Positions 1-64,000 of a stretch of DNA of 64,000 nucleotides are shown piece by piece. Numbering within the stretch: position 1 is the stretch's first letter; each line of letters starts with the position of its first letter. Source of the DNA: Polytrichum commune (lineage: Eukaryota > Streptophyta > Polytrichopsida > Polytrichales > Polytrichaceae); contig OX485806.1 of assembly GCA_950295325.1 (NCBI GenBank), positions 57,905,169 to 57,969,168 of the forward strand, in the 5' to 3' direction. The translations under genes were made by a program, and so were the position numbers. The notes beneath the pieces are model-generated. The model was not told the origin of the DNA. It did no database searches and was given only the letters and a program-made list of their open reading frames with translations.

Positions 1-432
1 TTTCACATTCATATTCCGCATGATATTTGATGTCCTTGTCAATCGTAGGCCACCAATATGGACTAAAGAATATTAATTGTTTAGTCATGGGTAAGGTCAA
101 GTGCTTGCCCTTTCCGTTGTGGGTTGCCGCTATTATCTTTCCTCCTCGGCTTCGTGTGACGCATATTCGCGTATCTCCGTTGGATAGTAATCTTATCAAG
201 GTTCCGCCGTTGAAAATGAACCGTTTGCATTTGTTTGCCCATCGAAGTTGTTTTTCATTGGTAATATTTTCTCCACGTACTTGTCCATTTCTCAAGTACT
301 CAAAATAGGGTGTTCTCCAATCCGTTGCGTGGTTCTCTTCCGTGGTTAACTCGTCATCCGATACCGAGTCTAGTACTAGAATATCGTTTTCTTGTTCATG
401 TATCCGTCCTTCATTTTGTAGAGAGCATACCG
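1..432 (-). pseudogene. Second copy of pre-integrase / integrase zinc-finger module
   Basis: This continues the pol frame downstream of RNase H and runs off the window. The translation starts near DWRTPYFEYL (320-322 is the first Asp codon), continues through LIR.LSNG and a His-x5-His pair, and reaches YWWPT at 44-58. This is the layout of the N-terminal HHCC zinc-finger region of Ty3 integrases, which binds the ends of the cDNA. It is in frame with the first copy (470-748), and the distance from the first Asp codon to the end of YWWPT is exactly 279 nt in both. No stop occurs in this copy. The CxxC half lies at the window edge and cannot be judged. Confidence 0.6.
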
Positions 433-748
433 GACATTCTTAACAATAACTTGATACGTCATTTTTTCTTGTTGGCCACCAATAAGGTCCACTTAATATG
501 GTGAACCAAGTATTTTCGAAGGTTTGATGATGGCCTTCTTGTTCATGTGCTTCCGCGATGATCTCCTCAATAACTTGTCCTACTATGCATGTTTTTTATT
601 CTCCACTTGGGCTAATTCGTATTAATTTCTCTCCATCCATGATGTAGGGTTCACTAACCCGTCTTATGCGTGTTTGTTCATCTTCCGTTGTTCCTATTGT
701 TAACAACTTTCCATACTTGAGGTATTCCTTAAATGGTTTTCTCCAATC
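430..748 (-). pseudogene. First copy of pre-integrase / integrase zinc-finger module, two stops
   Basis: The module begins inside the RT-RNase H reading frame with DWRKPFKEYL (first Asp codon 746-748). It meets an in-frame TAA at 596-598, then continues in the same frame through His-x5-His to YWWPT (470-484), a second TAA, and CPVC. The HHCC integrase zinc finger is therefore recognisable but interrupted. It lines up column by column with the copy at 44-322. In Ty3 elements this region normally occurs once. Confidence 0.6.
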
Positions 749-2986
749 TTCCGTTGGTTGAACATACACCATGTACCATTCTAGGCATGGTATCACACTT
801 TCTTCACCTCGTTCATCTTCTTCACTCCCTTGCTCATTTTTTTTCATGTAATCTTCTTCCTCTTTTAGTACTTCCATACAAAATAAATTGGCATCCGGTA
901 GTTGATCATTTAATCCGGTGGGTGGTTCTCCATTATCGATTCTTGAGAGGTGATCCGCCATCACGTGTCGTCTTCCGGGCATATATACAATCTCAAAATC
1001 GTATTCTTGTAGAAGAAACATCCATCTTGCGATTCTCCCCGAGATTATCATCCTATTTATCAAATATAGTAGTGCTTGGTGATCCACGTAGAACACAAAG
1101 TGATTTGCCAAAAGGTAATGTCGGAATTTGTTTACCGAATATACCATTGCCAATGCTTCCCGTTCCGTTGTGCTATAATTTTTCTCCGCTTGGTTTAGTA
1201 ATCGGCTTGCGTAGTATATAGGTGAATCAATATTTCCATTTACCTTTTGCGCTAGTACCGCTCCAATGGCTATGTTTGATGCATCACAATGGACATGGAA
1301 TTCCATTGACCAATTTGGAGCCATTAGTATTGGTGTCGTAGTTAGAAGTCTCTTGACTAGTTCAAATGTTTGTTGACATGCCGTTGTCCACTCAAATGCT
1401 TCATCCTTTTTGAGGAGAGCATAAAGAGGTCTTGTAATTTGCGCAAACATCCATACGAAATTCCTATGGTATGTTACCGAGCCTAAGAATGCTCGTAAAT
1501 TCTTGACATTGGTTGGTGGTGGTAAGTTTTGTATCACGAAGATTTTTTTGGGATCTATCAAAAGTCCCTCTTTGCAAACCACGTGACCAAGTAATCTTCC
1601 CGAGGTCACACAAATCATGCACTTCTCCGGATTAAGACTTAACCCACACTCTCTACATTGTTGGAAACAAAGCTTAAGGTGTTTGATGTGATCCGCCTTT
1701 GTCCCATATATACTAAAATCGTCCAAGAATACTTTCATAAAATCGTTTAGAAATTCCGCAAAGATTGTCATTACTCCTCTTTGGAAAGTGGATGGCGCAC
1801 TCATAAGTCCAAATGACATCACTCTAGTAGCATAAGCTCCCCATTCCGTAATAAAACAAGTTTTCGGTTGATCCTCCGGTGTTACCCTCACTTGATTGTA
1901 ACCACTAAACCGGTCTAGTAGTGACAACATTTCGTGTCCGGCTACAGTCTCAAGAATCTCCTCCGTGAATGGTAATGGAAATGGGTCAGATTTTGTCGCC
2001 CCGTTGAGTTTCTGATAATCTACGCATACTCTCAACTTCTCATTTTTCTTTGGTACTATCACTATAGGTGAAAGCCATTCCGCTCTATCTACCGGGTAGA
2101 TGAATCCAGCCTTGAGCAATTTGTCGATCTCCTCTTTCATCTTTGCCGCATAATTCGGATTCATTCGATATCTACTTTGCTTGATCGGCTTGGTATTTGG
2201 TTTGAGCTCTATCTTATGTTCACAAATGTGGGGTGGTATCCTTTTCATGTCTTCATACGTCCATGCGAATACATCCTTGTAATCCCTTAGTATCTCAATC
2301 ACTTGGTTTTCATAGGTCGGGTCAAGTTTCTTTCCTATTCGTACCATTTTGGGATCCTCCGTTGTCCCAAGGTTAATCTCCTTTATCATATCTTCATCTT
2401 CGATAGTCCATCCCGCGATTGTTTTTCCCTTAACCGCTTTGGATGCCGGTGTTTGATCGATTGCTTGTTCTCCTTCTTTTGTTTCATAGAAATGAGATGG
2501 ATAAACGGGCTTTTCTCCCATATCCTCTTTTTGTTTAGGAGTTCTTTCTTTGAGTTTGGGAACTTGTTTCTCCTTCTTGATAATTGCTTTTGATTTCTTG
2601 TTGACGTTTTCCACGTTTTCTCCTTCAATACTTGTCATGACCATATTGCATTCGGTTTCGTATAATTGCTTTAATCCATCAAGTTCCACATCCGCTATGT
2701 AATGTAAATTTGGATAAGCTTGATAAACTACTTGTTCTTCTTCATCGGTTAATCCGGCTTCCCAATCAAAACCTTCGATATTGATTGGTCTTGATGAATC
2801 CGGAAGTTTTGGTCTTCGATTAGTACCAATACATACACCTATTCCATTTTGATATAGAACTAGTTGACTCCTTCCCCAATCATGCTTGGCACGTGCTTGC
2901 TTAAGCCATGGTCGTCCAAGTAGCATCGAGTAACAATTTTCTTGATTCTCCATCTTCATTACCGTCACGGTAATCTTAAAGGTCAA
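596..2986 (-). CDS. pol: Ty3/gypsy pol: reverse transcriptase and RNase H
   Basis: A 796-residue open frame with the tail of the protease region (LLGRPWL near residue 25), then reverse transcriptase and RNase H. The RT has LRVCVDYQKLN, LLDRFSGYNQVRV, MSFGLMSAPSTFQR and the catalytic FLDDFSIYG (a YxDD variant with Phe-Leu before DD). RNase H shows HVHCDASNIAIGAVL, TEREALAMVYSV and FYVDHQALLYL. The connection domain ends in ADHLSRI, followed by the start of the integrase zinc-finger module. The listed start is a TTG and not a true initiation site: the upstream ORF runs into this one through a frameshift at an A6 tract (2995-3000), so both were one Gag-Pol frame. It copies element RNA into DNA in cytoplasmic particles. 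Confidence 0.85.
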   Translation of the reverse strand: MTFKITVTVMKMENQENCYSMLLGRPWLKQARAKHDWGRSQLVLYQNGIGVCIGTNRRPKLPDSSRPINIEGFDWEAGLTDEEEQVVYQAYPNLHYIADVELDGLKQLYETECNMVMTSIEGENVENVNKKSKAIIKKEKQVPKLKERTPKQKEDMGEKPVYPSHFYETKEGEQAIDQTPASKAVKGKTIAGWTIEDEDMIKEINLGTTEDPKMVRIGKKLDPTYENQVIEILRDYKDVFAWTYEDMKRIPPHICEHKIELKPNTKPIKQSRYRMNPNYAAKMKEEIDKLLKAGFIYPVDRAEWLSPIVIVPKKNEKLRVCVDYQKLNGATKSDPFPLPFTEEILETVAGHEMLSLLDRFSGYNQVRVTPEDQPKTCFITEWGAYATRVMSFGLMSAPSTFQRGVMTIFAEFLNDFMKVFLDDFSIYGTKADHIKHLKLCFQQCRECGLSLNPEKCMICVTSGRLLGHVVCKEGLLIDPKKIFVIQNLPPPTNVKNLRAFLGSVTYHRNFVWMFAQITRPLYALLKKDEAFEWTTACQQTFELVKRLLTTTPILMAPNWSMEFHVHCDASNIAIGAVLAQKVNGNIDSPIYYASRLLNQAEKNYSTTEREALAMVYSVNKFRHYLLANHFVFYVDHQALLYLINRMIISGRIARWMFLLQEYDFEIVYMPGRRHVMADHLSRIDNGEPPTGLNDQLPDANLFCMEVLKEEEDYMKKNEQGSEEDERGEESVIPCLEWYMVYVQPTEDWRKPFKEYLKYGKLLTIGTTEDEQTRIRRVSEPYIMDGEKLIRISPSGE

Positions 2987-3828
2987 ACCTCCAATTTTTT
3001 GATGATTCCTAGTGGCATTACTTTTCTTTGATCCGCCATTTTGATTGTAAATGGTGCCACTTCAAGTTGTTTTCCAATTCCTAACTTCTCCATCAAGGTG
3101 TCCGTAATAATGTTAACTCCCGATCCTCCATCTAGTAACACATTTGGTATTCGTCGATTCTTAGTCCATACCGCGATCATCGGCATTTCTTCATCAAAGT
3201 CTTTCGTGGCTATGAGATATGTTTGAGGGACTTCCCTCTCATCTCGCCCTTTCGTGTAAATTGCTTCCATTACGCTTCTTTTGCAATAAGGGGCTATCTC
3301 CAAAAGTTTCCCTATTGTGATATTTGCTTGAGTTGAATCTAGTACTTTTCGAATAATTTGTCCTACCTTCGATCGGGGTTCTTCTTCCGTCGCTTTTCTC
3401 CTAGACGACGTCCGGTACTCCGTTGCAAGATCTTCTGGCTCTAGTAGATCTTCGCCCGCTTCCCGTTGTATTTCCTTGATTGTGTTCGTTACTTGGCGGT
3501 GTATCTCCCGCTTCTTCTTCCATTCCGAGTCCTCCGGTGCATCCCGCACCTCCTGTGACTCATGTTCTTTTCGCCTATTCCTTGGCTCATTCTCATTCTC
3601 ACTAAGCTCGTCGTTTTCTTCATAGTGAATCTCCCGATTATTCTTTCGTTCTAAGTCCTCCGGTGCATCCCGCACCTCCTGTGACTTAAGTTCCTTTCGC
3701 CTTCTCCTTGGCGTCTTTGCATTTCCACTTTCTTTGTGGTGAATCTCCCGATTCTTCTTCCAATTCAAGTCCTCCGGTACATCCCGCACCTCCTGTGACT
3801 TTGATTCATCTTCACTTTCATCATACAT
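2983..3828 (-). CDS. Ty3/gypsy protease with repeat-rich N-terminal part
   Basis: A 281-residue frame. The first 110 residues are charged and contain three copies of a unit like SQEVRDAPEDLxxKxNREIH. The C-terminal half is a retropepsin-like aspartic protease domain with VLLDGGSGVNIITDTLMEKL, where DGGS takes the place of the usual DSG(A). It would cut the Gag-Pol polyprotein. The frame ends at TGA just after the A6 tract at 2995-3000, four bases into the RT frame; the family's continuous PR-RT polyprotein suggests a one-base indel there. Confidence 0.7.
   Translation of the reverse strand: MYDESEDESKSQEVRDVPEDLNWKKNREIHHKESGNAKTPRRRRKELKSQEVRDAPEDLERKNNREIHYEENDELSENENEPRNRRKEHESQEVRDAPEDSEWKKKREIHRQVTNTIKEIQREAGEDLLEPEDLATEYRTSSRRKATEEEPRSKVGQIIRKVLDSTQANITIGKLLEIAPYCKRSVMEAIYTKGRDEREVPQTYLIATKDFDEEMPMIAVWTKNRRIPNVLLDGGSGVNIITDTLMEKLGIGKQLEVAPFTIKMADQRKVMPLGIIKKLEV
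3499..3798 (-). repeat. Three-copy coding minisatellite upstream of protease
   Basis: Three imperfect copies of a roughly 20-residue motif (SQEVRD..ED....REIH) begin at residues 11, 49 and 91 of the protease ORF, with spacings of 38 and 42 codons. At DNA level a phrase reading tcctccggtgcatcccgcac recurs. Spacings are multiples of three, so the array expanded without breaking the frame. Confidence 0.7.
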
Positions 3829-4022
3829 AACCTCTATGGTATCCTTTTCATCATCACTATCACTATTCTCTGAGTCTTCGCTCTTTCTATCATCTCCTTC
3901 ATCTTCATCTTCCGATTCACTCTCTTCCTTAGAGTTTTTCTTTCGCCGCTCTTTGGGCTCTTGTCATCACACACACACTTGGTGTCACTACATTTGCCGC
4001 CACCGTGGGCTTCTTCGCGTAA

Positions 4023-4301
4023 TCATTCGTATTCATAGGGTGATGGTCGGACTAGGTTATCGTTTGTTAGTGATGGGGATGGTGATCTAGATATATCAAG
4101 ACCTTTGGCTCTTTGTCTTGCCCGTCTCTCGTATCGTTCCGCTCTCTCTCTTCTTTGCCTCTCGGCTCTTCCTTCCTCGCTATTGGGGTTTACTCCATGT
4201 TGCATACGGTTAATGTGCTTACGTTCGGCCTCGGCCTCTCTCCTAGATGGCGGCGAACGACTTCGCTCCCTAGTGTCTTCCTCTTCGTCGTACATTAACA
4301 C
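4023..4301 (-). CDS. Arg/Glu-rich linker between Gag and protease
   Basis: A 92-residue frame rich in Arg, Glu and Ser-Pro (MLMYDEEEDTRERSRSPPS at its start, then RAERQRRERAERYERRARQ). It lies between the Gag modules and the protease of the minus-strand Ty3 element. The composition is that of a basic, RNA-binding, nucleocapsid-like tail, but no CCHC zinc knuckle is visible. It starts inside the first copy of a 150-bp tandem repeat. Function is inferred from position and charge only. Confidence 0.4.
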   Translation of the reverse strand: MLMYDEEEDTRERSRSPPSRREAEAERKHINRMQHGVNPNSEEGRAERQRRERAERYERRARQRAKGLDISRSPSPSLTNDNLVRPSPYEYE

Positions 4302-4560
4302 TACTTAGCATGATCTTAGACCACCCTAGTTGGCCCTCCCGGCTTCAACTATGTGCATTCTATATTCACCCTTTCGCTAATACGGTTCTTTGGACACACT
4401 ATTCTTCTTGACTCAATTAGTTTTCTCTTCCTCTTCGTCGTACATTAACACTACTTAGCATGATCTTAGACCACCCTAGTTGGCTCTTCCGGCTTCAACT
4501 ATGTGCATCTATATTCATCCTTTCGTTAGTACGACTCTTAGGACAAACTATTCCTTCATA
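4277..4560 (-). repeat. 150-bp tandem duplication in gag-pol linker
   Basis: The segment beginning cttcctcttcgtcgtacatt at about 4277 recurs at about 4427 with only scattered mismatches, giving a 150-bp period (50 codons). Both copies contain ttagcatgatcttagaccac and the motif ggcttcaactatgtgcat. Confidence 0.85.
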
Positions 4561-4600
4561 AATTTTCTTTTTTTCCCCCAATGGATTCTCTAAAATTTCA

Positions 4601-5215
4601 CTAGTTAAACTTGATCAACCCTCGCTCACTATTTTCCAATTTCTCTAGTCCGTTGTAAAGTTTTATCATCACCCTTTCGAAGTACAAGTTGTATAATAAT
4701 CCTTCTTGCGGGTAGTGGTACCCTCTATGACTTGTGGCGCCTTTTGCCCACTTCCCGATTCCAATTCTCCCGTGATTCCACACTTTTGAGAATATCTTTG
4801 CTTGTAGTTCTTCCGGTAGTTCGTAGATTCTCCTCTCAAACTCTGATCGATAAGTAAATCCGATTTGTTTCTTGATAAAGTTCTTGGTTGCTTTTGTCTT
4901 ATAAACTTTGTGCATGTTCCACATCAAATCATGGAACCTTTTTACTCCTTCATATTGAGTTAGTACCTTTTTGTCCCAACTAAATTTCGGGTACTCCCAA
5001 GGCCAATGACTCACAATTCCTTTAGTGTCAATGTCTTCTATAAGATCATCAATCACGTATACTCCTTTCATGTTTGATTTCTCAATTTTCCTCAAAATCG
5101 CTCTTTCGACATGTGAGGCTTCAAGTGGTCCGATTAATTGCTTTTCTTCGGATCCTTCTTCTAATCTTTCTCGTAAGTTATCGTGGCAATGGATGTTCTC
5201 AAACCAAGGAATCAT
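4601..5215 (-). CDS. Gag-like (capsid) module, copy B
   Basis: A 204-residue frame. After an acidic N-terminal third it contains WPWEYP, RFHDLMWNMHKVY, IGFTYRSEFERRI, LPEELQAKIFSKVWNHG and GYHYPQEGLLYNLYFERVM. The same blocks occur in the same order in the ORF immediately upstream (5199-5600). Its place between the LTR/PBS and protease makes Gag the natural assignment, and the Trp/Tyr-rich helical pattern is compatible with a capsid domain, but I do not recognise a named family. It is one frame away from copy A, so a frameshift separates them. Confidence 0.5.
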   Translation of the reverse strand: MIPWFENIHCHDNLRERLEEGSEEKQLIGPLEASHVERAILRKIEKSNMKGVYVIDDLIEDIDTKGIVSHWPWEYPKFSWDKKVLTQYEGVKRFHDLMWNMHKVYKTKATKNFIKKQIGFTYRSEFERRIYELPEELQAKIFSKVWNHGRIGIGKWAKGATSHRGYHYPQEGLLYNLYFERVMIKLYNGLEKLENSERGLIKFN

Positions 5216-5600
5216 TGATCATAGCCGGTACCATTACTTGTGTGTAGTATAGGTCGTAAAGGAACCCTTCTAGATTATAATGGTACCCACTTTGATTTGT
5301 TGTTCCTAGCATGCACTCCCACAACGTATCCTTGCCTTTGTTCCACACTTTAGAAAAGATGATGGCTTGTAATTCTTTGGGTAAGTCTTTGATTCTTCTC
5401 TCAAACTCCGATCGGTACGTGAAACTAATCCGTTTTTCTTCAAAACTTCTCCACGCCTGATCGATGTATACTCGGTTCATACCTACCATTAAGTCAAGAA
5501 ATCGTTTGGTGCTAATCCATTCTCCCGCTTTGTTAGATTCTTTGATGTAATCAGGATATTCCCACAGCCAACTTGATATTAGTTCTTTTTGGTTGTTCAC
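5199..5600 (-). CDS. Gag-like (capsid) module, copy A
   Basis: A 133-residue frame with WLWEYP, RFLDLMVGMNRVY, ISFTYRSEFERRI, LPKELQAIIFSKVWNKG and GYHYNLEGFLYDLYYTQVM, matching copy B block by block. Equivalent Trp codons are about 565 bp apart (near 5564 and 4999). The ORF overlaps the start of copy B by 17 bases in another frame. It is probably the 5' half of one larger gag gene that arose by internal duplication. Confidence 0.5.
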   Translation of the reverse strand: MNNQKELISSWLWEYPDYIKESNKAGEWISTKRFLDLMVGMNRVYIDQAWRSFEEKRISFTYRSEFERRIKDLPKELQAIIFSKVWNKGKDTLWECMLGTTNQSGYHYNLEGFLYDLYYTQVMVPAMINDSLV

Positions 5601-5616
5601 TATCTTCTCCTTTGAT

Positions 5617-5829
5617 TTAAAGTTCTAATTTTGCTTGTTGTTCGTTGGAAGTTTCTCCTGTTGTGTGCCACAATTTGTAAAGTAGGGACTCCTCAATCTC
5701 CACTTGATAGAATTTCTCTTGAGTTTCGATCTCCTTGAATATCGCCTCGCAAAAAGTGATGAAGTTTAATTCATTCAACGTATCACGTATCTCCCGGTCG
5801 TCTTCCGTATGTCTCTTCTCATTTGACAT
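5617..5829 (-). CDS. Possible N-terminal Gag segment
   Basis: A 70-residue charged frame (begins MSNEKRHTEDDREIRD) directly upstream of the two Gag modules and downstream of the primer-binding site, so it is in the right place for the start of gag. It contains LLYKLWH, faintly like the LLYNLYF end of the Gag modules. No family is recognised. Confidence 0.3.
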   Translation of the reverse strand: MSNEKRHTEDDREIRDTLNELNFITFCEAIFKEIETQEKFYQVEIEESLLYKLWHTTGETSNEQQAKLEL

Positions 5830-6044
5830 TCTTACTAGTAAGGCGCATTATCTCCGAATCGTATTAAGTTCCAATTGGTAGATATGACGTTGCGGTTATC
5901 CGCTCTTCTTGGCGTAATTCTCCACGTGCTTAGTTAACGCATTTGCCAAGAACCTCCGCTTTCGTCCTTTTCACACTTAAAACACCGAGACACATTAAAT
6001 CATCCTTTCACATTTAGATTACCGAAACACATTAATGGCAAGAA

Positions 6045-6062
6045 TCCCCAGTATGGTCGCCA
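6045..6062 (-). promoter_or_regulatory. Primer-binding site, Tat/Ogre-like
   Basis: On the minus strand the bases read TGGCGACCATACTGGGGA. Plant Tat/Ogre elements have sites of the form TGGCGAC....TGGGGA next to the 5' LTR, reported as matching a tRNA-Arg 3' end. It sits just inside the presumed LTR edge and upstream of gag, as expected. Confidence 0.55.
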
Positions 6063-6065
6063 AAA

Positions 6066-8050
6066 TGATGGACGCCGTGGGTCGTTCCCTTGCAATTTAG
6101 CTCAAGAAAACTCACGGTGAGACATCACGTAAATTTATATTCGCTTGAGAACTACCGTGCCTCATTAATATGTTCGGTCTCGAATTAATAATCCCTCTCT
6201 TCTCCTTCTGATATGAATATAATTATTGGAGTGAACACAATCTCATTATCTTAATTCTTACTCTCAATGTAAGGCATCATTGATAATAAGAACCATTAGA
6301 TTTAAAGAAGGCTTGAAGAGGTGTAACAATATCCTTGATAATAATATAGTGTTCAATAAATTGCATGAATCCTTAATGTTAGTAGTTCATAAACATTAAT
6401 CACACAAATGATAGTAATCTTATAATGATGAAGAAGATCTAATATTCTTGAGTCTTCCTTTTTAAGCTCAAGTGTTACTACTTATAATATTGTAACTTGA
6501 CATGTATGCATATAGTAGTTATAATTTCGTGAACACATCATTGATTATTTTGCAATGTCACGTTTAACATTCAAAGTGTTTTAATGACAAGAATAATTAT
6601 AACTCTCTTGAGGTTTATTCAAGAGAAAGAACTCCTCTTTGATTGTTAATGACATCCAACAAGTCACAAAGTATCTTAAGAGAAGAAACACTTTTACTAC
6701 AAAGTGTTTCTTGATGACGAGAAAATTAGAACATGATTCTTACATTACTCTCTTGAGTGTTTGTTCAAGAGTGACAACTCTTTCAACTTATAATGACATC
6801 CAACAACTCACAAAAAATCTCGAAAGAGAAAGAAGTTCCAATTTATGTCTTTATCATTCTTGTTAATCATAAAATAAATTTGATACTCAAACATATGTTA
6901 TATAATATAATATGCATAATACTTGTAAGTCAATTTTGTAATTTATGATCATAAGTTCCTCTTCTTTTGAAGGAGTTTGTAATCGTTAAGAAATTTCACT
7001 TAAATTATCCATAACATGCATATAATTCTTCAAACATACAATCACATGTATATTTATAATTCCGTTTTGAGGAGTTCAATGATAAGTTCCACTTTTGAGA
7101 GTCAATCGTAATTCCGACGTTCAAATTGACGTTAATATTCATAACAACTCCTCTCAAAGTTCCATTGATACTCCAACTATTCTTGAGCGTTTGGTTCTCA
7201 CCCTCGCACTAATACTTTGAGTTCTTTCTCAAAGGACCTACTCTCCTCTCGTTTATCAATCTCTTAAGTCACAAGTACCAATTGACAATTCGTAGTTAAA
7301 TTTGAGAAAGAGAGAGAGAAAGGTCACACACACATTTGTGAAAAAGATAATATATTGCAAAAGGGCTCCGAGAGGAGAGATACAAAAGGAACTCAAGTGT
7401 TTTTTACACTCAAATTTAAGATAACTTCGTTGTGTAGAAAATGAGGTGTAGGTTCCCTAAATCGTTCCGCTTATATAGTATTTTCTATCTATCTCAAAAT
7501 CCATAATAAGAGTGGTTGTTATCTCCACTTTCCTAGATAACTAACTATCTTCAATATATGTAGATGCTATCTATCCTAAACGGTTATAACCGTTTCACTA
7601 CTCTAATGTTCTTAATACCAAGATTTCACTATATCTTTGTCGTATTATAATTTCTCTTTGGAGAGTCAATCAATTCTTTGTGATTGATTGATTCGATTCC
7701 GATAATTGGTATTTAGAACATCCTCGTAGAATGTACCCTTCTCCTTAATGTCTCCATAATGTCTTTGTATCTTAATAATTCAAAAATTCTCCTATAATTC
7801 ATAATCATGCTTCCTCAAAATTCTTCATTCTATATATTCCATAATCATGTCTCTTCAGATAATCATTCATCCTCAAAATCCTATATTCTATCTATCTCCT
7901 AAAGGCTTCATAATGTTTTTTCAAAATTGTCTTTTAAACCCAAAATCTCATATTTTTTTATGCCTCTTAATGCTCAATACTAACTCCTCTATACTAGTAT
8001 AGTATCTTCCCACTCAATTCCTAAGTTCTCCTTCACTAAAACGCTGATGG
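6066..8050 (-). repeat. Presumed 5' LTR of Tat-like element, about 2 kb
   Basis: The stretch starts next to the primer-binding site and holds no coding region. It is AT-rich and full of short direct and inverted repeats around CTTGAG/CTCAAG (for example 6600-6860). A TATATAAG box lies on the minus strand at 7470-7477, followed by a plausible transcript start toward lower coordinates. No second LTR is in the window, so its outer limit near 8050 is a guess from the change in sequence character. Confidence 0.4.
7470..7477 (-). promoter_or_regulatory. TATA box of the LTR promoter
   Basis: The minus strand reads TATATAAG inside the presumed LTR, about 1.4 kb upstream of the primer-binding site. 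The position and orientation fit the U3 promoter of the element. Confidence 0.4.
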
Positions 8051-8929
8051 CCCTATACCCGTGGTTAAGGGACCCCATAACCGCGCGTCGGTCTTGTATC
8101 TCCGTGGAAGGAGGGCCTAATTCCGTGGCCGAGCTTCGGAGAGCTCTCTTCGTGTTCCTCTCTTCATTTCTTCATTTCGGTGATGATGTTCTTCCTCTTG
8201 GTGATGTTTGATGCCCTTAGGTGCTCTGTTGTGACTCATTTCTCTCTCATAATGTTGGTACTCAACAAAGGGTGTATTTGCTACGCGAACATAGCCTCCT
8301 CACACAATTTCAAATGAACTTGATGTGGTTATCTCATAGCCGGCACGTCAGCTCAAAATTTTTGCGGAGGATTCTTATGTCGGACTTGGGGAATTTGTCA
8401 TTGCGTTCATTGGCTAAGCTAAGGGATGAATTGGAGAGCTGCTGGTGTGCGGTGGAGATGTATGCCATGATCTTTGAATCATTTTATCCATATTGGACAT
8501 GCCCAGCCGATAGGGTGTAGATGGAAATAAAGTAGAGTAATCTGTATATAGGTAGTTGAACTGAATACACATTTTTGTAACTCTTGAGGTTGGCACCTAA
8601 CTTCACCTGCATTTTTTCGGGCAATAAAATATTTTGTTTATCGTATTTTGATTTCAATTGGTGACGTAACCCTAATTTAATATGAAATATTTGAAACCTA
8701 GCCTATAAGATGTTTGATAACACATGCAATCTTCCACGCCTATAGGATCCGTTGGTTTCTCGAACAATTTTGGGTTTTTATGTCCACGGGAATGGGGTGC
8801 CTTTCCAACAATTTGAATTCAAACTATCTCTAATTCCACGGAAATAGGCACTGCTTCTCTTAAAATTACCCATCAAAATCTAAAATTTTGGCTCTCCAAT
8901 CTCCGCTCTCCGCTCTCCGCTCTACACTC
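8051..8929. other. Unassigned spacer between two Ty3 elements
   Basis: A 99-codon frame (8221-8520, +) has no recognisable similarity and no plausible gene context. The end of the stretch (8899-8925) has a short pyrimidine-rich triplicate of ccgctct. It may include the worn 5' end of the methyltransferase element or the outer part of the Tat-like LTR. Confidence 0.4.
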
Positions 8930-8963
8930 ACACTACTAAGTTTCCCATATCCAACCTGCTAAG

Positions 8964-9680
8964 GTGTTCCACCTTGCAGGTAAGATTTTGGAAGGGAAAA
9001 CATCCATATATTTTCTAACAGTGGCTCAGGCTACTGCAGATACCTCCACCATTGAGGATCCAGAGGAGGTGGCCAAGCGGCGAGCAATGCTTGCAGCGGA
9101 GGCCATTGTGTTTTTCGACGAACACATCTCTCATGGTGAGGGGCCTTCCACATCTTATGACTTACCAGTGGCCGCGGGAGCAGCTTACCTGTCCAATGTA
9201 GCTGCTAGACATGCTTGCAAGCGCCAAGGCATTCAACCAGGCGTCGTACGCATGGTAAATGACACCGGCATTCTGGTAGTCGGTCGGACTGGGGTCAACA
9301 CCATTCAATTTGCTCCCCATTATGTGATGATGGATTCAGGGGCCCAGCCAGTCATGATCGGCAAGAGGCTTGCCCATGAGTTGAGGTTGACAGCCGAGGA
9401 TTTGGCTCCTTGCCCATTCACCATCGTCATGTCCATTGGCCATGTGGAGGGGGCCACTGGTTATACTCGGGAGCCATTACAACTTACGTTCCGAATGAAA
9501 CCTGAAGATCCACCCGAACCTCTTCTTCTTAGGTGCGCGGTGACAAATGCGACCAACTACGACATTTTAGTTGGTCAGTAGGCCCTCTACCCTCTCGGTT
9601 TTGGTTTAAATAACTGGACCGAGGAGGCGTGGATCCGACCAGGGTGGTCGGCTGGCGACGGCAGGAGAGAGCTTATTCCT
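8964..9680 (+). pseudogene. Retropepsin-like aspartic protease of the methyltransferase element
   Basis: The frame shows YVMMDSGAQPVMIGKRLA, with the catalytic Asp-Ser-Gly near residue 122, and TNATNYDILVGQ, the usual ILG-type motif near the end of retropepsins. A TAG at 9579-9581 interrupts the frame, which then continues without shift (ALYPLGFGL, EAWIRPGW) into the methyltransferase region. The listed ATG is unlikely to be the true start, because gag should precede it. A CAG|GTAAG splice-donor-like sequence lies at 8977-8984; whether it is used is unknown. Confidence 0.7.
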
Positions 9681-11095
9681 GTGGAGTTCGCGGCTGCCGC
9701 GACCATAGCACCATTATCCATGGTCTTTGGATGTGGTGCTATTATTGACACATTGACACGTGGTTCAATCTTATTGGAGGAGTCACTAGCATTCATGGGG
9801 GGCACTGAGGACCAGCGGGTTATGTCACCTAAGGATTTGTTGGTGCGCCATCCCAAGGATCCTCTTCCTCCCTGGCGCGGTTCCGAAGAGTTGTTCCAGA
9901 TTTGTGAGGATATTGTCTTGTCTTTGCATTCGATGACACCAATCATACCGGACACCCAACCGGGGTTGGCACATCCCATACCATGGCGTCCACCAGACAA
10001 GGGGATTACCTTGGTGGAGCTATTTGGAGGAATCGGCACAGGATTGGCGGCCATGTTGGAGGTTGGCCTCACGGTAAAACAATATGTTTATGTGGATACC
10101 AACCCGGTGTCCACTCGTGCGGCTCGTCACCATTTACACCAGTTGATGGTGTTGTACCCACAGCAGTAACCACCGACTGCCATTCGTGGGTGTTTTGGAC
10201 GTCTTCCTCGTGATATTACACTTATCAGTGAGGAAAACTTACGGAGGTTGGGTCCCGTGGACTTGGTGATCACGGGATGGCCATGCCAGGGCCACTCACG
10301 TGCTGGAGCAGGTCAAGGTTTAGAGGATCCCATGTCAGGTCTTTTCTGGGACCTCATTCGGCTCATGTAGTGGTGGTTTGTCCACCAACCTTTGCCTCCA
10401 GGTTATATATTCAAGAACGTACCTCTGTTGGGAGACTCTCGAGTTAAGGTGTTGGAGGGCATACATTATGTCTACCAGCACCTTGGAGATTCCATCTTTG
10501 TGGATGCCGCGGGGCTTGGTTCGTATACACACCGCCCTCGGTGGCTTTGGACCAACCTCGCACCTCTATCCACCTTAGTTGTATCCTATTGCCCCTACCT
10601 TCGGACCAGAAGGTAGATGATATATTGGATCCAAACCAGACCTCTTTGCCAGTAGTTCGAGATGATCTACCCCCATTAGCATCAGTTAACAAAATGGGGG
10701 CACCTCGGAGGGCCTTCCCGACATTTATGACTTTTCCACAGTCATTCGCATTCCGCGATTGGGGGCCTAGCATGGTGTGGGGTGCTCACACTCAAAGCCA
10801 CTGCGAACCATATGCCGATGAGCGAGAGCGTGCCATGGGATTCCGCACTGGAACCACAGCAGCTCCTGGCCTTTTTGATGGCCAACGACGGTTCGTGTTG
10901 GGCCAAGCCATGGATCTTAACATCATGGTGTGGACTGTTGGTTTATGCCTTGCATTGCAAAGGCATCGTGGTGACCAGTTGTTGTCTCTGGGGGCAGAGG
11001 ACTCTAGTCAGGGGGCACAACGGTCCACATCCATGGAGGAAAGAGGGGAAGCCAAGGCTGAAGGAGCCAAACAAATTTTTCAATTCGGGCAATAG
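9681..11095 (+). pseudogene. C5-cytosine DNA methyltransferase domain embedded in pol
   Basis: The conserved motifs occur in order. Motif I is ITLVELFGGIGTGLAAMLE (S-adenosylmethionine binding, near 9999-10060). Motif IV is DLVITGWPCQGHS, with the catalytic Cys in PCQ (near 10260-10300). Motif VI reads FKNV instead of ENV (10410-10421). A GSYTHRPRWLWTNL block (near 10518-10560) resembles motif VIII of DNMT3/DRM enzymes. Motif IX is ERERAMGFRTGTT, and motif X is FVLGQAMDLNIMVWT (near 10891-10935). The enzyme would methylate cytosine in DNA, possibly the element's own cDNA. Stops at 10167 and 10368 and a frameshift near 10580 break it. The spacing and the FGGIGTGL / GLFWDLIRL blocks look closer to DNMT3 than to DNMT1, although the catalytic motif is PCQ rather than PCN. 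A frame change near 11085 joins it to the linker before RT. Confidence 0.85.
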
Positions 11096-13107
11096 GTGAT
11101 AGAAGTGCTCAACCGGTTTTTGCTGCTTTGGCTTCCGATTTTGGGAAGAAGGAGGTACAGAGAATGTTTCCACGAATGTTTTCAGTTGATTCTTTGCCTC
11201 TAGTGGTGGCTTCATCATCAACCAATGATGGTGATGAAGGGAGACTAGACTCTTCTATTGGCACTGAGGCTGGGGGCATGGTGCATGCTCCCTCTCATGA
11301 GTAGCAGTTAGAGTCCGTGCTAGCATCAGGTGGTTTTTCTTTGGTGGAGAGGGAGACCATAGAGTTTGATGATAGGCCATTGGAGTTGGACCCCCATCTC
11401 ACTAGTGCTGAGACACGGAGGATACGGGTGTTCATTCGCTCGTACCGTGGGTGTTTTGCTTTTAGTCTTCAAGACCTTGAAGGCTACAAAGTAAAACCTA
11501 TCCACATTCAGTTGGAGAACCGCCATCTCATTTTTCAGAGACCTTACAAGCTCATTGTCGTTGAGAGGATTGGTGTCTAGGCTCGTTGCCGTGAGCTCTA
11601 AGTAGCGAGACTAATCGAACTCTCCAACGGGGAGTATGCTTGTGCTACGGTTATGCCATCGAAGAAGGACATCTTTGGCAATTGGACGGAGAAGCAGATA
11701 TGCGGGGATTACCGTCCAGTTAACCGGAAGACCAAGTCGGATCGATATCCCATGCCAATCCCGAAGGAGTTGTTCGATGCCCTCGGATTTGCTCAAGTCT
11801 TTAGCACTTTGGACTTGAATTCCGGCTATCACCAACTCCTATTACTCGTGGGAGACCGGGTGAAGACTGCATTCTGGGGAGTTGATCAAGATTGGAAGGA
11901 TCAACTATATCATTGGAAGTTTCTTCCATTTGGCCTCAAGAATACACCTGTTGAGTTTTAGAGAGTGATGGACCAGGTCCTCTCTAGCTTGCCATTTTCT
12001 CGGTGTTACATTGATGATGTGATCATCTTCAGCAGGACACCACAAAAGCATGTTAGGAACCTGCAAACCATTTTTGAACGCTTGCAACGGTGGGGATTCT
12101 GCTTACACCATAGTAAGTGCAAGTTTTTCCATGACCAGCTGGCATACCTAGGTCATATGATTATTCCGGGAGGTCTTGGGGTGCAACAAGCTAAGATGGA
12201 CGCCTTGCAGAAGATCCCGGCACTAGTCGATGTACCGAGACTTCGTGCTTTCTTGGGCTTGGCGAATTACTACCGATGATTCATGAAGAACTTTAGCTTG
12301 ATCGCCAAGCCTCTCACCATTCTCACGAGCAAGGACCAACCTTGGACCAGGGGTCGTGAACAACAACAAGCATTCGAAACATTAAAGCAGAGATTGGGTA
12401 CAGCTCTAGTGCTTCGACGTCCAGATATCACCAAATCTTTCCAGTTGCATACGGACTGGAGTTCTTTGGGTTTAGGAGCAGTTCTCACTCAGATAGACGA
12501 CGTTGGTCGGGAGTATGTTGTTGCTTACGCTTTGCGAAGCAACAACAATGCGGAGGCCAATTATTCGTCCTATGAGGGGGAGGCGTTGGCAGCGGTATGG
12601 GCTATTGCTCATTTCCGGCCATATCTCTATGGTCAGCGCTTTACTTTGGTGACTGATCATCAACCTTTACGGTGGCTCATGGAGTCGGATAAGCTTACTG
12701 GCAAGCTTGGCAGGTGGGCTTTATTGCTCCAGGAGTACGACTTTGAGGTGGTAAACCGTACTAGGATTACCAACCTAGATGCAAATGGACTCTCACGCAA
12801 TCCAAGTCCTTCGGATGAGGACTTGACCGGGGCTAGGTGGCATGGAGATTGTGATCGAGAAGCGGTTCTAGGTTGGCACGCGGCTGCTTACCTCATTTTA
12901 TTTTTTGGTGGGGCTATTGAGGTTCCGATGCAAGGCTCGGATAATGAGACTGATCGACCTCAAGCTATTGCGGATATATGGGAGGATTTTCCCGTGCTGC
13001 AAAATCTTCAACAGGGGACCTTTCCTTCGTCTACATCGACAATGGAAAGGGACAGGATTGGACATCGAATAACAAGGTTCCGTTGGGAGAACGGTTTGTT
13101 ATTTTGA
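11096..13107 (+). pseudogene. pol: Reverse transcriptase and RNase H of the methyltransferase element
   Basis: After a linker the RT shows ICGDYRPVNRKTKSDRYPMP, TLDLNSGYHQL, WKFLPFGLKNTP and the catalytic CYIDDVIIFS. RNase H shows LHTDWSSLGLGAVL (DWS at the usual DAS position), YEGEALAAVWAI and LVTDHQPLRWLM. The connection region ends in ITNLDANGLSRNP. In-frame stops lie at 11302, 11578, 11599, 11959, 12277 and 13105 with the frame kept between them, so damage here is mostly point mutation. RT and RNase H have the usual Ty3 order, but the methyltransferase stands between them and the protease. Confidence 0.85.
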
Positions 13108-14361
13108 TTGTGGTCGGATGGGACAAGGCGTATTGTCCCTAGACCGGATCAGAGGGCCTCCTTGGTGCGACAATTCCACGAGGAACTTGGCCATTTTGGC
13201 ATATGCAAGACACATTCGATGTTGCGTGGCCAATATTGGTGGACTGGCATGTATCAACAGGTGACTGCTTATGTCGGGAGGTGTGAAGTTTGTGACCGGG
13301 TCAGATCTAGCTTTAACACCTTGTCACCTCAATTACAGCCCTCACCTATCATGGGATTGGGCTACCGTTGGTCGGTGGACTTTGCGGGACCGTTGGTCGT
13401 CACGCCACGTGGAGCAAAGTACGTATTGGTGATGGTGGAGCATTTTAGCAAGTGGATTGAGCTTGTTGTTTTACCCCCAAACTCTGCGTAGTTGGCCGCT
13501 GCCGCCTTTTTGGATCGTGTGTTGGCACGTTTTGGAACACCGGCTCAGGTATTGACGGACCAAGGGAGGGAGTTCCTCGGTGTTTTTGAGGAGTTGTGCA
13601 CCAAGGCGCTCTTAGATCACCGCACCACCTCTCGGGATCATCCGGAGGCGGATGGTTTGGCTGAACGGGTTGTTCAGACAACCAAGCATGGCTTGAGGAA
13701 GTATGGATATTATAACCTTACTGCTTAAAATAACATTTTCATCAAAATAGCTCGGAAGTTACCGCTCACCGCTCACCGCTCGCAAAATAGCTTCGTCTTA
13801 CTTCGGGAAAACCATCAGGATTGGAACCTCATGTTACCTTGGATTGCTATGGGCTATCGATTTAGTAGGCATGCATCTTTGGCATCCTACAACCCGTATC
13901 AGTTGTTGTATGGACGTGAGCCTATACTCCCGAGTTTTATCCGGGAAAAACTAGCTTTTGTTGTGGACTTGGATGACCCAAACATTTAGGTAGAGTGTTT
14001 GCAGGAGCGGGCCCAATTTTTCTAGAGGGCCATACCTATGGCCATAGAGAATTTGTCCATTGCTCAGCACCGTGATACATTGCGTTATGCACACATTCGC
14101 AGTGATGCTTTCCGACCTCAGTTGCGGTGATTTTGGCAGGGAGATTATGTTTATCTCCAACATGAGGCGCCTACGACATTGGATGTCAGGGCGGGACGCA
14201 CCATCCTTCGGCTGAAAGAGGTGTTGCCGAGTGGTTTGTTATTGTTGGAAGGAAAAGATGGCACGGACTGTCGCAAACATTCCAAAAATTATGCCCCATG
14301 TCATTTATCCATTGAGGGTGCAGTTCATCCTGAAGTGGTCGTCGTACGAAAGGGTCTTCCA
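13108..14361 (+). pseudogene. Integrase of the methyltransferase element
   Basis: The zinc finger is seen as His-x3-His (FHEELGHFG) plus CEVCDRV, with QYWWTGMYQQV between. The core has the three catalytic acids of the DDE family: WSVDFAGPL, VLTDQGREFLG and HPEADGLAERV. A 90-bp insertion (13708-13797) separates the core from the C-terminal part, which resumes with ENHQDWNLMLPWIAMGYRFS and includes PYQLLYGREPILPS. Stops at 13489, 13987, 14023 and 14128 interrupt it. The protein would insert the cDNA into the chromosome. The C-terminal region leads straight into a PHD finger. Confidence 0.8.
13708..13797 (+). repeat. 90-bp filler-like insertion in the integrase
   Basis: Between the conserved RKYG and LLRENHQDW the frame contains 90 unrelated bases, including a TAA, a triplicated gctcacc-type unit (13760-13781) and two copies of caaaatagct flanking it. 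The patchwork looks like filler DNA from end-joining repair rather than a transposon, as no inverted ends or clear target duplication are visible. Confidence 0.5.
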
Positions 14362-14541
14362 TGTTTTATGTGTGGAAAGAAGAAAATAGCGGCTATTATG
14401 TTGTTGTGTGATCAGTGTCAACGTGGTTGGCACATGGCATGCTTGAGGCCACCTTTAACTTCTCTATCATCTGGACAATGGAGTTGTCCTCGCTCTCGAG
14501 GATCTTCGGTATTTGGTGCTTCCACCAATCGTACTCAATGA
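14362..14541 (+). pseudogene. PHD finger at the C-terminus of the integrase
   Basis: The Cys/His pattern is CFMC, eleven residues, CDQC, then HMAC and WSCPRS. This is the C4HC3 zinc-binding order of a PHD finger, with the Trp two residues before the penultimate Cys (W-S-C) typical of PHD domains. The last Cys is a Ser in this copy, so zinc binding is probably lost. PHD fingers read histone H3 tails. At the end of an integrase it could steer integration, as chromodomains do in chromoviruses; that role is an inference. The ORF ends at a natural-looking TGA. Confidence 0.8.
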
Positions 14542-14814
14542 TTTTGTGTGGTTTTCATCATCTTGTGCCTGCCCAAATGGAAAATGAGGAGTTATGGCTT
14601 AGAGACGCAATCAACATAAGGCGGTGGAATTAATTCCTTGGAATCTGATGGCCAAACATTAGAGGCAATTAAAGACGGGGCTCACATTGCACCCAGCCTA
14701 GAGTTCCTTGGAATGACGTTCACCACACTAGTTAGTTGCGGAACAATCTTTCATTATCCATGCCCTTTGGATTGGCATTGGTCCTAGCTGCTTGGCAAGA
14801 CTCCATAGTCAGCT

Positions 14815-14825
14815 GAAGGGGGGTA
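14815..14825 (+). promoter_or_regulatory. Possible polypurine tract
   Basis: The tract gaaggggggta lies about 270 bp downstream of the PHD finger and a few bases before the first 97-bp repeat, which begins TGTGTTG. This is where the plus-strand primer and the 3' LTR start would be expected. Confidence 0.35.
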
Positions 14826-14833
14826 TATCAAGG

Positions 14834-15373
14834 TGTGTTGTTTATGTGTGATTTTGCTATGTTTTAATGTTGTTTGTTAGTGGTGGTTGGTACTCGAGCT
14901 GCAATGACACACGATCACTATTTACACGACAACTGTCACGATATGCGGCTTCGACGTCCATACCTTATCCGTTGAGATTCATTCATTTAGATTTGGATGA
15001 ATGAATCTTAGTTGTGGAGAGAAAGGATCCTAAGTGAGGAGCATCCACCTTGGCTTGGCATTTTTGCCAAGTCAAGTCTTGTAAGTGAGTGTGTGGAGAG
15101 AGCTTGTGTGAGGTGAAGATTGCATGTTTTTGCAATAAATCTTGAGTTCTTCTTCCCCTACTTACACTCTTGGATTCTCCCGTGGTGGAGTGAGAGATAG
15201 CTTGACTCATTGTGTGCATTTGAAAAGAGATTTAGAGCTCTTATGAGTATTTGACTCTCTTACTTCTCTGTCAATGTGTGTTATTTATGTGTGACTTTGC
15301 TATATTTTAGTGTTGTTTGTTAGTGGTGGTTGGTACTCGAGCTGCAGTGACACACGATCGTTATTTACAAGAC
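14834..15373 (+). repeat. Pair of 97-bp direct repeats, period 443 bp (possible LTR remains)
   Basis: The segments 14834-14930 and 15277-15373 are about 90% alike and share ggtggttggtactcgagctg. The first starts with TG right after a purine tract, so it may be the start of a 3' LTR. A second start 443 bp later would then be a tandem or partly lost LTR. The spacer holds an 11-bp inverted repeat (14976-14986 with 14997-15007). No matching 5' LTR was found. Confidence 0.5.
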
Positions 15374-15375
15374 AG

Positions 15376-18240
15376 AGCCCTAAAGTCTTCCTCACATGGT
15401 TGTTAGCTTTAATATAAAGGTAGGAGATGGAAAATAATTTAAATAAGGTCAACTTTACCTATGGGAAATGATAAGGTAAATCAAACAAAAAGAAAAAGAG
15501 TTGAGTACACTAAAAGGGTGTGGGCAAGTAGGGTCTCAGAGAAAAAGGGCAAGGAAAGGGTCCAAACCCGTTTTTCTTTCCGGGCGGCCCGAAAGATGTT
15601 GGGCAATGTGAGGAAAAAGATGTTGGAGGGGTCTCGAGAGGTAGGGTGTGAGAGTCTCATTAGGCATAGAGGTGGGGTAAAGGAGAAGAAAGAGGAAGTA
15701 GGAGGCGGAAGCCTTGTCGTAGCAAGGGACGAAGGTTGCCAAAATGGTTTGGAACAAGGGGTGAGATGGTAAGCGACCGGGTGTGGCAGAATGCCGAAGT
15801 GTATCGTGTGAGGCAGAAGGAGCAACGGAATGGTTCAATTGCAGTCATTGTTGTTGCTCGCTCGTTGATATGGCTGGCATGCAAGCGGCGACTCCATGGT
15901 TGTAGGATGTTTGCAGCCAAAAGGTGGGCAAGGATCGGGACTTTGCGGTGTGAGGTGCCGGAGTTGACCGCCTTTCTGGAGGCCAAAAGGGAAGGAAAGG
16001 GGTGTGAGGCGAATACCGCAGTGGGTGAAGTAGAGGCCCCAATCAGACCATCCTTGTGCTTACCTCGAAGGATGGGTCAGCGCTCAGCAACGGATCTCAA
16101 CGCTGAAAGAGGCGGAAGGTGGATTGAGTAGACAAATGCAGGTTTACAGGGGTGACAGTAAGCAGACGGAGCAATGTGTCCGGGTGCTGCCGGATGTTGA
16201 GGTGTTCATGTGGGACCTGTGAAAAAGAAGAGGCGCAAGCAATAACAAGAGAGGAGGGGAGGTTCATTGGCCGGGGAAAAAACACCTGATGTAGAGAATG
16301 TGGAGTGGAGTGGAGTGCACGGGGAGTAGAAAAGTGGAAAGCATGCATAAGAACGTCCGAAGGACCGAGCGGTGCGGTAGTGAGGTCATCATCACCCTCA
16401 CCCAAGTTGTGGCAATAAAAGAAGGATCTCAGCTAAGTGAATCCAACTCTTACCTTAATATCTGGAGTTCATGACGTTCTTGATGCCCAAGAGGCAACCA
16501 CTCATCACGTTATAGGAAGGCGGGCCTAATGTTCATTCACATCCACGCCTTTCCTATCCAAACACGGGCTGCTTCATTGTTGTGATCGTCGCTCCCCTGG
16601 TCATCAGTTCTATAGACTAGGTGAAATTGTTAGGTGTCTCCCTCCCCACGCTTAATCCCCCATTTTAAAACAGTGAGACAGAAGTAGCAAGAGGCAGCAT
16701 AAGTGGTCGTGTGGTAGTACTATGATCGGTGATAGTTAGTCACAAGTAGCGGGTGGCGACAGGCAACGAAAAAGGCAAAGCAGGAGCCCATTTGGTTGAG
16801 TTTAGACATTACTTTGTGCATTTCTCTCTGTATGGACACGTTGCAAGTTAAGAGGTACTCAATTCGACTAATAACAGTTAGAAAAGCAACGCGGTCGTTG
16901 CCGTTTTGCCGAATCTACATGGAATAGAGAGGGGAGAGAGTAAGGCGGCACCGTCTACATGGTTGAGGTTGCCATCCCAAGAATCAATAGTCGGTACTCG
17001 CCGACGCGGGATCGGAGTTTTTGCATGAGACACTAAGCTAAGGAATGGTCAACTTCTGAGTAGTGGGGCTATCTTGTGGGGGGTTTCGGGATGAACAACA
17101 CAATTTGAATAAAAGCAGAGGGCCCACACGAAGCAAACTAATGTCATTAGTCACCGCAAGTCGTTACAGTTGAGCGGGGAGGGAACGATCATGACCAGTT
17201 GACAAACGGGCAACAACTATTGAACGACTTAACTGAGAACTTTTAGTAGTCACTGTTGGTATGTCTGCGGTACTTGTCATGAACGGCACCGAAGGTGGCA
17301 GGACATCATCCACTGCAAACTGAGGTCTGGTGAGGTCTGGCTAAATTTGTATTGAGATTAGGTTCATTTTGTCGGGGAAAGCAATAATGTGGGAAGAACC
17401 GGGGTGAAGGGAGACAGCTACTCACCCGAGTCATGAGAGTGGGCTTCAACAGGAATGTCACAACGGGATAGGTTAGTTTGGTTCGAAATTTTGTGTGGTT
17501 GTTCGGGGGTTATGCGGTGGTGTTAGGGGTTGTAAGGATGCAGGTGTAAGGGATGTGGGAGACCTTGTGGCGACGCGTCGTGGGAAGGAGACGGTAGGAG
17601 GCGATCATGTTGGTGTACCACGGTGGGCACGGGCAGATGTGAAGGGATGCAGAGGGGCAAAGGTGTAGGCATTCGGTTGAATGAGGGGAGAGTATAGGAA
17701 GGAGGCGGAAACCCTGCTGCATGGGGAAAATTGTAAGTTTTGATCAAGCAATGATGTTACATGATCTAGTGAATGGAACCAAAGAATGTGAGCGTAGCAC
17801 TTGGCAAAGAGAGTGTAGGAGCAAAGAAGGACCCCAGCTTTAGCGTGAGGTTTTGGTAGTGTCTCGATACAAGGGAGCAAGGATTTTGGTTGGGTGACTT
17901 TGAATGATGTGACCTTAGATAATGTGTTTTCAAGAAAGAATGGCACAAATGTTGTAGAAAATATGGGAGGCTAAGATCAGTAATAACAATCTCTCTAAAA
18001 GGTCGAGGTGGATATATGAGACAAAATGTGGGAGATTTTTGGATGAAGGGTTTGGAATTCGTGGGGATGCATGGTGAGTTATTGGGTGACACTATCATTG
18101 GGTTGACATGCATGCACTAGCAATGGGAGAGATGGGGATGATCTTTGGTGTGAGAGCAGTGGTGGAGTAATGCAATGAAGATCAAGTTAACGCACAAAGA
18201 AAAGGAAAAAAATGGATAAGAGTCGAAAGGATCGAGAGTG
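15376..18240. other. Purine-rich non-coding stretch, origin unknown
   Basis: The plus strand is G-rich with overlapping open frames of 60-130 codons on both strands (for example 15461-15772 and 15736-16131 on plus, 17605-17946 on minus). None shows a known motif, and frames on opposite strands overlap, so I do not call a gene. It could be old mobile DNA or the remains of a gene. Confidence 0.4.
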
Positions 18241-21192
18241 TTGCAAGTCTTTTTTTCTAACATCATTTGCAATCTAGTGTAATTAGGTGTGAATTAAAAA
18301 TATGAGGTGGAGCAATCTAGTTGAGTTTGGACACCATCTTAGAGTAGCTCCAGTATTTCCATGTTTTTGGCCTCTTTAGTTGTTTCACTCACAATTGTAA
18401 TATATTTCTCCCAAACATTTAATTTCAAATTATTCTCCCTAAATCAAGTTATTCTCCTTCTATGGGTTTTTTTAGTCTACAAGATTTTTTTATTTGACAA
18501 TCAATTTGCTAGCAAAAATTTCCTTGATTAATAGGCTATCATCTATCTCATATACTTTTGGTAATTCTCAATGGCTTATTAATTTCAGGCAATCACATCT
18601 CTATCATCAAAATATTTTATCTCAACATAGAGTATTTACTAAATTTTCTTCCAACAAAATAATTCTTTCATAGTGGAATTTTTACTCAAATAATTCAATC
18701 ACATAGTTCTCCAAGGTAACATACAATATTTGGTTACATGAATCAGTCACATTACCTTGGAGGCATTAGTCTCACCCTAAAAACTTAATAGATTATTCTT
18801 ATTCAAATTAAATCTCTATTAGACCATCAACTAAGTAAGTTCCAACGAATCATAACCAATTTCCATGAAAACAAAAGTAAAATTAGCAATGAATTTCCTC
18901 TCCCAAAATGTTTACAGATTATCACACTGACCATAAGTCTCATTGATAGAGATTAATCAACATCATTTTACTTTCAAGTAGTATTATAAACTGATACAAA
19001 GTCCCTTATGTTGACAACAACCTATAAAATCAATCTTCAATACAAAGAACATGAACACTAATCCTTTCAACTAAGGTAAATTGATATAATGAGGACCAAT
19101 CCATTTTGTATGATTCTTAAGGCTAAAACCCTTATTATCAAACCATAGTCTTTCAAAATCCTATTATCTCTATCTCCTAGGCTATGGACTAAATTTTATC
19201 ACATATTAATTAAATTCATGTTTTTCTAATATGTGTAGAATATACATGGTATTAATGATTTATTTATTTAAGGCTTCCAATTATAGATTTTTGATTGATT
19301 GTCTGACATTCCATAGGTTCAACCATAGAGATAAACTAATACAAAGTATTTTATACACATGATTGCCTAAAAACCACTCTTTATTACAAAGAAAATGAAC
19401 ATTATTGCTTTCAACTTATTCAAATTGATATAAACAAGGCTCAATCCATGATTCTTAACACATTGTAAAATAGTTGCCTGCTTGGACAAAATTAGAAGAA
19501 TATTCTCATTGGAATTTTCTTTAAAAAAGAAAAGAAATGCCTATTATTTTCTTCCATCTCACTTTGTATGTTTTTTAGGGCTTCAACCCTTCCCATCATA
19601 GTGTGATGATTAAAATTTTAAGGTTTTAAATCTATTTTCACATTGTTTTCTTGTTGAAGCAAAAAATGCAAAAAATTGATTTCATAAGTGGTCAAAAATA
19701 TCAAACCCTATTTAAGGACATTGAGTATGTAGCAACACCATTAAATAAATGAAGGCAATGTTGAGGCAAGGAAGATTAGGACGATGAAGTTGTAGCAAAT
19801 TGGGTAAAACAAAGCCAAAGACCCTTAAACTTAAAAGCTTGGAAGAAACTTTAATACCTACTCTTGGATCTAGCCAAAAAAACCCCATTTTAAAACCTTG
19901 GAAGAAATGTTGACGACCTAGTTTTGAAACCTAGTCAAAGTTGAGTTAAAGACCCCAACCTCGAAGACCAAGACTTAAAACGTGCTCGGAAGAAACTACC
20001 CAACCACCACATGCCAATGGATATTAAAAAACGATCAGTTGTAATTTCAATTTAATGGATATAAGATATTAAATTTAGAAATAGTGACATATTTAATCTA
20101 TATTATATCAATCCAATAATAAAAAACAATCAAATCATATTAGATTTTAGGACTATATAAATAGGAATGCTTCGGGGCCCTAAGACATTTTATTTAGCCC
20201 CGCAAAATCTCACTTGAATGTTCCTTTGATGCAAAGCTTGCAAAGACCTTTTTGAAAACTCAGATTGTTACCTTGTTACCTCATAATGTCATTTTGCTAC
20301 TTTCAAATTTGAATGAATTACTTGGAGTTCGTACTTGAGATTTTGAAGAAATTGGAGAAGTTGATTGAAATTAAAATTAAAATTTTATAAAATTTTATAA
20401 AAAAAACTTGATTACTTGAGAATCTTTGAAGAAATTTGAAGAACTTGATTAGTTGATGTTTTTGAAGAAATTTAATAAATAGGTTTCGTAGGGATTGAAT
20501 TTTTTTGAAAACTTGGAAAATTGAAACATTGAATTGGGAATTGAGAACAAATGGAAAATTTGAGGATTCAGTAATTTAAAATGAAGAGAATTGGGATTCA
20601 TACTAATTTGAAAGCAAGTACAATTGAAGATTTGAAATATTGGATACATAAATATTGGAAATAAAGGAAATTATGATAGTTTAGAAATGTGCCACCCAAG
20701 CGATTAAAAAATAAATGTGAGATAGTTGAAGCAATTAAGGATCCGTTCGAACCACATATAAATTAAGATTCCAAAGACCATGTGATAACTTGAAAAATTA
20801 ATATTAGGAAAAATTAAATTGCCATTTTTTTTGTGGACATATGAAAATAAAATTGAGCAAACAAATACTTGAAAATAATTGCTCAACGGGATTGATATAA
20901 CATAATGACTTTTACAAAGAATTAGCCAACTAGATAGATATAAAAAATGATATTTTTGAAGAATTAATCACTCGGATTAATTAAAATGAAAACAAGCCTC
21001 CTTCAGTCAAATTTTTGCAAGATACAATCCAATGTGTAGGTATTCAAATTCAAGTCATGACCATAGAAATGAGTTGGGAATTGAAATCTTGAGAGTTGTT
21101 TGCTTTAATCATACACCATGGTATGTGGTATCTCCAAAGAAGAAGGAAAAAAAATATAAATAAATAAATTGCGGTCTCCGTAGGAGGTAGGA
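18241..21192. other. AT-rich intergenic DNA, no gene seen
   Basis: There are long A/T runs and many stops in all frames. No repeat edges, RNA genes or coding motifs could be supported. The CACTA element begins at its right border after the target-site copy GGA (21190-21192). Confidence 0.6.
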
Positions 21193-21221
21193 CACTATGC
21201 CAAAAACATGTTTTTTTGACT
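21193..21221 (+). repeat. Left terminal inverted repeat of the CACTA element
   Basis: It starts CACTATGCC and pairs with 31717-31745, with mismatches at positions 17 and 26 of the repeat. It is the transposase cleavage end. Confidence 0.95.
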
Positions 21222-22010
21222 GGGGTTTTTGACTAAAAATCGTATAAAACCAGGTACTTGACTAGGACTACTGTAGTCGCAAAGTCAGTAAAATGCTTGT
21301 CAGGTTGGACCAGTCGCTTGCAACAAGCTGACTATGGTTTATTCTATTGGCATTTCGTTCCCTATGCGTGTTTTTAAGGCCCTTTTGGGACCTCGATTGG
21401 CACCGCCCTTGGGACATCATCTGTCTTCACTACATATAGTCACGCACTGTTGACTAACATTAGTAAACAAGTAGTGCCCACTGTACTAAAGATAATCACG
21501 ATATACTGACTATACCTAGTAAATGCTTAGTCATGTCAATAATTACTCTAGTCATAATAAATGTGTATGATCTGTAAAAAAATAGTCATCTTTGGTACAA
21601 CATTCCACTATATTTAGTCACATTAGTCGGACTAGGATTAGTCAAAGAGTAGTTGAGGATTAGTAACGGGTTAGTCAAGCTCATATCTATGTGTGGTCTC
21701 CACTACATTTAGGGTTCAATTCCCAAGGCATTTTGTTGTTGTAGTTCATGGTGGACAATCTAAGGTTTACTTTGACTAAAACTAGTCACATTATTGGCAT
21801 TCGGTAGTCATCAAACATAGTTTTCTTCACCACCACCACCAACAATCATTTCAGTAATTCACTTCAATTGAAAATTACTACGCAAAGTCACTTCTACTAA
21901 TTCACTTTAGTTGTACATTCCAGATTGGTGACTGATTCTAGTCACTACATGTAAATAGTTATGGTCCTTATTTTTAATATTGTTATTGTAAGTAATCAAA
22001 TTAATATGAC
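21222..22010. repeat. Left subterminal repeat region, TAGTCA/TGACTA motifs
   Basis: The hexamer TGACTA or its complement TAGTCA recurs in both orientations (for example 21230, 21259, 21437 and 21451, and repeatedly through about 21960). Such subterminal motifs are binding sites for the TNPA-type protein in En/Spm elements. No coding sequence is seen here. Confidence 0.75.
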
Positions 22011-22215
22011 TAGTGATAGAAGTAGATGCATATTTCTGTATGCTTGGCTGTACTATTTGTGGTAACAAGCTCAGCTGCGCATCTCAACCATTCCATAGAA
22101 ACGAATACTGGTGGGATTCCATACATGGGTAAAAATACCAAGTTATATTGACAATAAAAATTTATGGGTATAGTCCTCCTATAAGCAAGCTGAGGTTCCT
22201 AGAGAATAACAGGAG

Positions 22216-22524
22216 CTAAGCTTCCGAACTGTGGTGCAAACATTCTATGGGCCACAAAATAAACTGCCCAACGGCGTCGCCAATTTTTGTGACTGGTGGA
22301 TCATCTAACATTATGCTCCGATATAACACATATGCATCATTGTGGTTCCACAACACTTCCATGGACATAGTCCCTTCACAAATGACTACTCCATGCACTG
22401 TCCCCCCCGGAAGACTCGTGACCCTCCCGTCCCCTACTAACAGCGACTCCTCGTCGACTCCTATTCCCATGAGTTTTACAACGTCTCCTGATGCAAAGGG
22501 TGGCACTGCTTCTGTCTCCTTCAA
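22216..22524 (-). pseudogene. C-terminal module of the CACTA accessory gene (DUF8039-like)
   Basis: A 102-residue frame with FASGDVVKLMGIGV, VTSLPGGTVHGVVICEG and KIGDAVGQFILWP. Plant transposon-associated proteins often end in a module of this kind (gene product with VHG and IGDA.G..I.WP motifs, similar to DUF8039). It lies downstream, on the same strand, of the other pieces of the accessory gene. Joining it to them by splicing is an inference. Confidence 0.5.
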
Positions 22525-22612
22525 TGTGTCTTTTTCTTACAAAAACATCGACGAGTTTTAGGGGTTAGTTATAGTTCTGACCGTGGATACATGACTTCTC
22601 TTTTGCTGACTA

Positions 22613-23188
22613 CTACCAGCGAGCAAAGCAAAAACCGCAAGAGTGATTATTAATAGTTAGAGTTTCTACTAAAGTGTCTATGATGAAGTGCAATATTTTC
22701 ACATGGTGACTATAGTTAGTCACACTGTTCCAAGACTTGACTAGTCTGTCACAATTCCAAGAACAATGTCTATGTAAAATTTGAGAAAGTGATAGATACG
22801 TCGTACCTTTGTGGTTTTGGCTACACGTTTTTTTGGGGGGGCGTTTTCCTGCATCATCCCCTTTGCCGTCCTTCTCTTTGGGTGCCTTCACATCACCTGT
22901 CTTGGCTCTCAGAGGTGGTTGCTTCTCCTCCACAACCTTTTCTTTACCAGCCCTCCTTGTTTCCACCTGAGTTTTGCCAATCTTCTCCGAATCCTTTTCC
23001 ACATAGTGTTTAGTTCGTAATTTCCGTGGCATTTGTGGTTCATGGATTCCAATCTGTAGCTTCTGCAACTCCGTGGCCCGCGGCCTCTTCTTCGGAGTTC
23101 CTATCCCACCCTCTTTGTCAACTGCAACATCTGGGGCCACCTTCTCCCTTGAGCCCGAGCTTACCTCCTGATCATTTTCTTTGTCCAA
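22613..23188 (-). pseudogene. Lys/Glu-rich segment of the CACTA accessory gene
   Basis: A frame of up to 191 residues, highly charged with basic clusters (TPKKRPRATE, KRPPKKTC) that could act as nuclear localisation signals. It is likely the disordered linker between the DNA-binding part (24366-25352) and the C-terminal module (22216-22524). The end of the ORF probably reads into an intron. No family assignment. Confidence 0.35.
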
Positions 23189-23791
23189 TTCTGGAACCTC
23201 CTGTTGTGATGGACTTCCATCTTCTACCTTCCGTTTCTTCCCCTATACAGAGAATCCAACTGACTAACATTAAGTCAACAATAGACAATATTCCAAAGCA
23301 AGCCAATTCAAGAGAATGAAGTCCAAAATTCAAACTCGAGAGAACAATAACATCATCAACTTCTAATGCCAACATTCTATGTATTTGGATATGTTGTGGT
23401 CACAAGATCTATGTTCAAAGTGTTGTAGATGTCACCTTTTGTTCATCTGTGATGTGTGCGTGTACCACAGGAGCGTTGTCATTTTCAGGACATTCTTCTC
23501 TTGAATCTCCTTTGGATTTTGATGAGGCCAATTTCTAGACTAGGAACTACAAAACATGGGCAACAATATGTAGTCAAGGATTAGGGTGTAGGATGGTCAC
23601 ATACAAAAATTAGCCAAAGCATATTCATGTTAAACTCTGCTGAGAAACACTACCAAATTCAGCAAGCACTCAGATGTACTCTGGTGAAGTCCGCCCAATC
23701 TATGTGAGGTAATCATATTTTCTCCTGTGGATTGATCCGGAGCCATGCCATCCGTGTTCGAAATTGACTGCCATTGCTCGAATGATGAAGG

Positions 23792-24100
23792 CTACTGCAC
23801 ATTGCAAGTATTACGGTCTTCCACAACTGGTATGTTTAGGGCTGTCATGATTGCCTTCACACTTGCCTCTATCCCATCCATTCGGGTATAAAAGTCGCGC
23901 TTCATTGATTTTACTTCCATTGCAAGGGATGGAGACAACACATGCGCTCCGCTTGCGCTAGCAGATATGTGGGACACATTTGAAGTGCCTACCGGTTGCT
24001 TCATGCGAGCCTTTTGTCGTTGCATCTCATATTCAATCTCCTCACGACTTGGATCCCGTTGCAACTCTACTGCCTGCAGTAAGACCGTTTTGCATTTCAT
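23792..24100 (-). pseudogene. Accessory gene segment after the Transposase_24-like domain
   Basis: The frame contains LLQAVELQRDPSREEIEYEM and, further on, MEVKSMKRDFYTRMDGIEAS, predicted as helical. In plant Ptta/En/Spm proteins a segment of the kind 'REP(S/T)..E' follows the Transposase_24 domain. It sits between that domain and the charged linker on the minus strand. Confidence 0.4.
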
Positions 24101-24365
24101 TGCATTAATCAGACATAAACCAATTACAGTGTATGATATGTCCGCGTAAACAAGTTGGAGTTGACTATAACTTGACTACAACTACAATAGTGGAAGTTGA
24201 CTATAACTTGACTACAAAGTCACTAGATATTGTCTGTCGTGTTACTAAGACTTCACTGGATGTGGACTAGACCATGTCTACAATATGGAAACAGCACGAC
24301 AAGAAGTTCACCAGATTTGCCGTGACCTCCCCCTCAGATCTGCCAGCATGAGAAAATCGCTTCAG

Positions 24366-25352
24366 TTAAGCTCGATTTTGCGTCAATGTCTCTGGTTGCT
24401 TGACCTTCTTCTCATTTGCGATTAGCGCCAAGAGGTTGACCCAATGGTCTTGCCTGATGTGTTTTGGTTTCTCTCTGCCAGGACCATTAATTTTTTCATA
24501 GCATACCTCTTCATCTTTAACTGTGATTTCAAATTGGCACGAAACGACCACTCCGTAACATGCCCAATGCCACATTCATACTCAAAGGTATTATCCACCC
24601 TCTTCTTGATATTCAAGAGTGCCAAGGGATTGTGGTCGTTGTAATTATCCACATTGAAGTCCAGGTCCACTGCATGGCCTCGTAGGCATTTCAACCATAG
24701 GTGACGGTTTGCCCTGCATGGACTTCCCTTCATATCCACTTCTACTGTGTATTGTTTTCTTCCATGTTGCTCTCGGACCGGTGCATTTTGTTGTTGCTGC
24801 CGTGAATGCAGTTGCCTTCGGTTTAGCTTATCAGAATCCAAGTTGCGTGGATTACCATCGAACTCTACTCCCGCAACAGCCTCCTCGGTGAGCTAAGCCG
24901 CTTGACGTTGCTGTTGAGCCCTCTGTACCTTCAACATCTCTAATTCTTTGCTCATAATCTTTAGGTCCATGCTTGCATAGTCATCCATCCCAACTTCAGA
25001 GGTCCTTGCAGGATAATGTGAACCATCAAACCTCCTTGCAAGCGGTGGTGCAAAATCCTCAAATATGCTTTCCTCCTCCATAAAGTCATGGTCGTCCTCA
25101 TCGTGGGATGACCACGTCACACTGGTTGACATGTTGCGTGTCTCCTTTGGTATTGCCAAATCTTGTTGTCGCATTAATTGTGGCGCCGCAAATTTGTTAC
25201 CAGGGGGTTTTGGTGGCCGTGAACAAGCTTCTTCGGCTGTGCTCTTCGCACTAATATGCCTTCTGATTTACCACTTCGCCGGTTCTGACAGTACAGGTTT
25301 CCCCTGCACACGTGGATTCATGGACTTATTCCAGGTTCTATGCACGTATTAG
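24366..25352 (-). pseudogene. TNPA/Ptta-like accessory transposase protein (Transposase_24-like)
   Basis: The frame reads through 25174 to 24422 with one TAG near 24892, then shifts near 24480. It contains LEMLKVQRAQQQRQ (coiled-coil-like), LKCLRGHAVDLDFNVDNYND, YECGIGHVTEWSFRANLKS, DHWVNLLALIANEKKVKQPE, and then the NRA..KRFSHAGRSEG block seen in Ptta/En/Spm proteins around the conserved 'NK.NR....H..GS' motif. The protein would bind the subterminal repeats and assist TNP2 in the nucleus. It is transcribed away from the TNP2 gene. The stop at 24892, a TAA just downstream of 25280 and the frameshift make it a pseudogene. Confidence 0.6.
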
Positions 25353-26312
25353 GGACGTTAAATACTTAGACACAATGTACAATTAGTTGAATACAATGTA
25401 CAATTCACATTGCATGAATTGAAGCTAGATTGGAAGCAATATTGTTGTTAGGTTTGTGATTTGAATGTCATCAATTTGGAATAGCACACGAATTGGCCTA
25501 AACTCATGTAAATTTGAAAGAAAATTATACTCATTCCATCAAGCATAGCTATTTGTATAAGAGGATTTTCCAAACAAAATGCAATCAAAAGCCACTTACA
25601 GTGACATTTTGAGGTGACAATCTAGAATAAAATGTACATGTCAATTGACATTTATTTTTGTGTTGAAAAACATCACGTGACACTTTCAATTTGAGGTTGA
25701 ATGTCAACTGAAATTTGTCAAAACATAGACACTGTAGTTAGGCCCTTTGGAAATAGTAAATGTGATTCTAAATACCATAAACAATGTAGATGGCAAAAAC
25801 AACCTTTATTGTCATGCATGCCTAACCAATACTGAGAGTCGGCCTCTGTGAGCCGGCAAAGTCTGTGTCGGAATGAGCCTGAGCATGCAAAATTTGTGCT
25901 ACGAAGAAAAGTGCCGGAATCAAACCCATAACCCTTGCCCTGAACCCACGAGGCATCCTTAAAGCAAAAAAAAGACGGAGAAGGAGAAGGAGCGGGCGCG
26001 GGCGTGGCATGGCGAGGCATGGCGTGGCAAGTGGAGTTTCAGAGCTTTTTTTTCATACTTCAGTTCCTTATTATTTATGTTTCCTTTCAGGAGAGTGAAT
26101 GCCCACATTGAATAATTAGGTTCCCCCCCCCCTCGCTAATTGATTAACACTCCCCACTTTTTTGAATATTCACACATCTACGCTGCTTGGAAGCTGCGGC
26201 AAGAAAACCCTAAAATGAACACAATTTTTGGAAAACGCACCTTTGTCTGGGATTGAGTTATTACTGGCGACGGGGATGGTGCTCTCCTGGACCTCGTAAT
26301 CTTCGTAACCTC

Positions 26313-26735
26313 CTACTCCTCTGGTTGTAGTTGCAAAGGACCACGACCAGGGTTTGAAGCACGCATTTCCTTCTCCTCCTTCGCTTGACTGCAAACTTCA
26401 GATGCAAACGCAGGTAAGCCTAGGTCCTCCAATCTCTTGTTGTTCCTCTCTATGTTCCTCAACCGAGACGCCTCAACTGCTGTTAGGGGAACCTTGTCCA
26501 ATGCTGGAGGGGAGTCGCACTCCTTTTGCGAGCAATTCTCTATCCGGCACTTGCTATCCTTGCTTGGTGACTCGCCGCCCTCACTTGCAGTACCTGTACC
26601 TGTGCCCTCACCTCCACTGCTAGTTGTGGTGCCCACGCTCTCGCTCCATGGTCCGCTCTCACTCTCGCTCCTTGTGTCGCCTTCAGTACTCTCGAAGCTA
26701 GCATTCTCAAAGCCCTCTTCCGTGTCCATGACCAA
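26313..26735 (-). pseudogene. N-terminal exon of the CACTA accessory gene
   Basis: A 140-residue frame beginning MVMDTEEGFENASFE, rich in Ser, Gly and acidic residues, then VEASRLRNIERNNKRLEDLG, a block often found near the start of CACTA accessory proteins. It faces away from the TNP2 gene across a 780-bp divergent promoter region. Linkage to the downstream segments by splicing is inferred from order and strand. Confidence 0.45.
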
Positions 26736-27513
26736 ATAGCCCGAAGGTGCAGAGGAAGGACACGGTGGTGGCGGCCGCCCAGAAAATGAACGCCATTGCT
26801 GCAGCGATTGTTTTCTATACCAACCACCTACACCCTACACCTACACTGCATGCACAAGAAGTAGTTCACTTTGGTGGCAGTCGGGGAGAGTGTAACCGTC
26901 TAAGCAATAAGTGTTGAAGATGGCGGGGAGGGGGGGTTAGGGTGCTCTACATGGCGAGGAGGGTTAGGGTTAGGTTAGGGTTTGGGACCGTTAGGGCAGC
27001 TGTTGCGCATTTTGAATACCGACTAACAAATGATAAGTCCAAGACTGTTAGACTAACATGGCCTGGCCCGGTATGATTGTAGTCCCAACTCTCAACATAG
27101 TTGAGTGACTGTGGGGGATATACATGATGCAATCATCATGAGTTAGAGCTATTCAGAATTCAATTTGAATAATATCACACGTCATCTGATCATGTGTGAT
27201 ATTCAAATTTTGAGGGCTGAAAACAAGACATTAGAAGTTGTTTCCAATGGAATCAATCCAACTGCTTGTTTGACTGGATGATCTTTGAGATTGTTCCTAC
27301 GAACTAACCTGTACTTCACGAGGGAATTCAAACAAGGTGAAACACACTTGTATCTTCTCTACTTGATGCATGTTGTGTTTAAAGTATCATATCCATGTCC
27401 ATATTCAAGATCCTCTAATGACTTAGATGTTATTTTTGCTACAGGATGTGCTAGACTCCTCGACCCGCTGCTGCAAAGAGTGTGAATAGGTGCTACAAAT
27501 TTGAATGTGACAG
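26736..27513. promoter_or_regulatory. Divergent promoter region between the two CACTA genes
   Basis: There are no coding motifs. The stretch holds telomere-like ttaggg repeats (26961-26983) that include a telo-box (TTAGGGTTT, 26975-26983), a motif common in plant promoters. An inverted repeat at 27162-27210 pairs aatttgaat.atatcacac with gtgtgatattcaaatt. Both flanking genes point outward, so a shared promoter is likely; this is inferred. Confidence 0.45.
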
Positions 27514-30500
27514 ATGGACAAGAATTCAAGAGACGAACTCCTGCACCTACAACTGTGGGACCTAGAGGAGAAGGAGGAAAATGGAATGTTCTTGTCATCA
27601 TATCCATGTCCATGTAAAAACTGCATGGGTGGGAGGGTTCTATCAAGAGAAACCATTCGCAAGCATCTAAGGCATTACAAACGCGATCCACAATTCCATA
27701 GGTCTATACTGGTACGTGTTTGTATTCCTAAAATGTGGTTGGAATTAGTACATCTAAACCCTAACCCTATAATGTCAGTATTTGACTATCCATAGTCACA
27801 TATGTCAATGTTGTGACTACAGACTGGTCTTACTGGCCAAGAAAGAACACCAAATACTGATGACGTTCTTCCAAGCACAATGGACGCCGAACACAAGGAA
27901 AGCAGCGGCGTAAGTGAGCATGAGAATGATGAAGTCGAGTTTGAAGTGCAGCAGATGATAACAGAGTGTTTTGGTCGGTTTGAGAACAACAACAATGATG
28001 GCCAGGAGGATATCATACTTGAAGATGAACGGGAATTTATGGTTGAGGAAGGAATGGATCTACTAGAAGAATCTGCAATCCCACTGTATGAGGGCAACAA
28101 AACAAGCCGAGTAGTTGCGGTCATTCTCCTTTTAAATTGCTTTGTTGTCTTTGGAGTCTCCAATGCATGCGCTACAGAATTGTTGAAGTTGTTGTCGAAG
28201 CTATTACCTATCAAAAACACTCTTCCAAAATCTTCCTATGAAGCTCGTAAGTATCTAAGGCAACTCGGATTATCATTTGTTTCAATACATGCCTGTATAA
28301 ATGGGTGTTGTTTATTCCGAAAGGAGCTAGAAGGCGCAATGAATTGTCCAGAATGTGGACAATTGAGGTACAAATCTGAGTCAAGCAGGACACCAATGAA
28401 AGTTCTGCGGCATTTTCCACTCATACCACAGCTACGAAGGATGTATCGATGTACATCTCTCGCAAAATTAAATAAGTGGCATATCGAACGAAAGAATTGT
28501 AATGGCAACGTGGAATGCGTTCCAGACTCAAAGGCATGGAAACACATTGACTTTGTATATCCACGGTTTGCATTGGAGAAAAAGAACATACGACTAGGAC
28601 TTGCTCTAGACGGTGTCAATCCATTCTCAAACCAATCCCTAAGTCATTCCACTTGGCCAGTTGTACTAATGAACTACAATTTGCCACCATGGTTGGTGAC
28701 AAAGCGGTTTTTCTTAATGTTGGCCCTCATCATTCCTGGGAAAGAGAGTGTCACATCTGAAAATGTGGACGTGTACCTTGCTCCATTGATTGAAGAATTG
28801 CAGCAACTTTGGGAAGGCATTGATGCAGTAGATGCATCTGCAGAGAGTGTGAATAGGAGTTTCACGTTGAAGGCCATCCTCATGTGGTGCATCCATAACT
28901 TCCCGGCATATGGTTTAGTGTCAGGGCAAGTGACAAAGGGGTACAGAGGGTGCACCGAATGTGGTCCTAGTGTAACAACCCGACGTTCTGCAGCGTTAAT
29001 GAAGAATGTATATTTAGGGCATCGTCGTTTCTTGAACCGAACCCATCCATATCGAAGATTGCAGAGAGCATTTGATGGATCAACCGAGACCCGTCCACCA
29101 CCAAGACAGCTAAGTGGTCGTGACATAGTCCGTTATGCGATGAGGAGAGAAAATTGGTTGGTTGACTCCCCACGAAACAGACCAGGGGGGTTAAACGATC
29201 CAATATATGACACAGGCGTGAAATGACTGTCTGCATTATTTGCACTTCCATATTGGCAGGTGAGTGTTTAGTTCCAAACCCATTTTCATATCCTCATGAC
29301 TTAAAATAAGACTAACAATAGCCAAAACATAACTCAAAGCTTCAAAAATTGGTTTGGAGGACTACCGGTGGTCAACTTCTAGTGACATCCATGCAAACTT
29401 GACTATAGTCAAATATGATTGACTACACATTGTCAATGCTAATATAATAGTGACTGTATGATGACTAAGAGTACAAATATAATTCCACTAATGGGAGCCA
29501 CTGTTTGTATGCAGTCTCTTACAATAAGGCATGTGCTCGATGCAATGCACTGTGAAAAGAACTTATGTGAGAACATCATGAAGACAATTTGGGGTTTAAA
29601 GGATAACCTCAAAGTACGGATGGATCTAGCGGAAGAAAACATTAGGCCGGAATTGCATGCAGTTTCTGGCGGTGCAAGGGGAACCTTGTTCATACCAAGA
29701 GCTCTGTATATTCTATCAAGAGCAGAGAAGGCTGTGTTTACAAACATCATTCGTGGATTGAAGACTCCTAGCAATTACGTGGGCCAACTGTCTAAAAGAA
29801 TCACAGAAGATGGAGAGTTACGAGGAATGAAGAGTCATGACTACCACATTCTAATGCAACAAATCTTGCCATTGTGTTTACGAACGCTCTTACCAAAGGA
29901 TGTCCAAATTTCCATTATATGGATATGCCGAGTCTTTGCCCGTTTGTGCGTGAAGTCGGTGGATCCTTCAAGCATGACTGATTTGTTCAATGAGACAACC
30001 GTTACTATGTGTATGTTGGAAAGGGTCTTACCACCAACATTCTTTGATGTCATGTCCTACTTGCCTATTCACTTGGTGCAACAGTTAGACATTTGCAGAC
30101 CAGTGCACACCCGGTGGATGTACCCAATGGAACGGTACCTGAAAACTCTAAAAGGATACGTGCGTCTTCGAAGCAATCCTAAGGGCTCTATGGCACAAGG
30201 CTACATCATGGATGAAGCAATGGGATTTTGTACTAAATATATGCAACAATGTTGTGAAAGTGAGCGTCGTGTGTGGGACGACAAAAAAGAACCCGCAATG
30301 AATAGCGAGGTCATAGAAGGAAATGGATGGCATCGGTTGTTGCCAGACGAACTACGTCTTTGGATACATGAATTTGTGTTGAACAATGCGGAGCCATTGC
30401 AAGTACTATGTGTTGTTGCTCCTGTGACTACATTGTTGACTAGTCATAGTCATAAGCATCCATAGTGTGACTAACAACAATATTATATATGCTTCGCAAA

Positions 30501-31495
30501 ACTAAATGGAGTCATCATTGTTATTTGGATGACTAATTTCAGTCATTGCATTTTTGCAACTCTGTTATAGTATCGTGGTAATCCAAATAAATAATGACAC
30601 CAAAAAGTGGGTGTGTGGTGTAGACGACACGCTGCAGAACTGACCCGAAGGGAGAGGTCAAGGGAAGACATGCGACGTCAACACCGGGGTAGGAGATTGG
30701 AGTACCCAAGCAGCATGCAAGAGGAGGCCTTCACAACCTGGTTTCCTGTTGTAGTGCAAGATGACATCAACCAAGGGATTGATGTATCCATGGATGTTCA
30801 AGCATTGTTAATGCCACCTTCAAGGAATGCCAAATCCTACAAGTCTATGTATGCGTACGGCAACCACATCAGGGTTCGCAGCGTAGAATCAAACATGAAT
30901 ACGTGTGATAGTGGTGTGGCAGCTACCTTTTTGCAAGCATGTCGTGCGAGCAACAATTCACGAAATGTACGCACAACAAATTTAGAATACATAGGATGGG
31001 TGGAAGAAATAATAAGGGTAGACTATGGAGAGTTTGAGCTGATAGTTTTGTATTGCACATGGGTGAGAGCTAACCTCCGGGGCGTTGGAGCAACAATGAA
31101 ACGTGACAACTACGGCTTCACATTAATCAATTCGATCGTATCGTCCCGTATTCGATCTTATCATCCCGTATTCAGCAGACTCCTTTGCATTTCCCCTCCA
31201 TGTGCAACAAGTCTTTTTTGTGGACGATGTAGAGAATCCCGAATGGAAAGTTGTGCTAAGGAAAGAAGCTCGAGGTGCAAGAGTGGCATCTACATCCGAG
31301 AGGAGACCTGAGCCACTCAGTTTAGTTCTAGGCAGAGATGAAGACTACCATGGATTAAGATCTAATATTTAAAACGAAGATGTGCAACCTCGTGCACCTG
31401 TGCTAGAAGGATGCACAATACTAGAAGCTGAGGACGTTCATGTAGCAATGCAAGAAAGAGAGGAAGAGCCAGATTACAATGAAGATAGATTATAG
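27514..31495 (+). pseudogene. TNP2-family transposase (TNPD-like) of the CACTA element
   Basis: Four exons can be proposed. Exon 1 (27514-27711) encodes a transposase-associated domain with YPCPCKNCMGG and ETIRKHLRHYKRD. Exon 2 (27823-29259) has FRKELEGAMNCPECGQLRY and the core IRLGLALDGVNPFSNQSLS, whose Asp lies in the TNP2 catalytic region, ending at PYWQ. Exon 3 (29515-30402) has VLDAMHCEKNLCENI and a DUF4218-like part (MKSHDYHILMQQILPL, RWMYPMERYLKTLKGYV). Exon 4 (about 30636-31495) has a DUF4216-like part (WVEEIIRVDYGEFE, RDNYGFTLIN, VQQVFFVDDVENPEWKVV). The first intron and the 29260-29514 intron keep frame with GT/AG borders; the 30403 donor is weak. Stops at 29224 and 31370 and a duplication at 31131-31170 break the gene. 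TNP2 cuts the CACTA ends. Confidence 0.85.
31131..31170 (+). repeat. 20-bp tandem duplication that breaks the transposase frame
   Basis: Unit ttcgatcgtatcgtcccgta (31131-31150) is followed by ttcgatcttatcatcccgta (31151-31170). The 20-bp length is not a multiple of three. The DUF4216-like coding frame before it differs from the frame after it, where VQQVFFVDDVENPEW is read. Confidence 0.8.
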
Positions 31496-31716
31496 TGTGG
31501 TCTTTTGAGACGTCGACTGATGTAGTCAACATTGACTAAAACTAGTCAAATTGGTCACCATGGTCATACCTAATGAGTAAAATTTTGTTCCCGAAGTTGG
31601 TCCCCTCGAGATCCTCTTATTTTTTACTACAACTTGACTGGGAATCTTCTGGGAATCTATTTTTACTAGTTGTAGTCCTCATGTGACTAGTTAGTCTAGT
31701 TCGGTCAACTTGCTGT
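31496..31716. repeat. Right subterminal repeat region of the CACTA element
   Basis: TAGTCA/TGACTA hexamers recur at 31523, 31533, 31543 and 31684 and as variants between. They mirror the left subterminal region. Confidence 0.7.
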
Positions 31717-31745
31717 AGTAAAAAAAACTTGTTTTTGGCATAGTG
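31717..31745 (-). repeat. Right terminal inverted repeat of the CACTA element
   Basis: It is the inverse complement of 21193-21221 with two mismatches and is followed by the target-site copy GGA. Confidence 0.95.
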
Positions 31746-32319
31746 GGAATGAATAAAATGTTTTTTCATAAAACATCTTTGGCCTTGTCATAGGATAATG
31801 GCATTACAATTAGGACTATTTCACCCTTTGCAGGGGGTAGACACGACATTAGTAATGAACAATCATTACCAATAATCAATAGTGATTGTCGTTAGCAAAA
31901 ATCCTTCAATATCGTGGCACCATTTTGGGGGGGAAATGTATGGCAGATTGTAAGTTTGTTAATGAGGTTATAGCAGGTCTTATAGGTATGTGAAAGGTTG
32001 TTTGTTTTCTAGCCTTTGTTATGGATAAATATCAAATGTGCATATTGTATTGCAACTATATTGATTTGTTTGAATGTATTTTTGATTTTCATGGCTGCGA
32101 GTTTAAGTGTTGTTTCCAGTTTTTTCATTGACGGGATTGAATGGTGGTTTTTGCACCAGCGATTAAGACCATGAGTGGGGCGACATTGCATCATTTTGTT
32201 TTGATGTTCTTGATGAGCAACTGGTATTTTGTAGTTCTCCTATCGAGGGTTTTTGCGGCAAATCTATTGTCGGAGTATGTAAATTCTATAAACTATGTGG
32301 TGAATTCTATTGTAGGGGC

Positions 32320-34320
32320 TTATGGTGGCGGATGGTTATATGGGTGGCCTATGACGCACAATATTTCGGGTTTGAACATAGAGTTGTAGTGCCACCTTTG
32401 GGCACCGCATGCGCATGGTAGTAGCCATGTTGGTAGTGTGTTTTCTTGGGGTAGTCCATTGTACGTGCTTGCGTTCATCAATGTGTAATGTCTTGATGTT
32501 TTATTTGATATGATAAGTTTACATATTTCCCATTCAATTTTGTTGTGCATTTTTGTTAATAGTGCATGAATGTGTTGTTGTTTGCATCTGAATAGTACAT
32601 GTAACCATATCTCTGCATCTGATGAGTTATAGATTGGGCATGCTTTTGATGGGGAAGTTTCTCTACCAAATAAAAATTGTTTTCGGGCATGGCCCATACA
32701 TAGTCTGGATTGGAATTTTACTAGGCATTTTTTTGTTTATCCGTAATAATGGATATTGTGATATTTTGATCATAGATTTAAGGATATTTTTGTTTGAGTG
32801 ATTGTTATGCAAGGTGGGGTGTTTGATTTGTGTGTTTAGTTGATATAGGACGTTTGGGAAATTTGTGAAGACATGTGATGTTTCATCACATAATGTGGTG
32901 GTGAGGAGTTGAAAGGTGTGGTGTATAGCCATCATTATGTTATGTAGCCTTGGTAGTTTTTCTACAAAGTTAAGATTTTGAATAGAATTGTAGATGCCAT
33001 ATCCTACATTTTCACGTTTCCAATGTCTTTCAGTTCTACATTTGGGTGGTTTGAATGACCAATCCATGTAATAACAAAATTATAGTGGGTATTTGAGGGG
33101 TAGACATTGTTATGGGTTGGTGATTAATGGGGCACTGATGGTTTGGGTGATGGGTGGGTTGGGGAAGGGGATGTGAGTTTAGACCATTTTGTACTACGGT
33201 TTATTGGAGTGTATTCTGGTGTAGGTGGTGCAATTTGGGTATTTGTAGGGTGTTAGCAATGGCGTTCATTTGTTGGGTATATTTTCCTAATCTAGTGGAT
33301 GTAGTTTTGTGGTGTATGCATAGTATATGCATGGCATGACTTTCTATTCTAGGTTCAATTCATAATTCTGGTGGTATTGGTGGTTCTTCATATATGATGG
33401 TGTGAGCTTTGAAGCATGTGAGTCTAGGAAGGGGCCATCGTGGGGGTGGAGGATGTAATACCAATTTGGGACTATTGTTATGAATACTTTAATTATGTCC
33501 AAAGTTGTTTTTGGTTGCAAATCACACCCATTGGAAGGTTTGTTGGGCTTCATTTTCCAAATGTGGGTGGGCATATCCATTACCTTGCCATTTGTGTTCT
33601 TATTGATCCACAAACTCCATCCCGGGGGAATGGAAAATATAATTGTCTGAATGTGGTAGGGCATGTACTGTTGACGAGAAGTAGGAGTGTGTGATTTGGA
33701 AAGAATCTATAAGGTGTTCAAGGATGACGTTTGAGAACGTTTTGGGGGGATTTATAATTTTATCTTTGATATAACCATGATGCTTCCATTTCAAATGGTT
33801 GTATGGGAGGTTTTAGGTTTTGTGGATATTCTAATGCTACTCGATATTGTTCCCATAACCATTGTAGTCTTTGTTCGCAGATGGTGATCAAGACATGCCT
33901 ATATTGTCATAGATGTGTGATACAACATATTGGCTTTGAGTAGTGTTTTGTGTGTACGTGATGTCATTCTCAAGGTTGCATTTGTTGGTGTGGATGTGAC
34001 ATAGGGGTATGTATTGTTGACTATTGTGATTCATTTAGGCATGGTTTCTTTAATTATTTTATTTATATATATTTTCCCTACTCCATTGGATGGGGTATTT
34101 TCAAGGGTTTGGATATAGCAATTAAATTTTTTGGGTGGGGGCAATTTTGATATACTCGTTGTAATTCTTTTGACAAATTTCTTATATACCACTGCACTCA
34201 AGCATTGGACATTGCATACTCCAATGAAATTGCCTTTGTCATCACCTTTAAGAGAAATGTTCAAAACATTATTTTCTCCCATGTATATATATATATATAT
34301 ATATATATTTTGGTTTTAAC
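32320..34320 (-). mobile_element. Probable decayed LINE (non-LTR retrotransposon) 3' half
   Basis: On the minus strand a frame at 32320-32697 has AEIWLHVLFRCKQQHIHALL followed by TKMHNKI and, later, LPTWLLPC and PEILCVIGHP. A Cys/His-spaced block then RHN-like then 'LP.WL...' then 'RPD' is the usual C-terminal end of LINE reverse transcriptases (zf-RVT region). Frames upstream (32663-33067, 33344-33664, 34031-34282) share the A/C-rich style of the minus strand but have stops. No RT core motif was identified, so this is a tentative call from the tail only. Confidence 0.35.
34284..34309. repeat. (AT)n microsatellite
   Basis: About 12 uninterrupted ta dinucleotides. Confidence 0.95.
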
Positions 34321-37300
34321 CTATTTAGATTCTTTGCAATGAGAATGAATGCATTTTTTTTGCTAAATCATCACATGTACATTTGCCCAATAGCACGTTA
34401 ATGCATTCATGTCCAAAGATGATTTTAGTTTTATTATTATTTAGTGTTAGTGGCAACTATTCATGTATAGTTGTGATAATTTTTTTAACGTTTATAATTT
34501 CAAAGTTGTGGCATTTTTTGAATATTTCATTGACCATATTTTGGTACATCAAGGACCAATACTCATCGTTTATGCTATCATCAATATTTTTTATGGACAA
34601 CATTTTATTGAGGCAATGGTATCATAAGATTTATAAACTTTCCCTTTATGGATTTTATTTTCTAAGAGTTGAATAATAAATGGATGCAATCCTTGGAGGA
34701 GGGTTTTCCATCATCTTGCACATTTTCTAGATAGAGATATGCATGTCTAGACCATTTTTTTCTTCCATATATACACATTATATTTGTAGCATTATTAATT
34801 TCATAGTCAATCAAGATTTTCATCTCATCCAATCTTTTGGCGATCTTGTCAAATGCTTAATCTGGTGGTATAACCATTTTATCAAGGTTGATAAATAAAA
34901 CAACATGATTATCCATCGTATATTTTTATATTTGAGGCAATTTGGATGTTATGGAATTTTTGTTCTCCTATGTCATTTTTTTGCTACATCTCTTGTGGTA
35001 CGTACAGTTATGATGGTATATTATTTTGACATTTTAACATTTTTCTCTTATACATTTCATAAGTTCATTAACATTTTGTGATTTTTTTAACAAGACCTGT
35101 ACGTTTATTCAAAGCATTCATAGCTTTAAATTTAAACCACAAAAAAAAACATTATTTTTGTGTGTTGTTTTAGGTTTTAGTTTTATCTATTATGGTGAGG
35201 CATACATTGCTGAATGTTTGTTTTTTTAGTTTGTATGATTTCCATGTTTTAAATACTATCAAGGAATTGTCCAAACTTTGTGAATGAGCCATTATGTAAA
35301 ATGACAAATATATGTGTTATTATTTTTTGTATGGTTCGATGTTTTCATTTTGCTCCTAGATACAACCCCATTCCATTTGGAAACAAAGAAAGCTTGGAGG
35401 GAAGATGTTATTAGGAAAAATATATATCTAAATTTTTTCATGCATATGATTATCTTGCTAATGTTTACAAATTTATTAGGTTTATGTGTTGATTTGTTTT
35501 TATGAGACCATAGTGACATTTGTTTTTATTTGTCTATATTACGTTTATATTCATATATGATAGTAAGACAACATTTTGTGTGGCATTCAAATGTTCAATG
35601 AGGGTTGACAAGGTGTGAGGCTATCTAATAAGATGTGGCTACCAAAGAAGAAAAACAAAGTTGGTTGCATATGAAACCTTCATATTGTTCTCTAGCCTAA
35701 TCAACAAATACCAATTCTATGTGTCTAATTTTTTTGTATCTATTTTTTTGCCTATATGCAACCTTTAATTAATGTGTGGGGGTTTGGAGTTTATCTGGAT
35801 GTTGGTCAACTTCATTATAGCTTCAGCAACTCCAATAATGGCTCCAACAACAACCGCTTGGCCAATAAGGGCAATGAGATTTGCAGCCTCAGCAGTGGCC
35901 ACTTCAACAGCTCTAACAACGGAAGTCTCTAGCGGGCTCTGCAGTGGCAACTTTAGCTGCTCCAACAACATCAATATTAGGTAGTCTGTGACAACGCAAT
36001 CTTGGGCAACCTCGACAGTGAATTCGAGTAGTTTTGAGGTAGTAGTTTTCAACAGTAGCAACAATAGATAATAACAAAAATATTGGATCTCATATAAGGG
36101 GTTATACTATAATTTATAGTCAGTTATTCCTACAACAAATTTGATCTCTAGGTTCTATAGATTGAGAATTTTTGAGCTCTTTTACTGGGACTATATGAGC
36201 CTATGTAACCTCACAACCTTGCTAAAGTTAATTTAGAGTTTTTTTTCTAGCCAACTTTTGATTTTTAGTTTTGGATTGGGTTTTGAAGCTAATTCCATCT
36301 CGGACATCCAATTTTGTGCAAATATTGTTTTTCTAGATATGGGTTTTTGGGTCAATAAATGCAACTATTTTTTTGGGATTTCTTTTTGTTTTTGAAATAT
36401 CTTTTTGTTTTCTTTTTGCTAGGCTTGGGGCTGGATTTTAATTTTAATTTTCCCCTCAAATATATTGTTATTAGTTTTGAGGTTCCTCACGGGTTTTTGC
36501 AACCTAGATCTAGGCTTGTTTTTTAGGCCAATACCTCCCTCAAAATGTTGATTCTAACTAGGTTTTATCATATTATCTACTTCCTAGATCTGAGTTGGGA
36601 TTTTTAAGGCTAATTCTTTTCTTAACAATTTTGTTGCAAATGCAAAATTGATTTCACAAATTTTTGTTTCTTGGACTAAGGGTTTCTTAGCACTAGATCT
36701 TAATTAATGTTTCATGAAAATAAAAACATAATTGTTTGCATTTCAAGGCCTACAAGGTTCAGGTGCCAAAAAACAATTTTGGTTTTGTATAGCTTCAATC
36801 ACAATTTCTTTGGTGTAGTTGTTCTTTCTGCAATTCATTTTGAAGTTTCCTCGGTTTCTCTTATATAATTTCTCTCCTTAGTTTTTGTGTTGAAGTGCAT
36901 TCATTTAGTATTTCAATGCATCTCTTTTAGTAGCGCCCCTCAATTTCTCCAATGTAGTATTTTTCTTCAAATTCAATATTACAGCTCTTTGGTACGTTGG
37001 TGCAATTCATTCAATAGTTCTTTAATTTCTCTAGTGCAAATGCTATTTTCATCTTGTGCAATGAGGTTCCTCAGTAATTTGTTGCGGTTTGTGCCTCTTT
37101 AGGTCGTATATTCTTCGGATTGGGTTTCACTAGTGGTTGAATGGGGGTTTGGTGTTGTTTACATGTGGTGTTGGTGGGGTGACATTTTCAGGTATCTGGC
37201 AGGTGGGTGGATAGGGAAAAAAAAAGGTTTGGGGAGCAACACGTGACGTTGCTTCGACCCAAACCGTCCTCCTCCTTACCTCCAATAGCTTCTCGAGGTG

Positions 37301-40002
37301 GGGCCATTCACGATCAAGTTACTACTTTCGGGACAAAGGACTTAAAGACTTTGTCGCATTGATCTTGGTTTTTATCATGATTTACTATTATTTGATCAAT
37401 AAATTCTACATGAATAAGTAGATAGTTCATAAGCTTTATCAAGAAAGATTTTTATTATTATTTAATAATCACCCTAAACCCTAAACCCTAGGCCACATCA
37501 GTGGCATTTTTTTGCTATTTAGGTGTGCATTGGTGGTCAATTATTTCCAATTATGTATATTGGTACCTTGGTAAAAGTGTCATGTGTTCATTCATATAAT
37601 TTTTTTGTCCAATTCTAATACTAGACGTTCCTTTTACGTGTGGTCGTGAGTATATGTATATTTGGACATGTTTGGTGCCACATGTAAAGTTGGGCAATTG
37701 CTATTCAATACATATTTGGTTCTATTGGTACACACTTGAACGATGAGTGTGAGGAAAATTTTTGGTATCGTTTCGATTGATTCTTGTTGTCATTTTCATT
37801 CCTTGATCCTAAGGTGAACAATTAAGACAACACTCCTGAATGTCCTTTAAGGAATCGAAAAGATATCTTAGATGACCCTATTCCTTCTAAATTAACTTTG
37901 TCAGTGTACTCGATATGGAGTATGAAATGTAGGTATGATCCAAAATATGCTTCACAATACAAATCTAAGCATACCAAGCATGTGAAGTTATCCAAAAAAA
38001 TCCGTTTTCCGTTAGACGGCCAAAAGTAGTACCCCAACCGTGAATGGCCCCAGGTCCCTCTTTTGTCCGTTTCCAAAATCAATACCCTTCCCTCCCCCAA
38101 ACACACATCATTGTGCTCCTAGTTTGTGGTACCTCCATGTTTAGAACCAAAGAAACTTAAAAATATGATTCAGTAAAACTCAAAGCATATGAAATAAATT
38201 TGATACGGAAAACATCATCACAACAAAGAGGAGGTAAGAACAAGCATGTTTGGAGTCGTCTAGTTCACAAATCACACATCACATCCCATTCAAGAGTGTT
38301 TGCAATTGACCACAATACTAATGAAGGCAAATTAGACATTAATAAATAAAATGATATTTTTGCAATCATAAAAAATTAATGATTAATTTAAGTGTACAAT
38401 ACAAATGAATCCAAAAGTAAAACAATATGTATTGAGTATGGCCTAGTACATACAAACCAGGGTTTGTCACAAACAATTATACTGAACATTATGTGAAGGT
38501 TGAGAAAGTGGAAAATACAAGTATATTTCATTCTAAATGACATGCATGAATCATAAGACTCTCAAAAAAATTTCAAAATGATTGAATTTTGAGCCACAAG
38601 TAAGTTCTACAAACTAAATATTAAAACATATATACACATGATAGTGGATTATTTTTTAAATAATTCCAAATACACCTAGAAATTATTGTCAAACAAATCA
38701 TGTACAAAGGATCCTAGGACATTAAGGTTTTAAATCTAACTTAATCCTCTGATATTATAACCTTTGTGTTCATTGTTTAGTAATGGGCTACACCGTCTAA
38801 GGATGGAATAATCTATTGATCATAATACAACCTCAACACAATCTAGAAAAACTATAGGTGGCACCACTATGTGTATTATCTAGGAGCAGCAAGTTGGAGA
38901 TAAATACTCAGAGAATTCCTTGAGACAATTAGACCAAAACTACAATGATTCATTTCCAGACACATAGATAATCAAGGCCAAGGGTTTAATGAGAGATCAA
39001 GTTGGATCAAATTGGCCACAATTTCTAAAAAACATCATATAGACATAAGGATATTTCTAAGGAAGATTTGACACAAATTGAAGTGGTGGGAAATTCTTAT
39101 TCAAAATAAGGTCATTTATAGTGTTACAACATGCATGGACTATGGGACTTGAATGAAACAATATTATTTTACTTACATGTGTATTGAAACACAATGCTAT
39201 AGCTATTGAAACACAAAGGTAGAGCTCAAGATAAAAACCCATTTGTAGAATTTGCTACATCAACAACTATTTCTTCAAGCTCACATAAAGCCTTAATTCA
39301 TTTTCGATTAATATTGGGTGTTTCACATGAGCACCCTGCCAAATTTCATTAGTCGGTCTTCCATAGTAATGTAGTTAAAATAAACATCATTTTCATTGAC
39401 ACATATTCCTTGTTTTTTGATCTCAATGTTTTTGTTAAAGGTTATTTTAATATTTGCATTTCTTTTTACCTAAAGATTTAGAATCTCCTTGACTTATACA
39501 AATTATAATTAAAAAACACAAAAAATAATAGAAGAAATTATCAAATATCAAATGAATCTAAAAAATGGATTGAAATTATGGAGAATTGAGAATTGGAAAT
39601 ACAACATCAAAAACATCAATACCCAAGCAAAACTTCATGACATTCACACCCCATCAAATTTTAATATAGTTGAGGGGCCTATTCTCGATCAAGATGCCAT
39701 CGGCAATCTATAAAGTATTCAAATTTTGATCAAGTTGGGACGGAATTGTGATTTGGCCGGAACTAAAAATGCCATGCCACATGTCTTGGTTTTGAATGCT
39801 CAAGTGAAGAGGAATGAGTTGTTAAAATGAATGGTTGTGGCATAATTTAGACATTGATAATATGTTTGAGCCAACATTTGGCTCCAAAAAGCCATAGTAA
39901 TGTCAATTTAAGAAAACAAATTACCAAAAAATTATTGTCATCCTTATTTTGATTTCCTAGATGGGACAATTTGCGTTGCTATATACTTCTCTAGATATGG
40001 TG
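34321..40002. other. AT-rich intergenic DNA, no gene seen
   Basis: Open frames are short and low in complexity (for example 35765-36064 on minus, rich in Ala, Val and Leu, mirrors a ccaacaac-type repeat). No coding motifs are seen. It contains a short telomere-type repeat at 37471-37492 and ends at the chromovirus target-site copy TGGTG (39998-40002). Confidence 0.55.
37471..37492 (+). repeat. Interstitial plant-type telomere repeat
   Basis: Nearly three units of CCCTAAA, the complement of the plant TTTAGGG telomere repeat. It is too short for a telomere or fusion point and may be chance or repair insertion. Confidence 0.7.
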
Positions 40003-40353
40003 TGTTACATATCTCACAATAATGAGATTCAAGTGGCATGTTCCACCCAACCTTAGAGCTTATATACTAGATACTACTATGAGTTGAGGCTCCCTTCAAC
40101 TAGTAGTTTCGGATATCTTATCTAGCTTTCCCTCCATGCCTTTAGGATAACTCTAAGTACAATTAACTCATGGTTGTAACTTACGAGGTGATAACCTAGG
40201 GTAATACCATAGTCTCAACTAGTAGTGACTCCCTTTATTTTTAGAATTGTTAGAGCACCTAGGGTGGCACCTCTAGTCTTCTAATAAAGGAGTTTAATTG
40301 AACTAGAGGTTGTAAATAGTAAATAGTTTATAAATAAATAAATACACGTTACA
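40003..40353 (-). repeat. 3' LTR of the chromovirus
   Basis: 351 bp, TGTTACAT at one end and CGTTACA at the other. It matches 46775-47125 along its whole length. Confidence 0.95.
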
Positions 40354-40366
40354 CACCTCCCCATTT
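40354..40366 (-). promoter_or_regulatory. Polypurine tract of the chromovirus
   Basis: The minus strand reads AAATGGGGAGGTG immediately before the 3' LTR, the site where plus-strand DNA synthesis is primed. Confidence 0.8.
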
Positions 40367-40574
40367 AGGAATGAACGTTCGCGTTCATGTATTCTCCCAA
40401 ATCGTAGTGCATCAAGACATAGAGTCAAGACCACCACTAATTAAAGCGAGCCTTGGGATCTGTATTTGTACCCATGCTCCATGTCAATTGGCAGGGTGAA
40501 ACAACTTAATAATAACACCCCGTTTACAAAATCTTGTGCAAACTTGAAAGAACAGAAGGCGTCTACCCTAAAGA

Positions 40575-41206
40575 TTATTTCCACCTCAAACGTTTATGTG
40601 TAGATGGGGCTTTGCGATCACGCTTGACACCTTTACGTGTTAGCGTGTCCTCCGACTTGGCTACCGCATCCCAACACTCTTTGAGGACTTCTACACTCAA
40701 GTTGCATTCCGGCTCCCATGAATTATGCTCAAGTGCATATTTGAGCCATTTGATAAGATAGAATTTCTTGGGGCGAGAACGAGACCCTCTATCTTCATGT
40801 GAAAACACACGTTCTACTTCATAAGATGCATCTTCTGCAAAGATTGGTGGAGGGGGAGGTTGTACCCTGCCATTGGCCACATAAGATCTAAAAAGTGATA
40901 CATGACATACATCGTGGATCTTAAATGTATTTGGTAATTGCACGCGGTATGCTACAACCCCATCCTCTTGACTATCCGAAATGAACCAATCCACCTTGGT
41001 AAAAACTTTCGAGCTCCTGGGACCTTCAACTTAATGTTGGCAGTACTTACAAGCACTTGGTGGTCCACCTCAAACGATACCTCTTGTCTGTGCTTGTCAG
41101 CATAGAAGTTTTGTCGTGATTGCGTAGCAATCAAATGCTTCTTGGTCAAACCAATTAAATCTATTATATGCTCGACAAAATTTTGCGCAGTAGGAACTTG
41201 ACACAT
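40575..41206 (-). pseudogene. Integrase C-terminal region and chromodomain
   Basis: The frame 40952-41206 has the integrase tail (NFYADKHRQEVSFEVDHQVL, LPRWIGSFRIVKRMG). After a frameshift, 40575-40994 continues with YRVQLPNTFKIHDVCHVSLF, the GPY/F-like module, and then a chromodomain (about 40668-40821): YEVERVF, KKFYLIKWLKYALEHNSWEP. Chromodomains of chromoviruses bind methylated histone H3 and steer integration to heterochromatin. The aromatic and WEP residues are present. Confidence 0.85.
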
Positions 41207-41506
41207 GTTGTTCCCACTTATTGGTGTCCGGGGATGCTGACCATAATTCAGGACAAACGGAGTATTCCGTATTGACTATTTCCAGGATTTATTATATGCA
41301 AATTCAACCACTGCAAGGAATTCATCCCAATCATCTTGCACTGGGTTGACATAATGCCGCAACATATCCTCTAGGATACGATTTACATGTTCCGTCTTTC
41401 CGTCAGTTTGAGGATGGAACACGGTGGACATGGACAATTTTGTCCCCAAAAGACCATGCAACGCATCCCAAAACCTACTTGTGAATCTAGCATCCCTATC
41501 GCTTAG

Positions 41507-41670
41507 AACACCATATTCGAAATTTTGGGAAAATTCCATGATTTTGGGAAAATACAGTTTAGGTGGAGTTGACCTAAAATGTACCCACTGGGTACATTTT
41601 AGGTCAACTCCACCTAAACTGTCATCAAATTGGGAGACTGGAAATCTCCCAAAATTTCGAATATGGTGTT
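41507..41670. mobile_element. 164-bp palindromic MITE inside the integrase
   Basis: Terminal inverted repeats AACACCATATTCGAAATTTT extend to about 24 bp on each side. The flanking 4-bp copies TTAG (41503-41506 and 41671-41674) look like a target duplication. In the middle, 34-bp arms (41554-41587 and 41589-41622) are perfectly complementary around a single C. Leaving out the insert and one TTAG gives a continuous integrase frame, which supports the boundaries. No coding capacity. Confidence 0.85.
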
Positions 41671-42014
41671 TTAGGATTACCTTGGATAGACCATGAATCT
41701 TATAAACATGATCACGAAATAACCTTGCCGTTCTTTTAGCAGTAACATGTGTGGTGGTTGGCATAAAGTGGGCCATCTTGGACAACTTATCCACATACAT
41801 AAAGATGGCATCATAACCATTAGCAAATGGAGTCAAGCTAGAAATAAAATCTATGCTTACCACTTCCCAATTACAATCAAGAATATCTAATGGTTGTAAC
41901 AGGCCTGCTGGCTTAAGACTAGGGGCCTTATTCCTTTGGCAAAACTCACAAGATTTTATATAGTTTTTGATGGGCCCTTGCATCTTAGGCCACCAAAAGT
42001 TTACTCGCACCTTT

Positions 42015-42052
42015 TTATATGTCTTAGTTACTCTTATATGTCTTAGTTACTC
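42015..42052. repeat. 19-bp tandem duplication in the integrase zinc-finger region
   Basis: The unit ttatatgtcttagttactc occurs twice without mismatch. Its length shifts the reading frame. Confidence 0.9.
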
Positions 42053-42158
42053 TTACATGACCGCTATACATCGCGTCATGGTATTCATAAAGCAAAAATG
42101 GCTTGATATTCGATCCTTGGAAGGACACATCTAGAACCACAACCGCCTTATCATACCA

Positions 42159-43085
42159 CTAGATGTGGTTCTCATAAACAAAATGTTTCAGATTGTATGG
42201 GTTTGAAAACCAAGGATCAAGAGCATACCCGGCAATGATAGTTTGATATAACTTTTGATCACTGACGAACTCCGGGTATCCCTTCACATTGTTGTCTCGC
42301 TGTCCGATATCACTTCCCATAGCGTCTGCAGCCACCATTTGAAAGATCGAGTTATTTGGAGCAGCCTTAGGTGCCATCAAGGTTTTTTGGCCACCCGTGT
42401 CTAGTGGATTTCGACTTAGGTGATCGGCCATATTAATCCTTCCTGGTCTGCAAAGCCAACGATAGACAAAATTTTGCTCCAATAACTCCAACCATCGAGC
42501 TTGACGCCTTGATAACGTTTGTTGTATTTTTAAATACACTAGAGGATTATGATTTGTAACAATAGTGCAGTCTGTTCCCTCTAGGTAATACCGCCAGGTT
42601 CGCATGACGTGCACAACTGTTGCTAGTTCTTGCTCATCAGTATTGTAATTTCTCTCAGCTGGAGAAAATTTCTCACTTTTAAAAACAATAGGTTTACCTC
42701 CCTGAAGTAATACTCCTCATGCTCCGAGTAAAGAAACATCACTTACGACCTCAAATGGCTCCACTAACTTGGGTAAGGTTAGTACTGGCGCATGTGTTAA
42801 GACATATTTAACATCCTCAAAAGCACATTCACAATTGTCAGTCCAATTGAACTTAACTTTGCTTCGCGTCAGAGAAGTCAATGGTGCAACTAGAGTGGAA
42901 TATCCATGAATGAATTTGTGAAAGTAATTGCAAAGCCCAAAGAAGGACCTAACTTGTCCAACTTCAAGAGGTCTATGCCACTTTGCCACAGTCTCTATTT
43001 TCCTAGGATCCACCTTAATGCCCTCTTTGCCTACTATATGTCCTAGATAGTGCAATTTATCCTTTCTAAAATGATACTTAGACAT
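42159..43085 (-). pseudogene. pol: RT thumb, connection and RNase H of the chromovirus
   Basis: The frame 42717-43085 carries the end of RT (LHYLGHIVGKEGIKVDPRKI, VRSFFGLCNYFHKFI) and the start of RNase H (FEVVSDVSLLGA, with SDVS at the usual DAS position). After a stop, 42159-42614 continues with the end of RNase H (IVTNHNPLVYL, with Asn in place of the usual Asp of TDH) and INMADHLSRNP. The degraded catalytic residues fit an old inactive copy. Confidence 0.8.
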
Positions 43086-43966
43086 CTTTTCATAAAATTG
43101 ATTCTATCGTAGAATTTGAAGTATTTGTGCCAAATGGCTCAAATGTTCTTCCTCATTCTTGGAAAAAATTAAGATGTCATCCAGATATACTAAGACAAAC
43201 TTTCAGATGAACTTGTCAAAAACACGATTCATCACTCCCTGAAAAGTTTCCGGAGCATTAGTCAATCCAAAACGTAACACTTTGAATTGATAATGTCCAA
43301 ACAATGTTCGAAACGCCGTCTTTGGTGCATCATCCTCGAATATTCTAATTTGGTGATAATCTTGTGCCAAATCAAGAGATGAAAATATAGTAGAGCCTAC
43401 TAATTGATCAAAAATATCATTAATGCGAGATAACAGATAACGATTATTTATTGTTTGTTTGTTGAGTGCACGATAATCCACTACCATTCGCAACGCTCCA
43501 TCTTTTTTCTTGACAAACAAGATGGAAGACCCATAGGGCGATGAACTAGGCTCAATCCATCATTTTTCCAAATATTCTTTGATCTGTCTTTTGGCCTCTT
43601 GCAGCTCTAGAAGACTCAACCTATAGATTGGCCTAGATGGCGGCTTGCTATCTGGCTCCAAATGAATAGTATGGGCCATTTCCCACTATGGAGGTAACCC
43701 TGTAGATATAGGCTGAAAATCATCAACATATTCCTCCAACATTGTGGCATAAGGAACTGCCATTGTATCCTCTACATCGTCTCTAACTGCACTCAACTGA
43801 ACTAGGAACGAAGTTGTTCCCTTCCGAATTGATTGTTTGAATTGCATGGCGGTGAGTCTATGGGGATTTGGACTCTGACATTGCATGGGTTCACATGCAT
43901 TGTCATTTTACAGCGGCCTTTATAAAACACGCAACATTTAGAATCAAAATCCAAGCATGCCTTGTG
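43086..43966 (-). pseudogene. pol: Reverse transcriptase of the chromovirus
   Basis: An N-terminal stretch (HTIHLEPDSKPPSRPIYRLS) leads to LFVKKKDGALRMVVDYRALN, FSSLDLAQDYHQIRI, FKVLRFGLTNAPETFQGVMN and, after a TGA near 43200, [16 protein letters not shown] with the intact catalytic YLDD. Stops are spread over the region. It copies the element RNA into DNA. Confidence 0.85.
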
Positions 43967-44362
43967 TTATACTAGCCAATCGTTGCCCAATATCAAATCA
44001 ACACCATCACTTACCTTGGCCACAAGACAAGTAATTTGACTATGATATTGTTGTATTTTAATATGGATTTTAATGTACCCATCCATGGGGACTTCGTCAC
44101 CATTGCCTAATACCAATGTGTTACTGCCATTTTTTACTTTTAACCCAAAGGTGTTAGCGAAAATAGAACTCACAAAGCAATGTGATGCTGCACTATCCAT
44201 TAATTTAGATACATCATGATGAGCTACTTGCCCAGAGAAACTCATCATCAGTTGAGAAAAAATAGTGAGCTGGTTCAAAACGTGTGGCCCGGCTTCATCC
44301 AAATAAACTTGCCAAAGTTTTGATTGTGATTCAAATTGATATACCAACTTAAATCTAGGCAA
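43967..44362 (-). pseudogene. Aspartic protease of the chromovirus
   Basis: The frame has KLMDSAASHCFVSSIF, with DSA in place of the usual DSG(A), and DGVDLILGNDWLV, the typical ILG motif before the RT. It cuts the polyprotein. The Ala at the Gly position is unusual but occurs in plant Ty3 elements. Confidence 0.75.
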
Positions 44363-44773
44363 AGTTATTTTAAGATTTTTTGCTCTCTATTTCTCAACAA
44401 TAAAGCAAACACTATTATCATAGGGCGCTCCATGTTTACTGTGCAAATAAAACTTTTAGAAACTTTGTAAATCCTCCATTGATGGTATAATTAATGAAAA
44501 AACTCCATATACCTTGGACTTCTCATCAAACACATCACTAAGTGGGAGTAATGGAGTTGGCAAAATGATGGCTTTATTCAAAATATTAGACATGATTACA
44601 TCAAATTGCTTATGGACTTTGTCCTAGATAGCTTTTAGTATATAATTAGACAAATCAAACACAAACTCCAAAACTTGATCAAGTCCTAACACTAACTACT
44701 TAAGTGTCGGACTTGGGAAAAAACTTCTTGCCTTTCTTAGCAGTTTGCTGCTATGCACTCTTTTTGTTATCAG

Positions 44774-44816
44774 GAGAATCCCGAGCCATGTGTTCCTCCC
44801 TATGGCAGAGGAAACA
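44774..44816 (-). pseudogene. Gag zinc knuckle, last Cys lost
   Basis: The minus-strand translation reads CFLCHREEHMARDS, a CCHC knuckle (C-x2-C-x4-H-x4-C) in which the final Cys is a Ser. A TGA lies one codon upstream. It is the nucleocapsid RNA-binding motif of Gag. Confidence 0.65.
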
Positions 44817-45014
44817 TCAACCGTCCTTCTTATCGGTGCTCTTAATCGCGGAGTCCTCTCCCTTAGATTGTTTGTTCTTCTTATAGAAGGTTGAAAAACG
44901 ACCTTTAGAGCTATGTGACTCCTTGTTCCTTACCGGCCCTGTGTTGCCAACACCTTTGGCAATTGTTACATCTGAATGAGAGCTTACATCGTCTCGTCCC
45001 TTCGCAGTTTGGAT

Positions 45015-45855
45015 TTAGGTAGCGTCTATCGTTACAACATAGTTGACTAGACGCTTGATGTCCTCCCATGGTTCAACGTCACCTCGTGGATCCACCAGGA
45101 CTTTGCTCCGAATATCCTCTTTAAGCACAGAGAAAAATCTTTCTACCTTGTCTCCCCTGGAGATAGGTGATTTCGTAATATGGGGACACAAATGTTGCAA
45201 CTCATTAGCGCACTCATCCACAGAACCTCTCTGTTTCATAGTGCGGAGCTTATTCCAGGCCACCATTTCTTGGTTCACACTGCCATAGGAAGTGATGAGT
45301 GCATCCTGGAAATTGTCCCAAAGTAATGGATTTTTCTTATCCATTTGGAGCTCCATTGCCAATACCTCCCAATGTTGTGCGACATTGGTGTCTAAATATG
45401 CAGACGCAATGACCACCCATTCCACACTGGGCACCTGACGTGATATCAAATACTTATGCATTTGAGCCAGCCATGCTAGAATAGTGACCTTAGATTTATC
45501 TTTGAATTTCTCCGGTTTAGCAAACGCAGTGGTGGACTGGACCTTGCCCATGTCTTAGTATGCTTGTAAGATAGTCAACTTACATTCATGCGTATCCAAA
45601 CGCCCGTCATTCATACATATACATTAATTGGTCACATTGCGTCTCTATCCGTTGAAATTGATCATGGTCATCAATGAGTTTCCCCTCACAATATTCCCGG
45701 ATATTTCTGGCTACTAGATGACCCATAGCTTCATCCGTATCTACAGATGTGGGACATGTGACCACGGGAGGAACTACAAGAGGGCTACCCTCAATTGATA
45801 GACCAGATGTGTCCATGTCAGTGGCCATTGGACCAAACAAACACCCAAAACCCAA
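45015..45855 (-). pseudogene. Gag capsid region of the chromovirus
   Basis: Frame 45607-45855 gives the Gag N-terminus (acidic and coiled-coil-like). Frame 45015-45551 has the capsid domain: ILAWLAQMHKYLISRQV, QHWEVLAMEL, LWDNFQDALITSYGSV, WNKLRTMKQRGSVDECANEL. This is the Retrotrans_gag pattern of Ty3 elements, which builds the particle. A stop and frameshift separate the two. Confidence 0.75.
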
Positions 45856-46752
45856 ATAAAACGTTCAAATTTTGAAGAAAACCGGAAATAAAATACCGAA
45901 AAAATTTCTCAAAATTATAGAAATTGGTTCAACTACGAATGAAAATAAAATTTTAGTTGATGACTGATTAACCCGGTACTCAAGTCACGTTGCAAAAGTT
46001 TTTCACCCCGGGTGACTGGTCGAACTAGTAATCACATTTTGGTAACCGGTCATGCCGATCTGCTGACGTCACGCTGACATAAGTCGTTTCTACGCGTTCA
46101 ACTTCAGTTTCTGATACGTTCCAAGACGAGGCACCATGCGCAAATTCGGCGCATGCACAAATTCACGAGATGAGGGAAGTGAGGGATTTGACACACATCT
46201 GTTTGCACAGAAAATCAGAAACACCAAGGAATTAACCAGCCAAAAATTTGAGCGAGAATGTGCATGCAGGGAGGCGTGGTATTTGCGCCGCGAGCGCTCT
46301 GAATTTCTTGATTCTACTCGTCTCCTCGCTGAATTCTTCATGGAAATGTTTGCGCATCGCCTCTCTCCTCACCTACACACGAATGCGTGAGGCCTCAACC
46401 TGCTCCGGCTTGAATTCAGAGGTTTGACTCACGATTTGCTTGCGCGCCTGCATAGATTGAAACGGGAGAGATTCCTGACCTGGAGCGTTCAATCTCTCAT
46501 TTCCTTGTGATGCGGACCACATGCAATCAATACCTCGGCAGTTGTGTGTGCAAATTACACAGTCGATAATCTGAGTGGAGATCAACGAGATTTTTCTGGG
46601 AGCTTGCGGCCGTCGCCCATCGCGCTACACGTATGCGGCTCAGAATACAAGAAATAAAATTACACCATTCCTCAAATTTTGCTCCCCATTTCCCCAAATC
46701 TCAACACAACAAAATGCATAGCGGAATAATAGAAACACCCAAAAATGAACCA

Positions 46753-46773
46753 GGTTCAAGAGCTTTGATACCA
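46753..46773 (-). promoter_or_regulatory. Primer-binding site (initiator tRNA-Met)
   Basis: The minus strand reads TGGTATCAAAGC one base from the 5' LTR. Plant elements primed by initiator tRNA-Met carry TGGTATCAGAGC, so there is a single mismatch in the core. Confidence 0.85.
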
Positions 46774-46774
46774 G

Positions 46775-47125
46775 TGTAACATATCTCACAATAATGAGAT
46801 TTGAGAGGCATGTTCCACCCAACCTTAGAGCTTAAATACTATATATTACTATGAGTTGAGGCTCCCTTCAACTAGTAATTATAGGTATCTTAACTAGCTT
46901 TCCCTCCATGCCTTTAGGATAACTCTAAGTACAGTTAACTCATGGTCGTTATTTACGAGGTGATAACCTAGGGTAAGACCATAGTCTCAACTAGTAGTGA
47001 CTCCCTTTACCTTTAGAATTGCTAGAGCACCTAGGGTGACACCTCTAGTTTTATAGTAAAGGAGTTTACTTAAACTAGAGGTTGTAAATAGTAAACAAAT
47101 AATAAACAAATAAATACACGTTACA
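46775..47125 (-). repeat. 5' LTR of the chromovirus
   Basis: 351 bp, TGTAACAT at one end and CGTTACA at the other. About 9% divergent from the 3' LTR. It is followed by the target-site copy TGGTG. Confidence 0.95.
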
Positions 47126-47130
47126 TGGTG

Positions 47131-48959
47131 CAAAATCTCTTTTGGGATTGGTTTTGAAAGCCTCTATTCTAAAATGAACTTGTATGTGGCCAAATAAGTA
47201 TGGAAATCTTGAAAAAAAATGCATCATCTTGAATAGAAAGAAATTTGAATTCAAAATTTCTTCAACTCAATGGTATTATGCTTATTCCATTTTGGCACAA
47301 CCAATGGAAAGAAGAAATTTGGAGGACAACGAATTTTTTGGCAAACTCCCAATCAATGAGTCAAAATCAAGGTGCCGGCATGAGTTGCTAAGCACATGTG
47401 TGGAATGGATGCCATCACATCATTGTATACAACAAGAATAAATACACTCCAACTTCATGTTTGATCTACATCATGAGAATAAGACAAATCACAATTTATG
47501 GCCAAATGCTTACTTGTTGACAAATTCGTGTTTTCATCAACATTGGATGAAGAGGCATGTTGATAATGTTAAGAATTAAAGTGTTCTCCAACATAACCTT
47601 CATGGCCAAAACCAAATCAAGACGCATTACATTCAATACCAACTTGGGGACAAAGGGGAGGGGGGGGGGGGGGAATAATGGATGTTTCCAAATCCACTTG
47701 AATGTTGAAAGAATCTATTGTAGTTTTAGGAGTATTATAGGAGGTTGAGTTGGTGCTGATGAAATCTTATCTCTTTGCTTCTTGGTGCTAGTTTGTGATG
47801 AGAAAACTTGGGATTCAATTGAAATATGCTCAAAATCAAGCACTTTGTCAATAACCCTGAATTTTCCGCTTTATGAGAAGAAAAAACCCAACAAATTAAT
47901 CCAAAAACAAAGAAAAAACCTAAAGTTTGTCATATTGCTAAGCATGTGTTTGGGCCACAATATAGATACATAGTTTGTGAGACCTATCAATCCAAACGTT
48001 AAAGAACGTTGGCAAATTTTGAAGGTCAATGGCGGTTTCCACGAGCAACTCCATGTGCACATATTTACAAACAATGGATAACCAACATAATTAGTATATC
48101 AAGAAATCAATATACTAATTACATTTTTTAAAAATTCTAAGCATTAATGAACTCACTTGTACATTTGATAGCAATACTCCCAAATTTGAAAGTTAAAAAA
48201 TGTAGACCCTTTGACGAAAGGGGATTCAACACAAATAAGAGGAATTTATGCTTTATCCCAAAAAAAACATGTCATTTCTCTATGTATGGGTTTGGTTGAG
48301 GAACACGAGGTTTGTTTTTACAAACCCTAATTATTTCATGATATCTTCAAGTTCAATGATCAATGTTTTTTCTAGTTGCCAGCTCAAAACATTATTTGAA
48401 TGAAATATTGTAAGGTATATAGGTTCCAATAGTAACATAAGCAAACCAATATACTTAACACAAAAGAAATTGATTATATTTGAGCCCATAGTGAAGTTTG
48501 AATGAGGATATACTCAAGAGGTTTTCCCTTCACATTTGGTGGCAAAAAAATGAACTAAAGACTGTGTTGTGATACTTGAATTCCACCATTTCAACTAGTG
48601 CACCTTGAGTTCTGCTTGAATTGTGAAAGTTACAAATTTTTGAAGGTTCTCCATTGACATGGTCAACTTCACATTTGTATTCCAATACATATTCACCTAA
48701 ATAATTAATCATTGAGATGACACATAATGTAGTTACATCATAAGATTGCTATAAAAAGAATAAAACAATGTCAATTCATTACTCTTAGAAACTCATCGCC
48801 ATATGTGAGATCTATAATGGAAAGTAACTTGTCAATTTTCTTTATGCAAATGGAATGGATGGCCTCACCTTAGCATCATCCAACCTCTCACAAACTTGTT
48901 GGTGTCCACTAGTCCGTGGTAGTATTAATATTATAGAATTGGATGACCTCATCAAATGT
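47131..48959. other. AT-rich spacer, no gene seen
   Basis: No coding motifs in any frame. A run of 14 G lies at 47660-47673. The stretch ends at the target-site copy AGCAA (48960-48964) of the next element. Confidence 0.55.
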
Positions 48960-48983
48960 AGCAATGTGGGAGCCCAATATTCT

Positions 48984-49008
48984 ACGGAATACGGAATACG
49001 GAATACGG
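48984..49008 (+). repeat. Short tandem repeat (acggaat)n near the element's 5' end
   Basis: Three and a half copies of acggaat, 19 bp from the terminal TGTGGGA. Confidence 0.85.
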
Positions 49009-49592
49009 ATCCAATTTCCGTATTTTACCCTGCTCGTATGAGGACAATAGGGTTTCTTAGGGTAAATTAATTGTACTAGGAAATAGGGCATTCTAAATCC
49101 GCCTCGCATGATAAAAATGATAAAAAAAAGGGTATTGTTACCAGTCCGGCAAGTTGGACTAAGGGGACCGTTTGATCATGGTCCGGACTGCTGGTCCGGA
49201 CCAAGTAACGGTTACGCCAAGATTAACCAACGGTCCGGAAGTGGCGGTTACAACGGACTGTGACGGTTGGGGGGAAACCGTCGGAAAACGGTTGGCAACC
49301 GTTTTTCGTTAAAATGAACGGTAACAAGGGAAGGAAGAGGGAGGAAGGATATTTAAGGGTCCCTTCCCTTTCCTCACATTTTTTTTTTGTTCACAAGAGG
49401 AAAATTGTTGAGAGAACGAGTGGTGAGGTTGTTTTTTTTTCGAGCCGCCAGCAGTTGGATTGCTGGGACTCCGCAATTTCCAGTTACCGGTAGTTGGCTT
49501 GCCGGGACTCTGTAGCACTTGGGCGGAAGAGAGGGAATCTGAAGGGGAGAGAATTTCCGTAGTTGAGACAGGAGTTGAGGGGAGATAGGAAA

Positions 49593-51629
49593 ATGCCGGA
49601 AGCACGGGAAAAGGATCGGAGGGAACCCATCCCGATTCCGCTCAAAGCCCTCATCCCTGCAATTCCGAGGGAGGACGGGGAGCTGCAAGAGCTAGCGGAG
49701 GATCTCCAGGTTATGGGTTGCGCGGGGTTTCTCTCCAAACCCTGGAACCTCCAAGCGGAAGATACCCTCCGGGAGTTCAAGTTTGAGAGAGGGAATCAGT
49801 GGCTAGGAACCAAGAGGAGGGATCCGGATAGTTGGACTCCGGATGTTTGGAATAGGGTTTACGGGTTTCAGAGGGGAATTGCAGAGGGATGGGCCGGCCG
49901 CCGCGATGGCCTGTTCCCCGGAAAGTTTAGAGGGGACGCGAATCCGAAGGACGGCTTTCACCCCGGGAATTGCCGGAACCTTAGAGAGCGGAGGGTCTTA
50001 GAGTTCCTCCTGCCCATCCTTAACCCGGACAAGCCTAAGCGGATTAGCCTTACCATGGCTAACACCCTGTTTGGTGCAATGTCCGGAGTCCGGCCCGTGA
50101 ATTGGGGGTTCATAATTCACGAAATAGTAGGGTGGGCCTTCCCCAATGTAGGCCGGAAACCCTCCTTCCTCTCCCCCTTCATTCTGCACCTCTATCAGCA
50201 CTTTGACTGCATCACGGCCGAGGAGGAGGACCTGCTGACAATAGCGGTGGACAAGGTCACCTACAAGCTCCATCCGGAAGTCGGAGACCTCGAGACGGAA
50301 ATTTCCAGCGACCCCATCATTCCGGAAGTGCCTCCCTCTTCACCCGGAAGCCCGCCGCCGACCCTCCAGAGACCAATCTCTCCTCCTCCTCACTATCATC
50401 CGGAACCAGGACCCAGCCGGGAGACCACTTGGCGGAATGTGGATCTCATCGCTTGGGACTTTCCGGAAAACCCCTTCAAGCGGGTCCAGGAGGGGCTGGA
50501 GGACTTGCAGATCCAGTACTTCCGGCTGGAACACATCGTCCGGGGAGCGAACCAGGCTCTGGACGACTGCGGACCCAAAAATATTCTCCGGGAATTGGCG
50601 AAGAGGGCGGACAGGAAGGAGCTCGAGCAAGCTAAGACGGAGAATGCTCACCTCACCGCGCAGGTAGCGGCCATGACTCAGGAGCTAAGTTAGAAGAGCG
50701 AGGAGATCCGGAAGTACCACGCGGAGCAGGCAGTGGTATTCAGTCGAATCCAGAAGCTGGTGGGACATCCGGTAGAGATTGTCAACAAGGCGCATCTCTA
50801 CGACCGGATGATGGAGTTCGGAGAACTAGCTTCTGCCAGGCAGACCCTCCCCATCCTCGTGAAATACTCACGGACGATGAAGGATCTCCTGGCGGAAATC
50901 CAGAAGGTGGTTCCGCCAAGCGGAACACCCCGGCGGGTACTCTATCCGGGTCCTCCTGGGTCACCAACCGGAACCCTCTACGAGGTGGTTGGTGAAGTCG
51001 CCCTGGTCCAGAATCCGCCAACGGCTGCAGGACCCAGCCAGCAGGGAGACGACTCTCGGCCTGCCAATTTCGGAAGAGCCCCGGAAAGGATCCGCTCTCC
51101 CCAAGTGAGGCAGAAGAGCACCGGGTCTGTTAGATCCGGACGAGGTTAGTCCCCTGTTCCGTGGACCTCGGATCGGTCCCGGACTCCGGACAGAGCTTGG
51201 ACCCCGATAAGGCACCAAACTTCGGACCGAGAGGCAACTCCGAGTAGGGGTAAGGCCCCTATGACCCAAACCTCGCCATCGTCTCCTTCGGACTGCCAAA
51301 TGGTGAGCCCATTCCTTCCGCCACCCTCAAGGGTGGCCTCCAACAGGGATCCACGGACTACCTCGATCTCGGGCGGACAGAATCCGGAACAGCGCACCGG
51401 AAGCGATCCTTCCCCGATTCGGAGCGTCCGGAAGGGAAATACAGTTTTCGAAACACCGTGGACCGAAGGAGCAGCGGACTCGGAGGATGAGATCGCCCCT
51501 TCTCCGAACATGAGGAGGATGCTTACACGACTACAGAAGGCCTCGCCGGGAGGGGGTTCATCCACCGTCAGTGGACTCGGCAGCCATTCGAAGGAGGGAG
51601 CAGCTCTGAAGAAGCACCGCTCTTCTTAG
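49593..51629 (+). pseudogene. Gag-like / plant transposon protein, two in-frame TAG stops
   Basis: A frame of 678 codons broken only by TAG at 50691 and 51147. The first ATG after the TATA-like box is used (MPEAREKDRREP). Residues 30-230 hold DGLFPGKF, KRISLTMANTLFGAMSGVRP and FILHLYQHF..ITAEEEDLL, the pattern of 'putative plant transposon protein' domains encoded by plant retroelements near gag. This is followed by a Pro-rich linker (PPSSPGSPPPTLQRPISPPP), a helical coiled-coil-like segment (ELAKRADRKELEQAKTENA) and a Ser/Pro/Arg-rich tail. No zinc knuckle. The role in particle formation is inferred. Confidence 0.6.
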
Positions 51630-52080
51630 CTTAGGATGTTAGTTAGATTAGTTAGGCAGAATAGAGGTAGGAAGATAGGACTTAGGAGTTTTTGAGGATG
51701 AGGAATAAAATTCTCCCTTGGGTTTTGTCAGCGGAAAATCCGGATCTTGATCCGGGAAATCCGGGAGGACGGAAGCAATTAGGCTTTTCTTAGCGGCGGC
51801 CGCCTGGGCCGCCACCCTCAGGTTAGGGATTTTTGGGCCTCTATTGAAGGCTGAATAAGGAGCTGGAGAGGGGTTCCTTCTCCATTGTTGTATTCTGATT
51901 GCTCAAACTCTAATAAACTCTTTGCTTTCTCACTCCTTGACTTTCCTTGATTGATTTTGCGTACGAATGATTCGGAGATTGTTAGCGGAGGAGAGAGAGC
52001 ATGAGGGGATAGGAGTTCCGGATAGGACATGGGAGAAGAGACCCGGATTAGATCTAATTATGGCCTTGCGAACCCTCTCT

Positions 52081-52640
52081 GAGTGTAGTGGGAGGGAAAC
52101 CTCACTATTCCGGATGGTTGAATAACGTCTAGGTGGGATAGCCGCTGGGAGGATTGGGTGAGATCCGGAAGTGATCCGGACTTGCGCCGTCCGAGCTTCT
52201 GAAGAGGTCCCACCGCCCTTCGACGGACCAATCTGGAAAGTGGTACGGATCGCCCAGTTAGCTCAGATTGAGTAGAGTCCAAGGTAGTGGTAGCCGGATC
52301 GATCCGTCGGAAGGAGGAGGGAAGGACCGAAATAGTTAGGATTCCGGGTTGGAGGCCATCTCTGGAGTGTAGTGGGAAGGGAACCTCATTGTTCCGGATG
52401 TCTGGGTAACGTTTAGGTGAGATAGCCGTGGGGAGGACTGGGTATAGATCCGAAAGGGATCCGGACTTGCGCCAATCTGATATTCTGAAAAGGTCTCACC
52501 GCTTGTGGACGGGATAATCCGGAAAGTGGTACGGATCACCCACTTATCCCGTCGAGTCAGATCTCCGGGTGGAATCTGGAATACTCCGGTCGTTGTAGTC
52601 CTAAGATATAATCCGGATCTCCCTGTGTGACCTACCAAGA
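52081..52640 (+). repeat. 284-bp tandem duplication in the 3' region
   Basis: Copy 1 (52081-52364) and copy 2 (52365-~52640) share gagtgtagtggga, cctca.t.ttccggatg, gatccggacttgcgcc and ggaaagtggtacggatc. By eye they are about three quarters identical. No coding sense is seen. Confidence 0.8.
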
Positions 52641-53036
52641 CGGATTTGGCCAATCCGGATTGGTTGTGAGGGAATATCCAGATCCCAATCTTATAAGGGA
52701 CGTCTTCATCGGAAGAAACCAACTATTCTAGAGGGTAGAACATAGAGGGGTAAATCTGGACCATAGGGGTGAGTAAGTATTATAATTAGGACCTAAGGAT
52801 ACAACCCGGAAAGGAAAACTCCGGAGGAGGACGAGTTTCCAAAAGATCGGAAGGCCGGAAACCAGGGTTTCCGGAAATTCGGCTAAGGAGTGGGAGATAA
52901 GCGGGTACGGAGAGTTCTTGACCTCCTACACTTCACAAAATCCCTGGAAGATACTAGGGTCATCCGGACAAAACCGGATTAGGCACTTAAAAACGCCAAT
53001 CTGGATATTCTAGTGTTCGTGTGTTCCCACAAGCAA

Positions 53037-54600
53037 CAACATCATGCTACAAGGCCAAAACACAATTACAATTACAAAAGAATGTGAAATGAGTTTAACC
53101 AATAAATGCATATGTATTCACTAAATAAATAATCTTATATAGGATAAAAACAAAGGTTAAAATGTCTAAAAATACCAAGTTGATTTTATTTTATTTTTTG
53201 CATTATTTATGTAATCCTCTAGATACGGGGTCTTTGAAGTCAATAAGTTTGAATGTTCCAAAATTGCATATCCAATGCAATTTATGGACAATATGGGATT
53301 TTACATGATGGCTCTCTGCCAACATGTGAAGATATGCCAATTGTAATTCAAACATATAGTATAAATTGAGTAGCAACGACATATTGAAAAAATGGTTGCA
53401 TTCAATTGAAGGACATATATTTACTTATTAACATTTTGTATGGCACATCAACTGAGCCAAAGTTGAGGCATATACAATCAACAAATATATGCTAGACCGG
53501 CTCATTGCATGAAGATTTTGAATATGATGACTCCATGTAGTAAGACGTGATTGCCTTCCTAGACAAAATCATCTTTTTACAAAACAAATTGTAATTATCA
53601 TCATAGAAAAACAATTTCTCAAACATATCATTAGCATGTTGCCAATGCACACTCCAGTTTCTCAATTCCATCAAGGTGTATGATATTAAATGAGACCCAC
53701 ATTTTAGCTAAATAGACGAGAATATGATGATGTACCTTGATGTTCAAATGAAATAATGCTAGTCTTGGTGGCATGAATGACGGATGCTACACCTTGAACA
53801 CAACCACTTCATCAAATAGAACAAATATTGTGTATTTCTTGTAATTAATATCATTATCCACATCAATGAAATTCAATCGAGTCATTTGGTTTGATGAGAT
53901 CCTAAAATTGAGCTAAAAACAAGAATATAATACCACTCAATATTAAGATGCGCATGCTACCTCAATTCATTAGTGCCTTGTGTCTAATCCACATTGCATC
54001 TACAATGCATTATTAAAAGATGTAACACACAAACAACCTATAATTTGAACTCACCAAATTTTGAAGTTGATGAGATTGAAGACCTTTTGGAATCAAGAAA
54101 AAAAAAACTCTTTGTTTTGGAAGAAGCAAAAATTTAGTGAAGAATGTATTATGTTGGATGATGCAAATATCGTAATGCAAATGGGTATTGAAAAACAATC
54201 ATCCGGATAACAAATAAATATAATCGACTCCAAAATTTGCATTAGTCCATAATATTTTTCGGATCCATAACATTGTTATGTGGGATTGACAATATTCCAC
54301 TGAATATTCCCCACATCCAGTCCGAATATTATGTGGATTATTGACAGTCCCACAAAAAACTATTATGGATATGAATAATTTTATGTCATGTAATGAATAC
54401 ATGCAATTTTATTTCTTTGAGGAATAAGGGTATCCCAATGGATAATGCCCTTGGTGAACATTTCCAAGTACTTAAGGGTATCCCTAACCCCTCGGTACCC
54501 TTTTCATTAACCTCTTGATCCAGATACTCGCCCAACATTGGTTTAAAACAACATATTGATTTGGCCCCTGAGATTTCTTAAACCCCAATTGATAACTTAC
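53037..54600. other. AT-rich spacer with a possible small MITE
   Basis: No gene is seen. A 124-bp partly palindromic stretch (54246-54369) starts tccataata and ends tattatgga, with inner arms tgtgggattgacaatattcc and ggattattgacagtcccaca. No target duplication could be confirmed. Confidence 0.4.
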
Positions 54601-55123
54601 GTCTTCGAAATGGCAGGGCGCAAGAGAAGTGTCACGCATAGAGCGAGAGGGACGGCCCAGATTCGTTTAGGACGGTGGAGGGGCGGTGGAGATCAGCACG
54701 TCGGTTGGGGGGGGGGGGTGCGTCTGTTCTTTTTGTTCGTTTGAGTGAGGGGACCTGGAGAGATTGAGATCTGTGACCAGGGAAGGAGGAAAGGTGGCGG
54801 GAGAGTAGCCGCCATATGGAGCCGGCTATGGCACTCCGACTTTCGATAGCTTTGCGGTCTGAGTTCATCGACGCACTGGTTTTGCACCGCCATCTTTGAG
54901 CACTGTAGCCGTCGTTCCTCTGACTTTATCACACCTGCATAGGTTGGCCTCGTGTGCTGGGAGAAGGCGCGACCTAGGGTTTGGCTTCTAGCGTAAGCTT
55001 CCATGTGTGTGATGCGGAAATCTTTGGTGGCCGTGAAGCGGTAGCTTCAACCAGGAGGAGGGGAGGATGTGAGCACGTGTGCGTTCATCAGAGGGGAATC
55101 TGAGCGGCGGAGGCTCCTCTTTG
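54601..55123 (+). promoter_or_regulatory. Probable promoter and 5' UTR of the R3H gene
   Basis: The GC content rises here relative to the flanks. A run of 12 G is at 54707-54718. No clear TATA box. An upstream ATG at 55066 is followed at once by TGA. The extent is a guess. Confidence 0.3.
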
Positions 55124-58100
55124 ATGGGTTTAAGGGTGCCAGAAGGGATGGCAGACATGGAGGACATGAACAAGGTGATGCTGGAGGAGGAGAATGCGCC
55201 GGAATCTTGGGAATTGGTGGATTTGGAGGAGAGTATGGAGAAGTTGATGTTGTCTGCCAGGCCTTCTCCGTGTGCACCTGTTATTGGAGAGGAGTGCACC
55301 GGGAATGAGGGCATGGGAACTGGCGGGTTGCCTTTCTCCACGGATCCAAACATCCGGAGCGCCAACCAGGTGGACGGTTTCTTGCGGGAAGCCCTTCAAA
55401 ACCCCCGGGATCGTCTCACCAGTAAGAATCCTATCAGTACTTTTTGTCTAGTTTTCGAGAGTAGGGTTTGGTAACCCTGAGCATGGTCTCGAATTAGAGG
55501 GTCGTTTTCATCATTAGATGTCATAATTTAAGGGGTCTAGATTTTTTTGATCTCGCTGATTTATGAACGGACGTTGGAAACTTCTTTACGTCAAGCACAG
55601 AGCAAGCATCGGTCAACTGGAAGGCATTATATGAGCAGAGTTGCTACTCCAGGTTCAAAGCTGGATTCAGGGGTCAGCTTTCCAGATACACAATTCTTTT
55701 CATGGTGCTGCTCATTTAGTGGAACATGATATTCAGTTTGCCTTTCGGAAGGGTTCCCAGGTTGAGATGCATCCTCACATTTCTATCAGACCATGGTTTA
55801 CACCCGAGAGGGAAGACTGTTTCTGTAGCGAAGGATTAAGTCGTTTTACGCATCACAGTCGGCAGTCTTAGAGTCCTTTGAATAGTTTCTTGTTGTCAGC
55901 AAAATAAGGTAAAATACTTATTGGGACGCAAAATGATATGGACTGTTTAGCGGCTTCTTTTGCATTGAAGTGGAATGGCTTTTTTGGGATTTGAGGTTTT
56001 CATCTGCACCGGTGAAGTACTATGCTGTTCCTGAATTAATGTTACTATTTTTGTTCTTATATATGTTATGAGGTGTTCATTTATGGATCATCATGTACAT
56101 GGTCGTTGGAAAGCTTATTGTTTGCTGCCTCAGTCTTAAGGCTGGAGCAGGATGTGGAGAGATTTATCAGGAATCCAAGTATGCAGATCTTGGAGTTCCA
56201 GCCCATGCCTTCGTCATACTTGAGACTAGCTGCACACCGTGTTGCTCAACACTATTACTTGCAGTCAATGGTGGTGGATAGCGGTTCAACAGAGGGGACT
56301 AGAATTGTTGCACGCAAGACAAGTGAAACCCGTTTTCCTAGCCTCCGTCTGGTTGATATTCCAGTTGCAGAGCATCACGAAGATAAAACTGTGGTGGTGC
56401 CCATGATGCCTATGAAAGTGGCTATCAAGCAAAGACCTCATAGAGGAGGTCACGACAATGGTGATGGGCTTAGCGCTTATGGATCAAAACTGAATCCATC
56501 AAAGAGCGTGGAAGAAAGGAAGGAAGAGTATAACAAGGTTCTGTTCTATTCTGATGCTGTATATTGAGATTATGACATATCATTGTTCAAGTCCTATGTC
56601 CCTGATATTCTTGGGTTATTGTGTGAAATATGTTTCAGATTATATTGAAGGTTGTTTGTAATTGCTGACATCTTTTTATCATCTGTATTTTGTGGAACTT
56701 CAGGCTCGAGCTCGAATTTTTTGCAATGAACTTGGGGGTAAGAGTGGTGATGATGAAAGTGATTTGGAAAATAGCTCCTCAGGGGAAAGTTCTGGTCCTT
56801 CTCCAGCAAGGCTAGAAGGGAAGCAGAAGGTGGAAGAGCCTGTGCGAGATAGTTCTCCAAAGAGAGCCACTGACTTTCCGAGTGCTGTGAAGAGTCTGGC
56901 TGTAAAACCTGAGAAAGAGAAAGATGTTTCGATGGGACCAAAGCTATTTAGTGCCACTAGTTTTAGCAACAGCAATGGAAATGGTGGAAGTCGAGTAGCT
57001 ATTTTCCGGGATCGTGAAAAGGATCGAAGGGATCCTGATTACGATCGCAACACTGCTAGGTATTCTTATATTTTATAATTTCTTCATGATTGAGAACTTT
57101 AACTAGTTTTGGGTATTCTTGTCAGCCATGTACAATGCATCTTCATTCTAGTCATTATATTGCGGAACATAGGTGCTGAACTTGTTGCTAGCATATTTGT
57201 TATGAACCTGGCATGTTTGTCTTTGTTAACATATTTTAATTAGACACTCATAAGTCCATGTTGTTCATATGATGTTTGAAGGTTTTTTTTGGGCTTCCTA
57301 TTATGCATATATTTGCCAACTTAATGCTAAAGAATCCTATTTTGAAGCAATCATGATAGCTAAGGAGATGTCTGGGATTCATGATCTCTGACTGTTGGAT
57401 TTTGGGGTCATGAACAGGTATGCTCAACGTTTTGATCCTGGATTTGGAGTGAATGTTGGACCATTTGGAGTACAGGCATTGTATGCACCAGTGGTGAATT
57501 ACAATACAGAGTTTCCCCAGTTAGGGGTTCCTTCAAGAGCACAGCTGCAGCACATGGAACCACCACCACCTCCACCTATCCCTACTCAGCACATGGGAGC
57601 TCCTTGGGCATCACCAGTAAATGCTATAGGATATCGTACCTCTGATGCTACACTAATTGGACCATACAATCCCACCCATATGACGCCTATGGCCATGTAC
57701 ATGCATGCTCCACAATATGCTTATTCTGGACATGCCATGACATATATGCATCGCCCAGATCATTTTCAGCAGTCTATTTCTCAGGTCTAATTTCCATCCA
57801 AAAATTCTTGGTATCTCTTTTTATATCCTTCAAACAGCCATAAGAGCATGCAGGTGACTGGATCTCAAGTGGTGTTTCAATTGTGGTTTCTTGTGATACA
57901 CTTGCTGTTAAGTTCGAAATGTAAAGTAATTTCAGAAATGGAGAAGTTAAACTCTTACCTACAGTATTACTGTAACATCATCAGGTATCGGTGCACCGTT
58001 GGAGGAATTTAAAAATTTATGATTCACAGTTAAAAATTTCACATGAAGAGCAGCCCAACATCGTTCTAATGTTGATTAAGTTTGCAAATTGTCCTAATGG

Positions 58101-58189
58101 AATTTATTTTTCGGTTTGTTGTGGGAAATCAGCAGCCACATTCACAGCAGCAGCCTGACACAAGTCTCAACCAGGCCCGGCGCCGTTGA
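55124..58189 (+). CDS. R3H and SUZ domain RNA-binding protein, five exons
   Basis: Exons 55124-55421, 56134-56537, 56704-57059, 57418-57784 and 58133-58189 all have GT/AG introns and give a 493-residue protein without stops. The order matches plant single-stranded nucleic-acid-binding R3H proteins such as Arabidopsis At2g40960. An acidic N-terminus with FLREALQNPRDRLT leads to the R3H domain (about residues 100-175), with SYLRLAAHRVAQHYYLQ holding Arg130-x3-His134. A SUZ-like region (KSVEERKEEYNKARARIF) spans the exon 2-3 junction. Then come a Ser-rich stretch, SRVAIFRDREKDRRDPDYDR, and a Pro/Gln/Met-rich C-terminal tail with EPPPPPPIPTQ. R3H and SUZ bind single-stranded RNA; a cytoplasmic mRNA role is likely. 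The start chosen is the first ATG in frame; a second Met is at residue 9. It is the only intact gene in the window. Confidence 0.9.
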
Positions 58190-61100
58190 GCGTCGGGCGC
58201 AGCCTGCCCCTGCCGCCCTTGTGTGCAGCCAATCATTGCACCATGTGGTTGCACTTTTGCAGCATATTGACACACATAATTATTCAAGGGCTGGCAGGGA
58301 AAGTGCAGGCGAGCACAGGGGGAACTAGTGCCAGCAATGGCACTTGGAAGTTTTGGTTGGTGTGGACTGTCGTTGGATGCAGACGGGTTTCCAGGGCCTG
58401 CCATTGGTTTAAATTATTTATCATGGGTGGAGATTCATATCTTAACCAAGATACCACCTTGCAAGGGTGACAGAATGTAGAGAGTGATGTCTGCGTATGG
58501 TGACTGGACCCCCTTGTTTTGCCCAGGGACTGAGAATTATGTCCCTACACTCACCGCAACTTACCCTTGGTGTCAGGGTGTCAGTGATTTGTCAGATCTG
58601 TCTCACCTAAGTTGGGATTTGGAAGAACTTTGTCGTTTGGGATTTGAAAACACAACTATGAAGAGCATGATGTATTGAGGAAAGAGTTCGACACCTCTTG
58701 GAGTCGTAGCAAGAGAGCTCTGTGAAGCAGGCCGGTGAGTTCCTTTAATGTTTGGATGCTTACCTGTATCTTGAGGTTTTCTCACAGCAGCTATCATTGC
58801 TCAAGTGTGGTTCCGACTTGCAATATGTGTCCACATTAATCTTATAAATTTGTTTATTTCTTGCACTTGCTGTCATAAACATCTGGAGAAGTTCATCAGT
58901 TTTGTTGTGTCCTCAAGTTTATGACCTGCTGCTTCCAGATGAGTTTAATAAGCCTGGTACTCAATTTAGGGATGACTCTCAGTCAGTCCAGTCCAGTCTT
59001 TTTATATCTCATATGTCAGCTGCCTCAACTTTCAGAATTTGTGCTTCCAGTGCTTGTGTCTGGTTGTTAAGTCCCACTGTACAATCAATATTGATTCACT
59101 GAGTTGTGTGCTGGGTGCAGGTGACTTTTTCATGGTTATCCCTTCATTATAGCTTCGTGCCCATCATGCAAAATTTAAGGATTATTGTTCACACATCCTC
59201 GACCAAGCGATCAATGTTTGTGAGTGGATTCTATTGAGCATTGCTATCCCATACAGCCGATGTTGTGTGATGGCTTTAAGTCTATCTCCTATGAAGAGAA
59301 GTCTTAGACAAAGGCTCATTGACAACTGAGGATCATTTCACTCTGTGCTACAGGTAAATGGAGTGTGTTCTTCACAAGTTCAAGAAAACATCACAAAAAT
59401 GGCAGCTCCCAAGACTCGTAGCAGAAAATTTCTAGAAAGAGAAGTGAGGCAGAAGTGGAGTGAGTTTTTGCTAGTGGTAGTTTTATTCAAGAAGTGGAGA
59501 TGGTTAAAATTGAGCACATATATTAGGCTTTGAGCAGGGTGGAAGAAATTGGGGTTGAACCAGTCAATGGGAATGAGGCACTTACCTCAGGAGTACACCA
59601 TGTTTGGGAATTGTAGTGTAGAGGGGGACATAATGTGAATCTCCTTTTGGACAGGTTACTGCCATGATTGGAATTGAAGAGTCTTGGAAGTATAATAACA
59701 ATCAGAGATTGCCTACAAATACCGTGGTGGGTAACTGGAATTTTTAACCTTTGCAGAGACACAATTTCAGATGTAATTCTAGGAATCCTAAGCCCTCGTC
59801 AAGAGGAGACAGTGCACGTATGAGGCAACTGCTGGTGTCTCTGGCCATAATTGGATTTCGGTGCAGATGAAACACGACCCATACAGGTTTTTTGCTGTTC
59901 GGGGCTAATATTAATGATCCCAGAGCTGTCCATAGAAATGAATGTTTTTACTCTCTAGGTAGGTGCTCTGCACGTTTATCTGTTATAATTTGCTCAGCGT
60001 TCTAAGGTTGGATGAATTCTAGGAGTTTGTTAAGTAAAACATATTTTCAAATTTATGTTCGATACGCTTGTCCAATACGCTTGTCATCGGCTACCAACTT
60101 CATGGAACACCAGTTAAGGCTCGGAGTTCTAAAAGCTTCAATACAATTTGAGATCAATTCAATTGATTTTCAAAGTTATTGCAAGCTTCAAGTTTTCTTC
60201 TGTCTTCGGGTCTCTTTAAATTTGCTTGCTTGTGTGTGGGCTTAATTCGGTTCCTAATGTTATTCAAACACATTTGTGGTTAAATTTGGGTTCAATACGC
60301 GACATCAGCGTTCAATACAGACAATTGTTCAAAATAGAGTGGTTAACTATTTGCATTCAGTAGTCAACATGGTTGGGGATAACAATATAATCATTCAGTA
60401 AACAAAAATAACACGAAGATAAAGGCAACTGAGGAACAAGGGAACTTTCTATTCCAGGCAGGTTTGATGGCTTGGAAAATTTTCAAAAAATAGTCCGTAA
60501 ATCAGCATAGTATCAAATAAAATTTAGAAAAAATCATATGCAACCTACAAAAATACGCAAAGTTCTCTAAAGGAAAGAGCATTTTACTCTTCACTAGGGG
60601 GGTTTATTGATGTTGGATTGCTAAAGTGAGAATCACTACAAAATCAACCTTATTGCGGGTGAGGATCTTTTATTAAATGAAGGTGTTGTTTCCCTTTTGT
60701 GGATCACTTCTTACACCACCTTCTTATGCAAATAGATCCGTAAATTAGCCATTATGATGAGCAAAGTTGGTGCTCTTCTAGAAGTGTTCTTGCATCCTTC
60801 TTGTACTGCTATAATGAATGGTTGAAGTGGTGTTATTTTATATTTAATGCTGCATATGATTAATCGCTTTTAACAATGACTTAGGGTGAGTTTTCATGTA
60901 GGCGGCTTGCCCACTAGATTCTTGTGTGAATAAGGACAAACCCGCCAAATGTAGAGGGAATATGGTGGGTACGGTTTGTATGTGCTAACTAGCTACTCCC
61001 ATCTTCTCAAATTTGGACCCACCTACTAACCTCCTCCTCCTATAAAAATTGGGACTTCAATCCTTCAGTAACCGGAACTCGCAGGTTGAAGATTCTTTAG

Positions 61101-62460
61101 TGGACGCATGGAAGTCTAGCAACCCATGTCCATAATCCTCCACATTTTAGCGGACCACCAAAATGTGGTTGGATTATGGCTTGTACATGCGAACACCTCC
61201 GACCCACTACTGTCTAGAATCTAGTGGACGATGGCCTACATGGAAACTCACCTTTACTCGATGGCACCATTGCACTCACTTGTTGACAACTTAAAGATTA
61301 AAAATATGTGTCACCAAAAGGAAGGTGTTACTCTAAGGCCTTAGTACCTTAAAGCAAGACTGGAAAAGATCGGACACCATCTTCGATCCATGACGCGGAG
61401 CACATGCGCTAGCAATTTCAATCATAGATAATGCAGTTGTGTATCACATCGAGAGTACCCGGACAAGTTGCGTTGTGTACCTTGTGAGATTGATGAGAGT
61501 TTGCAGAGAGGATTCAAGTTTCGTTTCCATTCTGGACTCTTTGTGAGTGGAATATGCACCGTGTGGGGTCAATATGAGGTGGTATTCTTCCTGTTTTTAA
61601 ATGCGAAGTGCTTCCCTGTGATTGGTAGATCACTGATGGACTGGAAACTGGATTCAATGATGAGTGTGGTAGGTGATTAGCAAGTGAGCGCCTTGCAAGA
61701 GGGGTGAGAGTTATAAGCGACCATTTCCAAGAAGGTAGCATTATCAGAGTGTGAGGACACATACACATAAAGTGTTGTGATTTGGATGCCATTTCGACCT
61801 TCTACAGCTTAGATCTGGAGCCGTGTCCTCACCACTTAGCGCATTGATAATTAAAAGAGATGACTCTGCCCAACACTACCCGGTGCTGTGCAAATCCCGA
61901 GAGAATCATATTCTGGCTGCATCGAATGAACCAAGTGACGTTGAGAGAAATCTTACTTACAGTGAGGTATCAAAACCGGGACACCATGATGTTAAATAAG
62001 ATCTTCTAATAGTGGAAGAAGAGGCCCCTTGTATTAGCAGACGAGAATTGCCAACTTTCTACTGCACGTGGAATTAATTTGAGGTTCGGGTACTTTTCTG
62101 TTTGCAACCTATTGATTCAAGGTTACCAAACACTTTGTGGCATGTGATGAGTTTGGACATGTTGGATACTAAGGGCCACTTTATACTTGGGGCCGGATTG
62201 AAGGCCGGTCCGAAGTCTCAAAATTTGGGCCAATAGGATCGTTCGATTTCATCAAATCGGGTCCAAGAGTTTTATACTAGGGGTCGGCTCAAACACTCAT
62301 TCATCTCATGTGGCGTCTTAGGTGGCACAATTTTGGCGCCAAACCATCGGGCTGGCTTGAAGAAATCGGGACGAGCTTTTCCTCGGCCCGATCTCTAGTT
62401 TAGGGCTAGATTGGGCTCATCTCGTTCGTCAATCTTTAGGGGGTGAATTCTTTTCCTCTC
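58190..62460. other. 3' UTR of the R3H gene and intergenic DNA
   Basis: The first few hundred bases are probably 3' UTR. Beyond that only short frames without recognisable motifs occur (for example 61468-61680). No RNA gene could be supported. A GC-richer patch at 62170-62440 with repeated ggccgg/tcggg phrases may be a decayed mobile element. Confidence 0.4.
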
Positions 62461-62473
62461 CTCTCCACTCCTC

Positions 62474-62750
62474 TAATAATACAACAATTAACATAAATAT
62501 GATTGCATTAGACTCTAAGGTAATTAGGGTGTTAATTAGATACTTAAGATAAAAATGAAACATCCAAGCATTTAATCAAGCATATAGTATGGCTTAGGCT
62601 ATGGGTTAGTTTAATAACGCAACAATTAGTATAAATATGATAGTATTAGGCTAATAACACAACAACTAGGGTGCTACTCACACACTTAAGATTAAAATGA
62701 AATATTTAAGCATTTAATCAAGCATATGGTATGGCTTAGGATGATAAAAT
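62474..62750 (+). repeat. 142-bp imperfect tandem repeat
   Basis: Phrases acttaagat.aaaatgaaa and tttaatcaagcatat.gtat recur with a period of 142 bp (62543 and 62685 for cttaag). By eye the copies are about 80% alike. Confidence 0.75.
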
Positions 62751-63017
62751 ACTTTGGAGAGGAAAAATTTGCAAATTTTATGATGTGTTAGCATTCAATA
62801 ACCCATTCTAAATGAAATCACAAGCGATACACTAATTGGCAATGAATGATATAACATTTTTGAAGAGGTAATAAACGAAGGTCTTGACAAAAAATATGAC
62901 CATGAGGTTTCTAATGTCCAAAAAATGGAATGAAATGAATTTTTCTTGGATAATTGCAACATCACCGGAGCAAGCAAAGAAAATAAACACTTATAAATTT
63001 TCACTTCACTTATTAAT

Positions 63018-63020
<3 letters not shown>

Positions 63021-63048
<28 letters not shown>
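63021..63048. repeat. (TA)n microsatellite
   Basis: About 14 uninterrupted ta dinucleotides. Confidence 0.95.
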
Positions 63049-63054
<6 letters not shown>

Positions 63055-63360
63055 CTTATCCCTATGGTAGAAAATCTAAACAAAATAAAGAGCATTGAGG
63101 CAATTGAACATAAACTAAAAATACACATGGGAGAAAAAATTTATGAAAAAGATCTTCAAAATTAAAAGCGATGAACACGTGGGGAGTTGAAACATACAAT
63201 GTCTAAATGTGACAATGTACAAAAAGTTCGTAAAGGAAAAACACCAAAATTCTTGGAAAATATGTAGAATTCATCCCACACCCCACGAGCCTAGATGGTC
63301 TAAATGCACCACCACAAGAAGAAGTGATCAGACTTGGATTTTCGAATATAAACACAACAC

Positions 63361-63668
63361 TAGCAAATATTGTAGAAGCCTTGGAGATTACACATTCCAA
63401 AAGGTTGACAAAACAAGACGTAAAATTATTGATTAAAAATGAAAATTTTAGTTATGCAAAGTAATGGCAGATAAAAAAGAAAACACATATCGCAGAGCGA
63501 CAGTGTACACCGACTAGCAAATACTGTAGAAGCCTTGGAGATTACACATTCCAAAAGGTTGACAAGACAAGACGTAAAATTATTGATTAAAAATAAAGAT
63601 TTTAATTATGCAAAGTAATGGCAGATAAAAAAGAAAACACATATCGCAAAGTGACAATGTACACCGAC
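63361..63668 (+). repeat. 154-bp tandem duplication
   Basis: Unit 63361-63514 starts tagcaaatattgtagaagcc and ends gtacaccgac. It recurs at 63515-63668 with only about ten differences. The high similarity suggests a fairly recent duplication. No coding motif is recognised. Confidence 0.9.
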
Positions 63669-64000
63669 AAATCCATGAAATTCATAGCTGCCCAACTTAC
63701 AATATGCAAGAAACAACTACTAACAATAGTGGGTTGCATTGAGAGTGTAACAAAAGATTCGGAAGGCACACCTCATGCAGGCAACATGGACATGTCAAAT
63801 TAGTTGAGATAAACAATGACCTAGACACATATGATAAACTCATAATAATATATTTTAATACTAACAAAATATACTTAAAAAGAAAGGTATCCATAAACAC
63901 CAACAAAAACATAGAGAAACTCAACCCCAAAGCCAACCAACCACAACAACACACTCCTCTAGGAAAAAATTAAAAAATCCTTACAACTAAACAAAAAAAA

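What the first reader, a model, noticed from the sequence alone, without database searches (positions are those of the whole stretch)
9681..11095. DNA methyltransferase embedded between protease and RT of a Ty3/gypsy element
Sequence: methyltransferase motifs I (LVELFGGIGTGL), IV (GWPCQGHS), a VIII-like block (SYTHRPRWLWTNL), IX (ERERAMGF) and X (GQAMDLN) follow an aspartic protease and precede an RT on the same strand, mostly in one frame. Known: Ty3-type elements with captured C5 methyltransferases were described from charophytes and dinoflagellates (de Mendoza et al. 2018), with the idea that they methylate their own cDNA. Inference: this element is a relative of those or an independent capture, and gives a retrotransposon-borne CG methylation writer.
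Basis: partly seen in the sequence, partly recalled or inferred. Interest (0 to 1): 0.9.

Follow-up and report, generated by a model that had tools for sequence, protein, structure and literature searches.

The report
DNA-methylating gene inside plant retrotransposon
A dead copy of a plant jumping gene carries a DNA-methylating enzyme of the DNMT3 type; the same genome holds well over a hundred sister copies, some recent, in which the enzyme sits beside the coat protein just before a probably leaky stop signal, so the element may pack it in large amounts.

Summary
Confirmed and extended. Window 9983-11110 is a decayed C5 cytosine methyltransferase (MTase) between a retropepsin and a Ty3-type RT. 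Sequence profile and predicted fold match DNMT3 entries best. Not a chance insertion: 96 of 138 listed RT places in this genome have a listed MTase upstream, and 9 of 9 sampled from the other 42 have one too, one in part. The window copy is dead (5' truncated, stops, frameshift, motif VI Glu replaced); siblings have open frames and, in three copies, 99.4% identical repeats.

Beyond the finding: ORF1 (Gag-protease-MTase) and ORF2 (RT-RNaseH-integrase-PHD) share one frame, separated by TAG-CARYYA, a known leaky-stop signal (TAG in 41 of 42 mapped copies, hexamer in 40 of 42; 7 of 7 held copies of a second family). The MTase should then be made at Gag level (inferred). Repeats are split (A...B-A-B, as in DIRS) yet flanked by 4-bp duplications. 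Named relatives: Marchantia, Haematococcus, Cymbomonas. Closest published kind: KnitGypsy-Dnmt3 of Klebsormidium. CG specificity, self-methylation and host name remain unshown.

The parts
8943..9979 (+). Remnant of ORF1 from its residue 595 on: end of the Gag region, retropepsin (DSG motif about 9333-9341) and linker; broken by a stop at 9579-9581
   Evidence: tblastn of L011 ORF1 and blastn of the PR part, 80.5% identity; weak Asp_protease_2 E 0.0057, under its cut-off; DSG read, stop
9983..11110 (+). Decayed DNMT3-type C5 methyltransferase (motif order I to X, not rearranged); stops and a frameshift inside; motif VI reads FKNVP, as in 4 of 23 copies, where 17 of 23 read FENVP
   Evidence: PF00145 E 9.4e-10; 80.2% nt identity to the L011 MTase part; motif counts
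11302..11310 (+). TAG CAGTTA: the family's ORF1/ORF2 boundary, UAG-CARYYA leaky-stop type
   Evidence: aligned to the same place in 41 other mapped copies
11305..14538 (+). ORF2 remnant: RT, RNase H, H2C2 and rve integrase, C-terminal PHD finger; an insertion of about 90 bases near 13709-13797
   Evidence: 87-92% nt identity to L011; Pfam RVT_1 2e-06, RT_RNaseH 3.1e-35, Integrase_H2C2 9.1e-18, PHD 3.2e-10
14362..14493 (+). PHD finger at the C-terminus of the integrase part
   Evidence: PF00628 E 3.2e-10, residues 78-121 of window:14131-14541
14539..14931 (+). 3' tail ending in repeat B1 (14828-14931)
   Evidence: 91.9% identity; direct repeat D1
14933..15268 (+). Repeat A2, about 335 bp; the 5' copy A1 was not found in the window
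   Evidence: 90.5% identity to A2 of L011; 89.9% to A1 of L025, the only match in the window
15269..15375 (+). Repeat B2, 3' end of the element
   Evidence: 93.5% identity; second copy of D1

Best explanation
The window holds a dead, 5'-truncated copy of an abundant Ty3/Gypsy-type retrotransposon family whose other copies include young ones with open frames. SHOWN from sequence: layout A1 - 1.55 kb leader - ORF1 (Gag with zinc knuckles, retropepsin, DNMT3-type MTase) - in-frame TAG-CARYYA - ORF2 (RT, RNase H, DDE integrase, PHD) - B1 - A2 - B2, with 4-bp target duplications in the three copies whose two ends are held. INFERRED: ribosomes stop at the UAG most of the time and read through in a minority, so Gag-protease-MTase is the major product and the RT-integrase-PHD extension the minor one. 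The MTase would then enter the particle at about Gag stoichiometry, unlike RT and integrase. Inside the particle or with the pre-integration complex it meets the element's new cDNA; the most likely job is de novo cytosine methylation of that cDNA (de Mendoza et al. showed such activity in yeast for two Dnmt3 domains of another element class), while the PHD finger helps choose chromatin for integration. The last two steps are not shown here. Confidence: anatomy and DNMT3 type about 0.95, readthrough about 0.8, an active MTase in young copies about 0.7, cDNA methylation as its main role about 0.35.
For: PF00145 in the window and in the genome (123 of 123 scored, of 353 candidates, over the cut-off). 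Profile A1: DNMT3A 68.6 bits, E 1.9e-18, against 4onj (DRM, recalled) 32.6 and HhaI 30.8, in the 60 rows shown of 233. Foldseek: the 50 rows shown, of 514 matches at E up to 10, are all entries of DNMT3A, 3B or 3C, many with DNMT3L, over 281-294 columns. Motif order I-X, unlike the host exon L051 where IX-X precede I. MTase beside RT: 96 of 138 RT rows, and 9 of 9 sampled of the other 42, L052 in part. Median dN/dS at dS over 0.15: MTase 0.215 (73 pairs; 15 clean of 23 copies), RT 0.081 (34 pairs; 14 of 36), Gag 0.129 (46 pairs; 11 of 15). Stop: TAG 41 of 42, CARYYA 40 of 42, both 39 of 42; 2 of 44 copies tried did not map; second family TAGCAATCA in 7 of 7 held. First Met of L011 ORF2 is residue 117. 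Split repeats and 4-bp duplications. A1/A2 99.4% identical in three copies.
Against: The window copy is dead. Four of 23 copies, the window among them, read FKNVP at motif VI. MTase dN/dS is above that of RT and, at dS 0.02-0.15, about that of the protease (0.337 against 0.318); the pairs are not independent. In family 2 a Met lies at residue 14 of ORF2, so reinitiation is not excluded there. No transcript, protein or methylation data. The C-to-T footprint is CG plus CHG, explained by host methylation. The KnitGypsy-Dnmt3 domain gave no detected activity in yeast, which its authors call inconclusive (PMC5890265).
Confidence: 0.8

Rival explanations
1. The MTase methylates RNA: made at Gag level, it acts on the packaged genomic RNA or on a host RNA, not on cDNA.
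For: Gag-side position fits a protein that meets RNA in the particle; some C5 MTases act on RNA (recalled: DNMT2).
Against: Among the rows shown, sequence and fold are closest to DNMT3 DNA enzymes.
Confidence: 0.12
2. The MTase acts in trans on the host genome: it adds methylation near new insertions or changes host silencing, so that element copies are tolerated.
For: A PHD finger follows the integrase, which could hold the complex on chromatin; 186 distinct MTase places in two truncated lists.
Against: Old copies carry a CG and CHG footprint as ordinary plant methylation would leave; K. nitens, with a similar element, has a land-plant-like methylome (PMC5890265).
Confidence: 0.2
3. The domain is kept for a non-catalytic reason, for example nucleic acid binding or assembly of DNMT3-like filaments in the particle.
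For: 4 of 23 copies lack the motif VI Glu and MTase dN/dS is 2.6 times that of RT; two distant relatives, P0108 and P0111, read ECQ where the family reads PCQ.
Against: Motif IV GWPCQGHS is kept in 22 of 23 copies, ENV in 19 of 23, and the motif I, VIII, IX and X strings of L011 exactly in 16, 19, 21 and 20 of 23; the motif IV Cys and Gln are invariant across the 14 rows of A1.
Confidence: 0.15
4. The TAG is not read through; ORF2 is expressed by reinitiation, an internal start or a spliced RNA.
For: A Met at residue 14 of ORF2 in family 2.
Against: Same frame; the known leaky hexamer kept in two families with different hexamers; first Met at residue 117 in L011 ORF2; MTase and RT fused in one ORF in P0107, P0108 and P0110.
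Confidence: 0.15
5. Chance: an unrelated MTase gene fell between protease and RT in this one copy.
For: None beyond the broken frames in the window.
Against: MTase in the same place in the copies examined and in proteins from other sources.
Confidence: 0.01

Closest known systems
KnitGypsy-Dnmt3 of Klebsormidium nitens (de Mendoza et al. 2018, PMC5890265)
   Same: Gypsy domain set with an unrearranged Dnmt3-type MTase in the polyprotein, purifying selection on it, and repeats arranged as in DIRS (text parts 1-3 of 7 seen).
   Different: Here the MTase lies on the Gag side of a leaky stop and a PHD finger follows the integrase; the paper speaks of the Pol polyprotein ORF, and its main text has no 'PHD' and one 'stop codon', on another element. 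Figures were not seen. No K. nitens sequence was at hand, so kinship by tree was not tested.
SymbioDIRS-Dnmt3 of Symbiodinium (same paper)
   Same: Retrotransposon-borne Dnmt3; two copies shown by the authors to methylate CG in yeast.
   Different: Tyrosine recombinase, not a DDE integrase; here rve integrase (E 1.8e-14) and 4-bp target duplications.
Plant DNMT3 (Physcomitrella PpDNMT3, Yaari et al. 2019, PMC6453930, passages)
   Same: Unrearranged DNMT3-type domain.
   Different: Host gene with C-terminal DUF3444; the element's pieces gave no DUF3444 match.
UAG-CARYYA leaky stop, tobacco mosaic virus type (virus recalled; hexamer from Harrell 2002 as cited in PMC3441728, passages)
   Same: TAG CAATTA, CAGTTA and CAATCA all fit.
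   Different: Placed after an MTase in a retroelement; readthrough not measured.
Gammaretrovirus-type Gag/Pol in-frame stop (recalled)
   Same: One frame, UAG between a Gag-side and an RT-side polyprotein.
   Different: Here protease and MTase are on the Gag side; a downstream pseudoknot was not tested.

Membership tests
Ty3/Gypsy (Metaviridae) LTR retrotransposons | Order PR-RT-RNaseH-INT with rve integrase after RNase H | tested here: met
   Pfam on window and L011 pieces; best solved-structure match of profile A1 is Ty3-G Gag-Pol
Ty3/Gypsy (Metaviridae) LTR retrotransposons | The same LTR at both ends | tested here: not met
   A1 at the 5' end, B1-A2-B2 at the 3' end; split repeats, so an odd member at best
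KnitGypsy-Dnmt3 | Gypsy element with unrearranged Dnmt3 in the polyprotein | tested here: met
KnitGypsy-Dnmt3 | DIRS-like repeat arrangement | tested here: met
   the paper's Fig. 4 legend
KnitGypsy-Dnmt3 | Sequence kinship with the K. nitens element | not tested
DNMT3 | Motifs I-X in canonical order, closest to DNMT3 among C5 MTases | tested here: met
   (solved structures only; no host DNMT3 gene compared)
DNMT3 | De novo DNA methylation activity | not testable with these tools
   needs an assay
DRM | Motifs IX-X before motif I | tested here: not met
   the element's MTase runs I to X; host exon L051 is rearranged
DIRS | Split direct repeats | tested here: met
DIRS | Tyrosine recombinase, no target duplication | tested here: not met
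   rve integrase; 4-bp duplications in 3 of 3 copies with both ends held
UAG-CARYYA readthrough | UAG followed by CARYYA, downstream frame open | tested here: met
   (39 of 42 mapped copies with both)
UAG-CARYYA readthrough | Measured extension product | not testable with these tools
   needs reporter or proteomics

The most novel reading that the evidence does not exclude
A large green-lineage assemblage of integrase-type retroelements with split, DIRS-like ends carries one DNMT3-type MTase lineage that changed place once, between a site after RNase H and a site between protease and RT. In the bryophyte branch it came to lie upstream of a leaky UAG, so that the particle contains a DNA methyltransferase at Gag, not Pol, stoichiometry: the element delivers its cDNA already methylated and packed with the writer. 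(Split ends were seen only in this genome; the direction of the change is not rooted.)
Probability: 0.3. Interest if true: 0.87.

Novelty: new variant of a known kind. Interest (0 to 1): 0.72.

Why it matters
It takes MTase-carrying Gypsy elements from one charophyte to a probable land plant with recent copies, to Marchantia, and to green algae, so the association looks old and kept by selection. A Gag-level MTase makes the question 'why would a transposon methylate itself?' testable with a reporter, a particle proteome and cDNA methylation. Split repeats with a DDE integrase and 4-bp duplications also point to an unusual replication route.

Tried and rejected
Chance insertion: rejected. DRM, CMT or bacterial dcm origin of the MTase: DRM order not met; no row named DNMT1 or chromomethylase among the 60 shown of 233; NCBIfam dcm matches five relatives at 38-48 bits, below its cut-off of 100.65. 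The TAG at 11093-11095 as ORF boundary: I first took it so (note), then rejected it after mapping the family's stop. My first reading of simple 334-bp LTRs and an 8.3 kb element (note) gave way to split repeats. No relative of P0090 in viral contigs or prokaryote genomes, no phage match for the window piece. Host DNMT3 gene: a motif pattern search was sent six times and never answered, so single against repeated capture was not tested. CpG depletion as a sign of self-methylation: inconclusive (0.67-0.78 in seven copies; one other Gypsy of the window 0.949, another element in L009 0.654, the whole window 0.64). Tree limits: 66 of 126 MTase domains plus the host DRM exon (bootstrap not settled; DRM branch length 9.6, no safe root), and 33 of 85 RT-RNaseH rows plus two families of this genome and one other Gypsy (that Gypsy, on a long branch, falls on the 'before RT' side). 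Of the 23 rows labelled 'before RT' only five have an RT seen after the MTase; the other 18 were labelled so because their ORF holds the MTase and no RT. One of these, P0211 (Haematococcus), is nearly identical to P0160 of the other order; I take it as a gene-model artefact. Papers: split repeats with DDE integrases, (listing only); in-frame gag/pol stops, (listings; PMC3441728 passages); plant or moss MTase retrotransposons: apart from de Mendoza et al. no listed title or abstract start reports one. Searches listed none. PMC6338049, PMC11244446 and PMC8616336 were listed but not opened.

Full report
OBSERVATION. The three-frame translation of the window shows the quoted motifs. PF00145 matches 10173-10367 at E 9.4e-10. 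The other pieces of the domain gave no Pfam match, but blastn and tblastn against an open sibling copy (L011) cover the MTase from 9983 to about 11110 at 80% nucleotide identity, with a change of frame near 10560-10590 and stops inside. Upstream lies a retropepsin remnant, downstream RT, RNase H, integrase and a PHD finger, then repeats to 15375. No match to the leader, to Gag before residue 595, or to the 5' repeat was found.

THE FAMILY. The window is G000:C4:57905169-57969168 of a 407.8 Mb assembly. A relative of the MTase (P0090) matched at 119 of 119 places scored out of 592 candidates. PF00145 matched over its cut-off at 123 of 123 scored out of 353; at least one of these is a host DRM exon (L051). 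The two lists make 186 distinct places, that exon included; both lists are truncated. From the RT side, 138 places were scored of 1632 candidates, all at 88% identity or more; 96 of 138 have a listed MTase within 5 kb upstream, and of the 42 without, 9 were fetched and all 9 have it, L052 only in part. Several copies have ORF1 open over 1366 codons and ORF2 over 1048. A second family (open frame 1386 in nine rows) has an MTase about 62-63% identical to the first.

ANATOMY. In L011 the order is: 5' repeat A1 (only its end is held), leader of about 1.55 kb, ORF1 with a zinc knuckle (zf-CCHC E 0.0012; a second one read by eye), retropepsin (0.00057) and MTase (9.4e-13), TAG, ORF2 with RT (1.6e-30), RNase H (8.6e-38), H2C2 (2.2e-17), rve integrase (1.8e-14) and PHD (6.2e-11), then B1-A2-B2. 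The zinc-knuckle and protease scores are below Pfam's cut-offs. The three copies with both ends held (L015, L025/L026, L028/L027) show 4-bp duplications (CCAC, TGTC, ACCC), read by eye. Elements begin TGTC and end GACA, and the B1/A2 joint reads GACAG-CTGTC, as if the two ends had been joined in a circle. B1-A2-B2 was seen in 10 of the 16 single-stretch loci L009-L024 and in both two-stretch copies; L018, L019 and L024 show one B only, L009, L020 and L023 no B within the stretch. Directly after A1, 8 of 9 copies carry 12-15 bases that are the reverse complement of a site inside A (own A1 or the A2 of L026; L024: 9 bases). This could be a self-primer as in Tf1 (recalled), and is an inference.

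THE LEAKY STOP. The ORF1 stop could be mapped in 42 of 44 copies tried, the window among them. It is TAG in 41 of 42 (L047 has CAA). The next six bases are CAATTA 34, CAGTTA 5, CAATCA 1, CATTTA 1, TAGTTA 1, so CARYYA in 40 of 42, and both features in 39 of 42. Of the nine further stretches, eight carry TAGCARYYA at 120-123 bases before the RT start (L052 does not). The second family has TAGCAATCA in 7 of 7 held copies (L049, L050; L054, L055, L057, L059, L060). CARYYA after a stop is a known readthrough signal (Harrell 2002, as cited in PMC3441728, passages). ORF2 follows in the same frame; its first Met is residue 117 in L011, but residue 14 in the second family. In P0107, P0108 and P0110 from other sources MTase and RT are fused in one ORF. 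Predicted outcome: Gag-protease-MTase as major product. No expression data exist here.

WHAT THE MTASE IS. P0090 against solved structures gives DNMT3B first, E 1.7e-06. A profile of 14 relatives gives DNMT3A 68.6 bits, DNMT3B 58.6, 4onj (DRM, recalled) 32.6, HhaI 30.8 among the 60 rows shown of 233. An AlphaFold2 model of P0080 (mean pLDDT 77, pTM 0.69, 14 sequences; the protein stops before motif X) matches DNMT3 entries in all 50 rows shown (TM by query 0.50-0.58, 19-22% identity). The host's own DRM exon is rearranged (L051), the element's MTase is not. Selection: median dN/dS at dS over 0.15 is 0.215 for MTase, 0.081 RT, 0.129 Gag, and 0.184 for integrase on only 3 pairs; at dS 0.02-0.15 it is MTase 0.337 (26 pairs), protease 0.318 (87), RT 0.117 (47), Gag 0.416 (6), integrase 0.177 (14). 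Pairs are not independent and dead copies raise the values. Motif IV is intact in 22 of 23 copies, ENV in 19 of 23, FKNVP in 4 of 23, the window included. Two distant relatives (P0108, P0111) have Glu for the Pro of motif IV but keep the Cys.

RELATIVES. The ORF1 search gave 21 proteins: nine with 59-63% identity over the scored part, four with 49-52%, two named Marchantia polymorpha (MARPO_0008s0049, MARPO_0020s0163; 40 and 36%), and six others. In 7 of 13 of P0091-P0103 motif X could be found by pattern, and ORF1 ends 117-162 residues after it, against 117 and 133 in the two families here; the other 6 were missed by that pattern. A search with the MTase part of P0111 gave 112 proteins, P0111 itself included, with names Haematococcus lacustris (three) and Cymbomonas tetramitiformis (one). 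Domain order over the 132 of 134 rows with a hit (P0091-P0222 and the two ORFs of L011; P0106 and P0109 had none): RT-RH-MT-IN-PHD 66, MT alone 19, MT-IN-PHD 13, RT-RH-MT 11, RT-RH-MT-IN 9, RH-MT-IN-PHD 6, MT-RT-RH-IN 2, RH-MT-IN 2, MT-IN 2, MT-RT-RH 1, and RT-RH-IN-PHD 1 (L011 ORF2). So the rows that show the order mostly carry the MTase between RNase H and integrase, and the elements of this genome and P0107, P0108, P0110 before RT. The MTase tree puts 22 of 23 'before RT' rows in one clade (100/99), but 18 of the 23 were labelled so only because no RT lies in their ORF, and P0211 falls elsewhere; the RT tree splits the two orders (100/98; 5 and 30 rows). The bootstrap had not settled. This fits one MTase lineage with one change of place; without host DNMT3 rows two captures from similar donors are not excluded.

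MECHANISM. Shown: anatomy, dN/dS below one, DNMT3 type, conserved leaky-stop sequence, recent copies. Inferred: readthrough, Gag-level MTase in particles, methylation of cDNA. C-to-T difference from L011 (direction not polarised) in the RT piece is 16/87 at CG, 16/76 at CHG and 18/250 at CHH for the window copy, 20/88, 19/76, 21/252 for L044 and 16/88, 13/76, 17/252 for L034; L017, L024 and L043 show little contrast, and L015, the youngest tested, 0/88, 4/76, 4/252. In the MTase piece the window has 10/80, 15/89, 30/362. This is what host CG and CHG methylation leaves, and it neither shows nor excludes methylation by the element. de Mendoza et al. showed CG methylation in yeast by two SymbioDIRS-Dnmt3 domains, and none detected, inconclusively, by the K. 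nitens one.

KNOWN OR NEW. The kind is known: Dnmt3 in a Gypsy element with DIRS-like repeats, from Klebsormidium nitens (PMC5890265; parts 1-3 of 7 and passages seen). A 2025 survey repeats streptophytes and dinoflagellates as hosts (PMC12344493, passages). Not found by my searches (listings and some passages; open-licence papers only): such elements in mosses, liverworts, chlorophytes or prasinophytes, the Gag-side position before a leaky stop, and the PHD finger. Hence 'new variant of a known kind'.

HOST. Not named. A DRM exon (my reading of the motif order) points to a streptophyte, since DRM was found restricted to them (PMC12344493, passage). Seven large contigs of 42-78 Mb and the kinship with Marchantia suggest a bryophyte, perhaps a moss; this is a guess.

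Noticed in passing
window 599-5218, - strand: A second Gypsy element (RT E 4.5e-23, RNase H 1.1e-33 in the 821-aa ORF), its RT at most 38% identical to rows of the RT tree; no MTase match in Pfam on three ORFs there.
   Followed up: partly
window 27817-30462, + strand: CACTA-type transposon: Transposase_21 (tnp2) E 6.6e-73 and DUF4218 E 3e-33 in neighbouring ORFs.
   Followed up: no
window 56040-56564, + strand: Probable host gene piece with R3H and SUZ domains.
   Followed up: no
L009 2093-7787: Another repeat-flanked element (repeats 977 bp, 98.8% identical) lies inside the locus of an MTase-bearing copy; bases after its second repeat look like an initiator Met tRNA primer site (recalled).
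   Followed up: no
L011 57-71 and the other copies with the A1 end held: 12-15 bases after A1 are the reverse complement of a site about 124-140 bases into A, in 8 of 9 copies: possible self-primer.
   Followed up: partly
P0111 and 65 other proteins: A large group of RT-RNaseH-MTase-integrase-PHD polyproteins, with named members in Haematococcus (P0160, P0183); Cymbomonas P0204 has the order without a detected PHD.
   Followed up: partly
P0108 and P0111, motif IV: Glu in place of the motif IV Pro (ECQ) with the Cys kept; how common this is among the algal rows was not counted.
   Followed up: no
window 50001-52000: G+C rises to 0.566, the highest of the 2-kb steps, with overlapping long ORFs on both strands.
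   Followed up: no
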